Shown: one piece after another, positions 1 through 44,997 of the stretch
How the letters are laid out: every line of letters starts with the position of its first letter
How positions within the stretch are numbered: the stretch's first letter is position 1
DNA from: Solirubrobacterales bacterium
GTDB lineage: Bacteria > Actinomycetota > Thermoleophilia > Solirubrobacterales > 70-9
Direction: 5' to 3'
Length of the DNA stretch: 44,997 nt
NCBI GenBank assembly: GCA_021154855.1
Contig: JAJKHV010000099.1
Span: forward strand, 1 to 44,997
Program-made: the position numbers and the translations under genes
Notes under the pieces: generated by a model
Told to the model about the DNA's origin: nothing
What the model saw: only the letters and a program-made list of their open reading frames with translations
Database searches by the model: none

Positions 1-120
1 CGCCGCCGCCCTCCTCGGACTGCTGGCTCTCTACGGGCTTGGCGGGTTCGGCGGCGTCGTCTTCGCGCTCGTCATGCTGATCCTCGCGGCCGGCGCGATC
101 TTCATTCCCCTGAACGGCCG
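1..120 (+). repeat. Partial duplicate of the 5' region of the SCO6880-like gene (copy of 254-373)
   Basis: Base-by-base alignment at constant offset 253; 5 mismatches in 120 nt by eye; encodes AAALLGLLALYGLGGFGGVVFALVMLILAAGAIFIPLNGR. Confidence 0.9.
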
Positions 121-170
121 CCTCGCCCACCCCAAGAGCTGTCGGCGAAGGACAGCGGGACGGGGGCGAA

Positions 171-1661
171 ATGAGCCGCCGCTACCGCTTCGGCCCGCTT
201 GAGCAACGATCCCTGATCGGCGGCCTACGGACGGGTCAGGTGGTGGTGCTCGCCGCCGCCGCCCTCCTCGGCCTGCTGGCTCTCTACGGGCTCGGCGGGT
301 TCGGCGGCGTCGTCTTCGCGCTCTTCATGCTGATCCTCGCGGCCGTCGCGATCTTCATTCCCCTGAACGGTCGCACCGTGGACGAATGGGCGCCTGTAGT
401 CGTCCGGTGGTATTCCCGCCATCGCAGGGGCGGAGGCGACTATCGCTCCTCTTCTCCCGGCGCCGGGATGCGACTCGATGAGGACGGCGAGGCCGAATAC
501 GTGCCCTCGCTCCCGGTCGAGCTCGAAGGGCTCGACCTGCTTTCGGTTCCCTACGGCCCCGATCACGTCGGCGTGATGTGCGACCGGCGAGAGGACACCT
601 ACACCGTCGCGCTCGCGGTGAGGGCCGGTGCCTTCGCTCTGCGCGACTCCGCCGAGCAGGAACGCGCGCTCGATGCCTGGGGCGCGGTGCTCGCAGGCTG
701 CGCTCGCGACGGCAGCCCGATCCGCCGGCTCCAGTGGATCGAGCGAACCGTGCCCGGCCAGGGCGATGACCTCGCCTCCTACATGCAGGAAAAGCGCGAC
801 CGCAGCGTCCCGCTGGACTCCAACATGGTCCGCTCCTACATCGAGCTTTTGGAGTCGGCCGCACCGGTCACCCAAGAACATGAAGTCCTCCTCGCCCTGC
901 AAATCGACTACAGCCGGGGGGCGCGGGAGATCAAGCGCCTGGGCGGCGGCGATGAGGGCGCTTGCGCGCTTCTCCTGCGCGAGGCGGAGGCATTGGCCCA
1001 GCGCCTCGGCACGGCCGAGATCACCGTCTTCGGCCTGCTTCGCCCGCGCCAGTACGCGGAGGTGATTCGCGACGCCTTCGATCCCTTCGGCCACCAGGGA
1101 CGGGCGCGCGCGGCGCTCGGCGACCCAGAGCGCGAAGGCGTCGACCCGGCGCTGATGGGACCGCTCGCCGATGAGACGAGATGGTCTCACTACCGCACCG
1201 ATTCGGCCTGCCATTGCACCTACTGGGTTTCCTCGTGGCCGCGCTCGGACGTTGGCCCGACCTTCCTCGCGCCCCTCCTCATGCAGGGCGCGGCGCTGAG
1301 AACGGTCTCGGTGACGATCGAGCCGGTTCCCTACTCGGAGGCGATGCGGAAGGCCGAGATGGCCCAGACGGCGGAGATCGCTGAGGAGATGGGCCGCCAG
1401 CGCCAAGGCTTTCTCACCACGGCGCGAATCCGCCGCCGCCAGCAGGCCAGCTCGCGCCGGGAGGAGGAGCTGGCCGACGGGCATGCGGAGCTGCGCGTCG
1501 CCACCTTCATCGACGCCTACAACACGCCCGAGCTCTTCGAGAAGAACAAGAGCGACGTCGAGCACGGCGCCCAGCTGGCCCGCCTGGAACTGCAGCCGCT
1601 CTGGGGCGAGCAGGAGGCGGGCTTTGCCAACACCCTGCCGCTCTGCCGGGGGCTGCTGTGA
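171..1661 (+). CDS. SCO6880-like type IV secretion/conjugation membrane protein
   Basis: 496 aa; MSRRYRFGPLEQRSLIGGLRTGQV start, two TM stretches then WxPVVVRWxxRHRRG; first gene of a conjugation ATPase operon. Confidence 0.75.
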   Translation: MSRRYRFGPLEQRSLIGGLRTGQVVVLAAAALLGLLALYGLGGFGGVVFALFMLILAAVAIFIPLNGRTVDEWAPVVVRWYSRHRRGGGDYRSSSPGAGMRLDEDGEAEYVPSLPVELEGLDLLSVPYGPDHVGVMCDRREDTYTVALAVRAGAFALRDSAEQERALDAWGAVLAGCARDGSPIRRLQWIERTVPGQGDDLASYMQEKRDRSVPLDSNMVRSYIELLESAAPVTQEHEVLLALQIDYSRGAREIKRLGGGDEGACALLLREAEALAQRLGTAEITVFGLLRPRQYAEVIRDAFDPFGHQGRARAALGDPEREGVDPALMGPLADETRWSHYRTDSACHCTYWVSSWPRSDVGPTFLAPLLMQGAALRTVSVTIEPVPYSEAMRKAEMAQTAEIAEEMGRQRQGFLTTARIRRRQQASSRREEELADGHAELRVATFIDAYNTPELFEKNKSDVEHGAQLARLELQPLWGEQEAGFANTLPLCRGLL

Positions 1662-2944
1662 TTCTCGGCCGGCGCGGCGCGCGCCCCGGCCACTCGGTGA
1701 CGACCGCCCATTTCGCCGCCGCCTATCCCTTCCTCGGCCAAGGCGGCATCCGCGCGCCCGGCATCTACATGGGCACCGACGCCTACGGCGGCGCCTTTGC
1801 CTATGACCCGTGGGAGCTTTACTCGCGGCGTCTGGTCCGCAGCCCGAACATGATCTTCGTCGGCGGCATCGGCTACGCGAAGTCGACGGGGATCAAGACC
1901 TACCTCTACCGCCAGCGCCTTTTCGCTCGCGACATCTGGGTCATCGACATAAAGGGCGAGTACAGGCCACTGGGCGAAGCGCTCGGTTATCCGCCGCTCG
2001 AGCTTCGGCCCGGTGGCGATGTCTGCCTCAACCCCCTGACCCGGCGCGGCGGCCGCGAGACCCAGCTCTCGCTGCTTCGCTCGGTCGTGCAGGCGGCGCT
2101 GGCCCGCGACCTCTCCCCGGAGGAGGAGGCCGGACTGCGGGTTGCGCTCGACTTGGTGAACGAGGAGGCGGGCGAGGGCGAGCCGACGCTTCCGATGGTG
2201 GTAGACGCCCTGCTCAACCCGCGCGAGGCGATGGTCGCCGGGGTCCATGCCGCCAACGCCGAGGAGTTCGCCGCCTCCAACCGCGAAAGCGCACTTGCCC
2301 TGCAACGCCTCTGCGAGGGTGACCTGCACGGCATGTTCGACGGGCCTACCTCGCCGGGGCTCGACCTCGGGGCGCCCGTGGTCATCTTGGACCTGAGCGC
2401 GGTGCGGGACTCGGCAGCGCTCGGGGTGATCATGACCTGCGCGGCCGCCTGGCAGCAGGCGCTCCTACTCGAGCGAAAGCGAGAATCTGAGCGCACCGGC
2501 GTCCCGATGAAAAAGACGATCGTCGTGGTGGAGGAGGTCTGGAGGGTCGCCGGCATCCTGGCCGTGGCGGAGTGGCTTCAGAGCAACTTCAAGCTGTGCC
2601 GAAGCCTCGGAATCCAGTGTCTGCTCTCGCTCCACAAGCTCACTGACTTCAGCGCCTCCGGGGCGGCGGGCTCGCGGGAACTGAAGATCATCCAAGGGCT
2701 TGTCGCCGACTGCGGCTGCGTGGTTCTCTACCAGCAGTCGCCCGACCAGCGGTCGGTCCTACGCGGCGACCTCGCCCTGAGCGAAACGCAGACCGAACTG
2801 TCGATGAGCCTCCAGGTGGGCGAGTTCCTGATTGTCATGGGCCGGGAAGCCGAACTGGTCAAGCAGCGCATGTCCCCGCTTGAGCAGGGATTCACCTTTA
2901 CCGATGAGCAGATGGGCGTGATCGCCCCGACGGTGTCAGGGTGA
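1658..2944 (+). CDS. VirB4/TraC-like conjugative transfer ATPase
   Basis: 428 aa, GTG start overlapping previous stop (GTGA); P-loop-like GGIGYAKST, Walker B-like IVVVEEVW; IDIKGEY and QCLLSLHK motifs. Confidence 0.75.
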   Translation: MILGRRGARPGHSVTTAHFAAAYPFLGQGGIRAPGIYMGTDAYGGAFAYDPWELYSRRLVRSPNMIFVGGIGYAKSTGIKTYLYRQRLFARDIWVIDIKGEYRPLGEALGYPPLELRPGGDVCLNPLTRRGGRETQLSLLRSVVQAALARDLSPEEEAGLRVALDLVNEEAGEGEPTLPMVVDALLNPREAMVAGVHAANAEEFAASNRESALALQRLCEGDLHGMFDGPTSPGLDLGAPVVILDLSAVRDSAALGVIMTCAAAWQQALLLERKRESERTGVPMKKTIVVVEEVWRVAGILAVAEWLQSNFKLCRSLGIQCLLSLHKLTDFSASGAAGSRELKIIQGLVADCGCVVLYQQSPDQRSVLRGDLALSETQTELSMSLQVGEFLIVMGREAELVKQRMSPLEQGFTFTDEQMGVIAPTVSG

Positions 2945-4653
2945 GCGAGGAGACCCGCATCTTCTGGATCGCGGGTGCCATTGCTGCCACGGCGCTGGCG
3001 ATCCTCTGGCTGACGGGCGCGGTTGCCGGTGCCCTGTTTGGTTCCGGCTGGGCGCCGATCGATCTCGACCAACTCCTCTTCGCGGCCATTCGCCTCCCTT
3101 CCCACCTGGACTCACCCCGGGCGGCGTGGCCGCGCGGCGTCGCCCGTGGGCTTCCCGGCCCTCTCGGCTTCTACACAGCCCTGGTCTTGGTGCTCGTCGT
3201 CTCAGCTGGCTTCGCCTGGGTCGCAAGGGGCTGTGTCAATCGCCTCGGCATCGCTCTTCCTTTCTCCAGCCACGAGCGTCGCCCGCCCAGCGCCCGGATG
3301 GCGAGCAGGCGCGACCTGCGCCTGCTCCGCGTTCCTTCCCCGCAACCCGGCCGTCTCACTCTGGGCCGTCGGGGAAGGATGCTGCTCGCCGCCGAGGAGC
3401 GCCAGTCGGTGATCGTTTTCTCGCCGACCCAGACCTTCAAGACCACGGGCTTTGCGATCCCTGCGTTGCTTGAGTGGGAGGGGCCGGTCTTGGCGACGAC
3501 CGTCAAGAACGATCTGATCGCAGACACACTCTCCCGCCGGGAGTCCCTTGGCAAGGTCGCGATCTTCGATCCGTCCCGTGCAACCGCCATGCCGCGCTCC
3601 CGCATCACCCCACTCTGGGGAGCAACGACCTGGCCGGGCGCGGTTCGGGTAAGCGGCTGGCTGATGGGCGCCGCCCGCCTCGGTCGCTCAAGCGGAATGC
3701 AGGATGCCGACTTCTGGTTCGCGGCAGCGGAAAAGCTAGTTCGCCCCCTGCTCTTTGCCGCCGCCGCGAACGGCGAGACGATGGGGACCGTCATCCGCTG
3801 GCTCGATGAAGGACCGGAGGCGAGCGAAGCAGAGGTAACGGATCTCCTCCGAGAAACCGGCGTTGCGGAGGCCCGACAGCAATGGCAAGCAACGCTGAAC
3901 CGTGAGGAGCGCCAGCGGTCCTCCATTTACACGACGGCCGAGATCGCGCTGGCCGCGTTTGCCGATCCGAATGTGCTCGAGGAGACGGCGGGCGCCGACT
4001 ACACCCCGTCGATGCTCTTGGATGGGGGGACGAACACGCTCTTTCTCTCGGCACCGCGAATGGAGCAGGAGCGGCTTCGCCCCCTCTTCTCGAACGTCGT
4101 GCAGGAACACCTCGCACTTGTTGAGGCTCTGTTCGCGGAGACCGAAAAGCCGCTTGATCCCCCACTCCTCCTTCTCCTCGATGAGGCGGCAAATATCGCC
4201 CCGATCCCCCATCTGGACCAAGTGGCGTCGACAGTCGCGGGGCTGGGGGTCCAGCTTCTCTCCATCTTTCAGGACTTCTCCCAAGGAGAAGGCGTCTATG
4301 GACCCGCCTTCTCCTCTGTGGTGAACAACCATGCGGCCAAGGTCATCGGGAGCGGCATTTCCGATCGGAAGACCACCACGTTCTTCTCAGACGTCATCGG
4401 CACGGGCAAGTTCGAGCAAAAGTCGCGAACCGCAGCGGAGAAAGGTCGCAGCTCGACCACGGAGGGCGAGACCTATCGAGCCCTGGCACCGCCCAGCACT
4501 TTGCGGGAGACGCGGCCGGGGAGTGGCCATTTGGTCTACCGCCATCTACGTGCGACGAATTTCAGCTTGCGCGTTTGGTTCGAGGAGCGCAAACTTAAGG
4601 AACTGCGGTGTGCCTCGCCGGAGACATGTAGGGGCAAAGGGGGTGAAGCGTGA
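2941..4653 (+). CDS. VirD4/TraG-like type IV coupling protein
   Basis: 570 aa; N-terminal TM segments; SPTQTFKTTGFAIPALLEW P-loop region; LLLLLDEAANIAPI Walker B; SIFQDFSQ motif; overlaps upstream stop. Confidence 0.85.
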   Translation: MSEETRIFWIAGAIAATALAILWLTGAVAGALFGSGWAPIDLDQLLFAAIRLPSHLDSPRAAWPRGVARGLPGPLGFYTALVLVLVVSAGFAWVARGCVNRLGIALPFSSHERRPPSARMASRRDLRLLRVPSPQPGRLTLGRRGRMLLAAEERQSVIVFSPTQTFKTTGFAIPALLEWEGPVLATTVKNDLIADTLSRRESLGKVAIFDPSRATAMPRSRITPLWGATTWPGAVRVSGWLMGAARLGRSSGMQDADFWFAAAEKLVRPLLFAAAANGETMGTVIRWLDEGPEASEAEVTDLLRETGVAEARQQWQATLNREERQRSSIYTTAEIALAAFADPNVLEETAGADYTPSMLLDGGTNTLFLSAPRMEQERLRPLFSNVVQEHLALVEALFAETEKPLDPPLLLLLDEAANIAPIPHLDQVASTVAGLGVQLLSIFQDFSQGEGVYGPAFSSVVNNHAAKVIGSGISDRKTTTFFSDVIGTGKFEQKSRTAAEKGRSSTTEGETYRALAPPSTLRETRPGSGHLVYRHLRATNFSLRVWFEERKLKELRCASPETCRGKGGEA

Positions 4654-5321
4654 GCCTCGTCCACAGCTCAAGGGACCAAGAAGCCTCAGGGATATCCCCT
4701 GGGGTTGAGCCTTTGGATGATGAGCACGACACTGGGCTCGATTCGCTGTCAAGCCTCGCCGAGGAAGCAGTACCCATGCGCGATCGCGCCGCGCGAGAGC
4801 TTGACCAGATGCGCGAGGAGCGCGTCAGGGCAGTAGTTGGAAGTGGGAGGCGCCGGCTCCCTCGGCCGACAGTCAATGCTCGCGTCCTTTTTGCGGGCGG
4901 CGCAACCGTAGTGATTCTCATGCTGGTCGCCGCACTCTCCTCGAGCGGCGGGGGATCGCCGAGTGGCGACGCGGCAGCGCAGGCCCAACACTCAGCGGCC
5001 CCGCATGGCTCGATCGAGCCGAATAGCAGGGCGGGACGGCCGCAACGCCTGGTCAAGGCACACCCCCGGCGTCGGGCGGCCATACCAGCAAAGCGGAGGG
5101 CCGCCCGACGCCACGCCGAGAGATCGCGAGCGCATCGGCTGGCAGCAAAGGTCAGAACCGCGCCGAGCCAAAGCAAGGCTCCGGCAGCCGAAAGCCAGGC
5201 TCCGGTCAGCGCCCCACCACCCGCGACAGCGACTACGGAATCCGCACCTCCGCCTGCTAGTCCCGCATCGCCTTCAACCAGCACCAATCCCGCAGGGGAA
5301 GAGTTCGGATTTGAGCACTAA
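4650..5321 (+). CDS. Single-pass membrane protein of the conjugation operon, Pro/Ala-rich C-terminus
   Basis: 223 aa; overlaps T4CP stop; TM segment VLFAGGATVVILMLVAAL then low-complexity tail. Confidence 0.6.
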   Translation: MSLVHSSRDQEASGISPGVEPLDDEHDTGLDSLSSLAEEAVPMRDRAARELDQMREERVRAVVGSGRRRLPRPTVNARVLFAGGATVVILMLVAALSSSGGGSPSGDAAAQAQHSAAPHGSIEPNSRAGRPQRLVKAHPRRRAAIPAKRRAARRHAERSRAHRLAAKVRTAPSQSKAPAAESQAPVSAPPPATATTESAPPPASPASPSTSTNPAGEEFGFEH

Positions 5322-5353
5322 CGGGAATTACGACGCAAGAACGAGGAGTTGAG

Positions 5354-6931
5354 ATGACAGCGAGGTCAACTATCAACAGATCCCGGCGGGCAGCCCTAGT
5401 CGGCTTTCTCCTTTGCATGGTTCTGAGTGCAGCGCCGAGCCTCGCGAGCGCGATTGGGCCGTCGCAATTCGTCGTCGAGCTTTGCGATCCGGCGATTCCC
5501 GGCGGCAATGCGCCAGGGGCTGTCTTCGCCGGCAATACAAACTTCGTTACCCCATATAACAACTGCGGGCAGCCGGGCGGGTCATTGGGCATCTATGCGT
5601 TCCGTGAATTCGGAAAGGACCAAGGCCCTTCGAACCAATGGACCCTTCCGGTCTCCTCGCCTCCAGGCGGGGGCATCGAAGCGCTCACGGTGTCGGCAGG
5701 CGCCTGTGGCGGGAACCAGTTTTCCGAATTTTACGTCGTGCAACCTGGCTGGCCACCCAACTGCGTCGGCGAAACGCGTGAAACGTTCAAGTTCAAACCG
5801 GCCCTCCCCTCAGCGGTCGTGCCCATCGTTATGAACTGCAATGGATTTTGTCCAGCCGGAAGCCAGGTCTATGCGCGATACATCGCCGTGAAAGCGGTGG
5901 ACCCGCTGGCTCCGCAGGTAGTGGCCGTTGGAGGCTCGCTGGTGAGCGGCGAAGTCGCGCGCGGCCATCAGAACGTCAGCGCTGAAGCAACCGACCAGGG
6001 CGGCGGTGTCAGCAATCTCGAACTGCTCGTCAACGGACAGCAGGCAACCACTTTCCAGCCGCATTGCGAAGTCGCGCAGGCGACTAATCCCAACATCATT
6101 GGGACGGTCGCCGCTTCCCCTTCCCCCTGTCCCAAGACAGCGAAAGCGAGCTGGTCCGTGGACACCGCGTCTAGCCCATTCCAGCAGGGCGCGAACTCGG
6201 TTCAGGTCTGTGTCAGCGACTTCTCCTCGTTCACCACTGTCAACAAAGCCTGTTCGGCTCCGCAGACGGTGAGCGTGAACAACTCCTGCACGGCATCGCC
6301 GGTCGCAGGCGGGGCAAACCTCACCGCCACGTTCGCCCGCAATCACGACGAAGAAGTGACAGTTCCCTACAACCACGGCGCGAACATCGTCGGGGCGCTG
6401 CTGGATGCCAGCGGGAACCCGGTGCGCGGAGCGACGATTTGCGTCCAAGGGCAGACTCTGGGGGTCCACCGCGAAACGGTGCCGCTGGCCGTTGAGACCA
6501 CCGATGCCCACGGGCACTTCACCTACAAGCTTCGGCCCGGACCGGGCCGACGGGTCAAGGTCGGCTACCGCCATGACTCCTTCCAGGTCAATCGGCTTCT
6601 GCGCTTTCAGGCCCACGGGAAGCCGACGATCCGCCTCAGCCCATCCGTGGTCGGTGCCGGTGGAACCGTGCACATCTCTGGGAAGATCCCCGGTCCCAAA
6701 GCTGGGGGTCGGACCGTCGCGATAAAGGCGAGGGCTCCACATTCGACACGTCGGTATCCCGCCGGGGAAGCAACAACCAACCGGCATGGCGTCTATCGCT
6801 TCAGCTATCGCTTCGACAACACAGGGGCTACTACTGTCTATGGATTCGAAGCTGAGACCAGCAAGCAAAGTGGATACTCCTGGGCGCCAGGACACAGCAA
6901 AGCTGCGTTCGTGAAGGTCGTGGTCGGGTAG
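5354..6931 (+). CDS. Secreted protein with carboxypeptidase-regulatory/Ig-like C-terminal region
   Basis: 525 aa; GAGGAG SD; signal peptide ALVGFLLCMVLSAAPSLASA; 'GALLDASGNPVRGATICV...TTDAHGHFTYKL' module. Confidence 0.75.
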   Translation: MTARSTINRSRRAALVGFLLCMVLSAAPSLASAIGPSQFVVELCDPAIPGGNAPGAVFAGNTNFVTPYNNCGQPGGSLGIYAFREFGKDQGPSNQWTLPVSSPPGGGIEALTVSAGACGGNQFSEFYVVQPGWPPNCVGETRETFKFKPALPSAVVPIVMNCNGFCPAGSQVYARYIAVKAVDPLAPQVVAVGGSLVSGEVARGHQNVSAEATDQGGGVSNLELLVNGQQATTFQPHCEVAQATNPNIIGTVAASPSPCPKTAKASWSVDTASSPFQQGANSVQVCVSDFSSFTTVNKACSAPQTVSVNNSCTASPVAGGANLTATFARNHDEEVTVPYNHGANIVGALLDASGNPVRGATICVQGQTLGVHRETVPLAVETTDAHGHFTYKLRPGPGRRVKVGYRHDSFQVNRLLRFQAHGKPTIRLSPSVVGAGGTVHISGKIPGPKAGGRTVAIKARAPHSTRRYPAGEATTNRHGVYRFSYRFDNTGATTVYGFEAETSKQSGYSWAPGHSKAAFVKVVVG

Positions 6932-6959
6932 CTCTGAGCGCTACCCGACCAGGCAGGCG

Positions 6960-7622
6960 CTACTTGAGGCAGTAGGCGGTGAGCTGAGCTTCCGCACTTC
7001 CGCCCGAATTGCTCGTAAAGGCTCCCTTAAAGCCGTTAGTGGAAGGGTTGAGGATGGGAAGCGCTTCCAAGAAGCTGACTTGTCGGTTGCCCAGATTGGT
7101 GAAACTGAAGCCGCCTTGTATGAGGCGTTCGCCCGTCCCACAGATTGCCACCCCAGTGCTTGAGGCGGTCCAGTCAGGATTCGCAGCGATTTCGTCTTGG
7201 TCTTTGATGGTCGCCGTATGGACGGTCTCATCGCCGAGCGCCGCGCCGTAGACCGATTTCGGCGCGAGCGCCGTGGACGTAACCGAATCCTCAGCCAATG
7301 CCGGCGGCGTAACCGCTCCGCGTGCCAGCTCGGCTGGCGTGACAGCCCCCTTTGCCAAAGCCGCCGAATTCACCGCTCCTGCCTTGATCTTGCGGGCGGT
7401 AACGGCACCCTTCGCCAGCGCCTTGGGATGCACGGCGCCGTGAGCGAGCGTCTTCGCCGTCACCGCGCCGGGCGCGATGTCGCCCTTCTTGACGACGTAA
7501 ATGTGGCGCGCGGCGTCCGCAATTCCCGAGAGCGCGATGGCTAGCGCCACGAGCGAGAAGACGAGGGCGAGAGAGCCCATGATGGTTCCCGGGCTCGCAT
7601 GCCTCAGCTCAGACGTGTGCAT
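6960..7622 (-). CDS. Secreted protein with 'xLAxGAVTxx' degenerate repeats
   Basis: Start MHTSELRHASPG with AAGGAGGAG SD; TM/signal segment; repeats GAVTAKTLAHGAVHPKALAKGAVTARKIKAGAVNSAALAKGAVTPAELARGAVTPPAL. Confidence 0.8.
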   Translation of the reverse strand: MHTSELRHASPGTIMGSLALVFSLVALAIALSGIADAARHIYVVKKGDIAPGAVTAKTLAHGAVHPKALAKGAVTARKIKAGAVNSAALAKGAVTPAELARGAVTPPALAEDSVTSTALAPKSVYGAALGDETVHTATIKDQDEIAANPDWTASSTGVAICGTGERLIQGGFSFTNLGNRQVSFLEALPILNPSTNGFKGAFTSNSGGSAEAQLTAYCLK

Positions 7623-7734
7623 TGCTGCCTCCTCCTTGGTAGATCCAGGCCGGTCCCGATTGGGATGGCCTGAGATTTTAGGTTGTGGGTTCCCTGCGAT
7701 CCAGCCTCCGATCCATCTCATTGCTGAACCAGCC

Positions 7735-7998
7735 TCAGTCGAGATAGTCGGCACTGAAGACGGCGATGTGCTCGAACTCCCCGTTCAGCATCGGCATCCC
7801 GTCCGGGTGGCGGGCCGCGGCGACGCTTAGCTCTCGCCTGCTGAAAACCCCAGATTGGTATGCCCTGACCCTCTCCTCGAAGGTCATCTGGGAAAGGAGA
7901 CAGGGCACGTCGCGACGCGTTATCGCGGCTTCGGTCGATGTACGGATTTGAGAGTCGCTGTCTGCTCGACCCCTTTGCTTAACCGCTTGCTGGCTCAT
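7735..7998 (-). CDS. Small hypothetical protein (87 aa)
   Basis: Start MSQQAVKQRG with AAGGAGG SD, preceded by leader element A. Confidence 0.6.
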   Translation of the reverse strand: MSQQAVKQRGRADSDSQIRTSTEAAITRRDVPCLLSQMTFEERVRAYQSGVFSRRELSVAAARHPDGMPMLNGEFEHIAVFSADYLD

Positions 7999-8019
7999 CT
8001 GAGCCTCCTTGGGTTTTGG

Positions 8020-8107
8020 TCCCGCCTCGTGCGGGAGCCGGTGCGGCCCCGCCCCACGCCGAAGGCGTGGGAAAATCAAGGGGCAGGCCGGCTGCCGCGA
8101 CGGGCGC
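8020..8107 (-). promoter_or_regulatory. Leader inverted-repeat element A
   Basis: RBS-proximal hairpin TCCCGC-CTCGT-GCGGGA (8020-8036); AGCCGG/CCGGCT long-range pairing (8036-8041/8088-8093) with partial extension; apex CCCACGCC-GAA-GGCGTGGG (8053-8071). Confidence 0.7.
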
Positions 8108-8197
8108 AATGCCGAATGTGCCGCTGCCCCACTAAGACCGCCCTGCAGGAGCTGGGGAATTGGTGCGGGCGAGGCATCAGAGACAAGGGCACTCATG

Positions 8198-8233
8198 CCT
8201 CCGTACTCCATCTACGTGACGTGTTTGCGTCAC
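8198..8233 (-). repeat. Bipartite upstream repeat, copy 1: GTGACGCAAAC-N11-ATGGAGTACGGAGG
   Basis: Both words and the 11-nt spacing are identical to 13857-13892. Confidence 0.85.
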
Positions 8234-8347
8234 TTTCTGATGATTTGCAGGCGTGGTCGCAACCTGCATCTCTAATTCTGCAAGCTCGCGCCCTTGCGAT
8301 CTCGAGGAGCGGTTTGCCGGGGTGCTATCGAACCGGGGCCGAGATCC

Positions 8348-10522
8348 TCAGCCGAGCGGGACCGTCGCTAGTTCGCTCTGCCTTCCATCCGCTGTGACCA
8401 GACGGCCGCTGACGACGATGCGCCCTTGGCCGCGTGGCATGGGAATACGCACGGCCCCTCGCCCATCCGTGGTTTTGAACGTGGCTCCGGTTGGGGGAAC
8501 GTTGGCCTGGCTCTTGGCAGCGGTAATGACAACCGCGCCCAACTTAGCTCGCAGGCCGTCAGCCCCGTATCTGACGAGCAGTTCGTCCCCTCGCCGCTGC
8601 ACCGTGAGGGTCGGCTTTGCCGGTCGCGTCGTGGGCTGCGTATCGCCGGATGAGGTCGACCGGCCCGAAAGCGAGGCCCTAGGCGAGCTTCCAATGTGGC
8701 AGGTTTCTGCTTCTTCGAGGAATTCAGAGGGGTCTTCCCACTTGTTCCCCTGTAGGCTCGGCGAGTCCGGACTACTGCCGGAATCACCCCACTTACCCGG
8801 CCATGAGACCCAACCCATCGAGCCTTCCATAGGCAGCACTTGTACCGGCACGGGCACTTCCCCATCGGTGACATCAAGCGGTTCGACGTCTTCGGAGTCA
8901 TCGAGGTAGGAAGCGTGCGACCCTCGAGCGACGTAGACATCGGGGGCGATGTTCCCGTAGTACCCAACCGACTCCTGCACATCCCCCCAGAGGCACGTCT
9001 CGGCCGTTTTATGTTGAGCGTAAGTAACGCTTGTTGGCTCGCCTGATTTGAGAAGCCCAAGCTGGATCATCTCCCAGTCGCCCTCGTGGTTGGCGGTCCC
9101 GCCCAGGAATGTGTCGTAGTAGTAGAAGAACCAATATTGGAGCCACCACATCCCGGCGTTGTACTTCACGCGCCCGTAGACCTTGCCGTAATAGTCCCCT
9201 CTGTTTAGAAGTACGTCTTGGTCTTCCGCGGCCGACACTTCCGAGTTGCCATGCTCACTCAGAACATCCCCAGGGATCACCGGTTGTTCGTTCGGATATG
9301 AGCTTTCGTCCGGCTGAAGGAAGGCAAGGCTGAGGTGCGGATTGCTCAGTTCCGGATTGGAATAAGCGAGCAGCATTTCAAAAGGGCTCGGACCTCGCAG
9401 GAGATTGGAGTCACTCGTTTTTCCGGTTTCGTAATAGAAGTCTGTGATGGTGTTCGCCGTCACCGTCGGGAATGTCTCTTGGCTGTCAAAGCGCATCTTC
9501 GGTGCGTATTTCATCAGCAACTGTTTTGCTTGCCCTTCCGATTCTGCCCCGAGTGTGATCGGTTCACCAGGAATCGCGGCAAAGGATGCAGGGCCTGTGT
9601 ATCCCGATTTGCTCGAATACGGTCCGGCTATGAATTCATCATTTTTGCCTTTGGAGTCCATTGATCGGAGTTCCCCAACGTCCCAACCTTCGACAGTCGC
9701 GTACCGGCCGTAACCAATGCGACCATCCGGGCGCCAATCCGGCACCTCGTCGCGGACCGAGTTGTTCGTGAGCGCTTCGACTTTGAGGGTTTTCAGGGTC
9801 ACCACATAGACCTCGGTGTCTGATTTTTCCAAGCCGGTGAATGCGATCTTTGAGCCGTCTGGGGAGAAAGTCGGCGTGAAGGCGAAGAGACCTTTGGGCG
9901 TCAGGCGTTCTGGACTGGTGCCGTTACGGTTGGCTATATAGAGCGCCGGCGCTTCCGCCCCGAGGGATTTACCCGACGGATCGGTGTAGGAGACGAAGGC
10001 GATCTTCGTGCCGTCGGGAGATATGGCTGGATCCTCCTGACCTCCCCAGGTGATGACTTTCGTCACGCTCCATTCGGGCTGTGATTGGACGGGACGCAAT
10101 TCCACGATTTGCCCTTCTCCGTACCCGGAAGCGAGAAGGCCCGTTCCATCGGGCGTCCAGGCGAGCCGCGGTGATTGATGCCACTCCGGTTCTTTTATCG
10201 TGAAGATTTTGTGAGGCCCGTGACCTTTGATATCCGTCACCGCGAGCGAGGCCGGCCAGCTTTCGCCGGGGACGGAGTCGAAAAAGGCGATGCGCTGACC
10301 GTCGGGGGCAAGCTCGGGATGTTGGCCTACGATCGGCAGTTCTTCCGGAGAGCTTCCTTCTTCTTGAACGAAGATCGCGCTTAGAGCGGATTCAGAGTCT
10401 TGCTCGTGCACCCAAGTCGATGCATGCAGCGTGGCCGGCCATGCAAACAGAGCGCCCGCCGCAGCAAGGAGTGCCACGAGCTTCCCCGCCTTAAATTTGT
10501 TGTGCACTGCGATTCGAGACAA
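8348..10522 (-). CDS. Secreted TolB/WD40-like (PD40) beta-propeller protein with Vps62/DUF946-like C-terminal region
   Basis: 724 aa; signal peptide; repeats ISPDGTKIAFVS, FSPDGSKIAFTG, LAPDGQRIAFFD; ANHEGDWEMIQLGL and VARGSHASYL. Confidence 0.8.
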   Translation of the reverse strand: MSRIAVHNKFKAGKLVALLAAAGALFAWPATLHASTWVHEQDSESALSAIFVQEEGSSPEELPIVGQHPELAPDGQRIAFFDSVPGESWPASLAVTDIKGHGPHKIFTIKEPEWHQSPRLAWTPDGTGLLASGYGEGQIVELRPVQSQPEWSVTKVITWGGQEDPAISPDGTKIAFVSYTDPSGKSLGAEAPALYIANRNGTSPERLTPKGLFAFTPTFSPDGSKIAFTGLEKSDTEVYVVTLKTLKVEALTNNSVRDEVPDWRPDGRIGYGRYATVEGWDVGELRSMDSKGKNDEFIAGPYSSKSGYTGPASFAAIPGEPITLGAESEGQAKQLLMKYAPKMRFDSQETFPTVTANTITDFYYETGKTSDSNLLRGPSPFEMLLAYSNPELSNPHLSLAFLQPDESSYPNEQPVIPGDVLSEHGNSEVSAAEDQDVLLNRGDYYGKVYGRVKYNAGMWWLQYWFFYYYDTFLGGTANHEGDWEMIQLGLLKSGEPTSVTYAQHKTAETCLWGDVQESVGYYGNIAPDVYVARGSHASYLDDSEDVEPLDVTDGEVPVPVQVLPMEGSMGWVSWPGKWGDSGSSPDSPSLQGNKWEDPSEFLEEAETCHIGSSPRASLSGRSTSSGDTQPTTRPAKPTLTVQRRGDELLVRYGADGLRAKLGAVVITAAKSQANVPPTGATFKTTDGRGAVRIPMPRGQGRIVVSGRLVTADGRQSELATVPLG

Positions 10523-10632
10523 CCTTTGGCCTCCCCTGGCCGTTTGATTAACGATATTTTAGGATTGATCTTCTAGGTGGCAAGTCCAGCTGGCCAAAAG
10601 ATTGAGTGCTCTGCGACTTCGACTGGAAGGCG

Positions 10633-13600
10633 TCAGCGGACGAGCGTTGGTGTTTCACGCTCAAGCCCTATTCGCTGCTTTTGACGGAGCCCGTGCTGAA
10701 GACGCCGAAGCTGAACGAGCGCTTCGTCGTGCTCTCGCCTGCGGTGCGGATCGCGGGGAGCGGTACCCAACGGCTCGCCTGTCCGAGAAGTTAGACGGCG
10801 ATGCTGGCGAACTTTGTAGATCAAGTCGATGCCCTCATTCCAGAGGTCGGCCATCCTCGGATCGGCCGGACGCGGGCCTAGGGCCTCAACGATCATCGTG
10901 GAAGGCCGGATCCTCTCGGCCGCGATGTGGCGGCGACGCTCATGTAGTAGCCGGTCCTCGACAAGTGTGAGCTCTGCCCGCTCGACACCGGTCAGGCCGG
11001 AGGGCCTACGGGCTTCGACTCGGACTTTTGCGGCGATGCCTTCCCGCTCCGCCTCGAGCGTGTGTATTTGATCCAGGATCAGACGCTCGACGCTTTGGAG
11101 GCGCGCAAGCTCACCTTCACCCTTCGGGCCTTCGGGGAGTTGGTTTTGCTTGTGCGCAAGGTCATTCAGTCGGGCGTGGGCTCCGGCTATTCGCTTGTCC
11201 AGCGAGTCAAGCCGCTCTCGCGCGGGCGAGCGCTGCTTGCCCGCGTCAAGCCGCTGCATCAGCTGCTCGCGCCGTGCCGAAAGCTCGATCTCGCTCAAGC
11301 CCTCGACCCGCTTCCGGGCGGCTATCTCGCTTGCGGCGAACTCACTTGCAACCCTCTCCGAGCCGCGTCGAATGTCGTGCGCGGCATCGGGCACCTCACG
11401 CTTGGCCGGTCCCAGGTCGGGATCAAGCCACGCGCTCGCGGCGACTCCATAAGCGGTGGTCTCTCCCCGAGCGCGGGACACGGCAACGGTGAAGTCCTCG
11501 CTGGCGATCCCAGAATCGAGCAGGGAAAAGGCCGAGTCGAAGGTCTTGGATTGCGTCGCGTAAGTGGTGAGTGCGTAGGCGTGTTGGATTGCGGGCTCGC
11601 CGCTGTCGGTGCGCTTTTGCAAATAGCCGAGGCCGGCGACGACAGCACGCTCATCGCCACCGATTCGGTGCAAGAGAAGGCGCTGCTCGCTGGCGTCGAT
11701 CCCTGCCACCTCCCACCGCTCCCGGTTGGAAACATCGGCTGTGTTCACCCGGGTCATCACTCGATCTCCGACCGCGAACTGCTGGCCGCCCACTTCGACG
11801 CTCGCCTCTCCGAGAGAGCCGTTTTCCGCAAGGAGGCTGCAGGCGGCTTCATTCAAGTCGGCGACGTCGCGGCGGCGGCGGGCGATCATCACCGAGTCCT
11901 CACCGGCAGCAAAGCGCCGGTGCCAGTCGAGGACCATCGCGGCCTTCACCTCATCCAAGGTGTCGCCAATGATGAGGCGGTCTTGTGCGCGAAAGAGGTC
12001 GAGCGCGTCTGAGCCACGACCTTCATGCGCCAGTTCGACAATGCGCCGGTCGACCGGGTTTTGCTGACGGCGGATTTCTGTGAGGACGATCGTCTCCACC
12101 TCGTTCGTCAAGTGCCCGTAAACACCGCCCGGGCCTACAGCGCCGATCTGCCTTGGGTCTCCGATGGCCACGAGCTTGCCTTCGCAGCGCTCGACGTACT
12201 CCACGACTGCGGCGAATTGAGGCGTCGGGGTAACCGATGACTCGTCCATGACGACGACGGTTCCGCGCGGAAGGGGCTCGATGCCTTTGGCTAGCGCCTC
12301 CTCGCAGCGGATGAGGAACGCGGTGATTGAGGTCGAGGGAATCCCGGCCTGGTCCTCCAGCTCGCCGGAAGCGCTGCGGGGAGTAGCGATGCCGAGGCCG
12401 TAGATCCCGCTCTCCGACCAGACCTCACGCGCCGCCTTGAGGGCGGTCGTCTTTCCCGATCCGGGCAGGGCGGCGACGGTGACGATCCGCTCGCCGCCGG
12501 TCGCCAGCCGCCGAACCATCTCCGCCTGCTCGTCGCCCAGGTAGTGATGGCGGGCAAGCACCGCAGCCAGCACCGACTTGTCAGCGACGGCGGCCCCCGC
12601 CGCCTCCCCCTCGCGTGCACTGCGGAGAACCTGCTGCTCCATCCGCCAGAGGCGAGGGGTCGTGAAGTAGCTCGTCGCGAGCGGTCCCTCGCCGTGGTGG
12701 ACCTCGACAACGCGGTCGCCCATCAAGAGCGAGTCGATGGCGGCCTCGAGCTGGCGCGCGTCGCTGCCTTCTCTCATTCGACTGGCGAGAGCGCAAAGGA
12801 GATCGCGACGGCAGAAGTGTGAGTGGGTCGCCTCCAGGTCCCCCAAGGCACCGTCGATCTCCGAGCCGGTCACCGCGCCCGGCTCGCGACCCGTCGTCCT
12901 GCTCACCATCTGCCCGATCGCGCCTTCGCTGAAATCGAACTCGTCGGCGCGAGCTCGCCAGTCGGCGCGCTGGGCATCGGGGTCGACGCCGTAGTCCTTG
13001 GCGTCGCGGGTGCGGTAGGCCGCCACTTCGGCGGCGGCGGCCGAGCTGGTGCCCCGCTCGGCCATCTCGGCGACGATCTCGCCTCGCCGCTGGCTGAAGT
13101 GCTCGATGAGATCGCGGGCGAAGCCGGCTAGATCGGCATAGCCGTTGACGACCTGCTGCCACTCCAAGCCGAGCTCTCGGGTGATGAAGGCGCGAAGGGC
13201 AGCCTGGTAGATGTGACCGGCCGTCTTCGCCTCGATGAGCAGCGGCGTCCGTCCCTTGGGGCTGGCGAGACTGAGCCACCGGCCATCAGAGAGGGCGCGG
13301 GTCATGTTGGCAGTGACCAGATGGCTGTGAAGCGCAATGTCGCCTGCGCGCGAGGAGCGGTGCAAGAAGCTCATCGAGATAAAGCCTTCGCCGGGCTCGA
13401 TTTCGCCGCCGCCGTAACCTCGACGCACAAAACAGGCGTGGCGTTCGAGATAGCCAAGCGCCTCGCCGATCGCGTAGTCGTGGGCTTGCAGGATCGTCGC
13501 CTGAACCTCTTTGGAGCCGATCGCCCAAAGCAGCGAGACCGACTTCGGCGCGCTGAAACGAATGTCGTAGCCGAGAATCGGCTCGACCTTTCGCTTCACG

Positions 13601-13854
13601 CCGGAGGCGTCGACGTAGGTCCGCGGCTTCGGCCTTTTGACCAGGACCTTCCCGGTCTTGGGGTGCTTGCCAGCGAGGATCGCGGTGTATTCGGCTCGGT
13701 CGACCTCGCCTGAAAGACCAAGCTCTTTGGCCAAGTCGCCCATCCATTGCCCAGGTGCCTCGCCGGGCTTCGTGTAGTAGTCGTCGCCTCCTTCTGCGAC
13801 GGCTTCGATCCAGTAGTTGGCGTTGCCTTTGCCGATCTTCGTCACTCCGACCAT
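10633..13854 (-). CDS. MobF-family (TrwC/TraI-like) conjugative relaxase-helicase
   Basis: MVGVTKIGKGNANYWIEAVAEGGDDYYTKPGEAPGQW N-terminus; HRSSRAGDIALHSHLVTAN metal-binding His motif; ALPGSGKTTALKAA Walker A; VVVMDESSV Walker B. Confidence 0.93.
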   Translation of the reverse strand: MVGVTKIGKGNANYWIEAVAEGGDDYYTKPGEAPGQWMGDLAKELGLSGEVDRAEYTAILAGKHPKTGKVLVKRPKPRTYVDASGVKRKVEPILGYDIRFSAPKSVSLLWAIGSKEVQATILQAHDYAIGEALGYLERHACFVRRGYGGGEIEPGEGFISMSFLHRSSRAGDIALHSHLVTANMTRALSDGRWLSLASPKGRTPLLIEAKTAGHIYQAALRAFITRELGLEWQQVVNGYADLAGFARDLIEHFSQRRGEIVAEMAERGTSSAAAAEVAAYRTRDAKDYGVDPDAQRADWRARADEFDFSEGAIGQMVSRTTGREPGAVTGSEIDGALGDLEATHSHFCRRDLLCALASRMREGSDARQLEAAIDSLLMGDRVVEVHHGEGPLATSYFTTPRLWRMEQQVLRSAREGEAAGAAVADKSVLAAVLARHHYLGDEQAEMVRRLATGGERIVTVAALPGSGKTTALKAAREVWSESGIYGLGIATPRSASGELEDQAGIPSTSITAFLIRCEEALAKGIEPLPRGTVVVMDESSVTPTPQFAAVVEYVERCEGKLVAIGDPRQIGAVGPGGVYGHLTNEVETIVLTEIRRQQNPVDRRIVELAHEGRGSDALDLFRAQDRLIIGDTLDEVKAAMVLDWHRRFAAGEDSVMIARRRRDVADLNEAACSLLAENGSLGEASVEVGGQQFAVGDRVMTRVNTADVSNRERWEVAGIDASEQRLLLHRIGGDERAVVAGLGYLQKRTDSGEPAIQHAYALTTYATQSKTFDSAFSLLDSGIASEDFTVAVSRARGETTAYGVAASAWLDPDLGPAKREVPDAAHDIRRGSERVASEFAASEIAARKRVEGLSEIELSARREQLMQRLDAGKQRSPARERLDSLDKRIAGAHARLNDLAHKQNQLPEGPKGEGELARLQSVERLILDQIHTLEAEREGIAAKVRVEARRPSGLTGVERAELTLVEDRLLHERRRHIAAERIRPSTMIVEALGPRPADPRMADLWNEGIDLIYKVRQHRRLTSRTGEPLGTAPRDPHRRREHDEALVQLRRLQHGLRQKQRIGLERETPTLVR

Positions 13855-13856
13855 CA

Positions 13857-13892
13857 CCTCCGTACTCCATTCGGAGGCCCGGTTTGCGTCAC
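13857..13892 (-). repeat. Bipartite upstream repeat, copy 2, in front of the relaxase
   Basis: GTTTGCGTCAC (13882-13892) and CCTCCGTACTCCAT (13857-13870), + strand view, same spacing as copy 1. Confidence 0.85.
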
Positions 13893-13899
13893 CCAGCAC

Positions 13900-14140
13900 T
13901 GGACAGTGCATAGTGTGTCGGGCTGTAGGGCTGTGGCTGTGAGGGCGGTCTAGAGCTGCCTCTGGCAGCTCTCTAGATCGGCTGGCTCTGCATAGCTGAT
14001 GACTCTCGTAGCCTGTCTGAGTCTCGCTCGTCTGGAACTAGATGGGCTCTGTCGTGGTGGCGCTGGCTAGCTATGCAGATGCCTCTGGGCGGTGCTTTGC
14101 TCGCCGCCAGGCGACGCAAAGGGCCGGCGCCGTTTGGCGC
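13900..14140. other. Candidate oriT region
   Basis: Adjacent to the relaxase 5' end; direct repeats GGGCTGT/GGGCTGT/GGCTGT (13920-13940); hairpin TCTAGAGCTGCC-TCT-GGCAGCTctCTAGA (13949-13977); inverted repeat TCTGCATAGCT/AGCTATGCAGA (13987-13997/14069-14079); GACTC/GAGTC (14001-14005/14019-14023); hairpin GCGCC-GTTT-GGCGC (14127-14140). Confidence 0.55.
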
Positions 14141-14158
14141 TCATGCGAACATCAGTTC

Positions 14159-14644
14159 GTGTCCCTCTCAGCTCTACATCACGTGCTTAGGGACAAGGAC
14201 GCGGAGCGGTCCTTGGAGATCGCGAGGAGCCTTCGGCACGTGCCGCTGCGCTACGCGATGCGGATAACGCTGCTGCTCGCCGAGGAGAGGCACCCCCTCT
14301 ACGAAGCGGCGGCTCGCCGCGTCTTGGTTCGGGTTGTTGTCGAGCTGGACCCCCCGATGATCGAGGTGAAGAAGCTCGCAGACGTTTTGGCCCACGTCCA
14401 CAGCAACCTCTATTGGTACGAGGCTCAGCTTGCGCTCCACGATGTCGTGGGCCAACTCCACCGCATGGCCCGGGACGTGAGCGCTGATTTCGACAGCCTC
14501 GCGGTCAGGCCGCGCAAGGAATCCCAACCGGAGCAATCGGCAGACCCACCTGGGAGAGAGGACGACTTCCTAGCGGACCTGAGAGCCGCTCTCCCAAGTG
14601 CCCCTGCTCGATGGCTCGACGGCGACAGACCGCTGCGCGCTTAG
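14159..14644 (+). CDS. Hypothetical protein divergent from the relaxase (start uncertain: ATG 14042, GTG 14159 or ATG 14258)
   Basis: Alpha-helical ORF ...LRHVPLRYAMRITLLLAEERHPLYEAAARRVLVRVVVELDPPM...; the ATG at 14042 lies inside the inverted-repeat region so a later start is preferred. Confidence 0.6.
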   Translation: MSLSALHHVLRDKDAERSLEIARSLRHVPLRYAMRITLLLAEERHPLYEAAARRVLVRVVVELDPPMIEVKKLADVLAHVHSNLYWYEAQLALHDVVGQLHRMARDVSADFDSLAVRPRKESQPEQSADPPGREDDFLADLRAALPSAPARWLDGDRPLRA

Positions 14645-14646
14645 TC

Positions 14647-15177
14647 TCAGCCTGACGAATGGAAGTCGCCGCCGCAGGCCGACCAGACGCCGCGACTTGC
14701 GCGGCGGGCGGAATCCTCGGTGCGCTCGAACCGCCCAAGGCCGTCGAAGCGCTGACCCTCGAAGCGGTAGACCTCCGCCCAACCGCGACGTAGCTGAGCG
14801 AGTTCAAGCTGGCGGCCGGCGATGAAAGCGTGGGCGAGAATCCGGCCGTAGCGGTCTTCCGCGTCGGCAACCGAGTCGCGGCGAAGGACGACGCTCGCGC
14901 CTTCAGGCGCGAGGGCCTGCATGGAATCGGAGGCGGCCTCGGCTCCGCCCTCGACCGGCACTCCGGGCCGAACGCTCTCGGGGGTGTCGATGCCGACCAG
15001 CCGGACGTAGGCGAGACGGCCGGAGGGCAACCGGACGCGCAGCGTGTCGCCGTCGACGGCGTAGTCGATGACGGCGCGAGTAGCGCTCCGGCTGCTGCCT
15101 TCCTCAGCGCCGCCCGCCGTCCCGCATCCAACCCAGGCGAGGGCGGAGAGGGAGAGGAGAACGGCAGCGAACTTCAT
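14647..15177 (-). CDS. Thermonuclease (staphylococcal-nuclease-like) lipoprotein
   Basis: MKFAAVLLSLSALAWVGCG lipobox; VDGDTLRVRLPSGRLAYVRLVGIDTPES; DRYGRILAHAFIAGRQL. Confidence 0.88.
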   Translation of the reverse strand: MKFAAVLLSLSALAWVGCGTAGGAEEGSSRSATRAVIDYAVDGDTLRVRLPSGRLAYVRLVGIDTPESVRPGVPVEGGAEAASDSMQALAPEGASVVLRRDSVADAEDRYGRILAHAFIAGRQLELAQLRRGWAEVYRFEGQRFDGLGRFERTEDSARRASRGVWSACGGDFHSSG

Positions 15178-15277
15178 GCCGCGATCATGGCGGGCGCCGC
15201 AGGGCGGTGCTTCGCGCAAATCGAAGGAAGGGTGTCTGCGCGGTCCCAGAGACCGCTCCGCTGTGGGACGACGGCGC

Positions 15278-15631
15278 TCATGCCGTCGCTGCCGGTCGCG
15301 CACGCAGGATCACGCGCTTGCCCTCGTCCACCAGGATCTCCTGCCGATCAGCCCGATCACGCTCGGGTCCGATCACCCCGACGCCCTCGATCAGGCTCCC
15401 CACGAGCAGCCTGGCGCAACGCTCGGCCTCCGCCCCTTTCACGTAGAGGGAAACCCTGGGCGGCTTGCTCGCCGGTCCAGCCGCCTCCCCGGCCACCAAG
15501 AGACGACAGACCGCGACGCCGTCGCTCAACCTCCCGAACTGCGGTGCCTTGGTGAGCCAACCTCGCGCGAAGGTACGAAGGACCGGCTCCTGCGTGTTCG
15601 CCGCCTGCGCTCCGCTCTGTCCTGCTGGCAT
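15278..15631 (-). CDS. Divergent SSB/OB-fold-like protein lacking a C-terminal acidic tip
   Basis: SD AAAAGGAG; VLRTFARGWLTKAPQFGRLSDGVAVCRLLVAGEA...VSLYVKGAEAERCARLLVGSLIEGVGVIGPE follows the SSB motif order; ends RARPAATA. Confidence 0.6.
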   Translation of the reverse strand: MPAGQSGAQAANTQEPVLRTFARGWLTKAPQFGRLSDGVAVCRLLVAGEAAGPASKPPRVSLYVKGAEAERCARLLVGSLIEGVGVIGPERDRADRQEILVDEGKRVILRARPAATA

Positions 15632-15652
15632 CTGAATCGCTCCTTTTGGATT

Positions 15653-15796
15653 GCCCCTCGGGGCTTCTTGCTTACTTGCGCCAGCCGAAAAAGCCCCGGA
15701 CATCCGAACCGCGCACCGAGCGAAGCGAGGGGAAGGGGCGAAGCCCCTTGCGCGGGGCGGTGCCGGGGCTAGGCTGAAAAGCAAGTAAGCAAGAAG
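15653..15796 (-). promoter_or_regulatory. Leader inverted-repeat element G, upstream of the SSB-like gene
   Basis: Perfect 16-bp CTTCTTGCTTACTTGC/GCAAGTAAGCAAGAAG (15664-15679/15781-15796); AGCCCCGG/CCGGGGCT (15692-15699/15763-15770); apex AAGGGGC-GAA-GCCCCTT (15733-15749); RBS-proximal GCCCC-TC-GGGGC. Confidence 0.8.
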
Positions 15797-15945
15797 CTGC
15801 GAGCGCTGAAGCTCATGACGAATGAATGGCCTTGCGAACTGAATGACCATCGGATGCACCGGCTATAAATTCTTCGCGACACTTACCGGGGCGGGTATTT
15901 GCGTCGCCACGCGCGTTGTGCCCGTGGTCATTGCGATAGCAGCAA

Positions 15946-15977
15946 AAGAGGCCCGGTGCTCTCGCACCGGGCCTCTT
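15946..15977 (-). terminator. Rho-independent terminator downstream of ssb
   Basis: 14-bp stem AAGAGGCCCGGTGC/GCACCGGGCCTCTT, loop 4 nt, T-run on the - strand. Confidence 0.85.
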
Positions 15978-15991
15978 CGATCCCGCCGGAG

Positions 15992-16426
15992 CTAGAACGG
16001 GATGTCGTCGTCTCCGGCGCCCGCTCCCGCCATCGCGAACTCCCCGGCCTCGGCTTGTGCCGGCTCGGCAGCCTCCGTCGGCGCACTGTCCTTCGGGCTA
16101 CCGAGGAACTGAACGTCGCTGGCTAGCAGCTCGACCTTCTGACGTTTGCCGCTGCCGTCTTTTGCCTCCCACTCGCGCCAATCCAGACGGCCCTGGACGG
16201 CAACCCCGCTGCCCTTCTCAAGGTGCTCGGAGCAGGCGACGCCTCGTTTGTTCCAGACCTTGACGTCGAAGTAGTTGGGCTTGTCCTCCCACTCGCCGGT
16301 CTCACTGTTTTTCCGGCGCGTGTTCACCGCGACCCGCAGCTCGCACACTGAGGAGCCGCCTTGAAAGCTCGTCAGCTTCGGGTCCTTGGTTAGGTTGCCG
16401 GTGATGGCGAATACGTTGATGTTCAC
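15992..16426 (-). CDS. ssb: Single-stranded DNA-binding protein
   Basis: GTG start, AAAGGAG SD; NINVFAITGNLTKDPKLTSFQGGSSVCELRVAVN; DDDIPF acidic tip. Confidence 0.95.
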   Translation of the reverse strand: MNINVFAITGNLTKDPKLTSFQGGSSVCELRVAVNTRRKNSETGEWEDKPNYFDVKVWNKRGVACSEHLEKGSGVAVQGRLDWREWEAKDGSGKRQKVELLASDVQFLGSPKDSAPTEAAEPAQAEAGEFAMAGAGAGDDDIPF

Positions 16427-16462
16427 TTTGGTTCTCCTTTGAGAGGTGGTTCGATTGACGAG

Positions 16463-16560
16463 CCCAGGTAGGGCGCACGACCGAACTCGCGGAACCGAGC
16501 CGAAGGCGAGGGGAACCCCCTTTTGGGGGTTGAAGCGTGGGCGGCGTGTGCCAGCCTGGG
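16463..16560 (-). promoter_or_regulatory. Leader inverted-repeat element F, upstream of ssb (less canonical)
   Basis: CCCAGGTAGGGCGCAC/GTGTGCCAGCCTGGG imperfect arms (16463-16478/16546-16560); internal AACCCCCTTTTGGGGGTT hairpin (16514-16531); GCC-GAA-GGC core. Confidence 0.55.
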
Positions 16561-16600
16561 GTGAGGAAGTCGGACTGCCTCTCTGGAGATGCCTGTGGAC

Positions 16601-17554
16601 TTACGCTGCCGCCAGGGCCGGGATATCTGCTTCACCGCCACGCTCGTCCTGCGGAGGCTCGACCTCGAGCAGCGCATCCTCGATCCGCCTGGCTAGCCTG
16701 TCGATCAGCGCGGCGTAGCGCCCGACCTCATCGCCCTCACTCCAACCGGTCATGTAGGGAATCGAAGAACCAGAGGTGTCAAAACCCAATGAGGCGCAAA
16801 CGGTGAAGGCGACGCACTCGACCACGACCTCCTCCTGCGCGCGAGTCAGCTTCGGATCGTCTTTCTGGCTATCGATCACCACGAGGGCGTGGGCAAGCTC
16901 GTGGATCCCGGTTGCGATCTGGGCATTGGGCGAGAAGCCCTCCCTTACCTCTTCGACGGCGATCCACTCCTCGCCCCGGTGGCACAACCCCTCGGCGCGA
17001 CCGTCGATCGTCTCGACCCTGAAGGCGTAGCCGATAGAGCCGGCCAGTCGGCTCAGTGGGTCGAGAAGATGAGCAAGACCGTCGCCGGTGATTGGCTGGG
17101 ACGCCGGCGGCGCCAAGTCGGCTGGCCCTCCGGGGAACTCGGGCAACGGGTCGACCTGAGATCGGTCGAAGACCGCGACCAGGCGAAAGAAAGTCCGCGG
17201 CCTGTCGTGAGGGTCGCCGCCTTCTTTTTCCCACTGCTTGACCTTCTTCTTCGAGGGTGGGCACGGCGCCCAAATGCGAATTCCATGCTCTCCCTTTCGA
17301 ACCGAATAACCGAGCTCGAGCCAGCGCCGAAAGCCGGTGACGTAGCTCGCCTCGGGGCATTGCAGGGCGATCAGTACCTGGTTCCAGAAGCTGTAGCGAT
17401 GGAACCTGCGCCTGACCGTGAGCCAGCGCTGCCAGCCCTCGCTTGAGCGCAGCTCCTCGATCGCCTTCGCTGCAAGCTCGCGCTCGGCGGCGCGCTTTTC
17501 GGCGCGCTCCTCCTCGCTCAGCGTGCGTCGGCGAGAACTTCGTCTCTTGGCCAT
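16601..17554 (-). CDS. ArdC-like antirestriction / zincin metalloprotease-domain protein
   Basis: Start MAKRRSSRRR with GGAGG SD; W..WL..R..FHRYSFWNQVLIALQ, GFRRWLELGYSVRKGEHGIRIWAPCP, FRLVAVFDRSQ, IATGIHELAHALV (HExxH-type HELAH). Confidence 0.8.
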   Translation of the reverse strand: MAKRRSSRRRTLSEEERAEKRAAERELAAKAIEELRSSEGWQRWLTVRRRFHRYSFWNQVLIALQCPEASYVTGFRRWLELGYSVRKGEHGIRIWAPCPPSKKKVKQWEKEGGDPHDRPRTFFRLVAVFDRSQVDPLPEFPGGPADLAPPASQPITGDGLAHLLDPLSRLAGSIGYAFRVETIDGRAEGLCHRGEEWIAVEEVREGFSPNAQIATGIHELAHALVVIDSQKDDPKLTRAQEEVVVECVAFTVCASLGFDTSGSSIPYMTGWSEGDEVGRYAALIDRLARRIEDALLEVEPPQDERGGEADIPALAAA

Positions 17555-17573
17555 CTCGACCTCCGGTTGTCGT

Positions 17574-17647
17574 GCCCGCCGCGGTTGGGCGGGCTTTGCC
17601 TCCCGACGCACGGCGAAGCCGTGCCACAATCGGGAGGCAGCCCGCCC
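17574..17647 (-). promoter_or_regulatory. Leader inverted-repeat element B, upstream of the ArdC-like gene
   Basis: GGGCGGGCT/AGCCCGCCC (17587-17595/17639-17647); TGCCTCCCGA/TCGGGAGGCA (17597-17606/17630-17639); apex GCACGGC-GAA-GCCGTGC (17608-17624); RBS-proximal GCCCGCC-N7-GGCGGGC. Confidence 0.85.
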
Positions 17648-17703
17648 GGTTGCTTCTTAGAGCGGTCGCGGCCCAAAACTGTTCGACTCAGCTCGCCGGT
17701 CGT

Positions 17704-18246
17704 TCAGGCGACCTTCTCGACGCAGACGAGAGGGAACGGAACCGTCTTGCGCTGCGGCTTGCCGGTGGCCCGCTCGAGCCGGTCACGGTCTCCGGCGTCC
17801 AGTTCGACCTGAACCTTGTCGCCTTTGACCGCCACAACGCGACCGCGAGCGTTCATGTAGGTCCCCGGCGAGATCGTCGGGCCGACGGCGACGGTGTCGC
17901 CTTTGGCCAGGCCCTCCGTGCGGTTGACTCGCTTGGCTTCAGAGTCATTGAGGGCATTGCCGCGGCCGGTGACCCGCAGGCCGATTTTCGAGCCGTCCTC
18001 GTACTCGCCAAGGGCCTTGTACATCCACGTAGCTGCTTTGTAGAGCTCCCTGCCTGTGATGAACTCGTCGGTTCGGTTGCAAGCGTTGACCGCATCCAGC
18101 ACAGCCTTGTCGTCGGCCTCGGCGACAATCCCATGCGGAACCGCTTTGCCTGCGAGCGTTTCGAGTGTGCTGCCGCCCAGCCGGGGCAGGATCAGGATGG
18201 TCGTGGCCGTTGCCTTTTTGGCGCCTTCCCTCAGTAGGACCTTCAT
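17704..18246 (-). CDS. Hypothetical protein; N-terminal module shared with the adjacent gene, KOW/SH3-like C-terminus
   Basis: AAGGAG SD; MKVLLREGAKKATATTILILPRLGGSTLETLAGKAVPHGIVAEAD; C-terminal GRVVAVKGDKVQVEL. Confidence 0.7.
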   Translation of the reverse strand: MKVLLREGAKKATATTILILPRLGGSTLETLAGKAVPHGIVAEADDKAVLDAVNACNRTDEFITGRELYKAATWMYKALGEYEDGSKIGLRVTGRGNALNDSEAKRVNRTEGLAKGDTVAVGPTISPGTYMNARGRVVAVKGDKVQVELDAGDRDRLERATGKPQRKTVPFPLVCVEKVA

Positions 18247-18267
18247 CGGATCTCCTTGAGCTATGCG

Positions 18268-18353
18268 CTCCCGCCCTTTGCGGGAGCCGGTGAGCCCCCG
18301 CCCTGCACGCGAAGCGTGCGACCCTGGCGGGGCCGGCTCCCGCAAAGGGCGGG
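18268..18353 (-). promoter_or_regulatory. Leader inverted-repeat element C
   Basis: Perfect 21-bp CCCGCCCTTTGCGGGAGCCGG/CCGGCTCCCGCAAAGGGCGGG (18270-18290/18333-18353); CCCCGCC/GGCGGGG (18296-18302/18326-18332); apex GCACGC-GAA-GCGTGC (18305-18319). Confidence 0.9.
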
Positions 18354-18361
18354 GACTCCGG

Positions 18362-18952
18362 TCAGCCAGTCGGATTTGCGAGTGAACGAGTCCTGAGATC
18401 CGCCAACTCGCGGTTGTAGTCGTATAGCTGCGTCTTCAGCGCCCGTACGTCGGTGGCTCGGGCCTCGGGGCGCCGAGGCAACTCCTCGAGGCTCTGCGTG
18501 GTGGCGTCCCGCGCGTCGCCGAGTCGGCCGAGGCAGCAGGCGATCGAGCCGGAGTCGCCGCGCTCGTCGGCTTCCTCGTAGCGGCGACGCTCGTGCGGTG
18601 TCAGGGTGGGTCCGTTGAGTCGCTTCGACTTGGGGAGTTCCAAGACGCAGCCGCTATGGGTGACGTGCTGGACAAGCTCTGAACCGAGCTCATACGCGGC
18701 GAGAATCCCGGCTATCCACTCGACTTCTTCGGTGTTGACGATTCTGACCGCGGCAGCCGGGGCGTGGTGCCGCTCCGCCACCCTGTCGATGGCCTCCGCG
18801 ACCGTCCAGTGGTCCGCCTCCGCGACGATGCCTCCGGGCAGTCCGCCTTCGCCTGCAAGCGTTGTAAGCACGGTCTCCCTCAGCGAGGTCCCAACGGCGA
18901 GAATGGTCTCGGCCGTCGCCCGCCCGGCGCCCTTCTTCAGTAGGACCCTCAT
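18362..18952 (-). CDS. Hypothetical protein, paralogous N-terminal module to 17704-18246
   Basis: MRVLLKKGAGRATAETILAVGTSLRETVLTTLAGEGGLPGGIVAEAD aligns to the neighbour; ATGA overlap with upstream ORF. Confidence 0.7.
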   Translation of the reverse strand: MRVLLKKGAGRATAETILAVGTSLRETVLTTLAGEGGLPGGIVAEADHWTVAEAIDRVAERHHAPAAAVRIVNTEEVEWIAGILAAYELGSELVQHVTHSGCVLELPKSKRLNGPTLTPHERRRYEEADERGDSGSIACCLGRLGDARDATTQSLEELPRRPEARATDVRALKTQLYDYNRELADLRTRSLANPTG

Positions 18953-19155
18953 CGTCGCCCTCGCCTCGCGACTCGCGCATCCGCTTGTAGCTCGTGCAGG
19001 CCGGGCGGCCCACCCGGCAAGACGCCCAGGTCTCGCAGTTGGTCCTCGGCCTTTCGACGGGCCTCGATGGGATCGACGGCCACGACGAACACCCGTGAGG
19101 AGCCGATCTCGACCTCCCACCAAAGCTCGGCGATAAGTTCGGGTGCGCGTTTCAT
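18949..19155 (-). CDS. Small hypothetical protein (68 aa)
   Basis: MKRAPELIAELWWEVEIGSSRVFVVAVDPIEARRKAEDQL; overlaps both neighbours by 4 nt (operon-like). Confidence 0.6.
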   Translation of the reverse strand: MKRAPELIAELWWEVEIGSSRVFVVAVDPIEARRKAEDQLRDLGVLPGGPPGLHELQADARVARRGRR

Positions 19156-19613
19156 GGGGCGCCCTCGACCCCAAGCGAACGCATCACGCGCCGGAGGGAG
19201 AACGGGCTTAGAACCGACAGCTCCCGACAGCAGGAGGTGTACGCCTCGCGACAGGTCGCATCCTCACCCCGGCGGGGATGAAGTTCGCGAATTTGATCCT
19301 CGAGGAGCTTGACTTCTCGGTCATAACCGGAGGTCAGCATGGTCGCGTGAGCCCCATAACCACCTATCTCCTCAGGCCGAATGGCAGCGGCGTCTCCACT
19401 CCTCACCGCGAGGTCTTCACTCACCTGACGGTCTTCTCGCCGGCGGTCAGCCGCGCTCGTGGGCGAGACCGCCAAGAGACGCTTGATTTCCGCCGATGCC
19501 TGACCGAACGTCTTCGGCCAGGCAAACGACTTGCCTGTTTTGATTGCCAGGTCCTTGAGGTAGTCGAGCTGCCCTGGTGTCGGCTTTCTGATGTGATGCT
19601 GTGAGTTGGTCAT
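19152..19613 (-). CDS. Small plasmid-type protein with 'TPxQLxYLxxLAxxTGxSF' N-terminal motif (DUF3072-like)
   Basis: KPTPGQLDYLKDLAIKTGKSFAWPKTFGQASAEIKRLL. Confidence 0.6.
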   Translation of the reverse strand: MTNSQHHIRKPTPGQLDYLKDLAIKTGKSFAWPKTFGQASAEIKRLLAVSPTSAADRRREDRQVSEDLAVRSGDAAAIRPEEIGGYGAHATMLTSGYDREVKLLEDQIRELHPRRGEDATCREAYTSCCRELSVLSPFSLRRVMRSLGVEGAP

Positions 19614-19682
19614 GGCCCAGCCAAAGCAGACCGGAGGAGGCTGGCGAAGCCGGTCGGGGGAGGTCTGCTAGGCGTGTGGGCC
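19614..19682 (-). promoter_or_regulatory. Leader inverted-repeat element I
   Basis: GGCCCA/TGGGCC (19614-19619/19677-19682); AGCAGACC/GGTCTGCT (19625-19632/19662-19669); apex GGCTGGC-GAA-GCCGGTC (19639-19655, two wobbles). Confidence 0.7.
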
Positions 19683-19766
19683 GGGACCAACTCACAGCCC
19701 AGAGCAGTGCGTGAAAACCACACCGGGGGAAAGGCCCCGCTAAGAGCCTTCCCCCGGTAGAGCGCT

Positions 19767-21257
19767 TTACTTCTTGCTGATACGCCGACGGCGCGGCCGT
19801 GCCGCCTTGATGTCTGGGGCAAGAAGCTTTTCGGCCTCTCGATTACCCAAGAACCAGTGGATCCGCTTGGACTGCGGCAGCTGCTCCTGGTCAACCACAA
19901 CCGCCGCGACGATTGCCTCCGCCATCACCTCGTTTACCTGGGCTTCAGTGGAGGCCTCGTTGACCCGGCGGCGCAGCTCCTCCCTGCACTGCTCGGCATC
20001 GGACCAGATGACTTTCTTGCGCTCCTTGCCCGACTTCAACTCTTTGACTTCGATGTCTCGGAGCGTCGGCAGGGTGAGCCGCAGGCCGGACCCGGCGAGC
20101 TGGGGATTGTCGTCAATGAAAAGCAGCGCGATCGCCTTGGCTCGAGCGAGACCGTGCTGCTTACGGCGCGCGCCGGTGCGGCCCGTCAGCAGTTTGCCGG
20201 CCACTTCTTCATTGCCGATCTCGGCGATTTCTTTCCGCGCCTTCGCTTCCTCGCGCTTGGCCGCGCGCTCGTCTTTCTCGGACTCACCGAGCTCTTTGCG
20301 ATGCCCTTTCCAGGCTTCCTCTTCCTCGACCTTCTTCTTGGCTGCCTTCTCGAGCTGCCCAAGACCTCGATCGAAGAGGTCGGCTGCGACGGTAACGTCG
20401 GTGATGAACGCCATGGTCGAAGCCATGCCGCGGCGCTCGGTGCGGTGCTCGACCAAGCAACCCAGCGCCCGCGCGGCGTCGATCTCGGCGTCGCCGAAGC
20501 TCAAGCCCGGATCGTCGGACTTATAGGAGCTGATCGCGTGGAGTCGATCGGCCAGTTCGCGGCGCTTTTTGCCCTTCGCGATGACGCTGACCGGAACCCG
20601 CCGGGCAGAGATCATCGTCGGCTTGTTGTTGAAGTGGGCCTCGGCCGTAGCGGCGAAGATGTCGCCGAAGCGGTCGATGAAGTAGCGGCCCTTGTAGCCC
20701 TGGCGCTTGGCCAGCTCGCAGATGCATTCCGCGACGCGAGGTGAGACGACGGCGATGTCGCGCAGCAGGCGCTCGCCTTCGATTGGCACAAATCCCTCGG
20801 CAATGTAGCGCTGGACGCCCTTGGGGAGATCCAGTAGGCGCAGCCGTTCACTGACCCACGGGACGGACTTGCCGACCTTCCCGGCGATCGCCTTGTTGGT
20901 TTCGAGGTTGAGCTCTCCCGCCAGTGCCCGCAGGCCAAGCGCGGCGTCAATCGGGTCGAGTTCCTCGCGGTGGATGTTCTCGACCAGGGAGCTGAGGTGT
21001 GCGTTGCCCTCACTGACGGTGATCGGAACCTCTTTCAGCCCCCCTCGCTGGGCCGCGGCGAAGCGACGATGTCCCGCAACCAGCGTGAAGCGGCCGTTTT
21101 TGCCGGGCCGCACTGAAAGAGGCTGAACAACGCCGGCAGTACCAAGGCTGGCCGCGAGCCCCTCAAGCTCTTTGTCGTCCATGTGGGTGCGAGCGTTGAA
21201 GCCCTCCTCGACGTCGATCTTGGAAATCTCGACGCATGGTGTCTTTAGGTCGCTCAT
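19767..21257 (-). CDS. ParB/Spo0J-like protein with a long charged C-terminal extension
   Basis: ATG with AAAGGAG SD 8 nt upstream; LAASLGTAGVVQPLSVRP, LVAGHRRFAAAQRGG, LVENIHREELDPIDAALGLRAL, HTH KSVPWVSERLRLLDLP. Confidence 0.88.
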   Translation of the reverse strand: MSDLKTPCVEISKIDVEEGFNARTHMDDKELEGLAASLGTAGVVQPLSVRPGKNGRFTLVAGHRRFAAAQRGGLKEVPITVSEGNAHLSSLVENIHREELDPIDAALGLRALAGELNLETNKAIAGKVGKSVPWVSERLRLLDLPKGVQRYIAEGFVPIEGERLLRDIAVVSPRVAECICELAKRQGYKGRYFIDRFGDIFAATAEAHFNNKPTMISARRVPVSVIAKGKKRRELADRLHAISSYKSDDPGLSFGDAEIDAARALGCLVEHRTERRGMASTMAFITDVTVAADLFDRGLGQLEKAAKKKVEEEEAWKGHRKELGESEKDERAAKREEAKARKEIAEIGNEEVAGKLLTGRTGARRKQHGLARAKAIALLFIDDNPQLAGSGLRLTLPTLRDIEVKELKSGKERKKVIWSDAEQCREELRRRVNEASTEAQVNEVMAEAIVAAVVVDQEQLPQSKRIHWFLGNREAEKLLAPDIKAARPRRRRISKK

Positions 21258-21282
21258 CTTGAGCACTCCTTTGTCCTTCGCC

Positions 21283-21361
21283 CCCGCCCGTTGCGGGAGC
21301 CGGTGCCCCGGAGCCGCACGCGGAGCGTGCGATCATCGGAGGGGTGCTGGCTCCCGCAACG
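21283..21361 (-). promoter_or_regulatory. Leader inverted-repeat element D, upstream of the ParB-like gene
   Basis: Long arms CGTTGCGGGAGCCGGTGCCCC/GGGGTGCTGGCTCCCGCAACG (18 WC + 3 wobble; 21289-21309/21341-21361); apex CGCACGC-GGA-GCGTGCG (21315-21331). Confidence 0.9.
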
Positions 21362-21437
21362 CGGCCAGGGGTGCCGCGTCTATCCGTCGCCGTCGCGGAC
21401 GGTGCGACCACACAGGCGTAGCTCGCCTTCGACGAAC

Positions 21438-22037
21438 TCACAGAACGCCACGCAGTCCCACTTGCCGTCGGCGTTCAGGTATTCGGCGATCCGGTCCAGC
21501 CGACGCTCGGCTTGGCCGAAGCGGGGCCGCAAGCTCGTTGGCCCTGCTCAAGGTCTCCGCCATGATCCGGAGGGTGTAGGCGATCGGATCCTCTCCTCGA
21601 TCCTGCTCGAGGTTCACAGCCGAGCCGATGAGTACGACTCCCCCACCGATTTCGACGGCGGGCAGCGGCTGCGGATTCGCGATCGACATCGGGTAGACCG
21701 AGATGTAGGCCGATTCGAACTCGCAGGTAACGATCTCGGCGCCGAGGGCGGACTCAAAGAGGCCATGCAACTCGTCGGCGTCGCTGAACGGCGTTATCGG
21801 TCTAATTGCGCCTTCGGGATCATTCAGCACCACCGCAGCTGCATCCCGGTCAAGGCCAAAGAGGGGATGTGGAAGTACGCCCTTCCCGAGGTCCGATTCG
21901 GCGTCCGCGACGGTCACAAGCGCCGAGTCGCGGTTGAAGCTAGCGCTGCAGTTTCCACATCGCCGCGCGCCTGGGGACTTGCGTGGGTCTGGAACAACTT
22001 CCGGGCTGCAACAGTCAGGGCATCTCAGCTCCATCAT
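21438..22037 (-). CDS. Zinc-ribbon-containing hypothetical protein
   Basis: MMELRCPDCCSPEVVPDPRKSPGARRCGNCSASF (CxxC...CxxC); AAAGGAG SD. Confidence 0.65.
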   Translation of the reverse strand: MMELRCPDCCSPEVVPDPRKSPGARRCGNCSASFNRDSALVTVADAESDLGKGVLPHPLFGLDRDAAAVVLNDPEGAIRPITPFSDADELHGLFESALGAEIVTCEFESAYISVYPMSIANPQPLPAVEIGGGVVLIGSAVNLEQDRGEDPIAYTLRIMAETLSRANELAAPLRPSRASAGPDRRIPERRRQVGLRGVL

Positions 22038-22056
22038 CAGTCTCCTTTTGCTGTGC

Positions 22057-22138
22057 CCTCGCCGAGCGCGAGAGCCGATGCCCCGAACCCGCACGCGGAG
22101 CGTGCGATCATCAAGGGGCATCGGTTCTGAAAGCGAGG
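22057..22138 (-). promoter_or_regulatory. Leader inverted-repeat element E
   Basis: AGAGCCGATGCCCC/GGGGCATCGGTTCT (22071-22084/22115-22128, one wobble); CCTCGC/GCGAGG (22057-22062/22133-22138); apex GCACGC-GGA-GCGTGC (22091-22105); shares GCACGCGGAGCGTGCGATCATC with element D. Confidence 0.88.
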
Positions 22139-22252
22139 CGAGACCTCGCGCCTACTGCTATCTGGCCAGAACGCCCGTTTTGCGACCTTTTGCGACGTAC
22201 GTGCAGCCAGCAAGGCTTCTGGCCATCTTTGACAGCCACGAGGCCACTGCGA

Positions 22253-23215
22253 CTAACTCAGGCCGAACAATTCTGAGAATTCCTGCTGAGTTCTCGGCTT
22301 CGTGAGGTTGGCTGTAAAGGTCGGGCCGGTGAGGGCAGTGCTTTCGACCCCAGGAAGAGCAACGCTCAGCGTCCCAAACCATTCTGTCGAGCCATCCGCG
22401 TTGCGCTTGAAGGTGGCCGTGCCAGCGAAGGGCTTGGGAGGACTAACTGTCGCGGAGCTGAGATCGTCCAAAACGTCAAAGGTCGCAGGCTTGCCTTCAG
22501 CCAAGGCCGATCGATTGATGCGCAATGCTCCATGTCGCTCCGACGTTCCAGCAAGGAAGAATCCAGTTGGAAGCAGCTCGGAACCGCCAATGGCAGCAAA
22601 AACAACATGGCTGTGCGGCGTAAAGGCTCCCAAGGCAGCTGGCAGACTGGCGGCGTTCCCCAAGGGTCTGCTAGGAGGATCCGGACATTTCCATGAGCGT
22701 GGAGAAGCCATAGTGCCGCGCACCCGATGTGCGTTGAGTCGCGTGTAGCCACTCTCGCCACGAAATTTGATCGACCCGACAAAGGCTCCGCTGCGAACCA
22801 CCTGCTCGCGGCCTTTGCAGGATTTAGGGGGCCGTAGGTGGTCAACTGATCCATCTGGCTTGAATCGGGCGCTGATCCTGCCAAGTTTCCCAAGGCCGAA
22901 CTGAATACGTCCATCTACGAACGAACCCTTGCCGCTGTAGATCACCGTCCCCTCGTCGCTCCGTGCGGTGAGACTGGCCTTTCCCCGGTTTACTTCGAAG
23001 AGAATCGAATAGCCATGGCTTGCTTTCCGTGAGAACTCAGCTTGTGGTTCAGGCCCCCCAAAGCTGACGCTCGACCCCGGATTACTCGCAAAACACACTC
23101 CAGGACAAGCGCCAAGGATGAGCAAGCATGCGATAGGGATGATGAGACGGCGCAAGACAAGCAACCTTCGCCAAGGCACGGAAACGCTGCGGGAATGATC
23201 CGCACAGATGCTCAT
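22253..23215 (-). CDS. Secreted hypothetical protein
   Basis: 320 aa; hydrophobic signal LIIPIACLLILGACPGVCFAS; start uncertain. Confidence 0.65.
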   Translation of the reverse strand: MSICADHSRSVSVPWRRLLVLRRLIIPIACLLILGACPGVCFASNPGSSVSFGGPEPQAEFSRKASHGYSILFEVNRGKASLTARSDEGTVIYSGKGSFVDGRIQFGLGKLGRISARFKPDGSVDHLRPPKSCKGREQVVRSGAFVGSIKFRGESGYTRLNAHRVRGTMASPRSWKCPDPPSRPLGNAASLPAALGAFTPHSHVVFAAIGGSELLPTGFFLAGTSERHGALRINRSALAEGKPATFDVLDDLSSATVSPPKPFAGTATFKRNADGSTEWFGTLSVALPGVESTALTGPTFTANLTKPRTQQEFSELFGLS

Positions 23216-23512
23216 TGCCGGATTCGCCGAGGAGGCGGAAAGTTGCGGCGGTCACGTTTCGGCTCATGCCAAAGGATTCCGGCATCCCATAAAACGAGCT
23301 CCGCAAGGATGAAGGCGATCCCCGCGACTGCCAGTCCAAGATTCATCATTCTTCTCGGAGCATACGGCTTTTCCGGACCTTTGGTTCAGACCGAGCAATA
23401 TGTGCCAGCGAGTGCCGCACAAGCAACTATGGACGTCCCCCAAAGGGGCCCAGCGTCGTCACTCCGACAAGCCTCATCGCACATCCGTGATCCCCAGCCA
23501 CGCGTGGAATAG

Positions 23513-23716
23513 CTATTGCGGACCGCGGCCGGCATTTCTAGCTTTTCCGACTCCAAGGCGGTCTAGCAGGCCATTCCCGAAGTTGGTAATCAGCGCGCAA
23601 GCTGACACGAAGACGCCGAGTGCCGCAGAACCAAATTCTCCCTGAATCAAGGCCAAGCCGCTAAAAATCAAACAAGCGGCTACAAGCACGAGTGCGACTT
23701 TCTGAAGCAACTTCAT
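23513..23716 (-). CDS. Small two-TM membrane protein downstream of the RHS gene (candidate immunity)
   Basis: MKLLQKVALVLVAACLIFSGLALIQGEFGSAALGVFVSACALITNFGNGLLDRLG; 57-nt gap to the RHS stop. Confidence 0.6.
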   Translation of the reverse strand: MKLLQKVALVLVAACLIFSGLALIQGEFGSAALGVFVSACALITNFGNGLLDRLGVGKARNAGRGPQ

Positions 23717-23773
23717 GGACCTCTCATTGTTGCAGGAATCTTCGCGACTAAGGAGTTCACGATGTCCGGCCAC

Positions 23774-26700
23774 TCAGCACCACCCGGCTCGTTCGGCGAC
23801 GAAAAACCCGGAGGCGATGATTCCGAGAACGTCTCCAAATCCTTGAAGCATCCCGCCGATGGCCACCTTTTCTTCCTCCCCCGTCAGTACGAGCCCCTTC
23901 CCAACTCCCCAAGCGAAAGTACCTGCTGCTCCTATAGCTCCTCCTACGACTCCGCACCCCTTGGAGAAGATGTCAACAACGGCGTTCGAAGCCTTATTCA
24001 ACGCCTTGTTCACTTCTTTTTCCCAAGGAAACCACTTCATACCCCCCGGCCCGACGGCGGAAGCGCTAGCAGACTTACTTGCTCTATTTTCCCGAGCCTT
24101 CCGCATGCGGGCCCTGATGCGACCCGTCGCACGATCCACCGCTTCCTTAGCCCTCTCCTTGTCGGCTCCACACTTCTTCTTCTTCGAGCAGGTTCCTTCC
24201 AGATCGAAGTTGTTGATCGGGTCTTGGTCGGCGTAGTCGTATGCGTTTGCCGACCCACCAGGCACTGGATCAGGCGAGATGAATCGCCCGAGCGCCGGTA
24301 CGTAGCTTCGAGCCCCCATTTGAATCACACCAGACGACAGTTCAGTGCGGCGTGACTTTCCGCCGAGCCAGCTATAGCGGCTCGAGCCCACTTTCTTTGG
24401 ATTGCCGAACTCATCGAATTCAAAGTTCGCGGTCGGTTCTTTGGCCGTAGAGCTAAGACTGGCCGTGGCAACTATGTCGCCGTGCAGATTGGCAAGCTGG
24501 AGGCTGGTAGTACCTGAGCTTTCCTGAATCGCAGCTAGTCCACTGCCGATGCCAGTGATGCTGCGGGTCCAAGTTGCACTGCGTTCTGTCCATGCAGTCG
24601 AGTCCGAAGCCATGGAGTAGTGGAAGACTTCGGTTCCAGTTTTCGTACCGGTCTGAGTCACTTGGCGAGGGCGCCCAGCAGCATCCAGCTGGTAGGTGTT
24701 CGTCAACCCTCCTTGCGACTGGATAGAGACCATGTTGTTGGTGAAGAAGCTGGTATCGAGAGTACTTCCCCCCGCGAATTTGCCTGACAGGCTCGATATG
24801 CGACCGAAGCTGTCATAGGTGGTTGCTTCCGGCCCGGTCAAGCGATCGCCCGTGTCGTATTTGTATTTCTGCACGCTTCCTTCGGAGGTCATATCGCAGG
24901 CCCCGCCGGCTCCTGGCACGCGGGTGATAAACGCGGTTCTGTTGGAATCGGCGTCATAGCTGTATGAGTGTGTCGTGCAGCCGCCGCCTTTCGGCGTGTC
25001 CTTGACCAAGGTCAGCCTGCCAGCGTTGTCGTAGCTGTATTGCTGGGTGGAGGCCAAGGTCGCCTGCGAGAGGACCTGACCGTAAACCGAGCGTTCGTCG
25101 CCTTCGTCAAGCCAGGTGCATTTTTCTGAGCAGCTCGTGACCTTCGTGTAGCTGAGTTTTGTCGCTTCCCCGGCCTCGTCGTAGGTCGTTTTGGCCACCA
25201 AGCCATTTGGCAGCCCTTCTTCGGTCATGCTGCCATCGGCGTTGTAGGCCGCCGTGAACGTCCCAGCGGCGGTGTCATCGATTTTGGTCAATAGGCCCGA
25301 GGCTGATTCGTAGCCAAACGTCTGGGTTCCCTTGCCATCGAAGACGGTCGCCCGGCGCCCCAGTAGGTCATAGGTGGTTTTCGATGTGCTTCCATCGGCG
25401 TCGGTGTACTGAGTCGGACGGCCGAGTTTGTCGTAGGCGACAACCGTTGACTGGCTGTCGCATGCTCCGCATTCGAATTTCTGTTCGACAGGCAGTCCGG
25501 TTGTCGTGCTGTAGACGGTAGCCGTGGTCGGCAGGGAGGTCCCGCCGCCCACCTGTTTGAGGCTTGTCGGTCGCCCGGCTCCGTCATAGGTGTTGGTCGT
25601 TACGCGAGTCGATGCTTCTTTGCCCCCCGGGCTTTCGATCACTTCCAGGGGCTGGGCCAGGGCGTTGTAGGAAGCAACGCGCGTGCCCAAGACTTCGGGC
25701 TGCCCTTCGGTGCCGGGCTGTTTGGCCGGCAGCACCTTGCAGGGCAGGTTTGCCCACGCCGCCTTGTTCGCACAAGCCGGATCGGCAGGGTTTTCGCCGA
25801 CGCTGTAGTAGATCGTCTTGGTCGTGTGCCCTGCTTTGTCTTCGACCTGTCCGGCCGGGAGAACCCTTTCGGTGGGCAGACCCGTGACCGGGTCGTATTC
25901 GGTGTGCGTCTTCAATTTGAGGCCGAGCGGGTCGACGATCGTGTCCGTCGGCTTGCGCAGGGTCCAGTTGTAGACGGTTTCCACGATGCGCTGGTCTGCG
26001 TCTTTGCCCACGCCTTTGATGCTGGCACCGGTGGTTTCCCGCGTCGGGAGATGCGGTTTCGGCGTGCCAGCCGGTGGGGTCGGTGCCAGGTAGTCGTATT
26101 CGACGATTTTATGGAGTCGCGCTGGTTTCGTTTCGCCCGTTTCGGCGATGCGCACCTGGTGCAGCGGCCCCCATTCTTGGACCATCTCCGTGCCGTCTTC
26201 GGAGAATTCGCGTTTGGTGTCGAGTTCGCGCGAGCGTTCTACGGATTTCGCTCCTTCGGCCAGAGCGCGTACGCGGTTTTGGGCGCTCAGTTCGCGGACG
26301 ACGTTGCCACGATCATCGACTTCGCTTGTCGTGATCGCGGTGCCGCCTCCCGAGGGCGCCGCAGTATTGACGACGTAGCCTTCGGCGTCCATGTAGTAGA
26401 TGGTCGCCTTGGCATAACTCGAGGGCGGTGTCGCCGGCACGTCGTCGGGCCGAAAGACAGCGGTTGCGTCTAGCGGAACGTCTTCCTGACCCCATTTGGC
26501 AACTTCGGCCGGGCTCATGTTGGGCGCGCCACTGCCCCCGCTGAGTGGAACCCCGTAGACCACGGTCGTCTGGGCGGTAGTCGGGCTCGCGACAAGACTC
26601 GGGCGCTTGACCGCTTTGATCCGGGCGCCTGGTTCTCCGGAAACGTGAGCGTAGTACTCGAACGTCCACGGTTCCTGGCCGGCAGGAGTCAGCGTGGAAA

Positions 26701-29359
26701 GCTGCGTTTCGCTCGTATAAGCATAGGTCTCTTTCAAGCAGCCTTTTTCTTCTGAAGCACAAGCCGATCCGATGCGTGGGTCCCACTCAGCGGTCAGACG
26801 GGCTTCGGTGTCATAGCTGTATGCGGCGACGGACCAGGAGCCATTGGCGCCTGCACTGGCCGGGCCGTAGTAGGTGATCTTCGAGAGAAGTTCTCCGAAG
26901 GCCGCGTTCGCTCCCCATTTTGTAGCCGGTTCGTAGGTAAATTCGATCGCGCGGCAGCCCACTTTTGTTTTGGCGTTTTCGGAATTGCACCCAAGCCCGG
27001 ACGCGAATGGGGCAATCACCATGTACAGACGCCGTTTAGTGCCGATCGGTTTGTAGACCATCGTCGTCGCGTTGGGGCCGCTGCCTGTTGTGGAGATCGA
27101 GACCGGCAGGTATTCGAGGCTGCCGCCTGTTTTTTCAAATTCCGTCCGGTTCCCGTCCACATCAGCGAGAGCAAAGGTCGAGCTGCCGCTTGCGTGAGAG
27201 AGAACCCACCCCTCTGCCCCTGTCGGGGAGACGTAGGATTCGCCGACCTTTTCGAAGGCGTATTCGTAGCCTTCGAGGTCGGTCAAGATCGCGTAGTCGC
27301 CCAACCCTTCTTCTTTTTCTTCAGCGCTGGCTTGGAACTCGCGTACGCTTCGCCAAGCTGCTCCGCCGGCTTCTTCGACTGGGACAGACGTCGTCCAGCC
27401 GCGGCCAAGCACTCCGGCACCTTCTACTTCGGTCGTGTGAGTGCGCGAGAATTCGAGCGTCGAACCCGGGACCGAAATCGACACATCGTTACGGCTGATC
27501 GTGTAGTTGCCGGTCAGGAGATTGACCGCGCCGGGGCCAACGCTCGTGGTCGCATCATGAGGACCGCCAACGGCCGGGCTTACGGTGGCGTTGACCGGCT
27601 CGCTGTAGCCGGCTGCACCTAGCGAGCCTTCAAAGAGAGCCCGGACTTGGAGTTTCCCGCCTGAGATATTCACAGCTTTGTTCGCTTCGAAGAAGACGGG
27701 GGTGCTGACTTTCCCGGTCACCGCGAGCGGCCATTTGACTTCTTCGGCTTTGGCGTTCTTGACCCAGCCTGACGGGATCGTTTTCCACGGGCTGAAAGCT
27801 CCTGTCACGCCGGATGTGCGGTATTGGTAAGAGACGCCGGTCGTGGCGCCCGGAGATCCGGCCCAGGTCGATTTGAGCTTCAGTCGCTTGCCGGTCACCG
27901 TGCCTTCCCCCGGCGAGGTGAGCTTGCTGGTAGCGGGTGCTTTCGGGTAGTAGACGACCTGCACGTAGGGGCGCTTGGTCGAGTCCGCCGCTGCGCTTGA
28001 GTTGAAGGTGGCGTAGCGGGTCGTGCAGGAGCTTTCGCCGCACTGGCGCGTGTGATCGTCTTCCAGGCGCAGGAGGAAGCCGTAGTTGGGTACCTGACCT
28101 GCGACCCATTTCTGCACCAGGTCCCTCGTGCCTGCGCCTGAGAAGTTCCACCAGCCGGCTTGTGAGCCCCGCTGGCTGGTCAGAATCGTCTCCCCTTCGA
28201 GACCCGTGTAGTCGCCGCCTTCGTAGGCCCATTTGTTGACGCCGTTGTAGGTCGTCCAGTTAGCGGCACTGTTCCAGTTGGTGGTGCTCCTTCTCACTTC
28301 GACACCGCTTGTGTTGCCCACCGCACTCGGCGCGTACAGGCCAAGGGTTGCGCTTTCCACATAGGAGTTGGACGGGATCGCGCTCAGGTCGAAGCGAAGC
28401 AGCGACCTGGCCCACAGGTCCATTTCGAACCAGGTTTCCGCTTTGTAGAGAGCCATCAGCGTTTCGCCGGCACCGGAGCCGCAGCCATTCCAGACATTTG
28501 TATTGATCCGTCCCTCGATGATGCAGTCAAGCGAGGGGCTCGGCGCGGTAAGAGTCGGATCGAGGTTGACCGGCCAGCTGCGCTCTGGCTGGTTTAGCCA
28601 GTCCGAATCGGCGTCGAGCGTGAGCAGCCAGCCGCCTTCGTCTCGCGGCTGAAGCTCGTAGTGAGCGGAATCGGAGACCGATGGCGTGGGTGAGCTGTCG
28701 GACATGACCGGCGCCGGCAGGACCGCGATCAGCTTTTCATCGCCGTCGCGGAACTCGATCGATCCGTCTTCGGCGATGCTCGGCGTCAATCCGTTTGAGG
28801 CGTCTAGGACGTAGTGGAACACCTTCGGCTGGGAGGCATCTGGGATTTCGATGTTCTCCTTGACGCCACTGGCGATGCTGGAGAGCTCATACGTCGTGTC
28901 GCTCGTTGTCGATTCGTAGACCGCCGTAGCGCCTTCGAGCTGGGCTTCCCCGGTCTGGGGACCGAGGAGTTCAGAGGAGACCCACCCGCCGTCGACGGTG
29001 AGTCGGGTCGGTCCGGCGCCGAGCTTGTCGGGGAGCTGAACATCGACGCTGTTTTGCCCGTTGCTCAGCCCACCATCTTTGAGTTCTTCAAGACCTTCGT
29101 CAATGGGCTTCCAGTCGCCTTTGGCATCGCGATAGTTGATTGGGGTCTCGTAGAGGCGCGTTTCGCGCGCGCCGCCTGGAAGCTGGAAGGTCTCCGAGCT
29201 GGCGGTCCGCTCAGCGGGAAGCTCGTCCTCTGGTTTCGGCTCTGGAGCTGCCGAAAGAGCTTCGGCCGGCTGCCCCTCATCCTGCTCTGCCACGGCGATG
29301 CCAGAGCCAATGGCAAGCAGCATGACCAGCACAAACCCAACGAGCCGAATCCCCTTCAC
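23774..29359 (-). CDS. RHS/YD-repeat secreted polymorphic toxin-like protein
   Basis: 1861 aa; signal peptide; YD repeats ([30 protein letters not shown]); RHS core end [42 protein letters not shown] then unique ~130-aa C-terminus. Confidence 0.92.
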
Positions 29360-29471
29360 GAAACGTCCTCCCCTTTGTTTGTCGTATTCCCCGCTAAGCC
29401 CCAGATGGGCTCGATGCGCTTGACATCGGCAAGCGCTAGCGGCACCGCTCCCTAACAGATGGTTCGTCTGC

Positions 29472-29855
29472 CTATGCCCTACCTACAAGGTGAAAATGAA
29501 GTTCAGGGCCATAGGCCACCTCCACAACCTTCGCCCTTACAAGAGTCGAAAGGTGGTACTCGAAAATTCTTAGATCCTTGTGTTCTGCCCAAATCTTCTG
29601 AAGTTCGATAGAAGACACGGGGCTGTCGAGTTGCTGCATCACAGCGATGATTGCTTGCTTGGTCTGATTGACGACGACGGGAGCGGACGCAGCCCGGTCT
29701 AGGGTGCGCCCACTCCCCCCTGCCGTCTTCACCCTTCGTCCATCGACCAGACGGAGTGGCGCAGAGACACGCCGCCGCCGGCTTAGAAAAGCGGCGGCGG
29801 CGCGATTCCGCTGGGTAGAAGTTCGTTGTCTTAACAAGTGACTCGAGGTGTTCAC
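29472..29855 (-). CDS. Winged-helix-like small regulator (start uncertain)
   Basis: C-terminal [50 protein letters not shown]. Confidence 0.5.
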
Positions 29856-30003
29856 AGTGCCTGGAAGTTGTGCACGCCCCGGACGTATTGTCAGCGTCCG
29901 GGGCGGCTAAACCAGAACCACTCGCGCTGACGACCCGAGTGACATTCCGGTTTAGAGTGGAGCAGAGTTTCACCTCGGTACGTGTCCTGCAACCCGAAGT
30001 CCG

Positions 30004-30690
30004 TTACCGCTCAGTTTTCCCTGAGTTGAAGACCCCACCTACTGGTCTTCCCGAACGCCCGCGCTCGAAGGCCAGCAGCGCCACAAACATTGTGGTGCCG
30101 CTCTCCCCCGACTTAGCCATTCGATTCTTCGCCCTGCCCGCGATCTCCTGAACGCTCTTCAAAGCTTCAAGAACATCCTTGGGCTTACCGCTCCACGCCG
30201 TGGTGAAAAACTTTCGAAGTTCCCCCCTGCCCTCTCGGTCGAGGTCCGGTTCGTCGGTCATCAAGCACACGTCCTCGTCGACGTCCATCTTCTTGTTCCG
30301 ATACGACGAAAGGCACTCGGCAAGAATCCACTGAACGACCGCGCTATTGGCATCGTGACGTTCCTCGACTGACATTGCGCGATACGCCTCGTCGCTTACG
30401 AGAGGCCGAGCAACCGCTCGGTAGATCGGCTTCCGGAAGTTGCCTTCCGTCGTGTGGCCAGCAAATTCAACGCAGCCGGCCTCGTAGAGCTCGCCCAGGT
30501 GGTAGGTGACGTTCTTTATGTCCTCACCGAGCATGTCGGCGATCTCTCCGGCGGTGAACTCTCCCTCGTGCAGGATCGTCAGAGCTTCGAGCCGGATGTA
30601 GTGGCCAACGGCAAATGGCGGCGCATCGTCCGGCTGTCGTGTCCGCTGCTTGATTGGCCTTCGCCCGGGGTCCCGCTCGCCCTGCTTCAA
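30004..30690 (-). CDS. ArsR-like winged HTH regulator
   Basis: HYIRLEALTILHEGEFTAGEIADMLGEDIKNVTYHLGELYEAGCVEF. Confidence 0.75.
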   Translation of the reverse strand: MKQGERDPGRRPIKQRTRQPDDAPPFAVGHYIRLEALTILHEGEFTAGEIADMLGEDIKNVTYHLGELYEAGCVEFAGHTTEGNFRKPIYRAVARPLVSDEAYRAMSVEERHDANSAVVQWILAECLSSYRNKKMDVDEDVCLMTDEPDLDREGRGELRKFFTTAWSGKPKDVLEALKSVQEIAGRAKNRMAKSGESGTTMFVALLAFERGRSGRPVGGVFNSGKTER

Positions 30691-30848
30691 CCGTCCATCC
30701 CTCCGATCAGGTCCATTGCCGTCATTCAGTTGCGCTGGAGCATAGGCGTTTCGGCTCCATGAAATTCTGAGCGCTCAGGATTTCTTACCCTCTTCTTCCC
30801 GCCCCGGCATCTAGCCGGGCGCTGACGAGCGGGAGGGGGTGAGGAGAG

Positions 30849-31076
30849 ATGAAGATCGCGTCCGTGGATTCGGTCGTGCCACTGCTGCAAGTTTTGAAGC
30901 TGAAGTAGGCACGCCAGCAGGGCCGGTCTCAGCCCAAGAAGTGTGCGGAGCTGGAGATCGGCCCTGCTCCCTCGACCTACCCGCCAACGCAGCACCGCGA
31001 GGAGAGAGAGGTGCGAGAGGTGACGATCACGCCAGTGGCGCCTGTTCTGCCGGCCATGACCCTGAAGCACCGCTAA
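30849..31076 (+). pseudogene. Short ORF interrupted by an in-frame amber codon
   Basis: GAGGAG SD then MKIASVDSVVPLLQVLKLK-TAG(30906-30908)-ARQQGRSQPKKCAELEIGPAPSTYPPTQHREEREVREVTITPVAPVLPAMTLKHR-TAA, same frame. Confidence 0.4.
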
Positions 31077-31265
31077 GGCACAGACGGCCGCCCACTGTCG
31101 TGGTTGGACGGCGGTCGGCCAGTCTTGCGCAAAAGCAGCCGCGTAACCGAATCGATATCGAGCTCCTAACGAATGCTTACCAGCCACCGCTCCCACTCCC
31201 TTTCTGCCGCTCAAAAAGCCCAAACCACTTCGGCCGGCAATCAGCCTACTTCGTTCTTTCCATAA

Positions 31266-31565
31266 GTGCGGGAAGCTAAGGACAGGCAGCGTGCTCCCGT
31301 GCCCCGAGCCCGCTACGACACCCCGCCGCCCGAGCTGGCGCGTCTGGGCGCTGCCCTGAAGGCTCTGCGAGAGGAACGTGATCTCAAGCAGATCGAGGCC
31401 GCCAGCCGAGCCGATATGACTGAGAGCCAGGTAAGCGACATTGAGCGGGGGAAGAACAACCCGGGCTGGTTGCTGCTCATTCGGCTCCTCGTCGCCGGCC
31501 TCGATGCGGACCTCGGCGATCTCGCTACCGCTTACGAGGGCGTCCCCGACAGCGACACGGCGTAG
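31266..31565 (+). CDS. XRE-family HTH regulator
   Basis: ARLGAALKALREERDLKQIEAASRADMTESQVSDIERGKNNPGWLLLIRLL. Confidence 0.85.
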   Translation: MREAKDRQRAPVPRARYDTPPPELARLGAALKALREERDLKQIEAASRADMTESQVSDIERGKNNPGWLLLIRLLVAGLDADLGDLATAYEGVPDSDTA

Positions 31566-31664
31566 GTCTCCGGCTAGGCCGGGGCTAGCGCTCGTGATGC
31601 TCTCGTCGGCGACGAAGACGAAGACGACGGGCCAACCTACGGCTGCCGATACGGTTTCGCCTCC

Positions 31665-32021
31665 GTGGCGACGAAGAAGCCAAAACGAGTGGAGAAGCCG
31701 TGGGGCCACGAGCTCTGGTGGGCCGAGACCGACCACTATGCCGGCAAGATCCTCGTCGTCAACGCCGGCCAAGCACTCTCTCTCCAATACCACCGTGAAA
31801 AGGACGAGACCTCCTACTTGCTCTCAGGCAAGCTGCGGTTGACCCGCGGGCCGAACGCCGAGACGCTCAGCGAGCTGGAGATCGAGCCGGGTCAGGCATG
31901 GCGAAACGAGCCTGGCACCGTGCACTCGATTGAGGCACTGGAGGATTCAGTTGTGCTCGAGGTCTCAACACCTCACCTCGACGACGTCGTGCGGGTGCAC
32001 GATCGCTACGGGCGTGCGTGA
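31665..32021 (+). CDS. Cupin / mannose-6-phosphate isomerase type II-like protein
   Basis: KPWGHELWWAETDHYAGKILVVNAGQALSLQYHREKDETSYLLSG; GTG start. Confidence 0.82.
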   Translation: MATKKPKRVEKPWGHELWWAETDHYAGKILVVNAGQALSLQYHREKDETSYLLSGKLRLTRGPNAETLSELEIEPGQAWRNEPGTVHSIEALEDSVVLEVSTPHLDDVVRVHDRYGRA

Positions 32022-32241
32022 AAGCCCGCGTTGTGCGCCTCGACCCACTCGGCCAACCAGGTGTGCAGTGTCGCGAGGTCGGGAAGCACTCGCTGGTCGT
32101 CGCTGCGCCGCCAGCATCGGCCTGAGCGCATCAAAGACCGTTTGGCCTGTCCGAGGTCGATCCTGGAGCCTGGGATAGGGGGAATCCAAAATTGTCCCCC
32201 GATTGTCCCCCGATTGAGAAAGCTGCATCTGCCTCAAACGG

Positions 32242-32269
32242 CGGAAACCGCGCCACAGCGCGGTTTCCG
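32242..32269 (-). terminator. Hairpin just downstream of the tRNA-His-like remnant
   Basis: CGGAAACCGCG/CGCGGTTTCCG, 6-nt loop. Confidence 0.5.
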
Positions 32270-32272
32270 AGA

Positions 32273-32326
32273 GGGTGGACGACGGGATTCGAACCGGCGA
32301 CCGCCTGGACCACAAGCAGGTGGTCT
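32273..32326 (-). other. Truncated/degenerate tRNA-His-like 3' portion, candidate att site
   Basis: - strand GATAGACCACCTGCTTGTGGTCCAGGCGGTCGCCGGTTCGAATCCCGTCGTCCACCC: GTG anticodon loop, T-loop TTCGAAT, acceptor 3' end; mismatches in anticodon and T stems; no matching acceptor 5' strand. Confidence 0.6.
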
Positions 32327-32449
32327 ATCACGGAATCGACCGTGATAACTCGGCTATTTGCAGCGTATCCCGCGGCCGGTTTGCAGAGCCAGCTCCGCGC
32401 CGATAGCGGTGGATATGGGTCGATTACCGCCAATTCAGGCCACTTCGAT

Positions 32450-33226
32450 TTACTGCGCTGCAAAAATCGCCAGCACAGCGTCCCGTTTCGGCCATTCAAG
32501 TGCATTTGCGGCCACGAGCAAGGTAAGCCCGAACAAAAGGCTGGCCCACCCAAATGGGCCGCGCATATCGGGGTCCCTCTCCTCAAGCTGAACCCGCTTC
32601 CACCCGTCCGGCAAATCAACGTACACCGGATTCAGCCCCATCATTGTCGCGTGCGCGATGGCGCTTTCCCCGCGGTAGGCGATGGCATAGAAGCCGCGGT
32701 ACGAATTCGCGCCGGTCGACTCCGCAAGGCCGTCGATCGCGCCAGCCCAATGAAGGTCCGCCTTTTCCGCCCGGTCAATTAGATCGGGCATGGCTTTGGT
32801 CCCCTCGGGCAATTCGGCGAGCTGCCGTTCAAAATCCTCCTGCTCAGCCTCAGTCGCCACTTCGACCCGCACCCCCTTGTGCTTCAGCTTTCGGCAATCC
32901 TTAGCGATGTCGATGCGGCGCTGGAGGTCTGACTTCAGGAACCTCCGGTGACGCTCTTGGCCAGGGTCTGCCGCGAGCCACGCGAAGGTCACGGCGTGGT
33001 CGTAGAGCGATCTCACGAGTACGGTGGCATCGGCATCCCGACCAAGCGGCCGAAGCGCGAAAATCGCCTCAAGAGCACCGGTTTGCCGGGCAATGAGAGC
33101 GGGGCCAGCCAGCTGCCAAGCATCGGCCGAACCAGTAACGCAGGCGGTAATCGGCAGCTTGGTCCGCACCATCTCGATCATGGCGCGGGCGCGTCTTTCA
33201 GCCCCCGCCTCGTACTCTCGACTCAT
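32450..33226 (-). CDS. DUF5677-like protein
   Basis: Start MSREYEAGAERRAR; VLVRSLYDHAVTFAWLA...; YRGFYAIAYRGESAIAHATMMGL. Confidence 0.6.
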   Translation of the reverse strand: MSREYEAGAERRARAMIEMVRTKLPITACVTGSADAWQLAGPALIARQTGALEAIFALRPLGRDADATVLVRSLYDHAVTFAWLAADPGQERHRRFLKSDLQRRIDIAKDCRKLKHKGVRVEVATEAEQEDFERQLAELPEGTKAMPDLIDRAEKADLHWAGAIDGLAESTGANSYRGFYAIAYRGESAIAHATMMGLNPVYVDLPDGWKRVQLEERDPDMRGPFGWASLLFGLTLLVAANALEWPKRDAVLAIFAAQ

Positions 33227-33480
33227 ACCCCCGACTGTAGGGGAGAGCACCCGGCGACCGCCTGTGGCTACTACGAGCTGACATAGGCCACGGGCAGCTC
33301 CGCCGAGTCGCTCGAGGGGAAGGACCTTCCCGCGAAATCTTGAGGATGTCGACGTTGCTAGCGATCGTAGTCGCGCCCGCGCGGCAGTACACGCAGGATG
33401 ACGATCACGCGACGCTCCTCGTCAAAACTAAGCGCAAGCGCCGTTCGGGAGAGCGCCGCGTCCCTCCTTAAGATCAAACG

Positions 33481-35175
33481 ATGCCAGAGCACCCCATCAT
33501 TCTCCGCCTGCGCGAGGCTCGTCGGGCCCGGGTCCGTTACGGGCGCGCCAATCTCTACATCGCCCGCTGGGGCGAGCTCACCTCCGGCGAGCTCGGCACC
33601 ACGGTGCGTGCCTTCGAGCGTGGCGAGAGTGGCTCGAAGGAAGTCTGTTCCGCTTTCGTCCGCAGCCGGATCGAGTCACACACCGCCAGCTTCGATTTCG
33701 AGCGCGCCGACCTTGAACGCCTGGTCGACCTCGTCGCCGCTGCTGCAACCGAACCCGAGCTACAGGCGCGCACGATCGACGCGCTCGCCGCGGAACTGGT
33801 CGACCTTGCCGCTGCCGAGCGCGAGCGGGTGCGCCGGCGCCGCGCCGATCTGCAGAAGGCGATGAAGTCTTACTTGGACTCCTCAGCGCTCGGCGTCCTG
33901 CACTCGGTCCAGGCCTCGTTGGGGAAGTGGAAGCTCGGTTCGATCTACGCGCCACAGCTGCCACGATTCTCAAGCCCGCTCGCCCACTCCGTCGAACAGC
34001 TCGGCACGAAAGTGCTCGGCCACGTCGAGCCGCCGAGCTTCCACCTCAGCCTCTCCCACACCAGGGCGCCTATCTGGGCCAAAGCCTTCAAAGCGAGCGG
34101 GGTGGCCGAGCAGGCGACGCTCGCACTGCGCCAGTCGATCATGGCCGCCAGCTCTCACCGTCATCTCGAAGGGCATATCGCCTCCGTCGGCCTGGCCCCG
34201 ATCGCAGGCTCGAAGCCGTTGAAGTTCGGCATCGGCGTCGGTGACGGAGTCGCACCGCCGCGGCTCGGGGCTTTCCGCAGCGCCGAGCTGGCCGGCGCCC
34301 TCGCGCCGGGCCTCCGCGAATCGATCGCCGAGATCGCCGCCGGCTTCTCTCATCCGGGCCTGCAGAGCCGCATCGCCTCGCTCGGCATTGCCGCCCAGAT
34401 TGGCGATCTGAAGCTGGGTGCATCGCTGACCGCCGGCATCGTGCCGAAGGGTCTCGGTATTGCTGCGCTCGCCCAGCGCCAGCTAGGCCTGCTGCCGCGC
34501 TTTCCCGCCTGGAAAGACTGGGCCGACTCCTTCGAGCGCTCCCTGCCGGCGAACTGGCGCGAGCTCGACCCGGCCGAGGTCGACCATGCCGCCGGGCTGA
34601 TGGGAGACACGGGTCTTTGCCTTGCCTGGGTGCCGCGGGCCGAGTTGATCCGCGCCCTGCTCGCCGCCCCCGACCACGAGGCCCGCTGCCACATCCTCGT
34701 GGCCAATGGGAATGAGATCCTCGCCGACATCGAAGCCGTTCTGCTCGAAATCGAAAGCGAGGAGCTAGCGCCGATCGCCGGCGCCGCCGAGGAAGCAATC
34801 CGATCAGCGCGCGCCGGCGCCCCTGGGCCCGCGCAGAGCCACGTCGCCTCTGCCCTCGGTCACGTCGCCCATAGCTACTACGGCTATGAGAGCTTCGGCC
34901 CCGTCCGCGAGCGCTTCGCCGACATCGATCCCATCAACGACGTCGGTTTCGCCGAGTTCTCCTTCTACGCGATCGGTCGGGCCTGGGTGATCTCCTTCGC
35001 CAGCTTCAAACAAGCGGGCGATGGTTTCAACCGCAACCTCACTGCCCACTATGTCGGTGCACCCCATTACAGCGACGCCAACCTCCTCGCCGGACTGATG
35101 CTCCTCGCCGGACTGACACGCGAGCTGCAGCGCCAAGAGTGCCGTCTCGAAGCCCCCCATCTCCAAGCCGCTTAA
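33481..35175 (+). CDS. Hypothetical 564-aa protein with internal repeats and C-terminal RxxxxH motif
   Basis: Long ORF with coding-like composition; C-terminal NRNLTAHYVGAPHYSDANLLAGLMLLAGLTREL. Confidence 0.75.
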   Translation: MPEHPIILRLREARRARVRYGRANLYIARWGELTSGELGTTVRAFERGESGSKEVCSAFVRSRIESHTASFDFERADLERLVDLVAAAATEPELQARTIDALAAELVDLAAAERERVRRRRADLQKAMKSYLDSSALGVLHSVQASLGKWKLGSIYAPQLPRFSSPLAHSVEQLGTKVLGHVEPPSFHLSLSHTRAPIWAKAFKASGVAEQATLALRQSIMAASSHRHLEGHIASVGLAPIAGSKPLKFGIGVGDGVAPPRLGAFRSAELAGALAPGLRESIAEIAAGFSHPGLQSRIASLGIAAQIGDLKLGASLTAGIVPKGLGIAALAQRQLGLLPRFPAWKDWADSFERSLPANWRELDPAEVDHAAGLMGDTGLCLAWVPRAELIRALLAAPDHEARCHILVANGNEILADIEAVLLEIESEELAPIAGAAEEAIRSARAGAPGPAQSHVASALGHVAHSYYGYESFGPVRERFADIDPINDVGFAEFSFYAIGRAWVISFASFKQAGDGFNRNLTAHYVGAPHYSDANLLAGLMLLAGLTRELQRQECRLEAPHLQAA

Positions 35176-35251
35176 CCCCGGCTCAGGACAGCGGCGATCT
35201 TTGCCGGTCACCGGCAGGATGGCTCCCGCCCGGGTAGCCGCATAGCCATAA

Positions 35252-35284
35252 AGCCCCGCCTCGATTTGAACCCCAGGCGGGGCT
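35252..35284 (+). terminator. Terminator-like hairpin after the 564-aa ORF
   Basis: AGCCCCGCCT/AGGCGGGGCT, 13-nt loop. Confidence 0.55.
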
Positions 35285-35829
35285 CTGAACTGTTCTCAGG
35301 GCGACCTGGGCAATCCTTCGTCGCTTCGGCGTCGTCCCAGAGGGTTTCGGATATTCGGTGTTGGTCTCGAAGTCAGGCGAAGGTCGCTAAGGGCATATCG
35401 CGATAGATCGCTTCAATTATCTGGACCAACCTCCGTCCCTGTTCAAATGAGAGGAGCTTCGGTTCGGCGATCCAGCTCCTCTAGAACCATCTCCATGCCC
35501 AAAGGATGGCAACCGAATGGATTGTCCTCCCGATTCGCCCTCAAATCCAGCCGCGTCGCGACCAGGTCGATGCGAGCCGAGGCGCGTGAAGCGATCGAAT
35601 CGGGTGGCGGAGCGGCGATGTCGCCCCCTGAGAAGCGACAAGGAGCTCACAGAGACGAAGAAACAAGGTCGGGTAGGAGGAAGCGGGTAGCGTAAGAGAC
35701 GAGCCCTCAGGGGCCAGAAACGGCCGGCTCGGGCGAGGGGGGGCTTTGGTCATCCACGCTGGATCTCCCACGGAGGTCGCACTTCGGTCGCATCAGGCGG
35801 TTTTTGCGCTTAAGAATGCGGCCGACCAT

Positions 35830-35875
35830 CGGAATCATAATCCGCGTGTCGGGGGTTCGAGTCCCTCCTCCGGCA
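35830..35875 (+). other. Truncated tRNA-Met(CAT) 3' half, candidate attachment site
   Basis: CGGA-ATCATAA-TCCG anticodon arm (CAT), GGGGG-TTCGAGT-CCCTC T-arm, CTCCGGC-A acceptor 3' end; no D-arm or acceptor 5' strand upstream. Confidence 0.7.
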
Positions 35876-35879
35876 TCTC

Positions 35880-36362
35880 CTAATAACTCTGCGCGCAGAC
35901 TGCAAGACCGTATTCGTTCGCGAGCTTGATTGCCCTCCCGAAGAATTCACTGTTGCTAGTGGTGACCAGCTCTGGCTGTTCTTTGGATCTCTGCAGGCCT
36001 TCTTCGACCGCCTCGAAGATTTCCTCAGTTTGGCCTTCGTCGCCCGTGGGCGTGCCTAGTGTCCGAATGTCCGCGATCTGCTGCTTCATGTCGGGCTCTA
36101 TGACGCTGTTGACGAATTCTTCGTATTCCGCTTTTGACGGATTCGGATTGTTGTTGTGTTCGCTGGAGAACGCGAGGAAATCAGCATGCATCTTTTCTCC
36201 GTCTTTGGCGCAGATTGCGTTCGCCTTTTTGATGAACTCGCCTTTGCCGATCGACGAAGTCGTCGTCTCACCGTCATTGCCACTGCCCCCGCCGCATCCA
36301 GTGCCGACGAGTACAACCGCCAGCGCACTCAGGAGCAGCGTCCGAAATCTCCTGCTCGACAT
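35880..36362 (-). CDS. Small secreted lipoprotein
   Basis: MSSRRFRTLLLSALAVVLVGTGCGGG lipobox; 160 aa. Confidence 0.78.
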   Translation of the reverse strand: MSSRRFRTLLLSALAVVLVGTGCGGGSGNDGETTTSSIGKGEFIKKANAICAKDGEKMHADFLAFSSEHNNNPNPSKAEYEEFVNSVIEPDMKQQIADIRTLGTPTGDEGQTEEIFEAVEEGLQRSKEQPELVTTSNSEFFGRAIKLANEYGLAVCAQSY

Positions 36363-37070
36363 TTGACTCTCCTCTAGAAAGATTTACTAAAGTAAGTAAT
36401 CTATACTAAAAATTCCGAATCAGCACTCCGATCGCCTCAAGAAAGATAAAAGACCTGATCAATCGGGAGCCGTCTGTCATTAGGTGGCCCGCTGACGGCC
36501 GGGGTCACTGAGAGGAATGGAAGCCAGTCAGGGGCAACGGAGAGAGCGGAGAGAGCGACTCCGTCTCGACCGGCAAATCGGCCCTCCGGTCGGCTTGCTT
36601 GCGGACGCTCGGCGCCGGCTCCATCCAGCCGTCGAGCGCTGAACGGAGATGGCGAGGTGGGAGCATGCCCTTGCAGGTCCTTCGAGGCAACGGCCGTGAG
36701 ATACGAGCAGTCGACACGTTGGATCGCCTCCGGTTCGGAGCCTGATCGGCGCAATCCTTGCCGCTGTCGTTTTCGACATCTTGGGAGATGTCTTCTCGTA
36801 TCCATTCTTCTCCCCGCGGTCGCTCGATCGGCTATTCGATCTCGAAGTGACAACCGCTAGACCATCGAACAGTCAAGTAGTGATGGCTACACGCTTCCGC
36901 GATTCGTTAACGATTTGATTTTTTTCGAGCGGCCTCATGACCGCCTTCCCTTTGCCGTTGCCAGCCGAGCCGCCTCGATCAGAAGTTCCGTTCGGGACTT
37001 AATCTCAGTGCCGCTCAGCGTCGCTACCACAACATTGCTGGCCTGGCCCGGCCAGCCTCGGCCCACCCCG

Positions 37071-40000
37071 CTACCGCTTCTTGCCGTGCTTGGCGGCCGC
37101 CCCGCACGACGCCCTCAGCGTTGGCTGCAGGGTGAGCCGCCGACCATTCTGAGCTGTGAACTTCGCGCTCGCGCGGTAGGTCTTCGCGCAAAGGTCGGTT
37201 GAGTTGACGAAGAGGCCCTTCTTGCCGCCGAGCAGGGTCAGTGTAAAGCGCTCGATCGGCGCATCGGGCACCACCCTGAAGGTGTTCCTGATGCCGCCGT
37301 GGACGGAGTCGATCCGCCCGTCCAGATCGATCTCGACCGGCTGGGAGGCACCCCCCCTGAGCACCGCAACCACGTCGGGCAGCTCGTGGCTCGAGGAACG
37401 CAGGTAGACCGGACCTTTTAGCGGCTTTTCGAAGAGGGGCGTCTTTGCCACCGCGTGGCCATAGACCGAGCCCAAGGGGCACGCTTTGGCGGCAAACTGC
37501 ACCCGCGTGCAGATCGTGTTGAAGTGAGCGTTTTCAATGAACTCAGAGTGCGGCAGGGTGACCCGCGCCGCCGCGACGTTGGAGTAGGCACCCTTCTTGG
37601 GGTAAGTGACCGTGGCCTTCAGCCTGGGGAAAGCGCCTCGGCGGGTCCCGCCGAAGAGGCGGAAGGCCAGCTTCGGCTTGAAGCCGAGGCTGGCGCAGTC
37701 GGCTGCCTGGAAGCGGGCAGAGAGCTCCGCTGCGGTGTCTTCCGCGCTGGAATGGACGTCGCCGCCGGTACCGGTGACGTGGGAATCGATTCGCTTTTCC
37801 GCGCAGGAGGTGGGGTTGAGGGTGAAGCCCGGCCGGTCCAGGTTGAGCCGGATGTCACGAATCCTCACGGGTATGCCCTGGACGATCTGGGGAAAGCGAT
37901 CGGTCGTCGCGGTGCCCTGGGCGGTTTCAGGATCGATGGCGAGCGCCGTACGGACGGTGATGACACCTAGGTCGAAGGGCCCGACCATGGCTGGGCTGAT
38001 TGCAACCACACTCAGGGGAGCGCCGCCGTAGGGGCCCGAGAGGTAGGCCTTGCCGGGAACCCAAGCAAGCGGCACGCCGGTGCCGGCGCCAACTTCCGTC
38101 GTACCGATCTGGCTCGATGCAGGACAGGAGGGCTGTATCTGCTCGAGGAACCCGTCCCCGGCCCGGGTTCGCCCTTCGGCCTTGGCGATACCCCCATCAG
38201 AGCACGTCGCCACTCCGGCGAACTTGGCTGCCAGACCTTCGGGCAGGGTGACGCGGACCTGGGAGAACTCCTGGTCGTCGTCGGTTCTCGTCAAGCGGAA
38301 GACAAATGGGGAGTAACTGCCGGCGGTGTTGTTGGTTGTACCCCCTTCGAAGCTCGGCTTGAAGGGCCGTTCTCCCAGGCTGCTGACACAGGGCGAGCCG
38401 TCGGGCTTCTGCGTTAGGTCGTAGGAATTGTTGACGACATGCGCAGTGTTCGGGTCCTGCCAACTGAAAAATTCGGCCCTGATCGTCTTTTGGCCGCAGG
38501 TCGAGGGCTCGACCAGGCCCGCTCGTAGCCCACTCTTCAGGTTCATCTCCATGTCAGACACAGGAAACTGGGGCAGATCTTCGAACGTTGTGGTGATCTG
38601 GCCGGTTTCCTGGTTCAGCGCCACCCTGCCGGGAATCTTCACCAGGATGCCCCTTTCGGGTTCTTCGATCACGAGATATAGGGCGACCAAACTCGGGTTT
38701 GGAAAAGGATTTTCATTCTGCTTGGCGATGTAGATGAAGCCCTTTGGCGGATTGCCCTCGGGCAGGATCGGGGTATGCAGCGTCAACGTTCCATACTGGG
38801 AGGCGTCTGGACACCTGACCGGATCGGCGTTGAAGCGAACGGGATCGGTTGAGACCAAGCCAATCTGGGCGGACGTGCAGCTCATGAGGCCTTGAGCAGC
38901 GGATGGATTGAGGGTCATGCCCTCGGGGAAGGTAACCACGGCCTTCTTTAGGGGCGGAGTCGCGATCGCTTTGACAGAGCCGTTTTCGGCGTAGAGTTCG
39001 CTCGCGTCTTCGACTTCGTCGTTTCGCTGAGGGACCGCGAGGTGAACCTCGAGCCCCGTGGGAGAACCCGCGTGGCGGTCTGTGGGCTGTAGCGAGATGT
39101 CGGGTTCGAAGCGAAAGCGGCGGTCTTCACATCCGACAACGTTGAGGGGATTGCCCGATTCCTGCACCGGCGTGAAGTTGTCGGGATCGTTGTAGGAATC
39201 GAGACGGAGCCGCGTGCCGCCATTATTGATGCCGCAGTCCATCGGGCTGGTGAGGAAGGGGCGGATCGGGGCTGAGCCCCAGGGCGCGCCAGCACCAGCG
39301 CCGCTTCCCTGGACCTTAGGGTAGTAGCGGAATTTGTCGTGAGCGGGGTCGGCGGGCACCCCCCAGAAGGTCACCTGGGCATTGCGGACAGTGACCAAGC
39401 TGGAAATGTCAGGCGAGACGGTCTTGATCGCATAGCCCCCCAGGGTGGGGTCGAGATGGGCGTAGATGTGGCCCTGGATGAAGGTGCCGGCCTGAAAGCC
39501 GAAGTCGACAGGCGTCCCCTTGGGTGGCATCAGGTTATAGATCGGAACGCGCTCGGCAACGGCGTCCGGGTTGACGAAGAGGGAGTTTCCGCGATTGCTA
39601 GTCAACGAGGTAAAGGAGGTATTCAGATAGCCGACCTGCGTGTCCGAGGGGCAAGCGGTCGAGTCTCCAACCGAGCCATCGGAGGCAAAGAGCAGTGGAT
39701 CGCACTTGGGCAACGCCTCGGCATTGCCGATCATCCCCGGCGGCAGAGTCGCCTCAATGGTCTTGACCAAGCCGTTGGCCACGATGTACCGGCAGTTAGG
39801 ACATTCCGTAGTGTTATCTACTCCGGTCTTCTCGTTGAGATCGAAGTTGAAGCGGTACTCGAAAGGGTGCGCGCCCGCCTGCCGCGACGGCGAGCCGAAG
39901 GGGTAGGGGGCGTCGAAGAAGTCGGCCTCGAAGCTGCCGGGCACTGGCCCGAACGGCGATGGGTTGGTGCTGAAGGGAACTTGGTCGATATCCGTCGCCG

Positions 40001-40496
40001 GCGCCGCAGCGCCACCGCCAGAGACAGTTGCGGTGTTGGTTTGCGTTTCTGTTACCGAAACGGTGTTATCCACCCCGACGTCCACGAATAGCTTCGGCAG
40101 ATATCCGGAGGCTTTTAGGTCAACATCGCCGCCCATCAGTCCTGGAGCCGGCGCGTATGTTGGCAGGTCAGACGCGGGCAAGGCGCAATTCAGCGTCCCC
40201 GTGCCGACGCCCGAGCAGAGGGAAGAGAGGTCCTCGTTGGGGCCAGGCCAAGCGATCCGGATGATCGTCACGCCGGGCGGCATCTGATCGGTGATCGTCA
40301 GCGGGACATCCCCCGTGGCGTCGCCGATGTTGCGAATCCGAAACGTGAACTGGCCTTCGCCGCCAGGGGTCAAGTTGGTGTCGCCCCAGCTGGTCTTGAT
40401 GTCATAGAGGGGGCCAAGCGCGGCCTGTGCCGTCGCGCCGCCGAAAATCGCAGCGGTACAAGCCAGCAAGCCTACCAGCAACACTCGGCGGTTCAC
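37071..40496 (-). CDS. Large secreted protein with DUF11-like N-terminal repeat
   Basis: 1141 aa; signal peptide LLVGLLACTAAIFGGATAQA; GGEGQFTFRIRNIGDATGDVPLTITDQMPPGVTI. Confidence 0.8.
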   Translation of the reverse strand: MNRRVLLVGLLACTAAIFGGATAQAALGPLYDIKTSWGDTNLTPGGEGQFTFRIRNIGDATGDVPLTITDQMPPGVTIIRIAWPGPNEDLSSLCSGVGTGTLNCALPASDLPTYAPAPGLMGGDVDLKASGYLPKLFVDVGVDNTVSVTETQTNTATVSGGGAAAPATDIDQVPFSTNPSPFGPVPGSFEADFFDAPYPFGSPSRQAGAHPFEYRFNFDLNEKTGVDNTTECPNCRYIVANGLVKTIEATLPPGMIGNAEALPKCDPLLFASDGSVGDSTACPSDTQVGYLNTSFTSLTSNRGNSLFVNPDAVAERVPIYNLMPPKGTPVDFGFQAGTFIQGHIYAHLDPTLGGYAIKTVSPDISSLVTVRNAQVTFWGVPADPAHDKFRYYPKVQGSGAGAGAPWGSAPIRPFLTSPMDCGINNGGTRLRLDSYNDPDNFTPVQESGNPLNVVGCEDRRFRFEPDISLQPTDRHAGSPTGLEVHLAVPQRNDEVEDASELYAENGSVKAIATPPLKKAVVTFPEGMTLNPSAAQGLMSCTSAQIGLVSTDPVRFNADPVRCPDASQYGTLTLHTPILPEGNPPKGFIYIAKQNENPFPNPSLVALYLVIEEPERGILVKIPGRVALNQETGQITTTFEDLPQFPVSDMEMNLKSGLRAGLVEPSTCGQKTIRAEFFSWQDPNTAHVVNNSYDLTQKPDGSPCVSSLGERPFKPSFEGGTTNNTAGSYSPFVFRLTRTDDDQEFSQVRVTLPEGLAAKFAGVATCSDGGIAKAEGRTRAGDGFLEQIQPSCPASSQIGTTEVGAGTGVPLAWVPGKAYLSGPYGGAPLSVVAISPAMVGPFDLGVITVRTALAIDPETAQGTATTDRFPQIVQGIPVRIRDIRLNLDRPGFTLNPTSCAEKRIDSHVTGTGGDVHSSAEDTAAELSARFQAADCASLGFKPKLAFRLFGGTRRGAFPRLKATVTYPKKGAYSNVAAARVTLPHSEFIENAHFNTICTRVQFAAKACPLGSVYGHAVAKTPLFEKPLKGPVYLRSSSHELPDVVAVLRGGASQPVEIDLDGRIDSVHGGIRNTFRVVPDAPIERFTLTLLGGKKGLFVNSTDLCAKTYRASAKFTAQNGRRLTLQPTLRASCGAAAKHGKKR

Positions 40497-43400
40497 TTAG
40501 TCTCCCCCTTCCGGGCGGGACGCCGGTGGTGGTGTTTTTTGTGCTTATGGGAGTGTCTGCGTGCACACTTACTATGCCTGCGTGCCTTATTCGGTCTGCA
40601 GGGTCGCGGCGGTGGCACGTTGCCGCGACCCTTGTAGGCGGCGCTGCCTGGCTGGGGAGAGGGCGGGGCGGCCTGCAACGGTCCTTGGCAGGATTCCTCA
40701 GAACAGTGTTCGACTGGACTGGGCGGCGTGAAGCCCCCACCAATACGAGCGTCATAGAGATTGGCCAGGCCATCCCGCTCGAAGCCAGTCAGGGCCGACG
40801 ATGCAACCGAGAAGGCGATGTTCGAGCCGTTGGAATCGACCGCCTGGGGAATCGGGGCCGCCAGGCCGATCGGGTAACGGGTGACCCCATCGGTGATGAG
40901 GCGAATCGAGCCATTTCGCCATTCATAAAGATCCGGGCTGCTGTTTACGTCAAGTGGCACCAGTGATTCCGCCGTGGTGAAAGACACCGTGCTGCCGTCG
41001 GCGGAAGTCTGGAAGGGCTTGCCAAAGCTGGAGAGACTTACGCTGCTGACGGTAGCGGCGCCGTCCCGGCAAGAGACGCACTCGATACTTCCGCCGCGGT
41101 CGTCGTAGAGGAAGAGCTCGTTGCAGGCGCCGGTTTGGCTGCCGTTGCCTTCGCCGAGAACCGGACACTGTGGTGCAATCATGTCAGCTGTCAAAGGCAC
41201 CCCGGAGCGGAAAGAGAGTACATTCCCATCCGAGGAGAGCTGCATGGACTGGCTCGCTGAAACCGACGAGGCGACGAAACGGACCTTACCAGCGCTCAGG
41301 ACGTATAGGTTTAGCTGACCCTGAACTCCCACGTGCGGAATCAGTCTTTCGGTGGAGTTGAAGTAGATATGGGAGAAGTCGTCGGAGACAAGCACCGGCA
41401 ACGGCCCGTTGTTGAATGCTGATAGGTCTGCATCCGTTATTTTTTGCCCAACTTCGTTTTCGACGCCACAAGTGAGGCAGGTGTCTTTTCCCGTTGCCTC
41501 CGCCCATTGGTAGACGTCAATGTCACTGTTTTTATCAGCGGAACTCAGTTTCGCCGAGGTGACGAAGTAGGCGCCGTGACCGTCAGGGGTAGTTCGGATG
41601 ATCGCCGTATCATTGGTTGCCAAAGCTGGCGAGACGATCGGGGTAGTGGTCTGGGGATTGGCTTCGCGGTTTCTCTCGTAGAGCGCCCACGGACCATTGC
41701 AGGACGGATACGTGCTGTCCGGGTGGACCTGGAAGTAGACGCGAGATGCATCCGTAATGGACATACGGTGATATCCGAACTGGAACTGGGAAGCCGCGCC
41801 GCCACCGCCTCCGGGGCCGAAGAAGCTGCTGCCTTCCGGTTCCAAGCCGCAGGCGGGCCGAGAGCCACCCGCACGCGGGACGCCGAGCGGCGCGGTGGGC
41901 GGCGGGATCAAATCGATCTCTTCGGCACTGCCGCTGCCGATATCCTCGAGTTTACCGGTGTCGGGATCGACAATCAGCACATGAGCGGTATCCGTGGTCG
42001 CATCGACCCGAAAGAGGACCGGGCTCTCATAAGAGTGAAGAATCTGTTGATCGGCAGACTGGTCGAGGCGCACATAGGTCGGCGGACCCGTGGTGAGGGC
42101 CGAGGGCAGCGCCGGCTGGAAGATGAAACCGGAGAAGTCCGGCCGGGCGGCAACGGGGTAGTAGGTGAGGCTGCCGCCGCCGACCTGCAGGGAGGCAGGT
42201 GGCACAAGACTCCGTGAAACCCAGCCGGCCACGGTACGCGTGGCGAGGAAGGTGGCCTGCGTGCCACTATTGGCGCCCGGAGCCCCTCCAACCACGGTCC
42301 AGAGGAACGCTTCGCCGTCGCCCCGAAGCGGTGACATACCCGAGTACAGTTCCGCCGCCCGGGCATTCTGATTGCCCTTGTCCGGATTGTTGACGAGCTC
42401 GATCCCGCGCTTTTCGGGTTCCCCAAAGGCGTTGGAAGGCAGTGACATCTCTGCGGTAGTGCGGGTAGTGAAGGTCTTCGGCGCGGGCAGAACCTCCGGC
42501 GGGACTTCGCCTGGCTCCGCTTCATTCCTGACGAGGCCGAGTCGATAGTGATAAGTCGTATTCGGCGTGAGGTCCATTGCCTCCTCGGCGACAACTATCT
42601 GGCGGTGGGCCTCGACTTTCGAGACGGCTTCTTTCAAAAGCGTCCAATTGGTACCGTCCACGCTGTATTCAAAGCGATACGTAAATGGGGTCTCGCCTTC
42701 CGGATTGACATAGGCGTTGAGGCGGGCTGAGGTATCAGTTCGCGGGGCGGCAAAGGCCAGCTTGACGTCGGTGGGCATGACCGCTTTGGTCGTAAACAGC
42801 CCATCTGCCCGTGCGCTGCCGCCACCATTGGTGACGATCAGCCGCACACAGTAGGTCTGGCTGTGTTCGAGACCGGCCAGTTCCGTTTCGATGTCAACCG
42901 TAACCGGTTCACCGAATGGAATCGTTGCTTCCTTCGCAACTTCAAAGGCGAGCGGCCCAAGCCCTTCGCATTCGGCTTGACTGGCACCAGCTTTCGCTTC
43001 GGTGCTGGTGAGAATCTGCCAGACCGTTTCGTCTTCCTGTGGATCGACCGTGGCGGCGACGTGGGCCGATTCGGCCGTGATGTCCGAAATCAGAAGCCCT
43101 GGCTCGGAGATCGTCGGTTCGGGTGGCGGCAAGGTGGTGAAGGTATTCGGCGTCGAATAAGCGTCGAGGCGCTTTTGCGGGTCACCTTCCGCTTCGGTGT
43201 TGGTGCCGACGAGGCGAACGTCATAGGTGGTGTTGCGCCTGAGGCCGGTGAGGCGAAGGGAGACAGGATGATCAGAGCTGTCGGTCGGTTCGATTCTCGC
43301 ATTTTCTTCCGGCAAGGTTGGTTGTGGTTCGGCAACTCCCCACGACTGCCCCTGTGTCACCGTCCTGATCCCTACTCTCGGCGCGCCACCGGTGAGGCCT

Positions 43401-44914
43401 GAGGCATCGCCGCCCATTTCGGAAACATCATGACCGGCCAGGTCTTTTTCGAAGACCACGATATATTCGCCAGGGGCGCCGCCGCTGGCAGGCGTACCCT
43501 TGACGGACGCATTGCCGGCACCATAGAGCGCTTCCAATTCCGCCTGCAACGCAGCGGTCGAGACATCGAAAGGCATTTCGGCGCTGAAGGTCGGTGAGAC
43601 ACCGCCCGTGCTCAGCCTGAAGGTACCCCCGGCAGCTTCGACACTGACGTGCTGAGCCTCGCCCCTGATCCATTCGAAGTGATAGGTGTTGGGGACATTC
43701 TGGGGGTCGATCGTGCCGTGGGCCGTGGCTTCGGTCTCGGTGATCCCGTCGGTTGCCTGGCTCGTGACATCGGGGGCGATACCGCTTGCGACTGGGCCAA
43801 AGACCTTGACCGAGTCGGATGATAGGTCCGAGACGTAGACCCAATCCTTGGCGACGCTGTAAGCGATGCCGCGACCGTCGCCGATCAGGTCGCCCCCAAA
43901 GGGACTGCCGGCGACCTCATTGTCGACGCATCCCGATGTTGCGCACGGCTCGTACTCTTTAAACTTCGATTCGCCGATAGCGAAAATATGGCCGACGGAG
44001 CTCGACTGGTCGATGGTGAGATCGCGGGTCGGCATAGTCGTCAGGAGCGAGTCCGGACCACCCGCGACGTACTTCTCGACGATTGCCGAGAAACAGCAGT
44101 CGGCGACGTAGAGGTCATCGCCCTGGGCGTCGACCGCTATGCGGGTTGGAAGTCCGTTTCCCTCAGGAAGGGAAAATTCACCGATCTGGGCGGGCGGAGC
44201 AGGCGTGCAGCCAGTATTGGCAAACTCGTGGGCTTTGCGGTCCTTCCAATCGGTCAGCCAAACATGCCCCGAGGCGTCAATCGCAAAGCCACGAGGTTCG
44301 ACGGTAGACCTGGGAAGCGTACAACGATAGCGGCCTTCCGAGCTGAAGATATGCAGGGGCCCGGCTTCCTCCTGCACATAGAGGCTCCCATTGGCCGGAT
44401 CAAATGAGGCGCAGGCACTCCCGCTCAGTGGCGGATCATGGACGGCACAGGAATCGTCCACGCCAACATCAGTGAAGGCGGACTCTTTCTCGAAAAAGCC
44501 TTCTACTCCGAAAGCCTCAGCAGGCGTTTCAGAGCCGCTCAGGGACGAAGTTCCCGTCCAGGCAAAGTGCTGGGCTTCGCCTTTGTAGTTGAACTTGTCC
44601 ACGACCCTCTTGGACGCTTCCTGTGTGCCGCCCGGCGTCTGGCCGGTGCCAGCAACGCTGAGCACGTAGACATCGCCGCTTGCTTCATCGATCGTGATCT
44701 CGCGGACTCCAGCGAACTTCCCTGCCGTCGTGTCTTCGCCGTTGAAGCTGAAGAGCAGCGGACGCTGATCGGTGACCGTCCTAGCTGAAGCAGGGCTAAT
44801 TGCTCCAGGGCCGATCGAGGCGATGATCGCAATCATCAGCGCGAGGGCGAGGAGCACAGTGGACCGCCTAAAAAGTCGCGGCACCCCACCGGTTTCTAGT
44901 TCAGCCACTTTCAT
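40493..44914 (-). CDS. Large secreted NHL-like / fibronectin-III-like repeat protein
   Basis: 1473 aa; signal/TM segment; NHL-like blocks (EITIDEASGDVYVLS, RIAVDAQGDDLYVADCC) and FnIII-like NTTYDVRLVGTNTEAEG, NTTYHYRLGLVRN; 4-nt overlap with the next gene. Confidence 0.8.
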   Translation of the reverse strand: MKVAELETGGVPRLFRRSTVLLALALMIAIIASIGPGAISPASARTVTDQRPLLFSFNGEDTTAGKFAGVREITIDEASGDVYVLSVAGTGQTPGGTQEASKRVVDKFNYKGEAQHFAWTGTSSLSGSETPAEAFGVEGFFEKESAFTDVGVDDSCAVHDPPLSGSACASFDPANGSLYVQEEAGPLHIFSSEGRYRCTLPRSTVEPRGFAIDASGHVWLTDWKDRKAHEFANTGCTPAPPAQIGEFSLPEGNGLPTRIAVDAQGDDLYVADCCFSAIVEKYVAGGPDSLLTTMPTRDLTIDQSSSVGHIFAIGESKFKEYEPCATSGCVDNEVAGSPFGGDLIGDGRGIAYSVAKDWVYVSDLSSDSVKVFGPVASGIAPDVTSQATDGITETEATAHGTIDPQNVPNTYHFEWIRGEAQHVSVEAAGGTFRLSTGGVSPTFSAEMPFDVSTAALQAELEALYGAGNASVKGTPASGGAPGEYIVVFEKDLAGHDVSEMGGDASGLTGGAPRVGIRTVTQGQSWGVAEPQPTLPEENARIEPTDSSDHPVSLRLTGLRRNTTYDVRLVGTNTEAEGDPQKRLDAYSTPNTFTTLPPPEPTISEPGLLISDITAESAHVAATVDPQEDETVWQILTSTEAKAGASQAECEGLGPLAFEVAKEATIPFGEPVTVDIETELAGLEHSQTYCVRLIVTNGGGSARADGLFTTKAVMPTDVKLAFAAPRTDTSARLNAYVNPEGETPFTYRFEYSVDGTNWTLLKEAVSKVEAHRQIVVAEEAMDLTPNTTYHYRLGLVRNEAEPGEVPPEVLPAPKTFTTRTTAEMSLPSNAFGEPEKRGIELVNNPDKGNQNARAAELYSGMSPLRGDGEAFLWTVVGGAPGANSGTQATFLATRTVAGWVSRSLVPPASLQVGGGSLTYYPVAARPDFSGFIFQPALPSALTTGPPTYVRLDQSADQQILHSYESPVLFRVDATTDTAHVLIVDPDTGKLEDIGSGSAEEIDLIPPPTAPLGVPRAGGSRPACGLEPEGSSFFGPGGGGGAASQFQFGYHRMSITDASRVYFQVHPDSTYPSCNGPWALYERNREANPQTTTPIVSPALATNDTAIIRTTPDGHGAYFVTSAKLSSADKNSDIDVYQWAEATGKDTCLTCGVENEVGQKITDADLSAFNNGPLPVLVSDDFSHIYFNSTERLIPHVGVQGQLNLYVLSAGKVRFVASSVSASQSMQLSSDGNVLSFRSGVPLTADMIAPQCPVLGEGNGSQTGACNELFLYDDRGGSIECVSCRDGAATVSSVSLSSFGKPFQTSADGSTVSFTTAESLVPLDVNSSPDLYEWRNGSIRLITDGVTRYPIGLAAPIPQAVDSNGSNIAFSVASSALTGFERDGLANLYDARIGGGFTPPSPVEHCSEESCQGPLQAAPPSPQPGSAAYKGRGNVPPPRPCRPNKARRHSKCARRHSHKHKKHHHRRPARKGETK

Positions 44915-44997
44915 ACCTCACAATGCGACCAGAGTTGTCCCGGTTGGGTGCTGCGCCTGTAACGTATGCTCGGCGCAGCACCCAGACACACTATTCC

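Follow-up and report, generated by a model that had tools for sequence, protein, structure and literature searches.

The window analyzed here is the whole 44,997-nucleotide stretch of contig JAJKHV010000099.1 from a Solirubrobacterales bacterium. It encodes a MobF (TrwC) relaxase/helicase and, further to the right, a run of minus-strand genes that includes ssb and genes for ArdC-like and ParB-like proteins (Table 1). Because the relaxase gene marks the tra side, the 15- to 22-kb region was assigned to the leading side. An oriT-like inverted repeat plus TAGTGTGTC is found on the + strand, which we infer to be the nic strand from its resemblance to the R388 layout, and an inverted repeat beside a TGTGTG motif also lies upstream of TrwC, with varying clarity, in C28, G142, G118, and G292. 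The transferred strand (T-strand) is therefore inferred to be the + strand, which is the template of these genes. The nic site is unmapped, yet relaxase orientation and the oriT-like site agree with each other. An earlier note, made without database searches, had reasoned that the T-strand would be the + strand if oriT lay near 14 kb and transfer led rightwards.

Table 1. Relaxase, oriT-like site, selected leading-region genes, and hairpin elements of the window. Motifs are given on the + (template) strand; bits are covariance model scores.
Feature	Positions	Strand	Type or support	Loop	Bits	Promoter-type motif	Location or gene served
MobF (TrwC) relaxase/helicase	10633..13911	-	NF041492 above cut-off				
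oriT-like site	13896..13922	+	inverted repeat GCACTGgaCAGTGC then ATAGTGTGTC				just upstream of relaxase start
ssb	15992..16426	-					
ArdC-like antirestriction protein	16601..17554	-	ArdcN				
ParB-like protein	19767..21257	-					
Zn-ribbon-like protein	21438..22037	-	no Pfam match				downstream of element E
Element A	8020..8107	+	class I	GAA 8061-8063	37.3	extended -10 TGGGAAAAT 8068-8076	87-aa gene 7735-7998(-)
Element G	15657..15803	+	class II	two GAA mini-hairpins		-35 TTGCGC 15748-15753, 16-nt spacer, -10 TAGGCT 15770-15775, A-11 predicted unpaired	15278-15631(-)
Element F	16433..16589	+	class II			-35 TTGAAG 16530-16535, 16-nt spacer, TG at -15/-14, -10 CAGCCT 16552-16557	ssb
Element B	17574..17650	+	class I	GAA 17615-17617	52.2	extended -10 TGCCACAAT 17622-17630	ArdC
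Element C	18269..18353	+	class I	GAA 18311-18313	51.9	extended -10 TGCGACCCT 18317-18325	paralog module gene 17704-18246(-)
Element I	19598..19698	+	class II-like	GAA 19646-19648			DUF3072-like gene 19152-19613(-)
Element D	21282..21373	+	class I	GGA 21322-21324	64.9	extended -10 TGCGATCAT 21328-21336	ParB
Element E	22057..22138	+	class I	GGA 22097-22099	57.9	extended -10 TGCGATCAT 22103-22111	Zn-ribbon-like gene 21438-22037(-)

The earlier note had described eight structured leader elements as one family. All eight were confirmed in place, each upstream of a Shine-Dalgarno (SD) site and start codon on the minus strand, as were the + strand caps, C(GAA)G in elements A, B, C, F, G, and I and C(GGA)G in D and E. 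The outer arms are long, with 21 perfect bp in element C (18270-18290/18333-18353) and 21 bp including three G-T pairs on the + strand in element D (21289-21309/21341-21361); those of G and I lie at 15657-15679/15781-15803 and 19598-19619/19677-19698. The single-family claim held only in part. Elements A through E belong to a single sequence family (class I). Elements F and G, upstream of ssb and the gene labeled 'SSB-like', represent a second architecture (class II), to which element I, upstream of the DUF3072-like gene, is related. Neither the 'SSB-like' label (15278-15631) nor the Zn-ribbon label (21441-22037) has Pfam or NCBIfam backing, the second paralog of the paralog module (18362-18952) lacks an element of its own, and element A, which had been grouped with the leading set, sits at 8.0 kb across the relaxase gene from the others. 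Almost every gene on the inferred leading side of this actinobacterial conjugative element has its own hairpin, which is proposed to form a promoter only in single-stranded DNA.

Covariance searches, with a model trained on 18 relatives, and pattern searches covered 399 genomes from the same class, 21 of which together contained approximately 66 relatives; model E-values reached 4e-10 (0.87 Mb searched). Note that these counts are not independent, as elements of one genome are related, and that the training set already contained the promoter motif described below. A degenerate core pattern matched 10 times in G000 and nine times in G246, whereas the reversed-pattern control matched neither. 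Covariation, which the earlier note had asserted, proved strong against shuffled controls: 43 double-change cells were counted versus 9.8 +/- 2.8 in shuffles, and none of 500 shuffles attained 43. The accompanying claim that structure rather than sequence is selected was only partly upheld, because the class I apical stem GCACG/CGTGC is strongly conserved in sequence and is not free to vary. We propose that this conservation arises because the TG of an extended -10 motif sits there.

The median distance from element to start codon is 33 nt, and 56 of 58 fall at 26 to 43 nt. The genes behind them encode ParB (15/55), ArdC (11/55), and DUF932 (6/55) proteins. TrwC is present in 16 of the 21 element-bearing genomes versus 74 of 399 overall, and on linked contigs the element-led genes all lie on the relaxase strand; about a quarter of the element genomes show no TrwC, and in several others it lies elsewhere than near the elements. 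A phylum-wide model search under strict filters gave no match outside the class sample, and a ParB scan of genome contigs returned only one irrelevant locus. Matches in L099 and L100 (23.6 bits, no downstream start codon) were treated as doubtful, pattern matches in IMG/VR are probably chance, with only their core scored by the covariance model, and a loose triloop-plus-outer-stem descriptor was abandoned when swamped by GC-rich chance matches. Three other identities were set aside: MITE/REP-type repeats (the arms vary between copies, and position is fixed relative to SD and ATG), intrinsic terminators (T tracts are absent, and the hairpins lie on the wrong side of the genes), and integron attC-like sites (no recombinase context, and a conserved promoter motif).

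The feature that carries the promoter argument, and which the earlier note missed, is an extended -10 motif, T-15 G-14 N S A-11 NNN T-7, on the template-strand 3' arm of the class I apical hairpin. A-11 and T-7 are present in 66 of 66 elements, G-14 in 65, and T-15 in 59, and none of the 66 has a mirror-image TG on its sense strand. In double-stranded DNA this motif faces away from the gene; to face it, the transferred strand would have to fold back on itself, with its 3' arm as the non-template strand. DNA folding gave unpaired probabilities of 0.10 or less for the stem at -18 to -13, 0.85 to 0.89 at -11 to -8, 0.59 at -7, and mostly 0.1 to 0.25 from -5 onward, so that the stretch predicted to be unpaired and pre-melted is exactly -11 to -7. 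Two features count against the promoter reading, namely that position -12 is G, C, or A and never the preferred T, and that class I elements have no -35 box.

One rival explanation is an ordinary double-stranded promoter or operator, in which ANNNT is a sense-strand -10 and the GCACG/CGTGC dyad is a regulator's operator. In its favor, ANNNT is self-complementary, so that the conserved A and T do not by themselves indicate a strand. Against it, the sense strand lacks the TG and shows no -35 enrichment, no consensus sigma-70 double-stranded promoter was found in the 15.2- to 22.4-kb region, and the apical half-sites are spaced 4 to 11 nt apart, growing by symmetric stem extension, unlike a dimer operator. 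It also leaves the long outer stems unexplained, and we consider it very unlikely.

Other signals bear on which strand folds. C-G-closed loops follow GNA in 36 of 67 cases and GNNA in about 15 of 67, and some loops (AAC, CTTG, CGTG, CTCG, CTT) fit neither form, which counts against the promoter reading; a GNA or GNNA loop with C-G closure is the rule for ultra-stable DNA mini-hairpins (PMC4686876). Wobbles favor the + strand, with 217 G-T to 93 A-C versus 57% in neighboring windows (P=8e-6), and 135:60 in 45 non-redundant elements (P=8e-4). At pair 37-62, T-15 is kept in five sequences despite an A-to-G change in its partner, giving a G-T wobble, and the opposite A-C was never seen. Plain fold energy was rejected as a strand test: the template was steadier in 41 of 66 elements, yet control windows were equally biased. 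Therefore, helix-level wobble counts with controls were preferred.

These data bear on the alternative offered by the earlier note, a shared cis-regulatory RNA in which the minus-strand transcript folds as a structured leader to control translation or stability gene by gene. The elements do finish 26 to 43 nt short of the start codon, the mRNA would hold at least the 5'-arm hairpin, and perfectly paired parts fold as well in RNA. However, template-strand G-T wobbles, including the three in element D, become C.A mismatches in mRNA, the loops obey a DNA rule and would be UNC triloops in RNA, and the promoter-type TGnSANNNT is conserved on the template strand. Rfam, which the earlier note had proposed as a check, returned no match above the gathering threshold and only sub-threshold chance matches. 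The RNA leader is thus disfavored, and we hold it to be highly improbable.

In class II elements, the stem also contains a -35 box, beside the -10 on the same arm. In an independent test on ssb upstream regions, TTGNNN-16..19-SANNNT was found on the template strand in 13 of 21 regions, on the sense strand in 0 of 21, and in 3 of 336 random windows. A-11 of element F has an unpaired value of 0.99, and its homologue in L083 has an identical motif. The leaders orthologous to element I (L047, L095, L096, L097, and L098) have GNA loops (GAA, GCA, GTA) and a stem with TTGAC; no -10 was identified. In a positive control with plasmid F, the TTG/ANNNT detector missed the known Frpo2, although the fold of its template strand leaves part of the right arm unpaired; negatives from this detector are therefore uninformative.

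We judge it likely that the elements are single-stranded-DNA promoters. This was the reading preferred by the earlier note, and it is supported, having held up in each of the feasible sequence-level tests. The sequences, their pairing and covariation, and the conservation and orientation of the motif are observations, whereas T-strand identity, polymerase binding, transcription, and shut-off are inferred, without support so far from transcripts, mapped 5' ends, or polymerase assays. The position of element A outside the leading segment counts against this reading. In the proposed mechanism, the + strand would enter the recipient leading region first during conjugation, and the apical mini-hairpin with its GNA or GNNA cap would present the extended -10 TG as duplex with the five bases A-11 to T-7 unpaired as a pre-opened -10. 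The outer stem would provide downstream duplex DNA, and near ssb the class II stem would additionally provide the -35 box. The 3' arm would serve as non-template and the 5' arm as template, and because the latter runs on single-stranded through the SD and ATG, host RNA polymerase is predicted to start in the outer stem and produce a monocistronic mRNA with a leader estimated at approximately 40 nt. Complementary strand synthesis would abolish the hairpin, and expression would be transient because the motif points away from the gene in the duplex.

A further rival is that the hairpins are single-strand initiation sites (ssi/sso), mainly priming second-strand synthesis via RNA polymerase or primase. 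Frpo has been described as supplying primers as well as acting as a promoter (the title of Masai and Arai 1997, cited in PMC11541004), and the fold and strand would be identical. However, one element per gene, a fixed distance to SD and ATG, and several elements within 7 kb fit mRNA production better. Priming as the main role is therefore very unlikely, although the two functions are compatible.

A bolder form of the single-stranded promoter reading, which we can neither favor nor dismiss as a whole, holds that class I is a mechanistically distinct promoter active only in single-stranded DNA. The GNA-capped mini-hairpin would present TG as duplex and keep -11 to -7 permanently open, so that neither a -35 nor melting is needed. 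Each leading gene would carry a separate copy, elements similar in design but unrelated would exist across Actinobacteria, and a leading-region sigma-like protein may read them in some elements. An example is Cellulomonas p110066, from a cultured strain, where an analogous hairpin occurs four times, ahead of ParB/ArdC genes.

Among known systems, cis-regulatory RNAs in Rfam share a conserved covarying leader upstream of starts, but here no family matches and the strand signals indicate + DNA. DNA mini-hairpins d(C-GNA-G)/d(C-GNNA-G) obey the same loop and closing-pair rule as most elements (PMC4686876), but are known from oligonucleotide chemistry, whereas here they form a recurring natural cap. 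EGeRS1 of pLS20-family Bacillus plasmids is likewise repeated, highly structured, and directly upstream of single establishment genes including ardC (PMC8708921). In contrast, it spans 400 to 600 bp, and its authors rejected a single-stranded promoter role because they could identify no promoter within the folded structure and because transfer delivers the non-template strand; the actinobacterial elements, by inference, have their template on the T-strand.

The closest parallels are Frpo1 and Frpo2 of plasmid F and ssi of ColIb-P9, which also precede ssb, ParB-like, and establishment genes of the leading region, use the transferred strand as template (inferred, not mapped, for the actinobacterial elements), and rebuild a -10 (and -35) in a stem-loop (PMC9849209, PMC11541004). 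The actinobacterial elements share two of these features: a leading-region position upstream of establishment genes, with ssb, ArdC, ParB, and DUF932 genes behind the elements, and, in both classes, a template-strand fold whose 3' arm, as the non-template strand, displays a -10 (in class II also a -35). The leading region of plasmid F likewise has ssb, ParB-like, and DUF932 genes. A blastn comparison of the 66 elements with the F leading region gave only scattered 15- to 23-nt chance matches, none upstream of ssb. Frpo differs in being approximately 300 nt long and present once per operon, whereas the actinobacterial elements are approximately 90 nt with one per gene and carry GNA/GNNA caps, and those of class I combine an extended -10 with the absence of a -35. 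We conclude that the elements represent an actinobacterial variant of Frpo-type promoters that is new and unrelated in sequence, with transcription itself only inferred. So far, single-stranded promoters are established in no more than a few enterobacterial plasmids, and the survey in the literature relied on Frpo similarity or the E. coli consensus (PMC11541004). An unrelated family with a core motif and covariance model would make early expression from the incoming strand a wider strategy, with anti-defence proteins made at once on arrival in a new cell. The motif could be used to find anti-defence genes, and the minimal architecture, an open -10 with no -35, offers a direct test of RNA polymerase start on folded single-stranded DNA.

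Selection acts on the structure of the elements, as covariation shows: in an alignment of 69 matches, double changes were found at 9 of 12 pairs, and the covariation score of 0.204 compares with 0.077 for shuffles (0 of 500 reached the observed value) and at most 0.071 for slid registers. The earlier note had inferred such selection from a few apical stems, and this part of its proposal held. The apical stem lengthens symmetrically, and because the gap between the conserved half-sites GCACG and CGTGC thereby varies from 4 to 11 nt, a hairpin fits the data and a dimer operator does not. The 5′ arm of class I elements (A–E) also carries a small, well-conserved hairpin, CCCGCC..GCGGG, adjoining the SD, which would sit in the mRNA leader and could conceivably have a role of its own.

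Wobbles counted per helix on the template strand comprise 217 G-T versus 93 A-C pairs; in the controls, G-T made up 57% of wobbles in adjacent windows and 56% when the arms were shuffled. Three G-T pairs occur in element D alone, each of which would become a C.A mismatch in mRNA. Position T-15 was retained as a wobble in five sequences after its partner changed from A to G, and the mirror case was absent from the aligned sequences. Caps are mostly GNA or GNNA closed by C-G, which is the published rule for extraordinarily stable DNA mini-hairpins (PMC4686876). Fold energy alone was rejected as a strand test because controls show the same bias.

On the 3′ side of the class I apical hairpin, the template strand reads, 5′ to 3′, T-15 G-14 N-13 S-12 A-11 N N N T-7, which, judged from sequence alone, is likely an extended -10. 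A partition function with DNA parameters gives unpaired probabilities of 0.85–0.89 for -11 to -8 and 0.59 for -7, flanked by a stem at 0.10 or less and an outer stem mostly at 0.1–0.25. In sigma-70 promoters, sigma captures this -10 segment as single-stranded non-template DNA. In duplex DNA, the extended -10 would drive transcription away from the gene; in folded DNA, the 5′ arm would serve as template, running into the SD and ATG, a geometry matching that described for Frpo (PMC9849209). Promoter function is a probable inference made without expression data. Against it, -12 is never T, and our -35/-10 detector, used for class II below, does not recover Frpo2 of plasmid F.

For class II (F and G), ssb upstream regions were picked solely by their downstream ssb homologue, without the covariance model, and searched for TTGNNN, a 15–19-nt spacer within the 3′ arm, NANNNT, and an unpaired A-11. 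This detector found 13 of 21 template strands, 0 of 21 sense strands, and 3 of 336 random windows. Five ssb upstream regions (L041, L042, and L044–L046), which belong to a separate family within the class, mostly fail it and carry a different conserved leader (CGCATCCGAAGG..CCTTCGGTTGCCACGGCCCGGGGCGTT) upstream of ssb, possibly another design. GNA caps are kept in element I and its orthologues, as is a stem TTGAC in the orthologues, and no -10 could be assigned in those examined.

Coordinates and promoter-like motifs of features in the window and in other loci
Sequence	Feature	Coordinates	Strand	Detail
Window	Protein with Pfam EccE match	171–1661		
Window	VirD4/TraG-type coupling protein	2.9–4.7 kb		
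Window	MobF relaxase	10.6–13.9 kb	minus	
Window	Inverted repeat, then TAGTGTGTC	13896–13922	+	
Window	Leading-region paralog	17704–18246	minus	MKVLLREGAKKATATTIL...
Window	Leading-region paralog	18362–18952	minus	MRVLLKKGAGRATAETIL...
Window	Small 5′-arm hairpin	18273–18353, 21282–21361 (left arms)		CCCGCC..GCGGG
Window	Element F			TTGAAG-16-CAGCCT; TG at -15/-14
Window	Element G			TTGCGC-16-TAGGCT
p110066 (L176)	Hairpins	12579–12602, 14681–14704, 15915–15938, 17223–17246		
pCS1 (L169)	Folding leaders	upstream of 1293, 3878		
pGCWB2 (L170)	Folding leaders	upstream of 787, 3881, 5241		
L094	Sigma-70-like protein	9127–9684		
L137	Sigma-70-like protein	11758–12336		

The window is a complete contig (C99); the draft genome to which it belongs is incomplete at 2.2 Mb and is probably a MAG. 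Right of the relaxase, the minus strand encodes ssb, ArdC, two paralogs of unknown function, a DUF3072-like protein, ParB, and a Zn-ribbon-like protein. Each of the eight hairpins lies immediately 5′ of one such gene, except A, which precedes an 87-aa gene. Neither paralog has a Pfam or NCBIfam match; both are possible anti-defence candidates. The EccE (type VII secretion) match adjoins the coupling protein of the conjugative element.

The relaxase lies downstream of the element-led genes on the same strand in C99, in contig C28 of the same genome, and in genomes G118, G121, G142, and G324. G288 shares the strand arrangement, but its relaxase lies on the opposite side, as for A. Upstream of TrwC, related elements carry counterparts of the inverted repeat with TAGTGTGTC, and from its likeness to the R388 oriT layout we infer that it is an oriT-like site. 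If that layout matches, the + strand would be both transferred strand and template.

The same hairpins precede homologous genes in a second element of the genome (C82) and in elements of other class genomes. A core-based pattern matched 46 times across 399 genomes, most often in the window's genome (10) and G246 (9), where the reversed pattern gave none; some single matches elsewhere are likely chance. A covariance model built from 18 elements found relatives in 21 of the 399 genomes (69 matches within fetched loci) and, in a phylum-wide sample, in only two, both from the window's own family. Note that the training sequences contained the motif and that elements of one genome are related to each other. 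An SD and start codon follow 58 of the 69 matches, 26–43 nt past the element in 56. Two elements encode a sigma-70-like protein in their leading region, and the L094 gene has a class I hairpin directly in front; a dedicated sigma reading hairpin promoters is conceivable.

No description of actinobacterial ssDNA promoters turned up in the open-access literature searched (subscription papers and preprints were not covered). Plasmid p110066 of the cultured Cellulomonas sp. C5510 has four near-identical hairpins (0 expected), 70–90 nt 5′ of ParB, a hypothetical gene, ArdC, and another leading-region gene, all upstream of the relaxase on the same strand. Here, folding of the template strand is favoured over that of the sense strand by 13–20 kcal/mol, a gap missing for most other p110066 genes. 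These hairpins are unrelated in sequence to the window elements and suggest a general strategy. Long, strongly folding leaders also precede ParB and ArdC in Clavibacter pCS1, where they resemble each other, and in Gordonia pGCWB2, with stability again greater on the template strand. Genes behind the covariance-model matches include ParB (15), ArdC (11), DUF932 (6), an SNF2-type helicase, a DprA-like protein, and regulators; ssb, ParB-like, and DUF932 genes are also present in the F plasmid leading region, where they are oriented in the same way relative to oriT.

Follow-up and report, generated by a model that had tools for sequence, protein, structure and literature searches.

What do the folded leaders in front of the genes of this mobile element do, and in which strand do they fold? 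The 44,997-nucleotide stretch of Solirubrobacterales DNA analyzed here (the window) is a conjugative element, encoding a TrwC relaxase with helicase, a coupling protein, a single-strand binding protein (SSB), ArdC and a ParB-domain protein. A preliminary description of five leaders, elements A to E, held that the arm near the ribosome binding site is itself a hairpin, and that the same bases pair with a distal arm to make a long rod, as expected of a switch in an RNA leader or between single- and double-stranded DNA. All five arm hairpins are present exactly as described, at 8020-8036 (A), 18268-18286 (C), 21283-21297 (D) and 22058-22072 (E) with 5-nt loops and at 17574-17594 (B) with a 7-nt loop, A and B lying outside the interval 18268-22138 to which the description was assigned. 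The pairing with the distal arm, over 80 to 100 nt, is equally real, with complementary bases at 21/21 positions in C, 18/21 in D and 13/14 in the inner part of E. Three further elements absent from that description, F, G and H, share the general plan. Each of A to E adjoins, on the upstream side, the Shine-Dalgarno (SD) sequence of a minus-strand gene. All eight carry an apical hairpin with a GNA triloop on the plus strand (8/8), and the elements are among the strongest folds of the window, above chance; an unfiltered scan for rods by enclosing pairs proved too permissive.

The competition between the two folds is uneven. The same bases do form either structure, and the rod dominates: it is the minimum-energy fold of plus-strand A to E as RNA, and partition-function folding shows that forcing the arm hairpin costs 3.5 to 16.9 kcal/mol with RNA parameters and 1.1 to 11.0 kcal/mol with DNA parameters. 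Plus-strand E alone comes close to balance as single-stranded DNA (ssDNA), near a three-hairpin form. The rod is the resting form of the complete strand, and A to E find no support as a thermodynamic two-state RNA switch. In predicted transcripts that start inside the rod, the local arm hairpin is the minimum-energy fold in all five elements, because the distal arm is missing there. Probably each fold is formed by a molecule of its own, the rod by the incoming ssDNA and the arm hairpin by an RNA started inside the rod.

These energies bear directly on an RNA leader switch, in which the 5' end of the mRNA would toggle between long rod and arm hairpin and so control access to the SD. Both folds exist, the elements adjoin an SD, and the arm hairpin is indeed the best fold of an internally started transcript, all as such a switch would have it. 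In the mRNA strand, however, the rod is favored by 3.5 to 11 kcal/mol, so the two states are not of comparable stability, and the SD lies outside the rod in every element but H. The mRNA strand also folds worse than the template strand, and in it the conserved loops read UNC and the G.A pairs turn into mismatched pyrimidines. The bases that are both conserved and unpaired correspond to a plus-strand -10 box. Rfam gave no match at the gathering score and nothing credible at E<=5, placing the elements in no known structured RNA family. We regard a leader switch as very unlikely.

Comparison of the two strands points the same way. Folding with RNA parameters gives the plus strand, which templates the downstream genes, greater stability in 44 of 53 elements (mean 6.6 kcal/mol), versus 52% of flanking control windows; the most extreme bias is in the ssb leader, element G (-95.8 kcal/mol for plus, -61.4 for minus). 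Stems of at least 6 bp closed by a GNA loop and lying 35 to 80 nt before an SD-preceded start occur 35 times on the template strand, about 10 of them at loci fetched with a GNA pattern, versus 4 times on the other strand, while other loop types tested at the same position occur 1 to 4 times. In relatives the loops are GNA or GNNA (GACA, GCCA and GGTA among the latter) with any middle base, which fits the rules for stable DNA loops better than the GNRA rule of RNA. It is on the plus strand that selection for folding acts. What survives of the proposed ssDNA/dsDNA switch is a likely effect of strand conformation on expression; the strand that folds is the template and not the mRNA.

Elements A to E, which we group as class I, each present on the plus strand a GNA-loop hairpin followed by an unpaired hexamer, in the arrangement TGn-nAnnnT. 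Element A (8018-8104) is a rod with an apical GAA hairpin and TGG-GAAAAT (8068-8076), ahead of the SD and start (7998) of an 87-aa minus-strand gene, and B (17574-17655), likewise a rod with a GAA hairpin, carries TGC-CACAAT (17622-17630) and is the leader of the minus-strand ArdC-like gene (16601-17554, start at about 17554; Pfam PF08401). Element C (18266-18356) has perfect 21-bp arms, a GAA hairpin and TGC-GACCCT (18317-18325), and leads a minus-strand gene of 180 aa starting at 18246. Two rods with GGA hairpins share the box TGC-GATCAT: D (21279-21368; box 21328-21336) before the minus-strand gene for the ParB-domain protein (19767-21266; Pfam PF02195 and PF17762), and E (22056-22140; box 22103-22111), an inner rod with arm hairpins, before a gene of about 200 aa. 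The neighboring genes at 17704-18246 and 18362-18954 have similar beginnings, M(K/R)VLL...GA...AT.ILxLP, and the first of them gives a weak KOW-like match (E 0.047).

Aligned, the class I copies share T31, G32, A35 and T39, with the stem ending in TG; outside the stem two columns are invariant, the A and, four columns on, the T. In the numbering of a promoter these are A-11 and T-7, invariant in all ten copies compared and the very bases that are flipped into sigma in open complexes (PMC4496690). DNA folding leaves hexamer positions 2 to 5 mostly unpaired, A-11 having an unpaired probability of 0.71 to 1.00 in 10/10 copies. Judged by sequence pattern, TG plus hexamer reads as an extended -10 box, with the consensus SAnnMT in the nontemplate sense. 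Counting against a promoter box, here and in the second class described below, most copies have a -10 hexamer that departs widely from consensus, such as GACCCT in C and CAGCCT in G. Within the same genome, further class I copies occur on contigs C28, C33, C75, C82 and C174, and others are found elsewhere in the order. They precede parB, ardC-like and other genes, and a search for hairpin plus hexamer found 23 distinct places, 20 of which lie 45 to 61 nt before an SD-preceded start. One copy, of E on contig C75 (L037, G000:C75, 4420-4560), is followed right after its SD by an inverted internal piece of the E gene (window plus strand at about 21845), a rearrangement or an assembly join. Of two looser patterns, GGAACCGAGCN{3,12}GCGAGGGGA was not found in viral contigs, and ACCGAGCN{3,12}GCGAGGGG was set aside, its matches in genomes being mostly chance occurrences outside conjugative contigs. 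A scan of genome contigs with the ParB protein as query returned one distant match.

A second architecture, class II, is represented in the window by F (15657-15803), leader of the 15278 gene, and G (about 16440-16585), leader of the minus-strand ssb gene (15992-16426; Pfam PF00436), both on the plus strand. Here an outer stem encloses a hairpin of the form ACC-GA-GC-GN(N)A-GC-GA-GG and then a second hairpin, forming a three-way junction that is followed by TTG; in F the first loop is GAA, as is that of the second hairpin. The boxes are TTGCGC (15748-15753), 16 nt and TAGGCT (15770-15775) in F, and TTGAAG (16530-16535), 16 nt and CAGCCT (16552-16557) in G. Covariation in this fold is evident from 15 seed sequences, in which 78% of cells pair versus 60% when shuffled and 36 to 55% in slid controls, and in which changes on both sides of a pair number 46 versus 19 (reached in 0/500 shuffles). 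A covariance model has 48 hits, spread over 28 of the order's 232 genomes, and, across 396 genomes of the phylum, finds no relative beyond the window's own genome; the family therefore looks restricted to this bacterial class. A search for WhiB, intended to support an actinobacterial host, was negative.

The spacing of the class II boxes is also constrained. In 22 of 42 elements an nAnnnT hexamer follows TTGnnn at a distance of exactly 16 nt, compared with a mean of 0.8 and a maximum of 4 in 1,000 shuffles, with no case at 4 to 15 or 22 to 26 nt; five elements have none at 16 to 20 nt. Many loci are related, so these are not independent observations, and for some of the loci the pattern used to fetch them included part of the motif; when the elements are clustered at 80% identity, the exact spacing is kept in 15 of 30 clusters. 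Beside the window's own TTGCGC-N16-TAGGCT, examples include TTGCGC-N16-TAAAAT, TTGCGC-N16-TACAAT and TTGACA-N17-CACGAT. Averaged over 38 elements, the modeled unpaired probability is 0.15 at -13, 0.40 at -12 and 0.80 at -11, a predicted jump that falls at the edge of a transcription bubble.

Such palindromes, repeated before several genes in a set that includes a ParB gene, could be duplex or cruciform sites at which a regulator encoded by the plasmid, such as the ParB-domain protein, corepresses all the leading genes. The two classes share no duplex sequence, however, the arms diverge while their pairing is kept, and the conserved bases are single-stranded and strand specific, all of which makes a regulator site highly improbable. 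Still less probable, to the point of being negligible, is that mobile repeats (REP, MITE or attC-like) came to lie between genes by chance. There are several similar copies in one element, the leaders of D and E being 81% alike, but they are on the template strand at fixed distances before SDs, and homologous copies precede homologous genes in other contigs. In the order as a whole the gene-leader relatives mostly keep a fixed distance before ssb, parB, ardC-like and DUF3072-like genes; for class II these are mostly ssb or DUF3072-like genes (recognized from N-terminal sequence), with SD and start usually 57 to 63 nt from the edge of the core. In attC, the core sites RYYYAAC ... GTTRRRY bound the palindrome; the arms of L038 and D begin with GTT and end with AAC, the opposite arrangement. 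We rejected the attC, REP and MITE readings on end motifs, strand and position.

Element H (19598-19698, plus strand) fits less well. It is a long rod topped by a GAA hairpin and covers the start codon of its gene (19152-19613), and whereas the folds of classes I and II rebuild promoter boxes in the orientation of the gene, H has no clear -10, TAGGCG being a weak candidate. A full-length mRNA would bury the start of this gene in a 22-bp stem; an internally started RNA would not.

An oriT-like site indicates which strand is transferred. Directly upstream of the minus-strand relaxase gene (10633-13911; TrwC type with helicase domain, Pfam PF08751, E 3.8e-74) lies a candidate oriT nic region on the plus strand (13896-13921), GCACTG-GA-CAGTGC-ATAG-TGTGTCGG. 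A hairpin followed by ATAGTGTGTCGG stands beside the TrwC start in the window and in G000:C28, G002 and G041:C124, the hairpin sequence differing, and a variant occurs in G034. In R388 the nic hairpin is 5' of the cleavage site (PMC4176350), and this similarity of layout suggests that cleavage would take place within the candidate. With the hairpin first, as in R388, the plus strand would be transferred, its 5' end rightwards, and the region from 14 to 22 kb, with ssb, ardC and parB, would thus be the leading region and the elements would lie on the transferred strand (T-strand). Genes point towards the relaxase on every checked contig where a gene-leader element and a relaxase occur together, and F carries a similar leading set (anti-restriction, SSB and ParB-type genes) read towards its transfer genes. 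The elements accordingly lie in the leading region, upstream of genes templated by the T-strand, with the positional exception of A, which is on the other side of the relaxase and would enter late in transfer. Between the oriT candidate and the first leading gene, 14035-14145 also forms a strong plus-biased fold (-61 versus -40 kcal/mol). Homologous relaxase, ssb, ParB and leaders are found on G000:C28 (L036) and G000:C82 (L035) in the same genome bin, which must therefore contain one or more related elements or strain variants.

From these sequence features we consider it probable that the elements are ssDNA promoters of the Frpo kind, which would mimic an opened promoter and be active only in single-stranded DNA. 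In the scheme that we infer, which covers how polymerase is recruited, where and when RNA starts and how the promoter is silenced, the plus strand would enter the recipient oriT side first, and each leader would fold into a rod. There the RNA polymerase holoenzyme of the host would meet a promoter in which the correct segment is open from the outset. In class I, a short GNA-loop hairpin would keep the TG of the extended -10 in duplex with the following hexamer looped out; in class II, the three-way junction would present a TTGnnn -35, with a looped-out nAnnnT 16 to 20 nt on. RNA would start inside the rod, since the 5' arm of the rod is the template, exit through the proximal arm and read the SD and then the gene. 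The boxes are found on the 3' arm and point away from the apex; in no other direction would the 5' arm serve as template and the transcript lead into the gene. By this route ssb, ardC, parB and other establishment genes would be transcribed before second-strand synthesis; in double-stranded DNA the rod would be gone and the promoter off, and in the transcript, which lacks the distal arm, the proximal arm would fold as the local hairpin first described.

Folding of the T-strand would equally be expected of single-strand initiation sites, at which a primase or polymerase primes the complementary strand and which are not gene promoters. F's Frpo is reported to do both, going by the title of Masai and Arai 1997 as cited in PMC11541004, and an intergenic class II subfamily (GGGCTGTCACCGAGC...) carries TTGACN followed by CAnnAT or similar with no adjoining SD gene. 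This subfamily, seen in other genomes of the order (L079, L080, L119, L120, L126, L127), is contained in a conserved intergenic palindrome of about 130 nt, CCCCTTCCCGG ... CCGGGAAGGGG. One element per gene at a fixed SD distance argues against priming as the general role, as do promoter boxes and a spacing that a primase does not require, and we judge it unlikely; the intergenic subfamily itself may not promote a gene but act as a single-strand origin or primer site. A more specific version of the promoter reading has, we think, slightly better than an even chance: that these are a lineage-specific family of premelted ssDNA promoters, mimicking a fork junction and placed once per gene across leading regions, whose core has been reused in the intergenic subfamily as a single-strand origin or primer site.

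So far the ssDNA promoters understood in detail come from a few plasmids, mainly F-type, of gut bacteria, and a 2024 survey either took five known sequences and sought their relatives or scanned selected islands for consensus boxes (PMC11541004). If the promoter reading is true, at least one further lineage has arrived at this principle, and with another fold. Its layout makes the logic plain: A-11 and T-7 are displayed in a loop with duplex immediately upstream, and an extended -10 takes the place of the -35. It would also provide a searchable signature for early-entry, hence anti-defense, genes in unannotated conjugative elements and a compact test system for promoter opening.

Several known systems share parts of this design. 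The promoters of the N4 virion RNA polymerase are small DNA hairpins in a single strand, as proposed here, but are read by a phage polymerase; Pfam found no N4-type phage polymerase gene in the window. The c-GNA-g loops with any apical N recall d(GCGAAGC) mini-hairpins and GNA triloops, known mainly as isolated stability motifs, whereas here the loop belongs to a promoter-like fold. In phages, BLAST with class II found only a 40-bp match (E 4e-3), at 9458-9497 of MT836049.1, an unannotated 'Bacteriophage sp.' record.

The closest precedent is Frpo1/2 of F, silent once the complementary strand is made (PMC9849209). Searched by blastn against 72,556 plasmid records including F, one class II and one intergenic-subfamily element found no match, and the elements are therefore classed as working like Frpo and not as members of its sequence family; a strict -35/-10 scan of the region upstream of F's ssb did not recover its boxes and so gave no positive control. 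Frpo1 and Frpo2 of F and ssi of ColIb-P9 likewise lie in the leading region, upstream of ssb and ParB-type genes (PMC9849209, PMC11541004), with T-strand-templated genes, a long stem-loop, reconstituted promoter boxes and several similar copies per plasmid. The present elements differ in their GC-rich host, in a looped-out -10 and one element per gene, in the GNA-loop hairpin of class I with an extended -10 and no -35, and in the three-way junction of class II with tandem G.A motifs. Open-complex and fork-junction DNA shows the same geometry, duplex to about -12 and single-stranded from A-11, with T-7 unpaired or weakly paired (PMC4496690); unlike in the open complex, the shape is here built into a single folded strand.
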